Source: Datnioides undecimradiatus | Taxonomy: Eukaryota; Chordata; Actinopteri; Lobotiformes; Datnioididae | Length of the DNA: 64,000 bases | Assembly (NCBI GenBank): GCA_008933995.1 | Contig: WARS01000007.1 | Span: forward strand, 1,056,230-1,120,229 | Direction: 5' to 3' | Shown here: one piece after another, positions 1 to 64,000 of the stretch | Layout of the letters: each line of letters begins with the position of its first letter | Position numbering within the stretch: position 1 is the first letter of the stretch | Position numbers and translations under genes: made by a program | The notes under the pieces: model-generated | The model's database searches: none | Told to the model about the DNA's origin: nothing | What the model saw: the letters and a program-made list of their open reading frames with translations, nothing else

Positions 1-3000
1 GATTTGCAGCGGTTATCTAATGACTACCTGCGGTCAGCGGCAGGGACAAGAAGGTCCAGCTGTATCTGAGCTGTGCTCTTCAACCTCGGGAACCTGAATT
101 TGGAAATAAACCAAACAAAGCGTAGCTGACGAGCAAACGCAGCAGGCAACAACCTTCAGAGAGCAGACAGGTCACGTGTTACGTTGCACTTCCTGCAGAT
201 GCTCCACAGTAAAATCATTTCTGTGGGAGGACGTGAGGACGGGAGCTCCGAGTTGGTCTGAATTTACATTTGTGGCGACTTGCCCGTTTTACACGTGCGA
301 ACATTCGGGCAGAGAGCTGCAGGCGCTTATTTGGGCGACAGCCAAACCTCAGGTGCCGTCGCTATCGGTATCAAATATACAAAAAAAAAACAAGGGAAGC
401 AAAGAAGGAAACATAAGGCTAATGGAAGAAAAAATCTGAAATCATTTTGATGGCAGATTCATTTTACAGTCTGTTATGGAGGAAATATGTCACACATCCA
501 CTGCTTTCAGCCTCTTCAGTGCGACGATGGTAGTAAATCCAATATGGGCTGAAACACCTGAAGCACTGAGGAACTGAGACGGGCAATTTTCACAGTTACC
601 TTTTCTGAGATTGCGCGGTAATTATAATAACTGTTGATACTTAATGATAATTTCACAGAAGTGTCTTAAACTGTCTTACAACCTGTGAAGAAGAGTCCTC
701 ACATTTCACTTCAATCAACGTTTAATTGTAGAGGAGGCACATACTCTGCTGGTCTGAGGAGAAGTGGGGACACATCGTTTATGTTTTAAACTCGGGGCCA
801 ATCGAATGGCTGCCTTCGGATTTCCAAGATCTTCTTATCCCGGAGTTTGTTGATGAGATTTTCTCCAGACCTTGGGCTTGAAGAGACGCAGGTCCGGCAA
901 CGAGAGATTAATTTCTTACTGGAGCTTGTCTGGAGACCAGAGAGTGGCATCGAGCCTCCGCCGTGCTGAGCTGGAAGTTACAGTGGAATCAGAGTTGATT
1001 TGAATCTGATGCTGCTGCCAAATCTCAAACCTGGCAAGGGGAGACAGGCTGCCAGAGCTGCGTCCAATGAAACAAGCCGCTGCAGGTCATGTGGTTTTTA
1101 TGTTTGTTTGTTTGTTTGTTTGTGTGCACTGGGTGGCTTGTAACTGTGCCGTTAGGATGACAAAACCAAGATAAAAATGCAACAAAGTCAGCAAAACAAA
1201 CCTTTAACCTCTGATGCTATTCAGACAAAAACAACACAGCACAACAAAAACAGATTTTTCATGACTTAACCAAAGATGGACAACCGTGGTACACCGCAAC
1301 TACACAGGGAGCAGCCTCAGGACAGCTACATCCTCCACGAGAGCCGCTCCAACCACGTCCTGACGAGCCTAACTCCGGCACCATGCAGGAACATTCGAGT
1401 ATGGTAATCAAAGATTTATTTCTGCACGGTTTAAATAAAGGCTGGTGACTGAAGTGAAGCCAAAACATCTGGTCACTGAGGTTTGCTCTAGTGGTTATTT
1501 TCCTGATATGTTTGGTTTTGAATGAGATCCGATTCAAAAAGAGGGTCTGGCGTGATTGACAGCTCGCAGGTGCCCGTGATTGAGTCAGGTGGGTGTGTGG
1601 GAGGGACCTTGATACTGCAGCTCCAAATGTACAGACTCTGGGTCCACGTGACATCATCAAATGTGCATTCGCCAAACGTTCGGTTCAAATTGACGCCTGT
1701 GCATGAAGATGCATGAGGTGGGCGGGTGTCATCTCTCTCTGGGTGTTAGTCTTGCTACCAAAGCAGCTGACAGATGCTCGGTCAGCATCTTCATATAAAC
1801 CCAAACGTTCTGTTGTGTCTAGTTTTCCCGTCTCGTTCCTTTAAGAGTTCTTGCCGACTGCTTCTGACGTGAAGCGCTGCTCGGGGTGAAAACCATCAGC
1901 GTGCACGCTCGAGAGGAGTCAGGCGACGGGGACAGATTATTTTACCTCAATTTCAGCGCCATTCATACTTATTGATAAATCGATATCTGCTCTCATGGCC
2001 GACAACAGGGTGAGGTTTGTGCGTTGAGATCGTCGGAGCGCCACAAAACCTGCAGTCCTGGAGCTGGGCCGGGCTGGAGCAACCCCGCCCCCCCTTGCTC
2101 TTGGCTCTCCAGACTGACGCCGGCAGCGAGGTGACACCGACCATCGTTGCAGCCGTTTGCTATCACTCCTCGCACTTTTCCGGGGCTTTTCCATTAAGAT
2201 CACAAAGATTATCCCACAAACTTGTGGCTCAGGCGCTCCTTCCGTGCTGCGGCGCATCTTGTCTACTCCACGTTTTCCTCTGGGATCAGTAATACAGCCT
2301 CTCTATTATTCAATTCACCTTTAAAGATCAACAGCTGCTGCGGATGTCCCCTCTGAACCCAGTCGGTGGTGCCGTTTCGCTCCTTAAATGAAAACTCTGT
2401 TGGTGGGAGCTCATAGATTGTAAGGCAGAGGGAAATCGATGCCGTTCTGTCCCCTGTGTGGGCTTGAGAAGAAGCAGTAATTGCAATTTACAGGTTATTT
2501 GCTGCTTTGTGCTTAATGGAAAATAATAGCGTACAGTCCGTGGGTGGTTTATTGTTTCTAAAATTACTGAAGTCCTGGTTCAGGACTGGAGGGGCACAAA
2601 CACTGCACGTCAAAACCAACCAGAGGAAATCTTTAATGGGGAAGGAGGGGGGTTAAACAACTGAGGGTAAAGACAACCGGCATGAGAGAAAAGCTAAAAG
2701 TTGAAATGTGTCTGCATTTAAACCCTCAGGTGATTTGACCTTTGCTTTGTTTTTGCTCCAGCCTCTTGAAAAATGAGGCGGAACACGGCCATCCGTGCCG
2801 CTCGAACACAAAGAACCACACTTTTCCGGACATCTCTGGAAAGTCCAGAGATTTACGTAGACTCCCCACCGAGTCCCGTCATTTGGTTTCGCTCCTCTGC
2901 TCTCTCCGTGTGTCACCGAGGGCGGGGCAGAAGAAAGACGGACAGCGGAGGAGACTGGAGAAGATGAGGTTCTCCTCGGGTTCCTGTGAGCTTCTGGAGC

Positions 3001-3405
3001 TGCTTTAACAACCAGCGTCTTCTCAGAAAAGCTGAGATTCCATAGATTCTGGAAACTTGCTCGTGATTTCACAGATCTAAACTCATTTTGGTCCATTTTC
3101 GGTTTAGATTTCAAGCTGTGATGCTCTTTTTATTCATCGGCATGTCCTGGTCGCACCACTGACTCCCACTGCACCCAAACACCCTGACTGTCTTCTGTTT
3201 CTGGTCTGCTCACATGACTCATTCACTCTCACTCTGTCAACAGACACTAGGAAAGCGCCTCAAAAGCCACCAGACAGTTTGTCATGACCATTCTGACTCA
3301 CTGCGTAGCCCAGCATCCTGCAGATCGGCTCATACACGCACAGTGAACAATATACACACTCGCGCTCGTTAGCCTCGCTAACATGCTGCGTGCTTTAGCT
3401 CCTAC
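1..3405. other. intron 3 of tnks (partial), no gene seen
   Basis: This stretch lies downstream of the third tnks coding exon on the minus strand, so it should be intron. I see no exon with splice signals and no conserved protein in either strand. It contains a (TTTG)n run near 1098-1122. The open frames here are short and look random. Confidence 0.6.
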
Positions 3406-6400
3406 CTATACAGACGTCTATCTTGCCCTTGATGGCGGCTTCGTGGAGGGGCGTGTAGTTCCAGTTGTCTCGAGCGTTGGGGTCGGCGCCCTGACACAGC
3501 AGCAGGGACACCACCTGAAAACGGCACAGAACACATGGGTTTAGCCTTTACATGGCAAACGAGACCATCAAATCCCCCATATGTGTTTTTCTCCCCACTC
3601 AGGACAGTAAACTTTAACCAAGCAGTGAAGCTGTAAAGCCTCTTGGCTCAGCTAACGCACAGAAAAATGTAAAAAACCAGCACAAACCACCGTTTCCACA
3701 GGTTCGGCTGCGCGGTGGCTGAGTGATTGGTTTCACTTTGGACACTGTTTACTCTCATCACAATGCTAATCATCGGCGCAATCACGCAGCGGCATTGGAG
3801 CGGCACTTTTCTGACAAGGTTGCAAAGTGCTGCCCTCGCAAAGCTCTAAAAGCCTCTAAAACAGCAGAGACTGTAAACATTAGATTGATCGCTGCAGTTA
3901 ATGGCCGAGAGGACAAAAAGCATTTGCACATCTGTTACAGATGTTCCAAAACACGGTCACGCGCGGCCATGATCGGAATATCAAAGCAGCAACCCGAGGG
4001 ACAGTTCAGGTTTTCCTCGGTGTGGTCTTTAACGGTGACTGCACGCGTTACAGTTTACAGTCCAACAAGGCCGATTAGCATGTTTGGACGCTTGCTTGCC
4101 CAAAACAGCAGGTGTGATACAACTGTACCAGCACAGGTGTGGTGTGTAACAGCAAAACAGCAGTGTCGTCTATGGCTTAGGTTGGTGCCAAATGTAAGTC
4201 GGTGCTCCCAGTGCACGGGATGCACATGCTAACCATCACGTCTCACTCATGTTATTGTTTAATGTGTTCATGCCGACACATCAATGTAATCAGTAATGTT
4301 GCATTTTACTGCTGCACATATCTGTAGGTGAGCTCATCTGAACGACCGTATACATATCGTTGGGTAGTTTAATCTACAGCAACACTCCATATTCTCCATA
4401 TTCACTGTCCTGTGAGAAACCATGCATCTCTGAACATCTCATGAGCTCAGACTTATGTGTCTTCCAGCTGATTCATGAGGGTTTTTAGATCTGTTCCTTA
4501 GTTTAACAAGGATGAGAACCTTCCCGGCCCATAAAGGAACACTTCATCCCTCGGTTTATCAGAGACGTTTGGAGAAACACGGTTTGCACTAGTCCTGAAC
4601 GGTATAACAGACAACTGAAGCGGAGTAAAAAGTGCATCATTTCCTCTGAGATGACTGGATAAAGCTGCAATGAAAACACATGTGAGCAACTGAACACCGA
4701 ACGCTGCCGTGTGGAGTCTCACCTCAGAGTGACCAAATGAGCAGGCGTTGTGCAGCGGGATCAGACCCCCGTCATCCCGCGCGTGCACGTTAGCGCCCGT
4801 CTGAAGCAGGTGGTCCACCACATCTTTCCTCCCGAAACCTGAGTCAGCGGAAACAAGACGATCAGCGTTGAAACGACGGCGGAGACTCTTGTCAGAAGAC
4901 TCAGACAGGTGCCGTTTCACTTCTGCTCTACCGATTTAATTCCTAGTTCGCGTTAAAATTCAATAGCTAACTCTGAATTGTCTTTTTTTCTATTCAAACA
5001 TTTTGTTCCGCACGTGTAGCAGCTACACAAAAAAAATCCTGTACAAGCTTGTTCCGTCCTCGCCACACATGTAGCCGTCAGACTCGGGAGAATCTGTTCC
5101 CGCTCAGGCTTCCGAGGATTAAAGGCGGTCTGAGATGTAAAACAGCTGTGCACGGTCTTCTTCTCTTTTGTCCCGGCTTTTACTGTCTGCACTGATGACA
5201 CAATTAAAAACATTCGCGCCGGGAACCAAAGTGAGGATGTGCAGTTTTAACAGCTGTATGACAGCGAAGATTAAAAGATAAACAACTGCTGTATGTCCTA
5301 TGTATTGTTGAGATGACTAAACCATGTGATGTTTAAATGTGACGATGCTTGTGTGACATTCATAGGCCCGAGGATGCCATGTGTCAACACAAGATCGCAC
5401 TGAATATACAGCTGCATTTGTTGTGTTTATACATAATCACAAGATATTCTTGTGCGTACAAGCATTTGTCAGTGCCGTGCTGTGTCTTTCTGAGGCAGAA
5501 GGCCAACATCAATGGACGCGCTGTCTAATCACTGTGCAGCCTTTCCCTGACATGGGCCTAATTTAAAGATGTTTCCATTCACACTCAAAGACAATTTCCA
5601 AAATTTCAACAAATTAAAATGCATCCTCATCGTATTCATTCCTACAACTAAAGCTACATAGATTATGGTGGAACTGCTCTGCCCGCGCACAACGTATTGT
5701 CCTGTTGAGCTTCACCCAAAGGATCAGTGGAGTGATAGAGGCCTGTAACATTGGACGTCAGCAAGATTAAAGATACTACCTCCACACTGGAATTAGACTA
5801 GAAGAAGCAAAATCAACATGAACAAAATGAACAAATCACTGACAAATGTGGGCCAGTGAAAGCCCCCCTGTGCTGTGATCCTGCTGACACTAACATGACT
5901 TCATTATTCTGCAGAAACAGCAGTAAACACAGGGTGTCTGTTTGAAGTAGCAATGATCCTGTGAATAAAGTGGGTTAACAGGGTGTTGGTTAGTTTCAAA
6001 TCTCCTCTGCTGATCGTTTGTTGACATCCTGAACGCTGCTGTTGTGGTTCTGCAGCTAACGGCTCTGCTGGTGTTTCAGGTCACTCCCACTCCCTGAACG
6101 CAGCTCCACAGCCGGGCCAGTCAACAATCTGCTGCAAACACATCGGTTAGCTTATCGTTTGCCATGCTTACCTGCAGCGAAATGTAGAGGTGTTGATTTG
6201 CGTCCTGCCATGTCTTTGGCGTTCACATTCACCGCATCTACCAGCTTCTTCACCCTCGACACATCCCCGTTTCGACAGGCTTCAAACAGCTCCCTGAAAG
6301 CCCCGTTTGCGCCGCTACCGCTACCGCCGCTGCTACTGCCGCTGCTGCCCGGGTTCCCGCTGCCCGAGTCGGGCGTGGAGCCTGGGCTAGTCCCGCTTCC

Positions 6401-6676
6401 GTCGGTGGTGGTCGGGGAGCTAGCGCTGCTGCTAGTGCTGCTACTGCTGCTGCTGGCGGTGAGGGCCAGAGCTGGGGAGGTGGTGGTGGGAGAGGCAGGG
6501 GTTACCTCACCGTCAGCCGCGTTCTCCATCGAGCCTCGTTGGGGAAACGCGGCGGCATCGTCGGTGGGTGCCGGCGGAGAGCCGGGAGGGCTGCCGGGGA
6601 GAGAGGAGCCGCGGGGCGGGGAGGACAGTAGGGAGTTTGGCTGCTGCTGCTGGGAGGTGCGACGAGGCGTCGCCAT
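3406..6676 (-). CDS. tnks: tankyrase 1, 5' part (coding exons 1-3 only)
   Basis: Tankyrase is a PARP-family enzyme that poly-ADP-ribosylates partners such as TRF1 and axin; its ankyrin clusters bind the substrates. Three exons are visible: 6172-6676, 4723-4838 and 3406-3514, with GT-AG borders and phases 1, 0 and 1. The start at 6676 gives [12 protein letters not shown] with A at -3 and G at +4; the frame stays open upstream to 6775, but that Met has no support. Residues 1 to about 125 are low complexity, rich in Ser, Pro and Thr, as in TNKS rather than TNKS2. The first ankyrin repeats follow, with [55 protein letters not shown] and [20 protein letters not shown]. The [11 protein letters not shown] wording matches TNKS1. 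The SAM and PARP catalytic domains must lie beyond the left edge. Family identity is very secure; the paralogue call is good. Confidence 0.93.
6172..6676 (-). other. tnks: tnks coding exon 1: low-complexity N terminus
   Basis: The exon encodes 168 residues plus one base. It begins with a Gln run, continues through Pro/Ser blocks and a Ser-Thr run (residues about 68-125), and ends inside the first ankyrin repeat at LHFAAG. The donor is GCTGCAG/GTAAGC. The exon is much richer in CpG than its flanks, consistent with a 5' CpG island at the promoter. Confidence 0.9.
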
Positions 6677-6776
6677 TTTCACAACACAACAGTCCCCACT
6701 AGCAACAAAACACTGCTGACAGCTTCCTGCCCAGGAAGCCAAACTTCCGCTCGGGCTCTCCGGGATTACATCCACT

Positions 6777-9700
6777 GCACTCTCCAGATGTGTTTAATAA
6801 GGCTTTACAGGGATTTCAGGACAGTTTAATCAGTAACTGCCTTCAAACGGGACTAGACTATAAATACTAAAAAAAAATATATATATATGTAAAATATAGT
6901 TTCATACAAACATTTATTTAGTATAGAAATAAATGTTTAAAAATATAAAAATAATAAAATATTTTTAAGTCTCTGATAAATATATTACATTATTTTACTT
7001 TTTTGTTTACAATTTTGTTACAAAAGATACTATTAGCATAGCATGGATATTAGCATATTTGCAACAATGTGTGAGAAAAGTTAAATCCTTGAAAAATGCT
7101 TATGAATTCCAGAATATCTTTTTACTATTTGGTATGTTTAATTTAATGACAGCATGCACTTGAACATGGACTCCAGACATGATTCCCCAGCATGAGTCCA
7201 AAGAGCTTCCTGTAAAGACAGTGAATGTTTTCAAGTGCTCCAGAACTGTGCATTGGGGATGAGATCAGGTCAAAAAGTCAGGACCCATTGGTCTTCTTTA
7301 ACCTTCAAGTAGTTCTTGCAAAGCTTTGAGGTCTGTTCGGCCTCTCTATGGTGCTGCAGCGTGACTCCTTCTCTACAAAGACACAAACCAGAGGGTGGAG
7401 CATGTCTCTGAACAATGCACCGGTACTTTTTCCTGTCCAGGTTTCAGGAGTCAGCCCAGTGCAGCCACAGTGAATGCTGGTTATTCTTAGCCCTTCCCAA
7501 GTGTTTAGTCTGTTATCCCCCCCCAGGAAAGTGGTCTAGTGACTGACTGGAGTCCTGCTGTCTTAGCTCTGTTCTGTTCTGTTCTGTGTCTGTGATGAAG
7601 TTGCTTCTCAGTCTCTCATGGAACTAAACTTGATTTATTAGATTTCAGATGGTGTGCTTACTTTTGGTCTTGTTTACCAATATTCATTCACTGTAGACAG
7701 TTTACACGTGGTCTCATTTCAGATGCATCATGTGTGCGTCACTTGTGTTGTGTCACTCTTTCTTTGTCCAATGAAGCTGTCCAGTTTGCTCTTTTTGTAA
7801 CTAAATCTATAATTTTCCTTAGACACGCAACCTTTAGTGGATGTCACTTTTATTTTCCAGCCATTACGTCACATACAGCTCAACAGCGTCACAAAATACA
7901 CCTAAAATACCCAGTGGAGGAGTTGAGTTGTGTCAGCTGGACTGGCTGAATGTTGCCATCTAGTGGAGGCCACTGGAAATAACACCAGCACGCAGGAGTT
8001 GGTGATACAACAAACCCCTGTGCCAATATCAGCATCGATTACATCACAGGAACATGACAGACAAACTATACAACAGTGTACAGACAATATGTTGCAATAC
8101 ACCATAATATAGTTGTATTGTAAATATATGTGAGCCTCTCTGGTTATTGTTGTGCAGTTACATATAGAACATTTTACAACGATCAGCAGCTAATTTCACT
8201 GGTTTTCCCATTTGTATAATATATATCCTGAAATGCTGTTTGACTGATTGACAGGTGACACAGTCTATTATACTCTGCCATGTTAGCTGCCACGCTGCTT
8301 TTGTGTGTCCTCACTGCTCCACCTCAGCTCCACTAACACTAAATCTGAGGGTCCCTAGCGTAGTTTCCTTGACCTGATCTCCACTGCAAAAAGAAAGATA
8401 GCATCAAAATATAATAAATATCTTCAGATATATGTCTGTCAATTAATGTGATCCGAGGATCATGTCTCACTTTAGAGCAATGGTGCAACTAAAGACTGAG
8501 ATATTAAGGCACATATTAAATAATAGTTTATTTTTCTAGTTTCAGACGACGTCCCTTCATCTCAGACAGAACAGAACAGAACAGGACAGAATATTATAGC
8601 AGTTACATTAGCTGGCCACCAGGTAGTAGCAGACATCCTGCAAGAAAAGAGTTTTGTTTTTGGACTACACCTGGATTTAAAATATTTTTAATATATTTTC
8701 TTGCATGACAACAGAAAACCTGATACAGCTTTAAAAGAATCATGTTTTTAATTTGAAGTTAGTTTGAATCACAGTAAACGATTAGTCCTGTAAAGGCTAA
8801 AAACCTTTTTATGACCGCGATTAAACACTGCATCATATAAACTGAAGTATCAGTCAGAGCGGCTGTTCTTTCCTGTTTAGAATAAACAAATTGTATCTCA
8901 ATTATCCCTTCTCCTTTTGGTGACACTTCCTCCACAACCACTGTGCATAAGCGTGCCTGTGCTGTGCTTCAACAAATTACATGTTAATGTCTCAGGTAAA
9001 AAAAAAAAAAGCTTCAACCTGATCACATGCAGACAGACAGTATCTACTCCAACGCCATCACTGATAATGATGGACCAGGACATGAGAAACTCTGCATCAG
9101 TGGTATGTACGTGACTGCCAGCTTGTTTGTTTTCATGAATCATGTGTACTAATTATAGAAGCTTGTAAAAGCAACTGTGCAACGAAATGCAACGTGAACG
9201 GCATCACAAAGGCAACTACAAATGGCACATGGCAAATGCAGATTACATAAAAAGCATGTGGCATCAGCGAGAACACCTGGGGCAAAGACAGCAGAGACTC
9301 ATCTGTGATATGGAATTTCTTAAAAGATACTTGTGTCCACGCAGTTTCTCTTTTGTCCTGCAGTAAAACAAAGACGCTTTTCAAGGTTGACAGTGTGTAT
9401 GGGAGCGAGCGTGTCTCCTTGAAGCCAGAAAGTTCAAATCACTGGGAGCCACCATGGAGCCAACAAGCCACCACACACATTATATTCATTTGAGGCTTGT
9501 GCGCACTCATAATGTCATTATTTGCACCATCTCTCTCATGGTGGTTGTAGTTTGATTGATTTGTTTGCTCAGGCTTCCTGCACCTCTCTGCAAAAGGAGA
9601 ATATTAGTTTACATGACAGGAAGTGTCCTGTCATGATACAGTGTTCTTCTGTCTGATCTGCCACACACCGGCCTTTAATTTCACCAAAACCAAAAATCTC

Positions 9701-12700
9701 CATATTAAAAAAATCAAGTCAATATATCAACTGTGGAAAACAAATCAGCAAATAAGGATTTTTCAGTTAGAGCTTTGCAAATAAATATGTCTTCTAGTCA
9801 ATGTAAAAAAAAAAAGGCACTGAAATACAAATTCATCCTCCACAACACCACCATCAACATAACACATTAACTTGGTTCCTCAGGAATACCTTCATATCTT
9901 CCCCCCTTCAGTTGGCAGCAGTAAAGAGCATAGTAAAGAGCAGAGATGCTGGATTCATTCTCATATATCGTTCTGTATATTCATTCTCTTTGATTTGAAT
10001 GCAATTTGTACAACTTTGGTTTTCCTGCACTACACTGACACTGCAAATTTAAATAAAATTCACATCAGAGAGAGAAAAACAGCAGCAACTTCATTCACTC
10101 GAAGATAACTATGCTTGATCCCAGTCAAAGATATTTTGGTCTGCTAAGTAACAAATAAGTAATAAACTCACAAACACTTAAAATGCACCTCACCGCTTGA
10201 TTCTGGGTGGCATTACAGCAGCAGGCGTCTTTACAGCCCCACACTAGCGCAACATGAAATGAGACTGGGCACAGTTTAAAGAGAAAATGTAATGAAAACT
10301 GAAAAACCTCAGGTCAGGACAATTTCATTTTGTTCATCACAGATGTCAGTCCTCTTCCTGCTGATTTAAAAGGAATTAAACCCCTCTATAAAACACATGG
10401 TTTCAGTAAAAACCAAACCAAAATAGGTACAAGATGGGGTTAGCTTAGAGGCGTTTTACATATTCATAAATAGCTGCTCTGTTCACGTTTTATGATGGGA
10501 ACTTTGTCATTAATGGTCAGATTCTCTTTACCACAACAGAAGCTCCAAATAGCCTACGAATCTCTCTGCTAACAACCCAACATCATCAGCATATAAGAAT
10601 ATACTAAATTTGATACTGTTCAAAGATTGGCTGGCTTAATTTCTTTTTCTATGATTCATATAGGCCATCATAATGTCCCATAATGTAGGGGTATAATGCA
10701 TCTCCTTGCTTCATTCCAAACAGAGCAGGAAAGAAGTCTTGAAATGATTAAACTATAAACAAGGAACTTGACCTTTGCATACATATGTACTAACTTGTAT
10801 TCTGCCTATTTCTGCCTATTAAAAACCAAATCGTTTAATGAAATCAATAAAACAGGCAAACATTACATATTAGTGGTGTCGGTATCAGCACCAAAAGGCC
10901 ATTTAGATGATGGAAATGTACAGTGTTTCACAACAGATCATCTACGTAGCTTTAATATCCATGCCTGCCCCACGTTAAGAGATGACATGACGGCCGATCA
11001 CTTATGTTGATTGTGACTCAGCTTGCAGATATGATAAATCACAAGGGTGGCAGCATCAGAGGACAAGTATGCACAGTCCTGTCTGGTTGGTTAGTTGGTT
11101 GGTTGGTTCACATAACTGTCATACTTCCACCAACGTCTCTTTGTGTGTCAAAGCTCAAAGTTAGCCGGAAAAACAGTTCTTAGAGGAAAAACAAAACAAA
11201 CCCAACGGATCCAAGAACGCCAGATACAATAGTTTGAACGCGTACAGCCAACCGCAATAACGTGCTTTGGATATATTAAAATGGGATAAACAATGGTAAA
11301 GCAACCAATCAATGATGGACGATGAATACAGATCTTTAAGTTGAGTAAAAGTGACTATGCCACAGTGCAAATATATAAAATGTACTTAATGTACCAAAAG
11401 AAAAAGTGGTCATCATGCAAAAAATATCAGTTTACAAACACACACACATATATATATATATGTTTTCTTGTGTGTGTGTGTGTGTGTTTGGATTATTACT
11501 GATGCATTCATCACTTTTATGTTGTATGTGGAGGTGAAGCTGTTTTTAAAGCTTTTATGTAGGAAAGAAAGAAGTGAAGCACAAGAACAAAATAGTTCAG
11601 CGCTTGAGTAAATGTGGTTACTTTCCACCACCACAACCAATGCAACAGTGTGATCTCTGGGTGTATCATCAGCCTTTCTTGGAAACCTAATCACTTTCTG
11701 TTGAGGTTGTTAAAGCTGATGGCTGTGTGAAACCTGTGCACAATAATGCTACGGGAGATGCTCACGTCTGGGGTTTGGAGTATCACACCTCTAAACTTTA
11801 CTTCCTCAAAAGACTTAATTTGCATTTGTGAGTAGCCCGTCATGGGACTACCAGGCCAACTTGAGAGGAAACGTGAGAAAGCGAAGGAGTCGTCAGAAAG
11901 AGAAAAAAGATACGAGATGAACTGAGATAACTAGATGGATGCAGGCAGGAGTGTGTGGAAGAGGAGCGTGCTGGGAGAGACCAAAAAGGCAGAAAGGTAT
12001 TTGTTGTCAAAAGGTTCCCGCAGAACTGCGTTCTTACCAAAAACTGTTCCCACACAGCAACACACATTTTCAAATCAAAGCTGTCATCACAGTCTCTGAG
12101 TCAGACTGTCATAAACTAAACCTGATCACCTGCACAGGAACTTAAATGTGAACTAAAGAAGACCTCCAAAATAGGAAAACGCTCCTCTGCTGTGTGTTTT
12201 CCCTGAGCACAGGGCCTGATCACACCACTGAAATAAACCACATTTTAAACTAGAAGAGGTTCTTGACTAACACACACTCTGTGTTTAATGTTTCTTTTAT
12301 TTCTTTCTTGTTTTATTGTACTAATTACACCCCACCCTTCACCATCTTGTTAAATAGCCCTGCATGCTATGGTAGTGAACCAAACCAATCCAAATATAAA
12401 TGCACACTTTTTATTTCATTATGGTTTTCCTTTGTGACTCAACGGGATCCGAGGATCACAAATCCTTTATTACAGGCATGAAAAGTTTATGGGTGTAAAT
12501 GTAAAAATGTCATTATTTAGAAACGTGAGTCAGCGGATGAGCCTGGTCGCTGATGGAAAAGTAGATCCATTTTTTTTTATCACTTATCACTTATCACTTA
12601 TCACTGACATTTGCATGATAAATGTCTCGTCGAAACTCTTTCCATTGCAGGTTGAGATGAAAAAGCTCTCAGCCCGGCTGCGCACGGCGCGCCACACCTG

Positions 12701-12878
12701 TCCTATTTGTGGACTTTGGAGGCAGACAGGTGAGGCTAAAGCCCCGCCCACTGCCAGGTTTCAGTCGGACTTGTTTTTAAGACCGGCTGTTGCTGTCAAA
12801 ACTCGGTTGTTCACGTTATTACACATTACTACACTAAGTTTGGGAGTAAGGACACACAGGTCCACAGCAGCAGCAAAC
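6777..12878. other. spacer between divergent tnks and cldn23
   Basis: The tnks promoter should lie just right of 6676, and the 5' flank or 5' UTR of cldn23 just left of 12879. In between I see AT-rich sequence (6860-7030), a (GTTCT)n run near 7568-7586, poly(A) at 9000-9011, an (AC)n-(AT)n-(GT)n block at 11436-11489 and a (CTTATCA)n run at about 12580-12605. A possible splice acceptor, TTTCCATTGCAG, ends at 12651 and could close a 5' UTR intron of cldn23. No coding gene is supported. Confidence 0.5.
11436..11489. repeat. compound microsatellite able to fold back
   Basis: An (AC)n run is followed by (AT)n, then TTTTC, then (GT)n ending GTTTG. The left CAAACACACACAC and the right GTGTGTGTGTTTG are reverse complements, so the block can form a hairpin. 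Confidence 0.85.
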
Positions 12879-13709
12879 ATGCCGAGGCGATCAACGCAGG
12901 AGTGGATCCGCTTATCAATGCGCACCCCGGGCATCCTCATCTTCGGGATGGTGCTGGCTCCCTGTGGCTGGGTCCTGGACCTGACCGCTACCGTGGCCCC
13001 AAACTGGAGGACCCTTAACAATGTCCCCAACACCCCACCAAGCGAGTTCATCCAGCAAGGCATCTGGGACATCTGCTTGGGCTCATCGACCAATGCGAAT
13101 GAGCAGTGCGGCCTGCAAGACACCCAGTATTTCAGTAACGGAATCATCACCGTCGCCCAGGGTTTGATGGTGGCCTCTTTGATCGTGACTATTCTCGGGC
13201 TGATCGTGGCCATCCCGGGAGTCCGCTGTTGGAAGGACCATCCTAACTGGACGGTGGCCGGCCTGGGCGGGCTGTTGATCTTCCTCTCGGGCGTCATGAC
13301 CATTATCCCCATTGCCTGGTACACCCACATCTTAACACAAATCACAACGGTAACTACGTCCACAGATATACGCGTCGGCTACTGCATCATCCTGGGCTAC
13401 ATCGGCGGGATATTTGAAATCCTGGCCGGCTTCGTCATGTTCATCGGGATCTGCCGTTGCTGCGGAGGGAAGAACAGAGGGGAGAGACGCGTCGAGGAGG
13501 TCATGGGTCCTCGGTTCAGCCACCAGAAGCCGCCACCAAGGCGGGTTGAAGTGCCAAGCCTGAACCGCGCCAGGAGCAACGCCAGCAGCAGCGTGCCGTA
13601 CTCCAGGGACTCCATCGATGAAGATGTGTCCTTCCCCCGGGCAAAGAGCCCCGCAGCACGGTCAGTCAACACCTCTTACAGCGGCAGGCCCTATGATGCT
13701 GACCTATGA
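12879..13709 (+). CDS. cldn23: claudin-23, intronless
   Basis: This is a four-pass tight-junction membrane protein. The start at 12879 (MPRRSTQEW, A at -3) gives 276 residues. A second in-frame ATG at 12918 gives MRTPGILIFGMVLAPCGW and 263 residues, which lines up with the N terminus of mammalian CLDN23 but has T at -3. Counting from that second Met, transmembrane segments lie at about 6-27, 77-99, 112-134 and 153-179. The first extracellular loop has the claudin signature: W at about 30, then GIW, then two Cys (C at about 53 and 64). The cytoplasmic tail is long and Ser/Pro/Arg-rich and ends YDADL, close to the C terminus I recall for mammalian CLDN23. CLDN23 is also near TNKS in human, which supports the call. 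The reading frame is open upstream to 12489, but nothing upstream looks like claudin. Confidence 0.93.
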   Translation: MPRRSTQEWIRLSMRTPGILIFGMVLAPCGWVLDLTATVAPNWRTLNNVPNTPPSEFIQQGIWDICLGSSTNANEQCGLQDTQYFSNGIITVAQGLMVASLIVTILGLIVAIPGVRCWKDHPNWTVAGLGGLLIFLSGVMTIIPIAWYTHILTQITTVTTSTDIRVGYCIILGYIGGIFEILAGFVMFIGICRCCGGKNRGERRVEEVMGPRFSHQKPPPRRVEVPSLNRARSNASSSVPYSRDSIDEDVSFPRAKSPAARSVNTSYSGRPYDADL

Positions 13710-14528
13710 GAGGCAACAGCTGGAAACCACAGTAGAAGGAAAACGACTTGAAGATGGACATTTTGCAAGAGGGACTAATAGTGGATAATATTCTAGGAAG
13801 AAACCATGGTATTTACACAGTGACGTCATAACAATACAGTCAAGTGTAGTAGAAGTGTAGTCATCTATAATCATCTGGAGTATTGTAGTAATAACATATG
13901 AGAAACTACCTTAAAGTAGCCAAGTCAGTGATATGATGTATGATGTGAATTAACACAGGACTGTTTCAGTGCAGGTACCAAAAGATCACACACATTATGA
14001 CATCCTGAAACTACTGTAAAGTCACTATGAGGTGAGGCAGAGTGACTTCAGACGCCTCTCTGGGTATGACAATGTTTCATCAGTGATACATGAAGGCAGG
14101 CGTCTATCACATGACAGAGGCATGGCCGCAGTTTCATGCAGCCACAGATGAAACTCATTGTGGTGATTAATGGCAACACCATCATAACACACGATAGGTG
14201 CCTCGAGCAGGACGGTGAAGCGTTCTGTATTATTGTGACAGCAAAACGGGGGGGGGGGGGAGAACGATGGCGAGTCGAAGTTTGTCTTTTCCATTCTGCA
14301 AATGATGCCGAGCTCTGTTTGTAAATAGTCATCCCTGAGGAAGTCTTCAGCCTTTTTTATCTCCATGCACCTTGTCTAATGCAGCAATCACTTTCTTTAT
14401 CTCTCCATTCTTATGTGAATACTGTATTCTCATGCACTTTACAATGGAGGCCTGCCTGTTGAAAGAAGCATCCTGAGGTGATCAATGTTTTTGTAACTGC
14501 TCTGTGATACAAGTGCTGTTTTATTAAA
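13710..14528 (+). other. cldn23: cldn23 3' UTR with poly(A) signal
   Basis: No coding signal follows the TGA at 13707-13709. An ATTAAA at 14523-14528, in TTTTATTAAATGTGC, is the first plausible poly(A) signal. A run of 13 G lies at 14248-14260. Confidence 0.55.
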
Positions 14529-17500
14529 TGTGCACTGTGTTTCCTATAAACAGACGACTAAGTGCCTTTCCTTAACTTAACTCTGGTTTGCTTTGGGTGA
14601 AAGTTAAAGGCAATATTCCAAAAAAACAGATTGCACTGCAGAAGTTATCGTGGATATTACTCAAACTGACATTAAGCTACATTCTGCAGGGACACCGTGG
14701 TGTTGGTCCACCTGTGCCACCCTGTCCGCTCAGTCATGAGTGTACAGACAATGTGGCCCAGCCGGTCTGACGGGTTGGTTTCTTTACGCATCTTGTCTGA
14801 CAACATTGCCTCCTCTGTTTGAACTGACCTAATGTCTCAAACAAGGCGGCACTGTAGTGAACAATTGTCCCTCTGCAGCTCCCGTTAAGCCTTTTGCAAT
14901 CACAATGTGGTTCTCCCTGTATGACCTGCTGAGTTAGGAACACCTTATAAAGCAAACGTTAGCCGTTTTGTGCCGATACAACTCAAGAAATCATATTTTG
15001 CATGACATCTATTGGGCCCTAATAGGTTAAATCTGTCATTAAAATGCATATTTTGTAAAGTCCTCAGTGACAGCTGTAATTTCGTGTAACCGGGGTGCAC
15101 TCACTGTACAGAGAAGGTCCCACTTAAACCAGTGCAATCATTAGTCTTCTGATGCTGATAGTAAACAAGACTTTGGCTCTGAAAGGGCTTGCGCTACTTC
15201 CTGCTGTCTCATTTCCTCCGAAGTGCTTCTACAGACTCACACAGCATGTGTCTCAGGTGAGTGACACCACCTCTGCTGTCAAACAGAAGAACATGTTTGA
15301 GAGAAGCTCTGTGTTTGGGATGCTCCAGGGTTCAAACACCTGTTTTATGAGACAGGTGCAAGTTTATTTTATTATACTACCGTAAAGTCTTCATGAAGAC
15401 ACTGTAATTGTTTTTATGCTTGTAATGAATCAGTTTGTACAGTGTCTGTAATCACATTTACCCTAACTGCAGGACAAAGCATCTGTAAGTCAGATCTAGA
15501 TGATGTTAGTCTTCATTAATTGCTCACTCCCCCAAAAAGCAAAATGGTGCATTTACTGGTTCTGCAGTTGAGCTGACCTCTAAAAGCACTGTCACCCCCC
15601 AAAAAACCTGCCACGTACTTGTACTGACTCACACAATGACGGTCCCAGATAGGCGGGTGAGGGAAAGGTGCTGCGTTCAGGGTGTGACAGTAGACAACGT
15701 CAGTTTTTATTTATAGTCTAATCGTCCCAGGTTGCACAAGAAGCTTTCTCCTACCTATGACCGGATACTTTTGTGATTTGGGTAACAAATATGCTGCGCT
15801 ATCACTTCCGAGAAAGAGTCCTGGATTACACAGTGACCCAGAGAGAGCACAGCGAGGAGTTCAGCACAGGAAAATGAGTATGTTACCCTGGTGATTCGGT
15901 AACACAGTGGCAAGTCATGAGCCTCGCAAGAGATAGACTGCGCAAATTGGTGCATGAGACACAGAAATAGCCTGACTTTTAAAGTCTAATATGAGCAGGG
16001 ACGTTATAGAAGAGACGGTGTTCAAATAAGCAATAACTGGCTGTCTCCATTAGGTTCAGCTGACTGAAACAGAGTGTAACAATCTGATATCATCCAAATG
16101 CTCTGGAAGGATGAGCTGATGGCATCATGATGCTCTGGACTGAACCATAAAAGAAGCTATCAGCCAATAAACCTGAAGCAGTTGGTCTCAGTAGGATGAC
16201 TAAGGCAAACTGAGCGAGAAGATAATACGATAGGGACAAAACACTCAGCTGAAGTAAATCATGCACATAAATTTGCATTAATTGATATTCTGCAGTGTTC
16301 TCGTCCCAGCTTCTTGAAGCAAAGTTTCCCTGTTCATTCAGATAAGAGTCTGGGTTTCTTCACAAGCTAGCCAGGGCCTACATTTCCCATAATGCAACCA
16401 GTAGGATTGAAATGCCCACATCTTTTAAAGTGCACTACCGGCTACCACAGGCTTTGTTGTCATCTTGTCAGCTGAGCTGTAACTAACAACAAAGCACCGC
16501 AGGTTGTTTGGACATCATTTCACTGTTCTTCCCTTTCTGCAAATCAAACGCGCGAATCGCGCTCATCAGCAGGAGATCAGGTGTTGACATGGTGTCGCCG
16601 CCGTGGCAGATCCTTCCTGTTCCTTATTGTGACAGATACATATTTTCACCCATAACAAACACTGTCGGTCAGCTCAGTTACAGCTGGGCTTACAGTAAAC
16701 ACTGAGGCTGATACTATCATGTCGCACGAACTCAGAAAGAGGTGCAGCAGTGATTTCCCAGCATATGTGTTGCACACACACACAAGCACACACACGAGCT
16801 GACAGCTGTCTGTTTTCACTGTTAGCACACACTGATATCCTCCAGCAGCTGGCAAGAGCAACTTGGTAATGATTTTAAAGTGACAAACCCATTAATCATT
16901 ATTAATAATTAGATTATACAGAGATGTTTATTATCAACTTGTGAAAGGTTAATGTGAATTACTATTATCAGACTAGGAAACAGCTGTAACGTAGCTGCAA
17001 ACAGCGAGTGCAAACAGTGACAAACTGATAGTGAAGTTAATATTCAGCATTCAAATCAATTCGCTCTGTGCAAATAATTCATGATAAAAGGAAAAGTCTT
17101 TAGTTCTCTGGCAATAAGCTGCGAAATCTTACCTGAGCTGCTGACCGAAACAAATGAAACGTCATAAAGTGACTTTATTTCAGTCAACATGAAGCAGTTG
17201 CTCAGCGGTTATACAGAAAAGTTTCAATCGGTTTCGGTTTTTGTACATTTTATTTGAAAGCTGGTGAACACACACTGCAGCGCATACCGTGCACAAAGCA
17301 TATGCACAGCAAAGCTACTGTGCAAAAAGTCAATTAGGTACAGTTTGCTCATGTTGAACAGTTTGCACTGTGATTGGCTGTGACAGAGAGTGACTGTATT
17401 ATCACATAAATCACACGTAACTGAATTAACCAGCTGATCGGCTTGACATTCCTCGCCACGAAAAAAACAAGATACTTCTTTCACGCAGAGAATAAACGTG

Positions 17501-18770
17501 CGTCAACCAGCCGAAACTAAAACCTGTGTGCACACCTTCCCAGATCCTGTTCAGCTTCATTTTTAAACTCCTCTCAACTCATCCTGGTTTGGCACAGTGA
17601 AGTTTAACTCGTATGCCAGACTGATGTCATTGTGTTTTGGCCCAATTATTCTTTTAAAATAGCTTGTGGTGTTTATTTTTAGCCCCTGCTCTTAAAAAGA
17701 CTATTACTTGTCTGTGCTGAATATAGCCTAGCATCAGTGTTTTTGTTAGCTCTTACATCCTGTTTCATGTTAGCTCTGCACAGAACTGGCTTTACAAATG
17801 CAGAACCAGTCTGTAGATAAACTGATTTGTCCTTCCACGGCCCTGCAATTGTCAGGGTTCTCTCTTCTTTAGGACTATGGGAGAAGTAGTAGATGAAAAT
17901 CAACTCAAAAATGTTTTTCTTGAGTCACTGTGGCACGTTGAATCAGATGTATATTTCTGAATTCATCAAATGTCTATATTTTCCATTATTGCGTCATCAC
18001 CTCCTCCAGAGAGGAGCGACAAACTGTTCAACCACTCACAATCTGTTTATATACAAAAAAGCACATTTTGCTAGATACATGCCTGACTACATCAATGAAT
18101 GTGTAATCCAGTAACACAAAACTCAGAGAGGAAGACAAGGAGAATATAAAATGACTTATCTGAGTCATATAAACATAGTTATTCACTCAGTAGTGTACAA
18201 CAGAAAGAGACAACAGCGTCTAACACTGGCTACATTCCTGAAATTAACTTAAGGTTGGGATTCCATAAAGACCGAATCATATAGAAGGAGCACTGCGTAG
18301 ATTTGATTTTGAGACAAGTACAGAGGTTTATTTGTGACACTGAGCATTACACAACTGACAAGAAACCCGGAGACGCCGCTGCACCTGTGAACTTAAACAT
18401 TCTGTCCTCGCCTCCTCTCAGAACTTTTCATGGAAATCGGACAGACCTCAAATCCCATTTAGAGAGCAGAGATAAAGAATGACAGTGATGTATTTTCGAT
18501 GGAGTCAAAACACGGATTCATCCCGAACAAACGCAACAGGAACCTCACAAGAGGCTAAAAGCAGCTAAACGTAGGAGGGACGGCGTGAAGAGATGGTAAC
18601 TACATAAAATGCATAAATGCTCATCTCTACGACAACAACGGAATAAAACCACATCACACAGGTTAAAGTGCATCCTGTCTGATCAAGGTCATCATCAAAA
18701 GTAATGGATTAAGTGTTAAACATCTCAGGTTTCAACCATCGTTTTAAGCCCCTCCTTTGCAGTTTTAGGA

Positions 18771-19097
18771 GTAATCTGTAGGATTTAGTGACATCTAGTG
18801 ATGAGACTGAATACTGCAACCAGCTGATTACCCCTCCACTCACCCTCAACCTCCAAGCAAGTAAGAGAAACTACTGAGGCTGTGAAAAACAGAAAGGCAG
18901 CACTGCAACATGGCAAACTCCAAGAATGGAAGTCACTCCGTATTTGGATATGAAAGGCTCTAAAGGATTCTTATCCAACAAAAACACAACAATTCTTATT
19001 TTCAGACGATAATACTCTACTAAAACAACAAAATCACAAACATTATATTCTATTTCTGCCATCAAATCCCCCAAACTCCTACAAACTGAACCTTTTA
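18771..19097. mobile_element. dispersed non-autonomous repeat common in percomorph fish
   Basis: The left end reads CTGTAGGATTTAGTGACATC and continues with TGCAACCAGCTGATTACCCC. The right end, read on the minus strand, starts AAAAGGTTCAGTTTGTAGGA and continues with GATGGCAGAAATAGAATATA. I recognise this wording as a high-copy short element of percomorph genomes. The two ends share an inverted TGTAGGA motif, which suggests a small DNA-transposon derivative. It encodes nothing. Family name and exact ends are not determined. Confidence 0.6.
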
Positions 19098-20075
19098 AAT
19101 GTGACAATCACTCACTGTCACTGAAGCACTGTCGCCTCTGCTTTCTCTGAAGCTACTGCTCTGTCAAGCAACTGACAGGTGGACATTTACACCATTTTGC
19201 TAAATGCAGCCGGCGTTAGAGAAAAAAAACAGTTTCTCTATGGAAACAAGCTTTGAGACACATCAAGGAAGTGGAATTAGATTAGAAGTACAGACAGATC
19301 CTAATAACTCTCCCCGTGCACTGTGCACAATATCATCATCAGTGGATCGTTTAGTCCATAAAGTTGCCCATGACACCAAGATGGTTTCACCTGACGTTGG
19401 GATGGATGGTTACTAATTTAGTTTACGTTTAATCGAAGATCATTAGCAATATGTAGCCACGCTAACTCATCAAAATTCTATAAATAACACTATGAATATT
19501 AAAGCAAACAAACAAAAACAAAATGAGTGAATTGCAGTTGCAATGCAAGCTGAAAACATGGAGTTGTTGCACTACATGGGAAAACAAGCAAATAAAGGCA
19601 GTCACTAACCCTCATTACTAAAGTGATGTTTTCACATATCAGTTCTCTATGAATGAATGGATATGCATATTTTTATAATTCTTTAACTCTTGTTGCATGC
19701 TGCAGGCGTAGAATTTGCAAACAGCACAGATTCCCTGTAATATGTCGCTGACTGATAAATACATTGTTACATCTGTTGAAGCTCTGTTCATCAGTTTGAG
19801 TTTTGTGCTGGTCAGTCGTTGAACCATGAGAGTAGTAGATCTGATTCCCTTGTAACAAAATTCATGTACCGTTCAGGGAACTGTGCTGCTGTAAGCTCGC
19901 TGCAGAGGAGTGCTGATGGAAGCTCAATTTCATCACTTGCCACAATCTCAAGGTCGACCTGGACGAGAACAAGAAAATGATTATTTTTGTTTTTGTGTCT
20001 AGTTTATGATGGCAGAAAAGTTTCCTGCCCCCACCTTAACACACATATTTAATTAGTCAGCAATAAGTGAATTAA

Positions 20076-20723
20076 AGGTACCCTGTGGAGTTTTTGACCA
20101 CTGGTGGTGCTGTTGAGCAATGTTTTGAAGAGCGGGGCCCGTGTTTTGTTTTGTTTGTTTTCGTGCACACACATGTGGTCGGTGCAATTCACACGCTACC
20201 ATCACCTGGACAGCTGGTGGCACTAACACACCAAAGCAAGTAGCAACATGTAAACAAAGCAAAGAAGAAGAAAAATGCTAGCAAGACAACTTGGAAAAAT
20301 GCTTTTGTGAGTGTTTAATCCGCGGGGAGGGGGGAATAAAAAGCAACGTGTCTGTTTGACCTGAATGCAACACAAAGCTTGTGTTGAAGCTTTTTGGTGA
20401 GAGGAACTCTGTGCAAACATAACTTTTTTTGTTTGTTGTGGTAGTGGGGTGTGGTTCAAGGTCAGCTGTGGGAGAGGGACGGGGAGTGGCTCACGGATGC
20501 AGCGCCGGGCACAGGCGTTTGTCATCAAACTAATTGCTCTCTCTGTCCTGCAGTAGCGGCTGGGTCTGGAGAAATATAAGAACTCGCTTCCAGGGAAGGG
20601 AGCTAGAACTGGACTGGCGTCTTGCACGGCCGGGCAGCACGCCGGAGATAAGCGTGTGTTGCTGCAGCATAAGACATTGACTGAGCAATAAAAAGAACAA
20701 TTCTGAGAGCGTGAACAACGTGC

Positions 20724-20754
<31 letters not shown>

Positions 20755-20814
20755 CGACGGCCGAGGAGCACTCATTGTTACATTTGTTTATAACGAAATT
20801 CACACAGGGCACCT
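20076..20814. mobile_element. 739-bp non-autonomous transposon flanked by TTAA
   Basis: The left end is AGGTACCCTGTG and the right end is CACAGGGCACCT, an inverted repeat matching at 11 of 12 positions. TTAA lies immediately outside both ends (20072-20075 and 20815-20818). The interior is non-coding and carries a (GT)n tract at 20729-20754. TTAA target duplication is the hallmark of piggyBac-type insertion, so a piggyBac-like MITE is the best guess; the terminal bases are not the usual piggyBac CCC. Confidence 0.7.
20729..20754. repeat. (GT)n microsatellite
   Basis: About 13 GT units inside the TTAA-flanked element. Confidence 0.95.
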
Positions 20815-21849
20815 TTAAGTATGATAGGTCCAGGAGTTAGTTTGTAATCATGAGGCGCTGGAACTGATGTTTGGTGTAGTAAAAAAATACTGAAAATAAA
20901 CAATGAAATGTAAACAAACCTCGATACGCTTAAGGAAAATAGGTTAATAACATTTCTCGCAAAATATGGATCATTTTGAAAATGGATATATTGAATATCT
21001 AAACCCCTACCTCAGGTATAGCAAACGTTTATCCTCCACTTCACACAGCAATGTTGCAGCCATGTTTTTCTGCAAGATGCTTCCTGTTGACAGCAGAGAA
21101 AACACAAATTTGATTTGTGGACATTTTCCTGTGCGGATGCAACTGGTGTTGTGTCTGCTGGTTGGCTGTATAACAGATGAACGTGCGTGCTCATGGTGAA
21201 CACATAGTAAATTCCATCACGCAGTAAAAGCAGACGCTCCAGACAGACAGCAGCTGCCTTTGTTGCTTATCTATGATTTCATTCTTTACAGATGACGTAT
21301 TTCTGTGATGACGTTTCTGTTGCTCTTTTGTTTCGTGTGTTTAGTCAAAGTGCCTATCGCTGCTATGTTATGTTATGTCCTGTTCTTCTCTGCAGGATGT
21401 CGTTAGCTTAGCATAAAAACAGGATTGGGGGGATACCAGCGTCGCTCCACTGGGGGAATTTCACTTTCAAATGTTGATCTTTGGATCCGGAGGAACTGTT
21501 TCACCATTAACACACATATACATCATGTTCCTTGCGCTGATGCGCTTTTAATTTACACCTGTGTTCAAAAATATACCAAACTCTAAATCTGATTAATATG
21601 TTATATATTGATTTTTAACCTCTACGCAAAACAGAAAAGTATTAGCCAAATACAATTGATGAGCACAGTTGTTGTCAACTAGCTGACTGGGTCAAGCTTC
21701 AGAGGTTTCACATCACAGCCGGGCACCCGTTTCCCTCTGTCATCATGCTAAGCTAGGCTAAACACATCCCGACTCCGAGGTTGATGTCTTTCTTCTCATC
21801 CCACTCAACAAAATCATTCAGTGGAAGGATGACTGAGACTTTACCGTAC

Positions 21850-22168
21850 CTGTTTCTTTTCTTCTGCTTCTGCCTCAGTTTGGCGAAGACGAAAGCCATG
21901 ATCAGCAGCCCGATGATGACGGCCAGCACACTCAAGGTCAGCGGCAAACTCAACGCCCCATTGACCGTGTCCTCGCAGGACTCGCCCCTGTAGCCAAGAT
22001 GGCAGTCGCACACGAATTCGGCGGCGCCACTGGGAGGAATCACGCAGATACCGCGGCCACTGCACCGAGTCTCTCCACAGGTGGGCAGGCTGAGGTTGAT
22101 GCCTCTTGGCTGAGGAGGAGGAACAGAGGTGGACATCGCAGAGGAAGGAGTGGAAGGGAGGGAGGGAA
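21850..22168 (-). CDS. orphan EGF-plus-transmembrane exon, copy of the LRP membrane-anchor exon
   Basis: Read on the minus strand this exon encodes a Pro/Ser-rich linker, one EGF module (C-ETRC-SGRGIC ... C-DCHLGYRGESC), a hydrophobic segment of about 23 residues (LSLPLTLSVLAVIIGLLIMA) and a basic stop-transfer run (KLRQKQKKRNR). The donor ACAG/GTACGG is in phase 2. A CAG/ acceptor at about 22108 gives phase 0; a more upstream AG at 22169-22170 gives phase 1 and a 319-nt exon. With the latter, phases 1 and 2 equal those of the membrane exon 27459-27780, and the proteins share C..xRC.G.G.C and GYRGE.C. If the donor is not used, the frame runs on to a stop at 21753. It may be an alternative anchor for the LRP, part of a second gene, or a relic; I could not find its partner exons with confidence. 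Confidence 0.55.
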
Positions 22169-25100
22169 CTCTGGACTATTAAGGTGATAAGTGGAGGGAG
22201 AACAGGAGAGGGGAGAGATGAATAGAAGGAAAGCCACACCCTCAAACACAATATGGAAGTGTGACAAAGTGTGGGAGAAGTGGACGTACTGAGGTCTGGC
22301 TCAGTCAAACCTGTCTGCAAGTGTCTTTAGCTGCCCTCCGTGAACTGAGCGGTAACTGACTGAAGTCCGGTCACACACCTGACTCGAAGAAGAACTCGTG
22401 TTTATTCCTGCAAACATTCAGTTTATCCCGTCTCCTTCCACACACTGAGGCGACTGGACCTCTTCCAGCTCAGAGGGCCAGCCCTCTGTGAAATTCCTCT
22501 AATGCCTCTAATGTCGTCAACGCTGGGAGCGCTCACTCTGTGTCAGTGGCTGAACTTCTGCCGCATTGTCCTAGCTAGGTGAGACTGAGCTCGAAACTGA
22601 TTTAAAGGGCAATTCCCGACTCCGGGGCAAAGGCATTTGATAAAATGAAGTTGATAAGATCTTCTATCCTGCGTGAGAAGCGTCACATTTCATGACTTTC
22701 TTTCTCCCTGTGGCGTTTTTAATATCATACATACGGTTTCATGCAGTTATTACATTTTAATAAGGCTGTGCTGCCTTCAGGTCCCTGGCAGAAGTGCTAA
22801 AACAACAGACTCTACTGAAAACCACAAAGTTCTGATCATTTCTACCACTCTTTGTGAAGAAAAGCATAAAATGTGTAGAGAGCGCAGCTCCATTGTCTAC
22901 TTTTTACAGTTTTCACTGCCCATAAGTAGAATGAAACTATGCTGTTTTGTTAAGGTCTCGCCTTCAAACACATTTTACTTTTAAATCATCACATACAAAT
23001 GACCGAAAGCATGTGATACCCTAGCTGCAGGGCTGCCGTCGCTGTAGGAAACAGTTTAGAGCCTTAAGACAAAACCAGCTGGAGTAAATGTAACACAAGT
23101 ACTCTTACATCAGGTATACAGAGTCTGAGCCTGGATCAAGTAAATAAATGCAGGTTAAAGGATAAAGCATTGCGTCAGTGAAGTTATAAGAGTAAAAACA
23201 GACAGAATGACACACTGGATGCATGAAGCAAAGCCTAATGAAAGCAAAAGCAGACTGTAACTCTTCTCTAAACACAGCTGCATCACAGCATCCTGTACCA
23301 CACGACACTGATGTGGAAAAGTCAGCGAGATGATAGAGACAAGACTGACCATTATCTAGCTGAACAGCGTGGCGGATTGACTGATAAATAAGTGGTGGTG
23401 GTACAGAGTTATCTTACTTCTCAAGCATCCCACCATTCAGGTTCCCCAACAACACTGAGTGTTGAGTTCAACACAGGCTTCAGGTCAGGAAATAAGTTTA
23501 GTTAAGAGCACAAAGTATGACAAAATGAACTGAATCTACTTACAAAGCAAAAGAGCGCAGACCCGGAGTGATTAAATGCAAGTGGAGTTCAGGTTCAGGT
23601 GTTCCAGGTGTTCGTGTGTGTGTGTGTGTGTGCTGAAGGTCCCTTTTAAAAAAGTATTTGAAGTTCCTCTCTCAGTGAGGGAATCTGGAAACAATAGGAA
23701 GCATGGGAGAGGAAGAAAGCTGAGACCTGTGAATACCTGCCTGTTTTTTTTCCCCATGAACACTCACACATGAAACCACCTCCTCCGCCCTCTGCCTTAT
23801 CTTTACATGGGCTGAGTCCTACACACACATGTTTGCTCACACCAAATATCTTTGACTCCGATGGAGCAACTTTACGTTTCAGAAGGAGCATTCAACAAAT
23901 CTTACGCTTCAGTTATCGCTGACTCACAAAAGTCAATGTCCCGGCATCGGTCAGGAAAAATACACTTCAGTTGCGCGGCACCTCTGTGTCTCAGTAAATA
24001 AACATGCAGTGCGTCAGATAAGGAAGAGCACAGGTAAATAAAATGTTCAAAATCACAGAGTACGACTTGAATTTGACTTTTCCTGAGATGTGACGGCTCA
24101 ATAGCAAACACATGTTCACACACACACACACTCCCTCGCCCTGGGGACTAATAAACTGAAATACAGCAAGTGTGTATGCCAGACTAGTTGGGGGGGAGGG
24201 GAGGGGAGGAGGAGGACGACGCAAGTTAGAACAAGACTCAGCTGGCAGGGCCTGACAAGACTGACATGTTTGTTTCATGTAGCAGTTCAGACATCAGTTG
24301 TGTTCAGTCATCAGCAGAGGCTTAAGGACATATTTCTAAGTCCTGGGAAGGGAACTAACCACTTGAGGCGTGACATGTTCAGTCTTAGTGGCGTGTCACT
24401 CCCACCATCATCGTTTAGCCCTAATTAGCGAATGTTAGCATGCTAACATGTTGAACTAAGATTTTCAAAAAAGGATGAAAACGAAACACGTCTCATTATT
24501 CCACACCCTTGTCTTCCTTGTTAAAACCTGGCACTCACGTTTACCCACGATGCATCATCTGTTCACAGTTGCTAACAAGTAAACTCTAGATTTTAATCCA
24601 GCCCTAGACGCACGCACTCCTGCACACCGCGGGTCTGTAGAGACCTGTTCCCATAAGTTTGTGCTATCTTTCATTATACCCCTTCATATTTCGTTTGTCT
24701 ATACTAAACTGCATCAATGTGTGCGCCCTGACTCAGCAGAAATACCTCAAATGTTTGCCTCCCATTAACATTTTCCCCTGGGAGGGGAAAAACAAAACAG
24801 TCCCTACAGTAAAACATGTGAACACAACCAACCACACCTGCATTTATACTGTGATGTAAGCTCAGATGCTTCTCCTGAGTGTCTGAGTTAACAGGGGAGT
24901 TCACTCCTGTCAGGTGTTGTGTAATTTAAAGATCGCCAGGCATGCATGTTGGACTCCATGCTTGTTTTGTCAGACTCCGGTGTGGGGCGGAGGCCGGAGA
25001 CACATGCGCAACCTCTGTAATGCATGAACACACATATGCTGACATACATGCGTAGATACACTCATGCACTGTGCAGTCCATTTTCATCATTACGACTTAA

Positions 25101-27253
25101 TGTATTTCATCTGATCTGCAGATCTGCAGTCTCATACTCATATGTCCGGGTGTTTATTTTGGTCAAGATAGTTTAACTTGCCGTTTCCTTTTCAGTAATT
25201 ATGGCTTTCATCGCCGTCTTTTTCAGTGAAGTGTGACGATGCATTGACTAAGCTGCAGTACTTGTATAAATGAAGGGATGCTATGGATGCTGTACAAATT
25301 GAATCTATTATATTTACTATTAATAGCATGTATAACTATTAAGAGCAGGTGTTCATCAAACACAAAGGTAAAGGCTGAGAGAATCATTTCTCTGCAGCTA
25401 TGAAGCAACATTATCGAGTTAAAGAAACAGCTGCATGGCTCAGTGAAACAAACACACACGAGGAATATTTGTGAATGAGGAACACTGCTGTCAGGACGCA
25501 ATGACAACCCAGATAATGATGTCACTTTTCATTTAGTTTCACTTTATCGCTACAAACAAAGTAAAAACCTGCATGCACAACTATCTCTAGGCTGACTTTA
25601 GCAGACAGGCAGGTGGAAGTACGTGAACAAAGAGGGCTCTCATAACAAAAATGTTTCTGTGGAAGCAAAACCTCACAGGGAAGCACCGTGTCAAAGCTCG
25701 TCATAAATCACAAAGGAGCCGCAGACTGTGACAAGATCCAAGTGCACATGTGGGAGAACTGTTGTTTCTATGTTGCTGTGTGATCAGACAGTGTGCCAAC
25801 TTGGAGAATCTCATCAAGATCAACAGGAACCAGTCTAACTATTCTCATGTGTCAACACAATTCTAGACAATAAGTAGAGACACACAAGCACCACTGTGAC
25901 AACACTGAAACAGGGTCACCTTGGTAGTAAGACATACAACATAACCTTAAATATAGTCGGCTGAAACATGAGCGATCATCAGAAGCTCCGAACAATGACG
26001 AGAGATTAAAGGTGGTGATCAAACTACCTCCGAGTTAAGACGCATGTTGGGAAAACATTTTACTAAGGTCTCCATGTAGACATGTATATTTGCTAGTATG
26101 TGTTTAGCTTTGTTGCTAATGTGACAATGTGTCGCGCTCACTGGCAGATGCAAAAAATGAGAAACTAGTTAGATACTCACTATTGTGTGTTTGGTCAAGC
26201 TCTCGAGTCATGTTCTGAAAAGTTAATTAGATCAATGACCTTAACAGCTTTGACGCACAGTTGCAGTCGGCCCCAGCTCGAGCCCCCAACATCCATCATC
26301 ATAGCAGCGATCAGGTATCCAGGTGTTAAGAAACCATGTTTTTATAAGCTAGAAACCCTTGAGACACGGCCTGTTTGCTCAATTAAGAGGCTAATAATTT
26401 AAAAATTAGCTGAAATGGTGAAACTGAGTGAAATGAAAGCTGTTCATCAAGAACAGATTAAAAACAGTCGGTCTGTTTTCGGTTTATTTCTTTATGATGC
26501 TAAAAGTCTCCATCAACATGTTTCATCAGCATCTCCAGACTGGTTACATTGACACTGCAGATACAATGCTACGGTCCACAGCAGCAGCCTGCAGCTGTTT
26601 ACTGCCACATTCCACAATACAGAACTATTAGAGCTGCAGTGAATTTAACGCTAGCGGGGGGTTCTTCACATCTACTGGGGACTCCAGCTCCTGGGGAGAG
26701 GGAAAAAAGAAAACATACATCTATGTATTTATAAAGACACACATCAATCTGAAGTCTGGCTAACTAACGCAGGCATATCCCATTCCCCATTGGATTTCAC
26801 CCTATTTAAAGAGGAATTAGACAAAGGCTAATTTAAAAATATACTCTACCCACTGTTGCAGGTGTAGAATCACCTCATTTAACACAAAAACAAGTTTACT
26901 CTGATATATTCACACAAAAATGTGTACAGGAGCTTAATTGCTGCTACTTTTAGAATTACATAAGATTGTGTTAATCCTTTAAAGACAAATCCATCCTGCC
27001 CCATTTAGTTCTGCACCTCTCTACCTGAAACACTGTCTAACTGCCAAAATATTATACAAGCCGGTTTTAGAAAGAAATGATACAGGAAATCAAAACAAAC
27101 ATCTGTAAATCAAAACAGCATTCTCATGTTAAGAGTTCCAGAAAGAAGTCTGACGACATTTTAATACTGTGGCTTGCCTCCATATTTGTGATATGTAACA
27201 TCATACTGCTGACTAGTGTTTTGGGAGTACCCGGACCGTTCAGCTGTGAACAT
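22169..27253. other. spacer between orphan exon and LRP stop; includes LRP 3' UTR
   Basis: No exon with recognisable domains is visible. The right part should be the LRP 3' UTR. On the minus strand an AATAAA lies at 26483-26488, about 770 nt after the stop. Short (GT)n (23618-23632) and (AC)n (24119-24130) tracts and a G-rich run at 24190-24210 are present. Confidence 0.45.
26483..26488 (-). terminator. lrp13: candidate poly(A) signal of the LRP gene
   Basis: AATAAA on the minus strand, about 770 nt downstream of the TGA at 27254. It is the clearest hexamer I found in that range, but no transcript end is known. Confidence 0.4.
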
Positions 27254-28207
27254 TCATCTGCTCAGGCCGGCAGGTTTCACCTCAGAGTCTGAATCGTAGT
27301 GCTCACACGGCAGACCCATGTTGGCCATCAGCGTTTCTTTCTCCACTGAGCGACTTCTCATGGACTCCCAGGCTCTCCTGAGGAAAGAGTTTAAAAAAAT
27401 GTCACCAAGTGACTCCACACGGCAACAAAAAGGACGGACCCCTCCTCGCGGTCGGTACCTTTTCACGAATATAAAAGCAGCAGCCGTCAGTAAAGCCACG
27501 AGGAAGAAGACACCAAGGATCAAAGCCACGTGGCTTCGCCCAGTGTCCGTCTCTTGACAGAACTCTCCCCTGTAACCAGCCGCACACTGGCAGCGAGTGA
27601 CTTTGCCTTCTGTGATGCAGTGGCCGTGACCGTGGCAGCGCTGGAGATCACAGGATGGGGAGCCTTTTCTCACCGACAGGACAGAGTTCTTGTTGGCGTC
27701 GGGTCGAGGCTGTGAGGGGGACTGGGGAGGGCGGACGTCACCGGCTTTGGTGCCAGAGGAAGCAGAGTTTGTGTTTGGACCTGAGGAGAAAGTCTGAGTG
27801 TTCATCTCGTTTCTGCACACAAGGAGCGACCTCACCATCACCAGAGGGGCGAGCGGTGCCAGCCCAGAAAACAATCTGCCAGTTAACACCATGATTCAAA
27901 TGAGATCAGCACTTCATTACTGCTCTTCCTTTTCATGAGTGGGGGAAATCAGAGTTTGGGTTAAACTCACAGCCCTGTTCGTCTGACTGGTCCTGACAGT
28001 CCACGTGTCCGTCACAGAACCTCCTGCTGCTGATGCACTTGCTACCGTCAAAGCAGTATTCTTCCCCAGATGGGCAGTCGGGGAGGGGGGCGCAGGAAGT
28101 GTCATTGAGAGCAAAGAAGCCCCGGCCACATTTACACGTCCGACCGCCAGGATAGGCCAGACACAGGTGGACGCATCCGCCATTGTTTTTAGAGCAGCTG
28201 TTAGTTC
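27254..28207 (-). other. lrp13: LRP exons 38-40: EGF, LDLa, EGF, transmembrane segment, tail
   Basis: Exon 27971-28207 holds EGF plus the last LDLa ([16 protein letters not shown], whose last Cys is split across the junction). Exon 27459-27780 holds a Pro/Ser linker, an EGF and the membrane span [20 protein letters not shown]. An 81-nt intron follows, then the last exon. The tail after the span is about 43 residues, with [12 protein letters not shown] and [10 protein letters not shown]. It has no NPxY motif. EKETLM fits an acidic dileucine-like signal and YDSDSE has acidic residues around a Tyr and two Ser, so internalisation may use these instead. Confidence 0.85.
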
Positions 28208-31200
28208 CTGGAGGATGTCGGTAAGAGAGGATTAGTAAATGACAAACTCACTGTGTCTGAGAGGAAGTGAGGTGGGTTCACACTTAAAGCAAGCTGTTAT
28301 AACTCACACTACTACTGAGTAATGGGAGTTATAGCAGTGATGCACACCAGAAGATGGAAAAGCTGCGTCAGACCTCCTCCTCACATGTCAATCACTCTGT
28401 TCTGGCTGTGAACACTAATCAGAGCCTCCTGGCTGTTTGCACTGACAATCTGCATTGGCAGTGGGAGCACCCTGCAGTGCCAGATGGAGAAAACAAGCTT
28501 GGGGTGAGTCCAGGAAATGTGAAACAGAGGTGTGTCGACATTCATCCATGAATAATTATGAAAGGACATCGCGATTCATGATGTGAATAATACTGCTGCC
28601 TCTGTGTGGATAGATGTGTATATCCAGCTTCTGTTGGACATGTATGTTTATGACAGTGACAAACTGATCTCACACACACACACACACACCCTTAATTAGC
28701 AGCATCACCTGCCAGCAACTGTTGTTTAATCAGCAAACACACACACGTGCAAGAGTTGTTTCAGTACCTTCAGAGTCCAGTAAGCTCACTGCGGTGCTTC
28801 ACTGCTAATTTAACAGATTGTGTTTGCAGAATTTAATGCAAGTGAAACCCCACAAACCCCAGCGACTGTCTTCGGTATGTGCGACACAGCAAACTAACAA
28901 ACATTTGCTTAGACCTGTGTGACAGGTCAAGGCGTGCGTAAGAGGGTGTGCTGTCCAAGTGTGTGTGTGTGGGTGTGTTGAGCTCAATTCACCACTGCAG
29001 TTTCCCACTGCAGCACACACAGTGTACCAGGCCAGGATCTCCCACAGCTTGCCAAACCCCATCTCTGTGCAGGTATCACATCACCCTGCCATCTATTCAA
29101 CTATTCAGCTCAAACAGAGCCTGGGTGACTCTTTTCATGCTGCTCCGAGTGTGTGATACCACACATTTGCTGCTCCCTGCAGGAAGAGTCGGTGTCAAAG
29201 TCACAGCGAGCAGATGGCCTAAATCCTGATTTGCTACGGGGAAACTGGTTGGACGGGCTGAGTTCTACAATTAGGCTGGTAGTGGTGCTGCAAGCCTGTT
29301 GGACAGCGTTACAAACCTGGGCAGGAATCGTGCAGCACGATGTGAGGAGGATTTCAGTGCTGATGAGACTCTCATGCATCAGAACAATCAAGCCCTCTGA
29401 CTGACCTACAGATGGAACTTGTTTTTGTCTGATCTGAAGTCGCTCATTTTGCTTCATGTTATTTTAAACTAGGATTCATTTCTCCTGTGGTTTCATTTCT
29501 TGATTTGTACCATGGTGACACCTGCTCTCCAGACTGCCATCTAGTACATACAGTGCACAGATAACAGAGGGAAGCCAGCAGCGAAGCAAACTGAAGGCTG
29601 TTGGCCTGTTACCGGCCTGAAAGCTGTTATTTTCCTGCATATTTGTTCTACTGAAGTTCACCTGAACGCCTCTCTTATGCAGGTTGTACTGTACTTTGAA
29701 CTAAACCTGCAGGGCTGAAGAAGTTACCCACCAGACTGGCTGTTGCTGCTGTAGGCTCTGACCTGCGTCAGGCTGGTCTTTGTCTCAAACCACAGTTGGT
29801 TGGGCTGGAGACCGTCACCGAACCACAGTTTGGTTACATCTACGGAGTTTGGAAAAACACACAGAGGAAAACTCAAGAAAGCTACTCTCAGACAAGGCAG
29901 AGCAGTTTGCTACAGAGCAGCTGACTGAATAATTCATTGTTCCACTGGTGTGTGATGCCATCTGCTGCCTGAAACAGACTGAGGAGAGAGAGAAGTGAGA
30001 GAAATGAAATGGCACAAGCAGAACTCAACAGGTTGGTGGAGTGCAACAGGAAGAATACATCGAGCCCTTAGACTTCCCTGAAGGTCAGTGAGTGTCCGAC
30101 TCTTCAAACTGGGGTGTTGCTAAACACAAACAGTGCTTCCATCTTTACCTTTGTCCAGAGTGACCCAGAGGAGGATGTCCTCAGTATGCGTGAGGGACAT
30201 GAGCAGACCTGAGCCTGTTTTGTACTGTTTATATCCCGTCCCATCCACTCCAATAGAGCCGATTACACCTTCGCCTGGACAGAGAGTGATCGGGTGCACT
30301 CAGGCTGGTGGAGACAACTACATGTTGTTTATATTTAACTTTGTCTCTTTATCTAACCTGTGTCAGCCCAGTAGATCGTAGTTCCTTGATTGGAGAAGAC
30401 CAGCGAGGTGGGGACGCTCGACTTCCTCCACAGCACAGCTTTGTTACGTCCGTCCATCCAGGCACAGTCCACCTCTGCCTGGCTCTTCCCACTCGCCGCG
30501 ATGATTGCTGTGTAGCAAAGTCGTCCTGAGGGGGGGTGCAGCGCAATGGACGTGGTTCCCTGAGAAGGACGAGTGAGACCTGGGGTAAATGAATCTTTAA
30601 AGTAAGAGGTTAAACATCTTTGAGGTTCTAGAGGTTTCGCCCAACTTTTATACAATTAAAGACTTCGCTCCTGCACCTTCAGCGACCCCTGCAGCAGTGA
30701 GATGGTGTAGCCATCATGGCGGGAGCTCACATGGAGGTCAGGTCTCTCAGCGCTGCTCCAGTAGAGGTTGGAGGTCACCCAGTCGACTGCTAGAGCCATT
30801 ACCAAATCATCCTTGTGGAGGAGGAGAGGTTTAGTTTCCAGAATTAGTTTCCACAGCAAGAAAAAAGCTATTTTAAAAGCAGAGGAAGGAGGCAACAAAT
30901 ATAAACAGGAAATATCAAAACATCAGAACATTTGAGTGTCAATAAAAATAGCCTGAAAACATGGAAAACAAAGCTCTTTATGGCCTTAAATGATATTTTT
31001 GCCAGGATGTGAATACCTGTCATTTCCCCTGAAAAGCGGCTTATGCCTACCTTCAGTTTTAGGATTTGCCCCAAAGGTGTGAGTCCCTGTCTCGACCTGG
31101 AGCTGCTCAGTTTCAGCACCTCTACGGTTCCTTGTCCCGCATCAGCTATGTACACAGAAAGCTCCCAGACGGAGATGTCCAGTCCCGACGCCTCCGTCAC

Positions 31201-34200
31201 ACCAGGCAGGGCTAAAGCTCGGTTGTTGGGCATTTTTTTCAGAGCGACACCGTCACGACGCATGGAGCGCAGGTAAATCTACAAGCAGCAGGAAGGTGAG
31301 ATCACAGAGAGCGAGCGTGAGATGAAAAACAAAGTGCATCATCAAAAGCCTCTGACCAGAGGCGTTTCTAAAGTATGTTTTTCAGAATCAGGAATAAAGA
31401 CCAGCAGCCGCTCTGGTCCCGACACCACAATTAGACCATTCACCTGGTAGACAGTTGTGCGGGACAAAAGCAGGATGAAAGATGACTCCGTGGGCACAGA
31501 GCAGGTGATCTTGTCCTTGGAAAGTAGCATTCCCTTTGGGCACCGGCAGACTGCTGTAGGCCCCCTCACTGTCGGAGCTCCCGATGACCCCGGTGCCCCA
31601 GACCTTGCCCTGCCCGCTGGGGCAAGGAGACACAGGTGGGAGCAGCGGAGCTGGTCACAAGGGCTGGATATGGAGGGCTGGGAAAAGGTGTGCATGAGCT
31701 GGGGAGAGAGGAAACAACACTCACAGCTTTGACTAAAAGCTACTGTCTTTCTGCCAGAACACTAGCCGGGAGTTGATGAAATGAAATATTAACGCTGAAT
31801 AAGCAGCTTCAGGATTTCTAACTACACCATCAGAAGCCGAAGACTCACTTTCAGTCCAAATGGCTGCCCTGGTCTCTTGAGGAGAACCTTCTGATCTTTT
31901 CCTGTGCTCTTGTCGGCTGAGCGGACGGTTCGTCTTTTCGTGTCCGACCAGAAGACTCTGTCGTTGAAGACGGCCACAGAGAAAGGGCTCGGTGTTTCGG
32001 CTAACTGGAGGATCTAAAGTGAGAGCAGGGGACAGTCAAATGACGCCAAAACTTCGAAGTTGGTCCAAGTATTTCCATCAGCTGGTGTTTACCTTGATAT
32101 TGTCTCCATCCAGAAAGGCCGAGCCAATGCAGCGCAGCTTCTCATCGGCCCAGTAGACCCTGTTGTCCAGGAGGTCGTAGGCCAGACTGACCGGCCAGAT
32201 CAGGTCTCGGCTCACCACCACCTTCCTCTTTGAACCGTCCATGCCAGACCGCTCGATCTGAGGTGTGCTGCCGATCTCAGACCACAGCATCAACCTAAAG
32301 GTGTTGACGGCGCAGCATGTGCAATGGTGACACATTTAAAAAAAAAAAAAAAAAAGAGACATCCACTTGTCAGAAATTTAAAGCAATCAGGCTTCTAACC
32401 CTCTGTGTGGCAGCAGGACCAGCGAGCTCGGCTGCTCCAGGTCTTCACCCAGCACCACGGTGTAGTCTTGAGACCTCACTGTGGTGTCGCTGAGCTTCAC
32501 AGCCAGAATCTGGCCCACCAGTCCATCCACCCAGTACAGGTTCTGACCAACCCAGTCCACAGCGATGAAGTCCGACTTCACTCCTGTAATGAGATCATGT
32601 TTGCTGAGGCGTTAATCGGGCACCTTGCAACCTAGCTGATATAATAAACCCTCCAGAAGACGCCTCATTACAGAAGTGTAGAGTTCCTGGGACAGCTGTA
32701 CCTTTGATAAGTGTCCCCTTGTTGTTTGACTGTTTCATGTCAGCCCAGCGGATGCTCTTGTAGTCGGGGCTCAGCCAGTAAACCCTCTGTTGAGCCCAGT
32801 GATAATCCAGCGAGAAGACCGGCCGACTGGCAGAGGACAGCAGACGCAAGGCGCTACTGTGGACTCCAAGCAGTAACAGCTCCGACTGCACGGACGCCAG
32901 GAGCAGGGGCTCGTCTAGAGATGCAAACACTACCAGTGAGTTCTAGATCAACCAATACGGCAGAGAATAAACCTGAGCACAGATTTAAAAAGCAGCAATG
33001 GTTTAACAGTCAGCTGCTAAAAAACATCCGCTGCATTCACACGACTTATAGAATCCAAGCAGAGACACGCAGCACCTTTGGTCTTGCAGCTTTTGTTGTC
33101 GGGCTCCAGATAGAAGCCAGGGTGACAGTGACAGACGTAAGAGCCTCGGCTGTTCAGGCAGGTGTGTTTGCACGCAGCATGTTGCATCGCATTGCATTCG
33201 TCGATGTCCGCGCAGGACACAACACTGGACTGGAGTCTGAAACCGGCAGCGCAGTAACACCTCTGCAGAAGTAAAGACAGTCTACTGCAATTCCAGTTTG
33301 GCGCAAAGCAGGGAAAACACAGACACGCGTGTTGTGTACTGACCGGGCCGCTTGGGGTGCTGACACAGTGGTGGTCACACTGAGGGGCCGATGGACTGGA
33401 GCAGTTGCGCTGAGCACATCCCGCGCCCTCATCTGAACTGTCGGCACAGTTGGTGAAGCCGTTACACACCAGTCGGGGGTCCACGCATTCCCCGCTGCCA
33501 CACTGGTAAAGGTGGGGGGGGCATTTTCTCTGGCTGCCTGTCAGAGCAGATGCACACATTCACTCAGACTCTGATTAAAATGCATTTCATGGTGTTACAG
33601 AGCGCTGGGACCATACATGGAGGTTTTTAAACACTCAGATCAACAAAAAATGAAAGATACATGGACTTAACGCAACATGAAGACCTGTTCCGGTATAATT
33701 AGACCTGGAGCATTTTGCGGAGCAGCGTGTGCAGCTTAGTGTGGCTCAAAATTACGGTATGGGTGCATGAATGGAGAGACCTGAAACCTCGTTTGAGCTT
33801 TGAAGCACGTCCACTTGAAGGACAAAGCACATCTCTAATGGCTCGTGAAAGTGAGATGAGACGGCAGATGGGGAATGAACTAAATTCACAGTCGTTTTGA
33901 AAAAGATAACATCATCATTATTACATTACGCTGTATTAGCATAACTAATCCTTTCCAAACAGGCCTGAGTAAATGCAATGACCTCCATAACAAAAGAAGC
34001 TGACGTGCCACGAATATCGCTCACATTTGTCCTCGTCGATGCCGTTGTGGCAGTCCTTCTTCCCATCACACCTCCAGGACAGAGGGATGCACTGGCTGCT
34101 GTCTCCACACTGCCACTGGTAGCTCCTGCACTTTGCTGGTGGCGACACGCAGTTCTGGATACAAATGATGAGACCAAGCCTCGTTTGACAAGCAAAGCTA

Positions 34201-37200
34201 AACTAGGTTGCATCACAAAGCAGAGAACGTTTGACAAGCAAAAGGGAAGCTAACTTCATCTCAGTCCCACAGGAGCTCTTTACCTTCTCATCCGAGCCGT
34301 CTTTGCAGTCGTCCTCTCCATCGCAGAGCCACTCTTTCTGCAGGCACTCATGGCTGTTCGGACAGCGAAGCTGCGCCGGGCAGCGCGGGGGTCGCGTGCA
34401 AGCCACCTCATCCGAGTGGTCGCTGCAGTCAGCGTATCCATCGCATCTCAGGGCCTCAGACACGCACTGACCACTAGCACAGCGGTACTGGTTAATAGCA
34501 CAGGCTACCAAACCTGGAGCGAGGAAACAAACGTGGATATCAAAATGTTTTATGTTTAAATTCATTTAAATTGGAGTTTCTGGGCATCACCTACCACACT
34601 TTTCCTCATCTGAGCCGTCCGCGCAGTCTTTCTCGCCGTCACACAGGAAGGTCTCTGGGATACAGCGGGTGCTGTTATCACAGCGCTGATGGCAGCCCTC
34701 AGCCAGACTTGAACAGTCCATTTCATCGGATCGGTCTTGACAGTTGTACTGGCCGTCACACACCTGCTCCTGTGGGATGCATCTATTCCCGTGAGCACAC
34801 TGGAACTCAGCTGGGGGCAGAACACAGACACAGGTGATCAAACACTGCATGTAGAGAGTTTATCATTGATTTGCCATTCAGTCTCCTGAATACTCTGGTA
34901 GTTTCCTGGTGAGCGTGATCAAACGTAAGTCTCGACTGAGTGGAAATTCAATTTAGAAATCCACCCCAAGAAACTCAAAGCTTCAACAGTAAACCAGTTA
35001 GTGTTATTAACTGATAAACCAAAGTTCATAATGTTGCACTAATACTGGAAACAGATTCATGTGAGTGCTTTGTTGCTGTGTCAAACTGCTTTTTTACCAG
35101 CTCAGTGCACTAAGACGAACCTGATTTGCACTGAGCGGCACAGCCCTCTTCATCGGATCCATCCCGACAGTCCCTCTCTCCGTCACACACGTGGCTGTAC
35201 ATGACACACTCCAGGCCGTCTCTGCATGGCTTGAAACCTTTGCGGCACCTCAGCGGGGCTGATCTGGCACTGAGCCCATTGATGGAGGCTGGGCCGAGAG
35301 ACAATGATGCATTCAGTGTTTTATGAAGAGCTCCAGCTTAGATTTGAGATCGGGGCAAAGAAACAGCAGAGTCGAGGATTGTTTCATAGATTGAATTCAT
35401 GCGACGTTGTAAGCCGAGACAAACTGAGCGGCTGATTTCTGCTACAGTGCAGCTGGATTAGTGGTAGTGTGCTGCTATTGCTGCTGGGATGCTGACTCAC
35501 GTTTGGGAAGGTTAGGATGTTACGATGTGGTTGTGTGCTGATTGCTATGATATTTTGGGCAGTTTCCAGGGGACTGGAGGGGGTCGTTACGGTGTATTGT
35601 TTGCTTACAGTGGTAGGAGGTTAAAGGTTGCTATGGTGGCCTTGGAAGTTGAGGTGATGACTTGGTAGAAGTGAGAATACTCACATAAGTGAGATCACTG
35701 TGTTGCAACAACTACTGCTGCTGCTTTAAACACATCAATGTTATTGTGCAGGTTTCTCGTCAGCTTACAGGGAGCAGTAAGATCTGCTGACTGGCACCGC
35801 TTCTCATCTGAGCCGTCGGGACAGTGGGCACGGCCGTCACACACTTGTGTTCTGGGGACGCACTTTCTCCGGTCGCTGCACAAGAAGTCGTCTGATGTGG
35901 GTGAAGAACAAAGTGTCAGTTTGAGGAGGAGGGAGGAGTTAATGGTGCTAATAATCATACTACAGTGCTGCAGCCTCATTGTGGGAGAGTATTAAAAAAA
36001 TAGATTACAGACATAAACGTCTGCTTCCTTTGCCTCGCGGTCATTAACTGACCTGGCTCTTTACAGTGGACCACACAGTTGTTCTCATCGAATCCATCAG
36101 GGCAGTCTGTCTGTCCGTCACACAGCTGATTTGGAGAGACACACTGTGATGAACCTGGACAAAGAACTGATGGAGTGATGCAACGTGATGCAGGAGAAGG
36201 TGCAGAAGCCACTGTTGTTGCAGCAGTAACAGGGTCTGTGAGAGAGGAAAGATGTCAAAGTTCAGATTCGTTTGTGCTCAGTTTATGCCCTCAAGTTTCC
36301 GTCGGTATGGTTTTTCTGGGCTCACCGCAGCCCATCTCATCTGTGCCATCCAGGCAGTCTCTCTCTCCATCGCACAGGAATTTCTTCGGGATGCAGCGAT
36401 TGCCGTCGGCGCAGCGGTGCTCGCAGCTCTTGGTTCGCTCCTTGCAGTCCAGTTCATCAGACTGGTCCCGACACTGCGACTTGCCGTCGCACACCTGAGC
36501 CTCGGGGATGCACATCTTCCCATGAGCGCACCGAAACTCACCTGGGGTGGAGTACAAAGAAAAGGTGTGACCATTTAAACGAAGAAGCCTTCCAGCCAGC
36601 AGAGGGTGTAGCTTCTGTCCACTCTGCTCCGACTTCCCCTCTTCTCGTGTTCTTTGATTTATTGGTAATCTGGTGACTGAACTTTGTGGATGACATTTCC
36701 TTGAAAACTAAAAAATGCCATCAATGATATGATTCAAGAGTTAATTGTTCATCAGGATCTATCAGACTTTCAGTGAAACAACCTTGTTTGCAGGTTTCCG
36801 CACACCCCTCTTCATCCGATCCGTCCCTGCAGTCTGTCTCTCCGTCACACACGTGGCTGTATAAAACACACTCTGTGCCGTCATTACATGGCTTCGAGCC
36901 CACGCGGCACTTCAGGACGTTTGGTGGAGGAGCTGTGGGAGGAGTGACACTCGGACAGCCGGCCTCATCTGAGCCGTCGTGACAATGAGCGCGGCCGTCA
37001 CACAGCAGAGCCTTGGAGACGCAGCTCCTCCGGTCTTTGCAGTGGAAGTCGCCTGAAGAGGAAACATTAACCATGTCCAACACGATACAAAATCAACATG
37101 AGATAACATCAAAACAACAATGTGACCTCTTACTCTTGCTGGGACATCTTCTCACGCAGTTCTCATCAGATCCATCGGGACAGTCTCTCTTTCCATCACA

Positions 37201-40200
37201 GAACTGTGTTGGGCTGATGCACAGAGAAGAACCTGGGCACAGAACTGAAGGACTGCTGCAGGACGGCTTGACGGGAGGCTCAGTAAAGGCTTTGGCTGGT
37301 ACAGGAGGTTCATCTGAACCGACGCTGTGTGTAGCAGTGGTGGGAACCGTCTGTGCAGCATCTGCAGTGAGAAACGTGAAGAAAGTGTTTGTCCTGCCTT
37401 TTTACACTGACCTTTTAAAACTGACAGAAAAGATGAAAGAGAGCTGTATCACCTTTAATATACATGGGGGTGTGAAACTTATTAAGCTACAAGGAAACAT
37501 TCAGGATGACAGCAGATCATTCATTCCACTTTGAACAGAAACTCACCACACCCCTCTTCATCCGATCCGTCCCTGCAGTCTGTCTCTCCGTCACACACGT
37601 GGCTGTATAAAACACACTCTGTGCCGTCATTACATGGCTTTGAGCCCACGCGGCACTTCAGGACGTTTGGTGGAGCTGTGGGAGGAGTGACACTCGGACA
37701 GCCGACCTCATCTGAGCCGTCGTGACAATGAGCGCGGCCGTCACACAGCAGAGCCTTGGAGACGCAGCTCCTCTGGTCTTTGCACTTGAAATCCTCTAAA
37801 ATTGCAAATCAAAAAGGGCAGAAAGGAAAGGACTCCAGGAGCAGTGTGGATTTTTATTCCTCACAAAGTTTCCAAGATCTCATGGATGCAACTCTGTCAA
37901 CACTCACCTTTAGATGGACATGTGGTTACGCAAGAGTCTTCATCATCTCCATCAGGGCAGTCCTTTATCCCGTCGCACAGCTGGGCCTGAGAGAGGCACA
38001 CTGATGCGTGCCGACACAGCACTGAGGGCTCGCTGCAGACTGGAGTACTGGGAACTGTGGAAAGTCAACAAATATCCACCTTTACATAGATGTTACTCAA
38101 CACGCTTTAAGGAAAAACAAGAACAAGAAAAGTCTACTTTGACGACTTCTGTTTTACATTTCTAGTTTCAGGATTAAAGGGGTTTTATCTGCGCTGCTAA
38201 CGGGCTGAGACTGACAAAGACAAAGTGCGACAAACAGAAAATGTAGCACATAATAAAAAGCAAACAAATCCGAGAGACATCGTCCTAATAATATAACATC
38301 AGGTATTCACATGTGATAGGTCAACAGGGTCTGACCTGCACGGACGTCTCCGAGTGCAAGGATCACACTCAAGATGTGACCTCTCACAGACACGTCTTTG
38401 ACAGCGCTCCCATCACGCCGGTCCCACAGACTCATGACATCATCAGAAAGGGACAACAGGAAGGGCTCAAAGGCAGCTACGATCGAGCCTGAGATGTTCC
38501 ATCTTCTACCGGCTCGGTGGCTTCTTTCCTGCAGCAGACTCATTGCTGTCAAACCTGTGCAACACAAAAAACTAGTTAAACCAGTCTGCGCTGCAGAGAT
38601 ACAGTCCAACCCAAACTCGCCCTAAAAGATGCGTCATTGCTTCAGCTGCTGAGACATCTGAGCCTGAGAAACAACATTGTGATCTGTGGAGGGGACAGAC
38701 CTGCCCTTTTAGAGTTCCAGAGCAGACTATTAGCCCTGAGGTCGAAGGCGATGCTCCCCCTGACCCCCCCTGCTGCTAAGTGCAGCAGCTCCTCAGCCTG
38801 CCCTCCCCTCATGCTCATGGAGAGGATTCGCTCATCCTCCAGCCACAGGATGCCGCCCCTCAGCCAGTCCAGATACACGTCTCGAATCTCCTTTGTTGTG
38901 TGGTACAGCTGCTGAGGGTGTTGACCGTCGACCGCGATGGTGCCGATGCGGTTTTGGTCACATGACACCCAGTAAATGCTGCCGCTCCTCTGGTCTACTT
39001 TAATCAGACAAACTACAGGAGGGAAATATAGAAGATGAATGACTTGATAATTATCATCTTATTTTCTGTAAACTATTGCTAGCTTCTTGACCAAACCAAA
39101 CCAAACCAAACCCAAAGCATTAACCTGGCAGCGGAGTCGGGACCACCTCGGTCTTGACCTGGGTTAGACTGGTGCGCTGGATGTGGCCAGTTTGGTTAGC
39201 CCAGTACAGCCAGTCTCTGTACCAGTCCAGATCAAACGACAGGATGCCGTCGTCCGTGGCAAACAGCTGGATCTCAGTGGTCTCTCCGCCTCTGAACTCC
39301 AACATGCTGATGCTGCTGACGGTAGCATATATAAACCTTGGATCTGTGGGGGAAGAGATTCATGTTCACAGAGTTACACGTGTTTACCAGAGTGATCCCA
39401 GATCTCACAACCCATAAAAAGTGGATTTTAAACTAGAACCGCTGGACCTGACGCAACTTCCATCACTTGTCTTCCTTCAAGACTGAAGGAGGGCACTTGT
39501 AACACAGGTGCATTAAAATGATGATAACCTACATTCACACGTCCCATCAAGCAACGGGACTTTGGAGTTTGGACAAGTGCAGGTGAATCCAACAGGGTTG
39601 CCCTTAGTCAGCTGGCACAGGCGACAGGAAGTCTTTGCACACGCAGAGGAACCTGATGACGACAAGATGAGACACACTGACATGCGATGGGGGAGAGGGG
39701 GCTCATCTGGACGACATCAGATGTCACAGTACTCCTACCCAAATAACTCGATATCAGCAGTGAGAACATTGTAAGATGATTTTTGGTGCTTTCACTAATT
39801 AAGACCCTTGATCACAATCAGATTACATTTTATTTATACACATGCAGCGTATTGCACATCAGGAACTAAGTCTTAATGTGACAGACTGTAAGTGATAACC
39901 ATGCTGTCTGTTGCTGCAGTCAGTACCTCGAGGCTGCTGCAGCTCGTGGTAGACAGTGAATACTGGCAGTGCAGCTCTCCAGATGAATTTCTTCTGGTCC
40001 GGCTGGTTCTGTGGAACCTGCCACAGTCCTTTATCGTCCACCCAGTAGAAGGAGCTTTCAAACACGGCCAGGCTGAGGGCCGGTCTGCCGTTGAACAGTC
40101 CTGTGATGGAGTGCCGGCCGGTCCCATCCATCTTCACCGTCTCTATAGTCTGATAGAGAGAAATTTGTGTCTAAAGAATCTCGTCATCATGTCGAGTAAG

Positions 40201-43200
40201 TAAAATGATATTCTGTTCTTTTATATTTTCTATATTGACTGACTCGCTTTAGAGAAGCACGGGATTCAGGAAATACAGAGTCCGTGACCACATGTTTCCA
40301 GACAATGTGAGACAATTTTACATTTAATACAAGGACAGAGATGTGTTGAATGTAACGTAGATGTCACAGACTGACTGGCTGATATAATTCATGTCTGAGC
40401 TGGAATGAAAACTGACCTTTTCTACGAGGCTTTTGCACCAATGACTCTGTCGATACTCAGAAGGCTGCTTCAACAAATAACTGTATCAAGTTATATCCTG
40501 ATTAAACACTCAACATGTTCAATGATTAAACATATTGAACATGAAAACTGAAAATCAAAAAGCATAATAAACAATACTACTATAGAATCTGTATCAGTCA
40601 CTGCAGAATTTAAATGGAGAATAAATACAAATAAAAGAGAAACAAACATCGGTACTGTTCAGCTTCAGTCAGTGCCATGTTCAGTGCTGGTCGGTCACTT
40701 CAGCATTAGTTAACTGGCTGTTAGTTTAACAGCAGCTGTATTTTGCTGACTCAGATTCTTGTCCCCCCACGATCACAGACCAGGTTGGTGTAGCAGAGAT
40801 CTGCTTCAAGCCTTTCACTCAGTACTGTGAGTCACAGCGCTCTCTGCTGGATAAACTTTGTACTGACACCAATACCTTACCACGCTAACGTGACACGACA
40901 CTGATGTCATGTAGTGCAGCAGGACTTACAAGCTGAGATCCAACTTCACAGTAGCTGTAGCATCAACTCAGAGTGTTTAAGTCTTTAAAAGCTGAGCTTC
41001 TGTTTTGGTTTCTGTCCATTTTGACTAAACCCATTTGTTTGGTTGCACCTCAGTGTCACAGCTTTGCCACCGAAAACTTGGCTACAGCTGCTGATGTGAA
41101 GTATTTTCACTGCTGTCAAACGTTTTAATTGTCATTCAAACCTGTCCACATATTTCTATGCATTAAATTGATTTTCCTTGCATGCATTTTGCAGGTATTT
41201 GAATGTTGACCCCAAGCCTGTCTATGACCTGTCACACCAGTGATAATAGTTGATACTGGTATGTTCCCGGTATGTTCCATGCTGTTTCTCTATCACACTG
41301 TGACTTAGAGCAACACTTGAACAGAGCCAACATTAATGTTATTAGCAACCTCTGCCATTTCCTACTTAGACAAGACAAGATATAATCATTAGACGTGTGT
41401 TCCTAATGTGTTTGATCCCCTTCTGCCTGTGTTTCTTTGGTCTTCCCACCTTCTTGAAGTTGCTGATCCAGTACAGCCTCCGGGCAGCCACGTCAGCGTT
41501 GAGGCTGTGGGCAGACTGGGCAGTGAGCACCGTCAGAGAGCTCCTGTCTGATCCATCCATCCACGACTTCTCCATTGTCTCTCTGCCCCCCTGACCCGTG
41601 CTGATCCAGAACATCAAGCTGGGGGGGCAGAGAGCAGAGAATATGAATAAAGACAAGGTGTATCGTCAGGCACCATGCCTGTGAGGACATCACGTGTAAC
41701 AGCTCAGATCAATACTTGTGAAACTATTTGTTATAATAAATTCTTATTTCATTTTCAGTGAAAAAAGCAAGTGTTGTGATCATTGACTATGGAATATCAT
41801 TAAGTGAACATTGCAGCTGAAATCACTGCAAAGCAGCAGACAAGCAGACAGAAGTGGAGCAAACCTCTCCACGGGTACAAGCACCAACTCTGACGGGCTG
41901 CTGTGTTTGCTCAGCACAGTGGTGAAATCTGTCCCATTAGCCATCTGCATGTAGATCGACTCTGTCTTCTGATTGGTCCAGAACAGATTCCCGTTCAGCC
42001 AGTCGCAGGCTAGACCCTTGATTCCAGGCTCCCCTGTTAAAGGAATAAACAAGGTCATTTTCTGTCTTTTTCTTCTGTAGTTTTGATTCAGGTTTGGACG
42101 GATGGATTCAGTAACCGGTCACACAGTGTAGGAAAAGTTGTGCAGAAGAAGTTTCTAGCATTGACTAAGCGCCGAGTGCACTTTTAAAGAAGTCGGCTCA
42201 AAAGGAAACCAGGAACGTTGTTTTATCATCAATCTGAGTAACTTTCTGATTTCTCTTCTAACTCACTGGGGCAGAGAACGATCATCTCTTATTGCTCCAC
42301 TCTGAGTTAAACTAAGAAGTTTATTGAAACTTTCATGACCCAAAAACGCAGCAAAACTGATGTTCAGAATTCAAGGCACTGTACTGCCCACTCAACCAAC
42401 TGTGTCACCCCCAGTGAAACAAACATGTGCATCAACTGACCAGTGAAGACTGTCGAGCTGAGCTGTCCATTACTTCTGTAAATGCAGCCCTGGTTGTCAG
42501 CCCAGTAGTACCAGCCCCGGACAACATCAAAAGTCAGAGCCACTGGGTCAAACACTGGAGTCTGGATCACCTCAAACAGTTGAGTCTTGACATTCAACAG
42601 CCCGATAGATGTCCTCTGCACTGTTAGCAATCTGACAGCGTCACCTGGAGCCAGAGGGGAGGGTGCAGGGTGAATATTTGGATTAGAATAAGTTTGACGT
42701 CCTGTCTGCTTTCAGAGTTTGAAATATATTTAAAAAGCTATAAAAAGTAAATCACTGACTGTATTTACACAATGCTTTATGCCTCTCATGCAAACTTATT
42801 TCCTCTTTGATGCAACCTGCTCGATCGCTGGGATCTCAGCACCTGCCTTTGTTCTTTTCTGCCCTTCTCTTTAATGCCTTTGTCATTCGCTGCACTGCAT
42901 CAAAGAAGGCCATTAACATGTCACTGATCTTTGTCCAAGTGAATTTCATGATGTTTGTTGTTGGTTTTGATCTTTTCAGAGGATGAATCCAGAGTAGGTT
43001 CACTGTGTCATAAAGATGAAGACACCTACCAGCATTAGATCTGCCACTGAAATGTTTTCTAGTGACCGGTGTTTTCCTCAGCTCAAGATGAGGCCAAGTT
43101 ACTGTCAGATGACGTAGATGACATTTCCCCCCACCTCATTACCTGTAGCTACACATGTGGAGTTTCCATCCAGCCTGAATCCTTCTCTACAGTGACAGTA

Positions 43201-46009
43201 GTAGGATCCGACAGTGTTAGTGCAGTGATGCATACAGGGAGCAGAGGGTGGGGCACACTCATCCACATCTGAGGAGAGAGGGGTTTTAACTTCTTACTGA
43301 TGCACTTATTTAAACAGCACAAACAATGATCTGGTGCTTCACGCTGCTGTGCCAGAGCTGTGTACAAACACATGACATAACAGTGATCAAAGCTAAAACA
43401 TCCTAAACCAATATAACATCATAAACCCCGCCCCCTCCATGTTAGCAGATGGGACATGGGCCAAAGTTCATCAAATAAACGTTTCTCAAACACGGTTTCT
43501 GTCATTTCATGTAGTTCTTATTATCCTGAGGTTGGTTCAAGAGTTTCTTTTTCTGATCAGTTTGGTTTTAATTAGTTATTTGATGCTATGAAAAGGAGGC
43601 GTGGTGTCATGAGTGACAGCTCCTGACTGAGTTGGGGTGTATAGGCGGGACCTCGATAACGGCTCCAGACCCTAATCTCTGCTACACACACTCTGGCTCC
43701 AAATGATGCCTAGTGGAGACATGTCAGCCATCTTTACAAACAGTCTCTGGGTTTACCCTGGATCAAAACGTTTCAGCACTGCCATCAGACAGCTGAAAGT
43801 TAAAAAGACAATAATAAATTGGCCCAACAACCTGCAAAACTGTTGCAAACACTAAATTACATAAAAAGTGAATAATGTGCTAATTCCATGCTCCAGATAC
43901 CTTCACAGACTGCGCCGTTGGGGGAGAGCTTGTATCCAACAGGACAGGCACACAGAGCTCCCCAGACTTCATCCACACACACATGGCTGCAGCCACCGTT
44001 GTTCATAGAGCAAATACGACCTGTAGGAGGTGCACGGTGGCTCAGCATCACAGAAGTACATGCACCAGTATCCAGTCTCCATATTACACCAGCTCCTGTA
44101 AAGTGTCCAGTTGTTTGTTGCAGTTGTCTCAAACCTACCACAGGTTATGGGCTCATCGCTGGAGTCTGAGCAGTGAATCTGACCATCGCACCTCTCCTCA
44201 GCAGACAGACACTTCCCATCAGGACACCGAAAGCTGTCTTCGCCACACAGACCTGGAAGACAGCAGGCAATCAGTGATTCAGCATTAAATGGTTATCATA
44301 CCACCTACCCACCTGCTCGTGTCTCACATCTACTGACACTGACTCAAATACTGTGTTCACTCTGTCTCTATGTTGATTGAATTATGGAGTCAGTGAGTGT
44401 ATTGCAACAGTTTCCTGCTTGTGACCAGGTGTTTGGAGTACCCTGGTTATTCTCTGAACACATATCAAACCCTCCACCTTTCTCACCACAGTCCTCTTCG
44501 TCGGAGTTGTCCAGGCAATCATTCAGCCCGTTGCAGCGCAGCTCTTTGGGGATGCAGAGCTGGTTTCGACAGGTCCAGTCGGACTCCAGACAGCCCTCGG
44601 CGGCGGGACAGTTCTCTTCATCTGAGCCTGTGGGACACTGGATTTGTCCATCGCAGCGGGCCGAAGTGTCGACGCAGCCGACAGAGTCCACACAGGGAAA
44701 CTGACCTGGCGGACAGTCAGGAGAGCCTAGGAGCGGGGGGGGGGGGGGGCACAGAACCGTAAAACCGCATATGTTAACAGGGAACTTGTTATCATTATTG
44801 TGAAGCAGTTTGTTTCCCAAACTTTGGGCATTAGCCTCTTCACACTCGCAAACAACCAAGTAAACCTACCAGAGCAATCCATTTCATCAGATCCATCCAG
44901 ACAGTCTCCGCCTCCATCACATCTCCACACATCAGGGATGCAGTTCCCATCGTCACACCGCCACTGGCCTTGACGGCATCCCAAAAGTTGCCCTAAAACA
45001 CACCCAAAACATGACAAACATGAAGACAAAGCTGAAATTCTGCTTGCTGTCAAGTTTAAGCCACGCGACCTTTCAGAAACACTGAGGAACTGGTGCAGAC
45101 CAACAATCACACGTTACATGTTTCCTGCTGCTTCATCATTTTGCCAGAAATATGCTCGCATCCCAACAGCTAGAGTATTACAACTGGACACAGAAACATG
45201 CTCCTGAACGAAGCTGTCAGGTAGCCACAAAGCTACTGCTTCACTCAGTGAACCGTAACATATGCAGCTCAATCAGATTTCACACATGAACACAAAAGAA
45301 GACCCAAACGTGGACGAGGTGTAGGATGCCCAACACTCCAACACAACTTAAATCAAACCCATTTACCTGACACGAAAAGCCACAGACAAAGCAGCGAAGC
45401 CCTACAGAGTAAACTGACGTACCATTCATAGAGAAACCACGGATAAGAGAGGCGAAGCAGGTCTGGTGTCATACCCGTCACCAAATGTCTCACTTACAGG
45501 CCTCGGAGGAGCAAACTGCAGCACAGCTGTGATGTGGAACTGCACATGGCCACGTCAGTATCAAGACATAATAATAAAGACAGAAAGATATCATGCATCT
45601 GTTTTGACGCAGCCTGGCTCTGGTCCGAAATGCAACTGTGCATTTCATCCACTTTTAAATTAATTTTACCCAAATGTGTTTTATTTTAAAACAGGCGCAG
45701 GCACAGAAAGTGACTCTACATTTGCAGGAATCCGGCTTCACTTGAAATTCTCGGTGTTAGCCGTGTTAAATTATCTACTGGAAGGCTGAACTGTCTTTTA
45801 ATCCTCCGCATGAGCACATAGGGTGGAACCACGGAATAACCGCCATGTTGCCTCCATCATATTTGTATCTGTCGAAACACCCCTGCGTGTTGTTCCACGC
45901 ACGCTCACTTGAATTAAGTCACACATGTCTCACACACACTTGGTATTTTACCTCGGGAAAGTTTCAGACTCGCCAGAAAAATCGCAAAAATGACCTGGCG
46001 TAAGTCCAT
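27254..46009 (-). CDS. lrp13: giant LDL-receptor-related endocytic receptor, Lrp13-like (40 exons, 2485 aa)
   Basis: This is a type I endocytic receptor. Exons: 45952-46009, 44870-44992, 44487-44726, 44139-44252, 43901-44020, 43143-43268, 42441-42644, 41865-42033, 41450-41618, 39927-40149, 39533-39652, 39125-39343, 38701-39012, 38336-38554, 37908-38054, 37547-37795, 37134-37361, 36783-37052, 36326-36541, 36053-36235, 35769-35891, 35121-35288, 34595-34810, 34284-34513, 34025-34154, 33344-33537, 33076-33262, 32702-32914, 32400-32583, 32093-32294, 31849-32013, 31444-31698, 31051-31278, 30677-30811, 30358-30559, 30149-30274, 29732-29839, 27971-28207, 27459-27780, 27254-27377. They sum to 7458 nt with consistent phases. 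Order: signal peptide, 4 LDLa, 2 EGF, propeller, EGF, propeller, 17 LDLa, 2 EGF, propeller, EGF, propeller, EGF, LDLa, EGF, TM, tail. This order fits no LRP1, 2, 4, 5, 6, 8 or VLDLR. Lrp13, a vitellogenin-binding ovarian receptor of perciform fish, is my choice by elimination. LRP family membership is certain; the name is tentative. Confidence 0.85.
29732..33262 (-). other. lrp13: LRP exons 27-37: EGF, propellers 3 and 4
   Basis: Residues about 1591-2258. The cluster begins with a calcium-type EGF (DIDEC). YWTD-type strands include [45 protein letters not shown] and TIYWADTG. The exon 31444-31698 carries the EGF between the two propellers, with a low-complexity Gly/Ala/Ser insert inside the EGF. 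Exons 31051-31278 to 29732-29839 form propeller 4; some blades have lost the strict YWTD wording. Confidence 0.88.
33344..38054 (-). other. lrp13: LRP exons 15-26: central cluster of 17 LDLa modules
   Basis: Residues about 806-1590, the likely main ligand-binding region. Modules fall into a repeated order: A (PSVLCPGS type), B (CDGRAHC type), C ([19 protein letters not shown] type), then D (AHGxxCIP with CDG) and E (HRC...FLCDGExDC). Unit 1 is A-B-C, unit 2 is A-B-C-D-E, unit 3 is A-B-C-D-E. Four or more further LDLa follow (34284-34513, 34025-34154 and 33344-33537). B and C share one exon in units 1 and 2 but are split by an intron in unit 3. Most modules keep the DGSDE acidic motif; module 13 reads DGFDE and module 20 reads NGIDE. 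Confidence 0.9.
36783..37052 (-). repeat. lrp13: LRP exon 18, near-identical duplicate of exon 16
   Basis: This exon and 37547-37795 differ, over roughly 235 shared bases, by about three substitutions and one 3-base insertion (extra GGA/TCC at about 36928). Both encode LDLa modules B and C joined by a Thr/Pro-rich linker. The similarity fades near the exon ends. Confidence 0.9.
38336..42644 (-). other. lrp13: LRP exons 7-14: propellers 1 and 2 with intervening EGF
   Basis: Residues about 261-805. YWTD-type strands are seen as [45 protein letters not shown] and SIYWVSCDQ. The exon at 39533-39652 is the six-Cys EGF that closes propeller 1; its donor is best placed at T/GTAGGT, which keeps phase 1. 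In LDLR-type receptors these propellers drive acid-dependent ligand release in endosomes. The 1.3-kb intron 40150-41449 has no coding signal. Confidence 0.9.
43143..44992 (-). other. lrp13: LRP exons 2-6: N-terminal 4 LDLa plus 2 EGF
   Basis: Residues about 20-260. The four LDLa modules keep the calcium cage: [48 protein letters not shown] and [13 protein letters not shown]. The second EGF begins DVDEC and is of the calcium-binding type. All exons are phase 1 at both ends, which allows module shuffling. The acceptor of exon 3 has an uninterrupted run of 15 C on the coding strand (44735-44749). Confidence 0.9.
45952..46009 (-). other. lrp13: LRP exon 1: start codon and signal peptide
   Basis: The exon gives [20 protein letters not shown] when completed by the next exon, a basic start followed by a hydrophobic core. 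The ATG has G at -3 and G at +4. Another ATG at 46028 is in a different frame and gives no hydrophobic stretch, so 46009 is preferred. The donor is CCCGAG/GTAAAA, phase 1. Intron 1 (44993-45951) shows no coding signal. Confidence 0.8.
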
Positions 46010-48278
46010 ATCGGCCCGCGCGCTTCATGGGGACAATCAGCGTCACCTGGCAGGAAGAAACGCTTTTATTAGCTGCTGCAGGTGCGCGTGAGGTCACATA
46101 CGTAACACACCGGCTTCCGTTATCAAATACGAAAAACTGTGAAATGGGTTCTATGGAACATTTAGATAAAGCTTATGAATCCATTATTCCCTTATGTATT
46201 TGGTGGGATATTTAGAAAATGTTTTTATCATAAATATTTATTGATTTCATATTTAAAGACCGGTATTTAGTTGCTTTCCATTATTTAGTGGGCGCGAGCG
46301 CAGATAGTGTTTGATTTGACTGAGAGCGAGCTGCGCACGTGCTGCTTTTAGTCCGGAGGGACAGACACAGCTGAGAGGGCAGACACAACTTCAAAATGTG
46401 TCTCCTTTTACTGTTTCCGTGATGATGATGATGAATGCTTGAGCACTGAGACTTTGCGCATGATGTTTAACCTAAATATGCACAGAATGGATTTTTTTTT
46501 TTTTTTTTTTTTTTACGTCTTTCCCTTATAAATCCATGCCCAGGGGTAAAACTCACAAAGGTCAGTAATCTCTGGGTGTGATCTGCACCATAGAGGAAGA
46601 GCAGCTCTATGGATCCAATAACTAATAAACTTTAGATTTTACAGATCATCACGATCATTATGTGAGACTGACTCCTCTGCGTCACAAGCATCATCAGTAT
46701 ATCCAGTGGGGGAAAACGTACTCAGATATTCTACTTAAGTAAAAGTACAGTTTAAAAATGCTCAAGTTACAAGTAGGAGCTAAAGCTAGTAGTAGCTGTA
46801 CGTCTGTATGTATACTGTTGCAGTAATGGTAGGATCACATTAGGATTCATCAGTTCATTTTTGCTTTGTTTTATTCATCTGAATCTGCAGAGCAAATTGT
46901 TCTAAACGTAGTGGAGTACAAATATAAAATAGCATTAAATGGAAATACTTAATTCACTCAATTATTCTACTTTATTTATATTCCAGCACTGATCATCGTC
47001 TTTGCTGAAGCACTGCGCGTAATGTGCACAAATGCGCAACACACGCGGCTTGACATTTCAATGACACGGCTTTATTTATTCATTTGCAATACTTCAATAG
47101 GAAATTATAATTTCCTTTTTTGTTTCAACGCTGAATCTTTTCACTCTCGGCCCGGTCATAGGAAACTTAAACATGCACCCTTAATGTTTAGTTTAAACCA
47201 GAGGTTTGTTTGAAGTTGTGACAGTAACTTTCAAAGAACACGATCAGTTTGGTTTAATGGCGCCTTTTCATACATGCTGCTCATCAAAAAGCATCAAAGC
47301 TTTAAAGCTGCCCATCAGCTCTTTCTTCTTCCGTTTCAGGTCGAGTGTGCAGTTTGACTTATGAATGGCCAGCGATCATTAACGTCATTAACGTCCCATC
47401 AGTTGCTGCCGTCAATTAACATGTTGCATGACATCTTTCCATTAACCATGTTCAAAATAGAAATTATTCTTCACATCTCAGCTGAATAATAAATAAAAGA
47501 GCTGCCCACGCCTGCAGAAAACTCCATTTTTCCAAGTTTATTTTCAGAAAAAAGTTAAAAATGACCAGTTGTTTACCAAATGACCTGACACTTTGCTTAT
47601 TTCTCTAAAATTGCATAACTGTGCAGATCATTTCTATGTTTATCAATTATGGACATGTTGTCGGGCTATTTATTTATTAAAATGTTCAAATATTCTCTTG
47701 TTCAGTTCATTATATTTGTTGGTATACATTTATCACTACCGTAACTATGTATATACTTGCTCTTACATCGATCCCCATTGTGTTCAGTGATATTTTATAC
47801 ATTAATAGATAAATACATTGGCAGATTGACGCCATCGTATTGTGTTTGGCTGTTCAAACTTGTACTGTAACATACATGTATATAAAAAGTAGAGTCGTGC
47901 CTATATGTGACCTTAACTTGCCGCCACATCTTTCCATTTCACTCGCCGACAGGTCCCGACCTGCGCTACAGAAAGTCATTTTTCTGATTAACTCCCGTGT
48001 TGCTTCCCCATTAATCAGAGCGCAGTTGCGCAGTTCGTAATCTCCTTAACTAATATTATTGTCATGGCTTCTTATCAAAGGGATCTCAAAACAACAACAA
48101 TCAGAGTGGTGGACTTGACAGTTTTCACACCTCTGCCACTACAAAGGCCAATTGGTTTCGATACACAACGACCTTGTCACATTTAAGTCTTTGAGCGCCC
48201 CCGTGGATCACACACGCCCTCAAACCATCCGCGGCTTGACAGATCTCCTCTGAGGACGTCAGGACGGAGGGGTGTGAT
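46010..48278. other. spacer between divergent LRP and Nodal genes
   Basis: The left part should hold the LRP promoter. A T run of 23 lies at 46492-46514. About 46706-46955 reads like another high-copy percomorph repeat (ACTCAGATATTCTACTTAAG, then GGAGTACAAATATAAAATAG). The right part is upstream sequence of the Nodal gene. No coding sequence is supported. Confidence 0.5.
46706..46955. repeat. dispersed repeat of percomorph type
   Basis: The wording ACTCAGATATTCTACTTAAG TAAAAGTAC and, later, GTGGAGTACAAATATAAAAT resembles a very common short element of percomorph genomes. It contains the palindrome TACTTAAGTA. Ends are approximate and I name no family. Confidence 0.45.
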
Positions 48279-48286
48279 TATAAAAA
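48279..48286 (+). promoter_or_regulatory. TATA box of the Nodal-related gene
   Basis: TATAAAAA lies 79 bases before the chosen ATG (48358), so transcription should start near 48310. This makes the in-frame ATG at 48274, which lies upstream of the box, unlikely to be the start. Confidence 0.65.
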
Positions 48287-48357
48287 CCGAGTCCCAGCAT
48301 CTCATCTGGAGCATTTGGGATCTACCTGTGGCAGAGACAACATCACACGTGGGAATT

Positions 48358-50205
48358 ATGAAGGGACTAGCGATGGATTTCTCTTTGGCGCTTCTTCTTC
48401 TGGTGGATTTGGTTGTGGGTCTCGCCGGGCAGCCCTTTCCAGGGATGCACCCTGACGCACTGCTCCGTGGGACGAGCGGCGGCTCCAAGCGCAGCGTGCA
48501 GCGGCAGCAGGCCGGCAGGCTGCCCCTCTACATGATGCAGCTGTACCGGACCATGCTGACCGAGGACCGGGTCAGGACTCCGGCTGCCAGCGTGAGCCAC
48601 ACCACGGTGGAGGACAACCCCGCTCTGCACGACTCCGACTCTGTCATCAGCCTTGTCGCTAAGAGTGAGTATACAACATCATAAAAATATAGATTTTATG
48701 AATGGCGTTTAGCATGTTCATTTAATGGCATGTGCACGTGGGCTCTATGTTAGTGTTACACAGCGGCGTTATGACTGATCATCATGATACACTAGCAATG
48801 ACTTCATGTAAACGTCATGCTAGCGTCTTTAAATGAATGTATTGAGTAACTCATCATGACCCTATAGCAACATGTAAATGTCTGTTTCCTGGTTTCATAT
48901 GAAACCCTGAAAACGCTGATGTGTGTTGATTAATTTCTCTCACCTTAATCTAATCAAACTGTACTTGATGAATGTATTTCAGTGCTTGTGCAACTCCCAG
49001 TTGCAAAAAAAAAGCACTGAAGTTTGCAAGAGATGCATTGAATTGGACCTGCAGAATATTATTTTGCAAATAACAAAAAGAGTCTAATAATGAGCGTGTT
49101 CGCTAATTAAGAGTTTAAAGAAGTCATAATTAACCAAGTTTGTTTCCTCTTTATCTCGTTCAGGCTGCCAGCAGATTGGTAAGAGGTGGTCTGTCACCTT
49201 TGACATGTCCTCCATGTCTTCAAGCGACAATGTCCAACTGGCTGAACTGCGCATCCGCCTGCCCGACTTCACAAAGTCTCACCGAGCCTCAGTGGACATC
49301 TACCACTCCCACCACTGCTCCGGCATGCACTGCCCAGAGGACAGGCTGTTCCTGGGCCGCCTGAGAGCTCATCCCAGTTCGATGGTGTCCCCCTCCTCCT
49401 GGAAGGTGTTCAACATGACAGTGATGCTCCGTCGCTGGCTGCAGCGGGAGGGCTCCGCACACGGGATGGAGGAGGACGAGGCTGAGGTGGAGGAGGAGGA
49501 AGAGCAGGAGCAGGAGGGAGTCCAGCACCCAACGGCCGACCGGGTCATGATGGTGGTCTTCTCAAGGCAGAACCCAAACGGCCAGCGAATGCCAACACTC
49601 ATCCGCACTGCAGAGCACTCCAAGTACGTGAGCCTGGACAGGGAGAAGATGGTGGCCGGTTCTGGTCCCAGGACCAGGAGCCGCAGGGCCAGGAGGCACA
49701 ACCACACCCAGCAGCAGAGACAGAGAGCAGCTGGAGCTGCTCATGCCAGCAAGTCCACAGAGGAGGAGAAGCAGGGTCCTTTCTGCAGAAAGGTGGACAT
49801 GTGGGTGGACTTTGAGAAGCTTGGCTGGAGCGAGTGGATTGTCTATCCTAAACGGTACAACGCCTATCGCTGTGAGGGGAGCTGCCCTACACCAGTAGAT
49901 GAGTCCTTCACTCCAACTAACCACGCGTACATGCAGGTAAGGCAGAACTTCACCAAGACAAACTCTTTCACTTTGATTGTCCTGTGTTTACCTTGTTTAA
50001 ATATACCTATCTATAATATGTTCTAATCATCATCATCTTCTCTTTCTCTCAGAGCCTGCTGAAGCTTCACCACCCCGACAAGGCGCCGTGTCTGTCCTGC
50101 GTACCGACACGCCTGGCACCGCTCTCCATGTTGTACTACGAGAACGGCAAGATGATCATGAGGCATCACGAGAACATGGTGGTGGAGGAGTGCGGCTGCC
50201 ACTGA
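48358..50205 (+). CDS. Nodal-related TGF-beta ligand (squint/southpaw type)
   Basis: This is a secreted ligand that signals through activin receptors and EGF-CFC co-receptors to induce mesendoderm or set left-right asymmetry. Exons 48358-48664, 49164-49936 and 50053-50205 join in phase to 410 residues, the three-exon plan of Nodal genes. The start [20 protein letters not shown] is a signal peptide. The prodomain has [25 protein letters not shown] and WSVTFDMSS, typical of Nodal, plus an unusual Glu-rich run. RSRRARR near residue 295 is the likely convertase site. The mature part has [32 protein letters not shown] and VEECGCH. The CC pair of most TGF-betas is spaced as CLSC, as I recall for squint and southpaw but not cyclops. 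The neighbour eif4ebp supports a Nodal locus. I cannot decide between ndr1 and spaw. Confidence 0.93.
48924..48931 (+). promoter_or_regulatory. FoxH1-like site in Nodal intron 1
   Basis: TGTTGATT fits the FoxH1 consensus TGTKKATT. Nodal genes are autoregulated through FoxH1 sites in their first intron in other vertebrates. I see only this one clear match, so it is suggestive only. Confidence 0.3.
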
Positions 50206-50695
50206 GCAAATGAGCTGAACACTCTGGTTAAAATGACAAATAGACTGGAGCCGCTCAGCTGAGCTACTCAGAGGAACAGTCTGGACGGAGGTCCACAGGC
50301 ACTTTACACAGAGGTCCAGTCTGACCTTGGGGCAGGGGCTGCTGCTATGACGCACAACACGACAGAAGGGAACTACTGTGTGGACTGGAAACTCTCTTCA
50401 AAATGAAGAGTTTTAAATTCTCTGTACCTTTTGTAGACGATTAAGTGACCTGAGGTGTGGCTTGGATTGCATGTGGATGGGCTGGAATTCACACCATGGT
50501 CACTGACTGAAGCACTAATGAAGATCCACAAGAACTGTTCTTACAAACCATTCTTTTCATGCTTGAAGATTGAATTTTATTTTTAATGCCACTGAAGTGA
50601 CGAAGCCTAATGTCAGGGATGTGGAAGCGCTTTATTGAGATGTTTTGGGTCACACTGATCCATTTGCGTGTTTGCCATGTACAGTAATACAATAC

Positions 50696-50701
50696 AATAA
50701 A
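50696..50701 (+). terminator. poly(A) signal of the Nodal-related gene
   Basis: AATAAA, 491 nt after the stop codon, in ACAATACAATAAATTATTTC. The 3' UTR between has no coding signal. Confidence 0.75.
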
Positions 50702-51493
50702 TTATTTCTCATCTTGAACCGAGTGTGTAATCGTTTTCATTCAGTGGGTTTCATATAAGCTGCTCATCTCCCATCACTATGAATGGTTAAGACAAGGTTT
50801 AGCTGCTCCAGGATGGATATGTAGATATTAATGATGTCATGAGTAACACCTTAAGGTTTCCTTCAGCGCCACAGGGTCTATTAGCATCTTCCAGCTTTCA
50901 GTTCCAGTTTAATGACCGCAGACCTTAGTTACAGTTTGTTGGTCAGTCAGGTGGTCTACATAGTGTAGCATGCAACAGCTAAAGAGAAAGACGCCGTACG
51001 CAAGAGTTTGTGAACATCACCCAACTACGGAAGTCATGAATGAGGAACAGCCACACTTAACGCCATGTGCGAAATCATTTAAGATCTTGACAAGTGCAGC
51101 AACCGATTCAAGCTGAACATATCACATCAAGAAGAACCAGTTACTGATTAATGGAAAAGACTTGACTTTACCAGAGCCTGACTGGTTCCCTTCCTTTGGT
51201 TGTAGCCTAGTGAAGGCAACACATCTGTTTTACACCGAGGTGAATAATAGGCCATTTTGATGATAATGATAATGAGCTTGTGATCTTGAGAAATTATGTT
51301 TAAAATATCATATTTTCAAGCCTGACTGGTCCTCTGTGAAAAGACCAAGTGCTGTGTTTGATGTCTGCCACTAGGGGGCAGCAGAAACAAAGTATTGCGA
51401 TTTCATAAACAAGATTTCCCCATATGTTGTCTAAAACATTACTTTTGTACAACACAGTCATTCACTGAGTCACGTTCGATAAAATATCAATGG
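50702..51493. other. spacer between convergent Nodal and 4E-BP genes
   Basis: No coding or RNA signal is seen. The two genes run toward each other here. Confidence 0.5.
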
Positions 51494-51499
51494 TTTAAT
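51494..51499 (-). terminator. eif4ebp1: candidate poly(A) signal of the 4E-BP gene
   Basis: ATTAAA on the minus strand, about 256 nt after the TGA. It is the nearest standard hexamer I noticed. Confidence 0.4.
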
Positions 51500-51754
51500 T
51501 TTCACACGACTTTGATTTACAGGTCAGGTGTCCATCAAAGTACAGAAACAACTGAAAGCACTTAGTGTTGTTTTACAAGTACAACATCTGAACACATATT
51601 AAGCATTACAAAAAAAATGCCACCGTGTTTTCAGGACCAACCTGAAAGTGGATCACACAGTTACTAAGACTGGCCTCCCCAGGTCTTATCCCCGTAAACA
51701 AAACAAAAGCAGCGACAACGTTGGAAAATCACTTTTATCCTCGTTTTCCCCTCC

Positions 51755-54103
51755 TCAGATGTCCATTTCAAACTGGGCGTCCTCTGGAAAAAGAAGAAGA
51801 CATGGAGTTGAGCAGAGGGAAGCAGACAGCAACACACGAGGCTCTTCTCAGCGTGAGCGCTCAGACACGTTTACCTGCGGTCTCCTCTGTGTGGAGACTG
51901 TGGTTGCCTGCAGTCTGTTCGGGCTGCGCCGTGCTGCTGGGGGAGTCGGGTTTGAGCGGCCTGGTCACCCCGGGGATGTCGGGCAGGTTGGGGGGAGTAC
52001 GAGTCAGGGGAGACGTCCGACACTGCAGGAGGAACTTCCTGTCGTAGATGATCCTGGTACCTGCGGGTCAAGGAAACCAAAGTTGGCCTTTGTTGTCAAA
52101 CCAATCACAGACAGTGCAGTAAAAACAAGCTGTGTGAGTTCAGTCTGTGCTCGTACTGTACCTGTCACTCTGAGGGGAAACTGGAGATTAAGACCAAGCC
52201 TTCTGTTGTGGCTTCTCCACCACAGTAAACACTTGAGTCAGTTTTAATTAAAATATATAATAAAACACAACAAAATGACAACATTTATCTGCTAACTGTG
52301 ACATTTTACCTTTATAAATCTAAAAAAATAAAGAAAAATTAGCAGCTGACACACAACAAAGACCTATAACATATAATATAATATAAAACCCCCAAAATTA
52401 AATTCAATTAATCTGCTAAACTCAACAAAAAAACCCACACAGAACACAAAAGGGTAATTAGTTGGTTGGAAATTAATATTAGAGCATGGTCTAGACCTGC
52501 TTTATGAGTCAAGTGCCCTAATTCCTTCCTATAGTGGAGGGAGGATGATATATATAAACACTATATATACAGTATATATACTGTCTGCAGAAATATATAT
52601 GTTGACCTAAGCCTGGCACTCTGCAGAACTACTGGAGACTCCATACACGTCCATACATGCCCCTGACCTATTTTCCTCCTTTCCATGTTGACACACCGTC
52701 AGTGACCCACTTCGGTTTTATCTGCGCGAGTCTGTCCCACCGCCCAGCGCGGGAACAGAACACCGTATCAGCCGTAACTCACATGTGGACTCGCCGTCAC
52801 CGTTCTCACAACCACGGCGGGGGAAAAACGTTCTCCCCCCCGCACCGCAGCTTTCCCGAGGTTCCCTCAAGCTTACGGCTCTGCGAGCAAAACTGCTGCG
52901 TAAGTGGGCCGGAGCTCTGACTCTGCTGATGAGACTGGGACTGTCACACAGCTCCTATTCGTAATTTACACCAGAAAATGACATAAATCTGAATTTGATG
53001 TGGTTTAAGTTTGGTTCAAAGCTGAAATTATGGAGTTATGGTGAAGGTTTGATCATTTACACCATCCTCTATGTATCCACAGAAACATATGTTGCATTTA
53101 TTAACACAAGATCATTATAAGCTCCTCTTTAATGCAGCCAGTGTGACACAGTCCACATCTAGTAAACATGTTGCTGCGGCCCAACAACAGCCTGCTGTAA
53201 TAACTAGACTATAAATAGGATGTGACGGAGCGCGGGCCTATGTTTGACCATATAGTGTCTGATTGTGGAAGTTATCCACAGCTGCAGGTTGCTGTTCATC
53301 ATCGGAACTGACTGCCTGTGTTACACTCAGTTCTGTCTGATCCTACTCAGATGATACATCATCATGAAGGAGTTGATCTGATATACTAAATTATACAAGA
53401 GGGAAACATATAAATCATGTGACTTTCCCTCCAGCATAGATTAAGACATGGATCTGGACAGTGTAGGCCATGTCTCACACAGTGACACGGTTCAGATTGT
53501 GCGCTCACTGTTGTTGCACAGTGCAGGCTTTAGGTGCAGAGCTGCTCTGATAAGTTACCTTTAACTCCGTTAACTGGTCCATGAAGCACGGACACTGTCA
53601 AACATTAACACGACAGTGCAGCGGGCCAGACCTGACAGACAACTGTTAGCCTACCATTAGAAACACATCAGTAACATACATGAAAAGGCGTTTTAACTGA
53701 TTTCCACCTTTTCTCCTTCTTCACGTCACAAATCACTGATCTTTCATTTACAAGCCATGTCTGAGTTGAGCCTGATGAACGGAGGAACCAAAGCACGGTG
53801 GATGTCAGAGAAATAAAAGGCTATACTGAGTTATGTCTCCGTTACACAGCTAATCTCCAGCTTCCTCATCATATGACTTCCCCTGATTATTTCTGTCCCT
53901 TTGCCTTTAAGATTTGAGTTCAGTTGGATGTTTTCCCACTGTCCCTCCTCCTGATCAGACCCTGTACCTCCTGGCGTCGTGCTGAACAGAGTCCCCCCGG
54001 GAGTCGTGGAGTAGTCCTGGGGCATGTGGGCAGAATCGTGAATGGCGACGCGCCTGACGGCCGGGATGTCCCGGCTCCTGGTGGTCTGACCTCCCGCTGA
54101 CAT
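51755..54103 (-). CDS. eif4ebp1: eIF4E-binding protein, 4E-BP1 type
   Basis: This small disordered repressor binds eIF4E and blocks cap-dependent translation until mTORC1 phosphorylates it. Exons 53968-54103, 51875-52060 and 51755-51783 join (phases 1, 1) into 116 residues. Hallmarks in order: SRDIPAVRR (RAIP-like), [19 protein letters not shown] with the two priming TTP sites, the eIF4E-binding motif YDRKFLL, the SP/TP sites [10 protein letters not shown], and the C-terminal TOS motif FEMDI that recruits raptor. The start at 54103 (MSAGGQTT) fits the family length; an in-frame Met at 54115 would add four residues. EIF4EBP1 is chosen over EIF4EBP2 from the RRVxIxD and [12 protein letters not shown] wording and from the 8p-like neighbours. 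RAIP reads RDIP here. Intron 1 (52061-53967) contains AT-rich runs and no coding signal. Confidence 0.92.
52061..53967 (-). other. eif4ebp1: intron 1 of the 4E-BP gene
   Basis: Bounded by CCAGGAG/GTACAGG and CCCGCAG/GTACCAG. Contains AT-rich sequence (52250-52420) and a TATATA-rich patch at 52547-52600. I see no exon in it. Confidence 0.8.
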
Positions 54104-54270
54104 CTCTGTGAACACCGCGTCGACGCTTTGAGCTCCTCAGAACCGCACAGGCGAGGGACAGTGTGGAGGACAGTGTGAAGCTGCAGACAGGTTACCGCGT
54201 GCCTCCACGTGGTGCGAGTCCACCCAAAACAACCCAGGGACTTCCTTCAAAACAACAGCGGGCGGCTGTG

Positions 54271-54303
54271 ATTGGCCGAAAACAGGGGGCGTCACAGCAC
54301 GTG
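54271..54303 (-). promoter_or_regulatory. eif4ebp1: 4E-BP promoter elements: CCAAT box and CACGTG E-box
   Basis: On the minus strand CCAAT lies at 54271-54275 and CACGTG at 54298-54303, 170-200 bases upstream of the ATG in moderately GC-rich DNA. CACGTG is the site of Myc/TFE-type factors, which regulate 4E-BP1 in mammals; the link here is inference. Confidence 0.4.
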
Positions 54304-55394
54304 GAAGTTGTAGTTTTTCCTTATCTGGAGGCGGCTCTCAAGAACCCAGACACAAATCCACTTTGAAACTGTAACAGACAATAAGAACAAGTCTGTGGTG
54401 GAAATTCATAAAAAGCAAACGTGTTGGTATCAAACAAATGTTGGATTCAGACAGTACACAGGTGTTGATTTCCAGCTGTTTCAGGTGTGTCGTATGCAAA
54501 AACATTCAAATAATCAAGCTAAATGAGAGATAAAGTTGCCAATAGCAAATAATAATAATATTTATGGATATTTAATCAGGTTGAACTGGAGCATCTGTCT
54601 TTAAAGGACATTCCTCTGAAAATGACAAACTGGCTGTAAGATGAACTCACAGCGTCCAGATCTTTCCAGGAAAACAGAGCATCACTGAGAACAGATCGGA
54701 CACGTTCAGAGACTGAATACACAGCAGTGCATGTTGGAGTATTACAACACACGGGCACAGCAGGGCTGCAACAATATCCATGTTTTAGTTTGCTACAAAG
54801 ACACGCAGGGCATGTATGTCACATCTTTGTTTATTAATTCTTGTAAATGGTTTGAGCTGGTGTACAGGGTAAGATGATCTATACATATCTTCACGTCAGA
54901 ATGAGTCTGATTGAAAGGCTTGTATACATATTCACGTTTTGTTGATCCTCTCTCCAGGACGATACAAAAGAAAAGAAAACAGGTGGTCGTAGCTACAAAG
55001 CCTCTACATTCCCCATGATGTGGGTGTCGGCCTAGTCTAGGTAATGCTTAAAGAACATCCATAACAACATGAGGGTGCATAGCATTCTAATTAAATATAT
55101 TTTGTCATATATTTATACATATATTTTCATAAAAACATCTTTTTTTGTGCATGTGCGCAGTTGCATTCCTTAGGATAGAGTAATATGATATTGCGTTTAC
55201 ATTGTCATGTATCCATTCTAAAGGAGTATAGGTGATCTCTATTCTTCGCAACAGTTAAAATTTTACAATACTTTTTTTTTCCTTTTTTAAAAATACATCG
55301 TCGTACAGTAGGTTACACGTCCTCTCAAGTCCCAAGCCCGGTAAAAACATTCCCTCTCTCCTTCCCCCAGAACCAGCAAGCACCATCTCTCACT

Positions 55395-55406
55395 CACACA
55401 CACACT

Positions 55407-55461
<55 letters not shown>
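55395..55461. repeat. (CA)n microsatellite
   Basis: About 30 CA units with one CTCT interruption near 55405. Confidence 0.97.
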
Positions 55462-55463
<2 letters not shown>

Positions 55464-55819
55464 TTACTTAGGTCACGTTTGGGGGACATTCCACAGACAT
55501 GGATTCACCTCCTGACACAGGCATCAGGGTGCTCCTAATCGTGGACACAGCTTTTGGACGAGCTGTCCCCAGATTAACAGTTCGTCTGAAATGCGTCCCC
55601 AAAAGTTGACTCCGTCAGATTTTAAATACGACTCAAACAGGGTGGAGTCGAGTTCATCATAGTGCAGAGGTTCAAATCCAGATGGTGGCAAAAATCCACC
55701 CCGGGGTGGAAACACAAGAGTTCAGTTAAAATAACAATACTTCATACATCACGTCGCTCATGGCAACGTCTGAATTTGTGGATTTCAAACTGCTCTGTGT
55801 CTGGTCTTTTAACTGTAAG

Positions 55820-55888
55820 ATAAATGAAATTTCCCCAGTGTGGGACTAATAAAGGATATCTAAATCTAAATCTTTAGATTTAGATATC
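55820..55888 (+). mobile_element. 3' tail of a fish LINE-type element ending in an inverted repeat
   Basis: GAAATTTCCCCAGTGTGGGA followed by CTAATAAAGGATATC is the wording I know from 3' ends of fish non-LTR retrotransposons. It runs into 55855-55888, a perfect inverted repeat with 16-base arms (GATATCTAAATCTAAA) and a 2-base loop. Confidence 0.5.
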
Positions 55889-56996
55889 ATAAACAAGAGG
55901 GCGATGACTGAAAGCTGGAACCCTTAAGATTTCAGTTTTGGTGGATCTGGCGACCCCTGTGGTTACTGGTGGTAAACACAATTTAACTGTCAGGATTTAA
56001 GAAACACTGTGGTCTAAACCTTAAACTAGAACCATTTTTAAATAAAAGCTTTTCTCACACTTCATTATTTGTGTAATACACAGTCCACTGTACCTCCGAC
56101 ATTACTCTCTAAACACATTTCAGCGCTTTCTCCACACACACTTCCTGTTGCAGTGTCAGCTCTGTCGGGAACTGCACATCTGTTTAAAGTGCAACCAAAC
56201 AAACGTTATGCTGATAAAATTCACTGCAAAGACTAAATAAGTTAGTTAGCAGTGTCGCTGCTGAACGTCACCTCAAGCATGACTTGAGACATGTCCATTG
56301 GCTGGCTTTAGTCTTCTGCGTCACATCCAGCGCACAGAAGCATTGTGCCATCTCTTCCTTTCTCTGGGTTTGCAATTTAAATGTCACATAGGGAAGACAG
56401 TCTCCACGGCTCACAGCAAGAACAGAACTGTATAAACTGCAAAGAGGATGTTCCCCATTCAGATACCGTGAATGGCTCTGTCTCAACCGGGCTCTGATAG
56501 GACTAAAATCTTAAGGATTATGACTTAAACTGAAGATTAAGTCGTCTGTTTTATTAGAAAAGGCCTAAATCCAACCTCTGCTTAGTGCTGATACAGAGCA
56601 AGACGTCCCGTACAGAGCATTTAATCAAATGGGAAAGAATGAATCACTGGTGTCCACGCCAGTTACGAGTGTAGACACGGTGGAAATAGAAAGAGGGGCT
56701 GTCTTGTTTTTCATTGGTGGGTTCAAGGCTCCGAATTAAAGCCTTGACTTCATAAAAACAGCTGCTTTGGTAAAATTACGGAAGGGCTAATTACTGAACG
56801 GGAGTAATGTTTCATCTTTGTGGTTCATTTTGTGAAAATGAATTAGATAAACACAACAGACACAACCGACAAGGTGTCAGTTGTCACTTTGCCTCCCCAG
56901 GAGCTGAGCGGCACGGAGGAGCCAACAGCTGAGTGGTTACAGACCACGTCCTCGATACTCAGTGGTATTTTTGGTTGAATCAATACATTCTCCACA

Positions 56997-56998
<2 letters not shown>

Positions 56999-57040
<42 letters not shown>
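56999..57040. repeat. (CA)n microsatellite
   Basis: About 21 uninterrupted AC units, followed by a C-rich stretch (57065-57095). Confidence 0.97.
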
Positions 57041-57044
<4 letters not shown>

Positions 57045-57363
57045 TATCCTGCTTCATACATCCTTCATACAACCCACCCACCCCACCCCACCCCCGCGCA
57101 TCCCCATCCCGCCCTAAACGGCTCCAAACACCAAAGTCTGACTCTGAAGTACTCGCTTTGTGTCCCGCACTCGTCTTTGTTGAGAGGAGGACTCAGAACT
57201 TAAAAACGATTCTGACAGAGCAGAACTGAAAACCTGAGTGGAGTAACAGTGGAAAACATGTGATATGTAATCAAAAATCATGTGCTCTATCGGATGAGGC
57301 TCTCGTGTGCGCGGGCCGGGCGTGGGAACACGTGCATTCGTGTGATGTGTAACTGAAGTGTGC

Positions 57364-57384
57364 ATTCATTCATTCATTCATTCA
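57364..57384. repeat. (ATTC)n microsatellite
   Basis: Five ATTC units in tandem. Confidence 0.9.
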
Positions 57385-57519
57385 GTGTCTCACTCATTCA
57401 GGCTACAGTAGCATTTACAGTACTTAAATATTGTGTTTCCATTCCCAGGAAATGTGTGCTACTATGATATGACCCATTTGTTAGTGCTGCCGTCAGGTTT
57501 CTGCATAAACAAAGTGTTT

Positions 57520-57539
57520 GGGGGGGGGGGGGGGGGGGG
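57520..57539. repeat. run of 20 G
   Basis: An uninterrupted G homopolymer; its length may be unreliable in assembly. Confidence 0.9.
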
Positions 57540-59113
57540 TTACAGTGATGATTTTTAAAACACAACAACTTAAATTACTAAGAAAAAGGACATGGAGTTC
57601 GGTGGTGTCCACCTCACGGCAGCAGCAGACTCTTTTACAGGTATCAGTGTGTTAAGTTGACATATCCTGGTTTATATTTTGCTACGTTAAGTGCTGAAAA
57701 ACAAGAATCCGTCTGAGGCCTCTGCAGTCCCACGCTGCTACAGCCCAGTCGTCCCACCTCGCCTCAGTGCATCACCTGCGACTCATCCCCCGTCGGGGTC
57801 GATGGGACCGGTCAGATGCAGCACAGCCGCCTGATGTGGAACTCGGCGGCTGTTCGTCCGTGCGGAGTTTCTGTCTTCATTGAGGAGTTTGGTCAGTTCT
57901 GCCTTTTCAGTTGCAACAGAACCGTTATCTGGCTCCTGTCTCCTGTGCTCCTGTTGTGTTATTGCTGTAGCAAACTCCATTAAAAAAACAAAAAAACACT
58001 CTGACCAGGTAATAATTATGTAATTATGTAATGATGTAATGCGTGTCTGATCATGCGTGCGTGCATGTGTGTGTGCGTGCTTTTGTTTGTGTATGCGAAT
58101 GTCTGTGTGTCTTCACAGTTCACGAGTCTGGGGTCAGCGTTAATAAGACGATCACAGTGCTACCTGTCTGTCCTCGCCGCACAGTTCCTTCCACAATCGA
58201 ATGCTGGAGCGGCATCGCGCTAGTTGCCGCTCGCCGCCATTGAACTACCGCTACCTGTCAAATCACTGCATCCTCACATGAATCAGACTTCTCCGGGTCA
58301 TCCGCGTCCGTTTCAAACGAACGAACCAACATCGGACGGTGAGGCCCGACCGCCGCTGCAAACAGATAAAGAGGGAGCACACGTAAAGTATTAAACATCA
58401 GGTGGAGGAGCTATCGATGCCCGTGGACAGGCCTGACTTTACTGCATATTGACTGAGGCTACTGATAAAGGTTGTGAGTCGAGGTGACGTGCGCTACTGG
58501 GAGAAATGACGGAAGAAGGTAGAAAAGGTCACGAGGGAGGACGTCGATCTTTGTGTCGTAGAGCTGCTGCACAATGCAATCAAGCAACCAACCAAAAGAC
58601 CAACCAAAGGAAACACTCCCCTGTTGTCTGAAGAACACCTTTCTCCTGATCAACACCAGGGTTTGACAGAGCTTCAGCTCCCTACCGAGGTCGGACAACG
58701 CTTAGAAACCAAGGCGGGCAGGTCTCAAAGGAACGAACGACAAGAAAACGAGCTCCGTCCGCAAAGGAAGAGACGCCGGCGCACGCGGACAGGAACACTC
58801 ACGAGCAGGGGAGGGAGCGGGGGAGGAGCGCGGCGGCTTTCTCATTCCAGCACCGAGCGCGCCATGACATCACGGGGCCAGCGAGCCGATGGTGAGGCGG
58901 GACTCAGCGCCAAGCCGGAAGCAAGAAACACATGCGTTAGAGAAGAGTACACGCACACATACGCACACATACACACACTGACACATGTCCACGTAGCATA
59001 GAGTGCATATATCACATTGAGAATAAAAGGGGAAAGGGTCCAGTGAAAGAAGCATCGGTAGGCTCAGCAGAGGCTTAGCTGGATACACAACCATCCATCG
59101 AGGGACTTGTTTC

Positions 59114-59138
59114 TTTTTTTTTTTTTTTTTTTTTTTTT
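59114..59138. repeat. run of about 25 T
   Basis: T homopolymer; on the minus strand, in the sense of ank1, it is poly(A). Confidence 0.9.
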
Positions 59139-59181
59139 GGCTGCAGTGTTATTGGACTCAACTTGCTTGCCACTCCAGTCG

Positions 59182-59206
59182 TGGGTGGGTGGGTGGGTGG
59201 GTGGGG
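59182..59206 (+). repeat. (GGGT)n tract with G-quadruplex pattern
   Basis: Six GGG blocks separated by single T. On the plus strand this meets the standard quadruplex pattern with one-base loops. Confidence 0.85.
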
Positions 59207-59456
59207 TTGGTAAGGTCCTTAAAATGGCCTGCAGCCCAAGCGTGGACCAGCCCCATACCTTGTACCCCTTCAGTTTGTAGATAATGACAGTTCAAAAGGT
59301 CAAAGGGCATGCACCAGCAGTCATCATGCGATTACAGTTCACAGGAAGCACTTTTTGTTGCCTTTTTTTTTTTCTTGGTTGTTTTACTGACATTTATGTA
59401 AAAAAAAGAAAGAATCGTCATGCCGTCGTCTAGCTGATGTTGTTTCTTTACAAATG

Positions 59457-59676
59457 TTATAAAACTACAAGTTGATCTCCTCTTTTTTTTTGTCCTCTGT
59501 CTCTTTTCTTTTGGCGGCGCTCCGCGGTCGCACGTTGAGGATGATTCTGCGTTTGTCGGTTTTGTAGTTTGCGTTTTCTCAGTCTCTGTCGGACTCCTCC
59601 CCTCCTCCCTTTCTCATTTTCGTCTGCGGTCTGGTTGTGTTTTTGTGGAGGATGGTTTGGCAGTGGCTTTCCGGTC
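59457..59676 (-). other. ank1: candidate 3' UTR or alternative last exon of ank1
   Basis: A donor CTCCAG/GTACGG follows the ank1 stop by 26 bases (exon end 59834), and an acceptor TCTTCTAG lies before 59676. Joined to the main form this is 3' UTR. Joined directly to the phase-0 exon 60473-60544 it would add about 20 residues (DRKATAKPSSTKTQP...) before a stop. The first reading is simpler. Confidence 0.4.
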
Positions 59677-59859
59677 CTAGAAGACACAGACGCTGTCCAT
59701 TACTACACAACACACAGAAGCAGTGAAACAGTGAGCTTTACAAAAGTCAGCATGTGAGAGACTACTGCTGAGACGTCAAACAGGTTTCTAGCCAAGCACT
59801 GGGATGCACAAGTGCTTGTTGTGTGTCCCGTACCTGGAGGACTGGGTACTGTGTGTATT

Positions 59860-61942
59860 TCAGTGTTTAACTCTCCGCAGACTGGTGCGCTGCACTGACT
59901 GAGCGCCCTTTCTCACATCCACCCCCACCTGGAGCAAGGAGGGAGGCAGGAGGGAAGGAAACAACACTCGGACCAGTTAACCGCTGAAGCCTCTACACGT
60001 GAGCAGAGCAGGAAACTAACTTTTCTGTCCACCGGCCAGCCGCTGCGGCTCGCTGCAGTCCCCCAGATTCACCAGCTGTCCCCGTTTTACAGCCAATCAG
60101 GAAGAGATCGCTTCCAAAACACCACACTGCGTTTCCCAATATCGCTTATCGGTTCACAAATGTCCAAAGGTGTCGCCAATGATGACAAAGACGATGCAAA
60201 CAGCAATGTCTCACTTTTCAACTCACAATCATTAAGCACGACTGGCTTGTGCGGATATTTAATCGTAAACTCGGAATCGGAGTTGTTTCTCAGATCTGCT
60301 GATGGGGACGAAGTATGTCTCGGCATCATTTGGCTGGTGGCTGCCGTTAATTTCCCACCCTGTGCGCCAGGCAATGTGACTGATTCACAGTAAAACGACG
60401 TCTGTTTGGGTTGACAGCGTTTGCGCGCCAACATGACTCAGTGTAAACGACGAAGACGATGCGATGACTCACCTTTCGAGCGAGCGCGTTTCCGTGTTCA
60501 GAAACGAACTGCGCCTCAGCGGCATAGTCCCCTTTCTCCTCTCGCTGCACAAAAACAAGACAAGTCACACATAAGTGGCCGCGCGCAGTGCTCGTTGTTC
60601 TCACAACAACAAAGTGCTCGCAATCAGAAATGCAAAACGGAACGAAGAAAGTATCGGACATGGCAGATATTCCCCATGTGTTGCACCGCACAACACATCA
60701 GTCTGGTCAGGTTCTGTGACCTCATCAAAATAATCAATTTTGATGGTTGTCTAAAAATTGCTGATGGTCGTGAGCAAACAAATCAAACTGAATGGGTGTC
60801 TCCCCGTCTGACAATTCAAAGAAGATAAAGGGATGGACAAAGATGTTCCCCCTCCAGGCGCAGGAAGCGGCGGGTGGTCGGCGTGGCAACCTGACCTGGC
60901 CCCGCCTCATCTCCTGTTCCCAAGCCCGTTGGCCCGCCTCCTGGTGAGAGAAGCCCAGCCCCCTCTCAAAGGGCTGCGTGCCCTGCAGGAGGCGCCCACG
61001 CAGCACATGAGAGTAACCCGTGTCACACACCGGAGTCAGCAGAGCCTCCTGGGCCACGCGCAAGCCTGGCACGTCACGTCCCGACGACACGGAGCCCACC
61101 CAGCCCTGCAGGGAGTCCTTGTCTGGCAAGTAGGGCTGAAATGCTCCGCCTCCAACCATTCTGGAGAGCGAAATGAGAATAAAACAAAGGCAGAAAAAGA
61201 AAAAAGAAAACAATATGAGATACGTAAGATGCCTTTCGAGCAAAGACGGTTGAACACAACACAGAACTCGTGATTCCGGCATACCGGTTATCGCCGTTGT
61301 GTTCCGTAGCCCGACCCAATCCCGACATCTCACACCGCTGGGCGTACACCTGCTGGCCTGCAACAACAGAAATCCCTTCTACTGAACCCAGCCCTACACC
61401 TCCACCTCCCCCTTTCGCTCCTCCTCCTGCTGCGAGGGCCTCCCCTCTCCTCCCATCCGACCTCGGACCTCCCAGCTGCCCATTTAGGTTGACCTTGGGA
61501 ACAGCGCCACTGGCCCTCACCCTGTCCCTTTCTGCCAGCACGGTCGCTGGCTCCTGTGGCGCCTCCTCCTCCTCAACCTCTCCTTCCTCCTCCTCCTCTT
61601 CCTCCTCCTCCTCCAGTTCCATGATGGAGCCACTGGCCCCACTGGCTCCGCTGCTTGGGCGACCCAAGCTGCAGGGAAGGGAAAGCGTGGCGCCCTCTGA
61701 GTCATCAGCCCGACTGCTGCCCTCCAGGGACGAGTCCTCCACGGTGACCAGCGAGGGGCTCACCCCTGCTGGCCACACCTGAACGTCCGACATCTCCATC
61801 AGCGTATCTTCCTCGGTGGTGGCGATGGGGGCGCACTCGAGGCTGGAGACCTCCTGCCAGTAGGGCTCCGCGCCCAGCGGAGAGGGCAAGCTGTACTGCA
61901 TTGAGGCCGGGGACAGCAGCTCCTCCTGCACCAGCCCATAAC
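59860..61942 (-). CDS. ank1: ankyrin-1, C-terminal regulatory region (last four coding exons)
   Basis: Ankyrin-1 links spectrin to membrane proteins such as the anion exchanger. Exons 61285-61942, 60896-61160, 60473-60544 and 59860-59928 join in phase to 353 residues and a stop. The first begins [14 protein letters not shown], followed by [20 protein letters not shown] and [11 protein letters not shown], which match the human ANK1 region right after the death domain. The 24-residue exon [20 protein letters not shown] is the counterpart of the EEQFTDEQGN repeat module, and the end [17 protein letters not shown] mirrors the ANK1 terminus RKGAQIVKRASLKRGKQ. A run of Glu lies near residue 140 of this part. 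The ankyrin repeats, ZU5/UPA and death domains must lie beyond the right edge. It could be either teleost ank1 copy. The sAnk1-type membrane exon was not found here. Confidence 0.9.
61564..61614. repeat. ank1: CTC/GAG triplet tract coding for poly-Glu
   Basis: Purine-pyrimidine triplet run inside the long ank1 exon; it encodes the acidic run of Glu. Confidence 0.9.
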
Positions 61943-64000
61943 CTGCAGGGAAGACAGGGCGAGACAAGAGAAAGACTAACACCATGCAGGCCCAGCCAGG
62001 GGGAGGAGGGGGAGGCTGTGGGTCGACTGTTTCTCCAACCTATGAGGAAACAGTGAGGTTCAGCCCTGTCCCAATATACCAGGAAAGAGACCGAGGTCCA
62101 TCTTTATTGAGTCACAGATTTCAGATTGAGATATCCTTCAATCCATTTCATTAGGTTTACAGAGGAGGATACATTCTACTGATCCTGAATCCTGAACCAG
62201 AGATCAGCCGCAGACAGTGTTTATTACACTACTTTCAGCAAAGTAGAGCATGATGTCTTTATTCTGAAATTAGCTTCCTTTGTTCTCTATAATGTTGGTT
62301 TGTCTCATTGACGTCTACACATTGGGACAGTTGGAGGGTTTGGTCTGATGCACTTCAGGCTACTGTCATTGGGACAGAGCAATAAGAGTGAGGTGAGGGT
62401 CAAAGGGGTTTGGTGTGTCATCCACTGTCTGTGGGGTGAATGGTGCAGGGCTGTTTGTTGGAAAGTGAACCTGCAGAACGTACACTGTTCCTGGGTAAGT
62501 GAAAAAAGCAGGAGTCTGGTGTTATTCAGTGTATCCGATTGTGGGGTTGGCACGATAAGAATCTATCATTGGTTAATTATCCAAGAATAGTGTTCCAATT
62601 GGGTTTTAGCATCCTGATTGCAACTGAAGCTTGTTAAGAGGCAATGTCCACAAAAGCTGCTGGACTGACATACAGCCAATAAAGGAGTTACGACATTTAA
62701 AGACTGTACCATATATCCAGAAGCTCACAGATAAGAATCATGACTACGACAAAAAACATTTTTAAATCTCTTCTTTAGACCATTTTGGCCAGTTTGTGTT
62801 GGTCAAGTCCAGACAGCTGACCGGACAAAGGACGGATTGTCACTTTTCGTGATATTCCAGCAGCTGCGATACAAATACCAAAGTTCTACTAAACTGCGTC
62901 TCTTATCGTCCCAACCCACGCTCCTGAGTGGGAGTCAGCAGCATCTTGCAGATTCTGCGGAGGAAAATGCAAGTTACTGTTGCGTCCTCTTGCATCCTCC
63001 TCTGGTCACACGTCAGTGTCATGCATTTGCACGTCTGTGCCCCCAAACATCCAAATAAAGGTCACACTCACATACGTACACACTAATACCAAGGCACATT
63101 AGACAAATCTATTACTGATTTTCTGATTGACTGTGCCTGTCATTTAACTTTACATATCTTATATACTGCTCTGCATGTTATTCTAAGCTGAGGGGCAATT
63201 TTAAAACATATTATCAGTCACCTGGTTGCAACATGTACTAATCTGTGTTAGTCTGTAAATTTAAGAACTTAACTGATGAACTGATCATTACAATACATTA
63301 CACTATTAAAAATGATTCAGTATTTGTTTTATTATTAAATTTAAATGTATTAACAATACACTTGATGGATAATTAATTAAATATGTTTGATAGACTTTGC
63401 TTCTATGACCGAGACGTCATTCACTTCCACAACGTAAGCAAAACACACAGGGATCCACACAAACGCACCATCAAATACACACATCATGTCCTGTGACAAG
63501 TATTCTATTAAGTTCTATATTGATAATGGGAATAGCATTCATCAAAGCTACATTTATATTTAGATTTATGGTTTGATTTTTCTAACTCGGAGTTTTACTA
63601 GGGGATTCCACTGGACACGGCTGTGCTGCGGGTTCCTGGGTGAATAGCAACCATCATAAGTGATGCCTGTGATTCCAATCAGACGCAGTGCGACGCGTTT
63701 TAGAAGCGGCTCTCTGATCAGCTCCACGCAAAACACACGCCCGGCCTGTTTTTGAAGGAAACCACATCAAATGCAAAGAGCAGATGAGCCGGGCAGGAAG
63801 TCGCACCAATGACACAGAGTGTCCCGTTCATTTCTCAAAGTGAAAGACACGGTTCTGACTCCAGGTTGTAAAAATGGCGCAGCAGGAACCTAACTCAGAC
63901 ACGTCTGGTGGAATCTTAGATCACACACATATATATATATATATATTTTTATTTTTGTTTCTTTTTCCTTTTTGTGGCACTAAAATAGAGTGGAATTCTG
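61943..64000 (-). other. ank1: ank1 intron (partial), no exon seen
   Basis: The acceptor CTTCCCTGCAG ends this intron at 61943. I found no death-domain exon in the remaining 2 kb. A (TA)n run lies at about 63929-63945. Confidence 0.5.

Follow-up and report, generated by a model that had tools for sequence, protein, structure and literature searches.

An intact EGF and membrane-anchor exon of LRP13 type beyond the last exon of an LRP gene in Datnioides undecimradiatus

The window analysed here, a stretch of 64,000 nucleotides from Datnioides undecimradiatus (contig C464:1056230-1120229), carries on its minus strand an LRP gene that ends at 26.6 kb and, beyond this gene, an exon at 22109-21850 in which an EGF module and a membrane anchor are intact. 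Judged by its sequence, this appears to be a genuine protein-coding exon and can soundly be placed in the teleost LRP13 family, whose membrane-anchor exon is then present three times, namely here, as exon 39 of the LRP gene and in lrp13 on contig C328. With a probability of just under one half (about 0.48), the exon serves a separate, stripped-down transcription unit of the LRP13 family; this reading was favoured over an orphan relic, an alternative last exon of the LRP gene and the end of a larger, unseen gene. LRP13-type receptors are proposed as vitellogenin receptors of fish oocytes, and a free-standing conserved anchor exon would either belong to an unannotated small membrane protein tied to this family or illustrate cleanly how a gene can shrink to a single exon.

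Structure and homology of the anchor exon

The following features are needed for the analysis:
21850-22109, minus strand: EGF and transmembrane exon, PRGINLSLPTCGETRC...FVFAKLRQKQKKRN; phase 0 in and phase 2 out as best supported
21753-21849, minus strand: donor GTACGG and start of the intron, donor score 3.41; read unspliced, the frame adds about 31 residues before it meets the stop at 21753-21755
22110-22168, minus strand: stretch taken for a Pro/Ser linker in the earlier note, more probably the polypyrimidine tract in front of the acceptor at 22109; in-frame ATG at 22136
27459-27780, minus strand: LRP exon 39, the homologous EGF and transmembrane exon; phase 1 in and phase 2 out
27971-28207, minus strand: LRP exon 38, with an LDLa module at its end; the codon of the last LDLa Cys is split between this exon and exon 39 (T|GT)
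26628-27377, minus strand: the tail of the LRP model, made up of exon 40 (27377-27281) and the stop-bearing exon 41 (26690-26628)

The exon at 22109-21850 encodes one six-cysteine EGF module (C-x4-C-x5-C-x11-C-x-C-x8-C), followed by a membrane span and a basic run (KLRQKQKKRN). The minus frame is open from 22175 down to the stop at 21753-21755, and the order of linker, EGF module, span and basic run described in an earlier note on this DNA was borne out, with 22168-21850 open in the frame assumed there. Exon scores were calculated with our own simple gene finder, which used codon usage and splice matrices and was retrained on 4171 codons from predicted genes; the splice scores come from simple matrices, with which true acceptors may score low. 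The anchor exon reached a score of 28.0 (codons 20.8, acceptor 3.8, donor 3.4) and was the top-scoring exon on either strand between the LRP and claudin genes (13.8-26.6 kb), against 6.0 and 4.0 for the next minus-strand candidates in 13.8-22.2 kb and 22.1-26.6 kb, respectively. The best plus-strand score (14.5) was the shadow of the same exon, and the next plus-strand candidate scored 5.9. In a 6 kb stretch of the LRP gene used as positive control, the exons scored between 6.2 and 25.7, and a single false candidate (7.5) fell within this range. Only 0.44% of 4320 minus-strand GT sites score as high as the donor at 21849, and the gene finder additionally offered a single-exon model (22136-21753, minus strand) that covers the anchor exon unspliced.

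A protein search of the genome (581 Mb, 497 contigs) gave three of 30 scored candidates at E<=0.001, namely the exon's own locus, LRP exon 39 at E 2e-7 and, on contig C328, lrp13 at E 6e-7. The homology to LRP exon 39 implied by the earlier note holds, with a protein score of 135.5 compared to a maximum of 58 in 1000 shuffles. Over the 65 EGF-transmembrane columns common to all three exons, identity was 37% with LRP exon 39 and 29% with lrp13. An alignment that included the linkers (scores 135.5, 140.0 and 103.5) had placed the exon nearer to both paralogs than the paralogs are to each other; this was dropped, as on the 65 columns its branch equals that of LRP. An LRP13-type anchor exon was taken to combine a six-cysteine EGF module, a span, a basic run and LRP13-type closest relatives in the genome, all of which were found, with a phase 2 exit after AG, which 22109-21850 likewise has, and with a phase 1 entry at which GT or GC completes an LDLa Cys. 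The best acceptor enters in phase 0 instead; a start at 22168 gives T|TT, and the weak site at 22102 would provide such an entry.

EGF modules of the EGFR-ligand type have seven residues between the first two cysteines; with four residues at this place, the module was not assigned to that family. A PDB search with the anchor exon returned general EGF matches (best E 0.0037). Pattern matches in a prokaryote contig collection (593) and in a virus contig collection (61) yielded no confirmed relative, and among the matches listed in a literature search on lrp13 paralogs, tandem copies and splice variants, the titles and abstracts held nothing on this locus or exon.

The LRP gene was modelled with 41 exons and 2282 residues; the model is provisional, its 5′ end and a few short internal exons being uncertain. 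It is collinear with the gene on C328, with 37% identity in an alignment of 1296 columns that reaches the C-terminus. Beside the C328 gene lies a RING/CHY gene which, by its sequence, we take to be rchy1. Because an eel study reports that rchy1 and lrp13 adjoin in all the species it compared (PMC9935665), lrp13 proper is the most likely identity of the C328 gene, which would make the LRP gene of the window a second LRP13-type gene. For Takifugu rubripes, two lrp13 genes located on different chromosomes are reported and ascribed to the teleost genome duplication (PMC11772764). The tail of lrp13, which was read by eye from the DNA, and that of the LRP gene have the same layout, an exon with phase 2 in and 0 out and then a short last exon. 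Both tails (C328, about 18.483 Mb; 27377-26628 in the window) share a KETxM stretch, and no NPxY motif was seen in either. Elsewhere in the LRP model, two LDLa exons on the minus strand (37795-37547 and 37052-36806) are identical at 236 of 242 aligned bases, which suggests that a part of the ligand-binding region was recently duplicated in tandem; the match between the exons preceding them (38054-37908 and 37361-37134, minus strand) is 81 of 118.

Splice sites, phases and the relation to the LRP gene

The exit in phase 2 is common to 22109-21850, LRP exon 39 and the lrp13 anchor exon, and this half of the phase match (1 in, 2 out) put forward in the earlier note stands. The other half, entry in phase 1, is not supported: the AG at 22169-22170 (exon start 22168) scores -6.38, and 80.6% of 4273 minus-strand AG sites score at least that. 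The acceptor at 22109 scores 3.76, lies in the top 0.3% of the AG sites of the strand and gives entry in phase 0, and the alternative exon start proposed at 22107 was replaced by 22109 as the first exon base. Altogether six AG sites are present between 22175 and 22102, with scores of 0.17 at 22175 (phase 0), -1.28 at 22170 (phase 2), -6.38 at 22168 (phase 1), 3.76 at 22109 (phase 0), -2.25 at 22104 (phase 2) and -2.75 at 22102 (phase 1). All 40 acceptors of the LRP model score between -0.59 and 5.86, so that 22168 and 22102 fall below every one of them, the lower end of this range reflecting the cut-off of -1 with which the model picked its acceptors. The acceptor of the lrp13 anchor exon scores -0.27.

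The stretch between 22168 and 22110 is best read as the polypyrimidine tract of the strong acceptor at 22109 and not as a Pro/Ser linker, because pyrimidines make up 84.7% of its 59 nt (a richness that 0.02% of 59-nt windows reach), because it has no AG except its last two bases, and because it is closely preceded by the branch-point-like motifs CTTAT at -82 and TTAAT at -73. The coding linkers of the two paralogs, in comparison, are 58.9% and 54.7% pyrimidine. Read as coding, the stretch does align well to the linkers of the paralogs, but Pro, Ser and Leu are mostly what pyrimidine-rich DNA encodes, and the coding reading was rejected. An unspliced transcript starting at the ATG at 22136 might conceivably still translate half of it. 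The case shows how a polypyrimidine tract, once translated in frame, can be mistaken for a Pro/Ser linker and lead to a phase match that is false.

These splice sites bear on the proposal that the exon is a mutually exclusive alternative to LRP exon 39, which is disfavoured. The LRP exon 38 exits in phase 1 whereas the strong acceptor is in phase 0, the phase-1 acceptor that had been offered is very poor (-6.38) and would turn the LDLa Cys into Phe, and both the last exon of the LRP gene and an AATAAA at 26488 come before the anchor exon on the minus strand. In LRP and lrp13 alike, the LDLa exon exits in phase 1 and the anchor exon starts with GT, the last Cys being T|GT; the joining of exon 38 to 22168 yields phenylalanine (T|TT) at this position. 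According to PMC9741552, terminal exons cannot take part in strict mutually exclusive splicing. Measured against tandem duplicated exons, the two exons are homologous and equal in exit phase, and their entry phases are unequal at the strong acceptor.

A looser version, in which LRP exons 1-38 are joined via 22102 or 22168 to give an isoform with an alternative last exon, another anchor and another tail, is unlikely. Domain order and exit phase are those of LRP exon 39, entry at 22102 is in phase 1 and restores the LDLa Cys as T|GC, and the substitution of homologous exons is a known class of splicing (PMC9741552). Both phase-1 acceptors are, however, poorer than every acceptor of the LRP model, 22102 being a weak site 7 nt behind the strong one, which is in phase 0, and LRP exons 39-41 together with the AATAAA past the last of these would have to be bypassed. 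Membership in the LDL receptor family, which takes LDLa and YWTD modules together, would follow if the exon did belong to an LRP isoform; the exon by itself lacks this combination. The family is further marked by an internalisation motif in the cytoplasmic tail; for the anchor exon, the searches described below brought up only weak tail candidates. A junction of LRP exon 40 (phase 0 out) to 22109 was also considered; the phases fit, but a second EGF module would then sit in the cytosol, and this junction was rejected.

Further exons, constraint and the favoured explanation

The neighbours of the LRP gene were identified by Pfam as a TGF-beta family gene on the plus strand, presumably nodal-like, and an ankyrin-repeat gene on the minus strand below 6.7 kb, which we take to be tankyrase. 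A claudin-family gene, apparently one large coding exon, lies at 12918-13660 on the plus strand (PF00822, E 2.3e-19). For the search of the interval 6901-26560 by tblastn, the LRP and lrp13 models were used as queries, the latter without the 5′ part of the gene, with a doubtful extension after the tail and with a neighbouring RNA-binding-protein model appended. The two queries matched the anchor exon with E 1.6e-10 and 6e-10 and another EGF module of lrp13 matched it with E 0.21; everywhere else in 6901-26560 both models, the 5′-incomplete lrp13 query included, gave E 1.0 or worse. Pfam searches of translated frames, with stops as X, detected only the EGF module in minus 16001-25940 and LRP domains only in minus 25601-28220; no domain was detected in minus 6901-13700, minus 13701-16300, plus 13701-23640 or plus 23641-26600. 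By both methods, no LDLa repeat or YWTD propeller was found in 6901-26560 outside the LRP gene.

In 22110-26620, no convincing upstream exon came up that would combine a signal peptide with a donor in phase 0, and among 71 candidates for a tail exon none stands out. The following two candidates are weak:
22379-22417, minus strand: MFAGINTSSSSSQ, a candidate first exon that lacks a signal peptide; phase 0 out
19862-19958, minus strand: candidate tail exon, phase 2 in, RSTLRLWQVMKLSFHQHSSAASLQQHSSLNGT and stop; strong acceptor (4.1), coding score -3.0

Among the ATG frames scanned in 22110-26620, the former alone has a phase-0 donor that scores above 2.5, namely 3.9. The latter ranked ninth of 71 and scored 22 and 15 against the two LRP tails, which is below background. 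The search with both LRP tails performed no better than the opposite-strand control, and a homologous tail could be missed by it, as even the two genuine LRP tails reach no more than 33 when compared with one another, while controls went as high as 35 and 32. A promoter scan of 22000-22400 was empty; its models are those of bacterial promoters, so that it is uninformative for this fish locus.

Entry in phase 0 demands a coding exon upstream, and the exon might accordingly belong to the last exons of a larger gene, the ectodomain of which (mucin-like, for example) escapes scoring through low complexity or the upstream exons of which lie beyond the examined stretch. Low-complexity ectodomains are indeed hard to detect, but the best other upstream exon in 22110-26600 scores only 4.0 and the minus strand beyond 26.6 kb is occupied by LRP, which makes a larger gene very improbable.

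The pattern of substitution points to coding constraint. Identical bases between the anchor exon and LRP exon 39 were counted at 34, 36 and 28 of 65 sites for codon positions 1, 2 and 3 (shuffled means 17.6, 16.9 and 19.2), between the anchor exon and lrp13 at 33, 37 and 20 (18.7, 17.5 and 20.3), and between LRP exon 39 and lrp13 at 34, 31 and 23 (18.1, 16.8 and 18.1). Positions 1 and 2 of the anchor exon are thereby about 4 to 5 standard deviations above shuffled pairing against both paralogs, while position 3 is at expectation against lrp13 (20 vs 20.3) and above it against LRP (28 vs 19.2, sd 3.4). The Kimura branch lengths on the 65 columns were 0.62 for the anchor exon, 0.62 for LRP exon 39 and 1.03 for lrp13. 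Since the anchor exon had the shortest branch in only 42% of 2000 bootstraps, a constraint equal to that on LRP exon 39, and not a stronger one, is the fair reading of these sequences, as a point estimate only. In neutral simulations that took the exon in its present form as their starting point, with 4000 runs for each distance and 10% indels per substitution, the open frame, all six cysteines and the span survived in 16% of runs at 0.05 substitutions per site, in 3.6% at 0.1, in 0.4% at 0.2 and in 0 of 4000 at 0.5. Therefore, the anchor exon has been constrained as coding sequence during most of its own history, with a pattern like that between two intact genes; a recent loss of function is still compatible with these figures, and past constraint is no proof of present use.

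Such a recent loss is at the centre of the most serious competing explanation, which is possible though less probable than a separate unit: one or a few recent deletions would have removed all the other exons of a tandem LRP13-family copy, and the anchor exon, as yet undecayed, would no longer be made into protein. The earlier note had named the only remnant of a tandem LRP copy as an option, and as to origin this is compatible with the finding of no other LRP remnant in 6901-26560; the exon itself, however, is undecayed. The exon lies directly downstream of an LRP gene in the same orientation, is closer to LRP exon 39 than to lrp13 on the 65 columns, and retains some third-position similarity to the former; moreover, the searches for 5′ and tail exons gave nothing convincing. 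Against a relic stand two excellent splice sites, the low neutral survival of all features even at 0.05 and 0.1 substitutions per site, and the contrast between a fully intact exon and an interval in which no other trace of LRP was detected.

The separate reduced unit is preferred. Its anchor exon would be entered at 22109 in phase 0 and would for this reason not be swapped for LRP exon 39. The unit would make a protein with a tail of its own, in which the membrane anchor bears a short ectodomain hardly larger than a single EGF module. At the cell surface, such a small EGF-module protein may serve its full-length relatives as a co-receptor or decoy, for example; lacking LDLa and YWTD modules, it would not be an endocytosis receptor for lipoproteins. 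A more specific scenario, rather doubtful as it stands, is that an LRP13-family gene was stripped to its juxtamembrane EGF-transmembrane exon, that a new phase-0 5′ exon then captured this exon, and that the two now yield a tiny membrane protein modulating the full-length vitellogenin-receptor-like proteins encoded nearby.

Comparison with known systems

Events of tandem duplicated exon substitution resemble the present case in that two homologous exons lie in tandem near one gene. They differ in that here the second copy is past the last exon, the best entry phase is not the same and no downstream exon can be shared. The LRP gene of the window, unlike the anchor exon, is a complete receptor with its own tail exons and AATAAA and with entry in phase 1; the two have in common the 37% identical EGF-transmembrane region, the order of the modules, the exit phase and the strand, and they are 4.5 kb apart. 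The exon of lrp13, the teleost vitellogenin-binding receptor (C328, about 18.4836-18.4840 Mb, beside the rchy1-like gene), differs by its entry in phase 1 (T|GT), its long coding linker and its position after an LDLa exon, whereas 22109-21850 is best entered in phase 0 and had no LDLa or YWTD exons detected around it. The homology of the EGF-transmembrane region, the phase 2 exit after AG and the basic stop-transfer run are shared by both.
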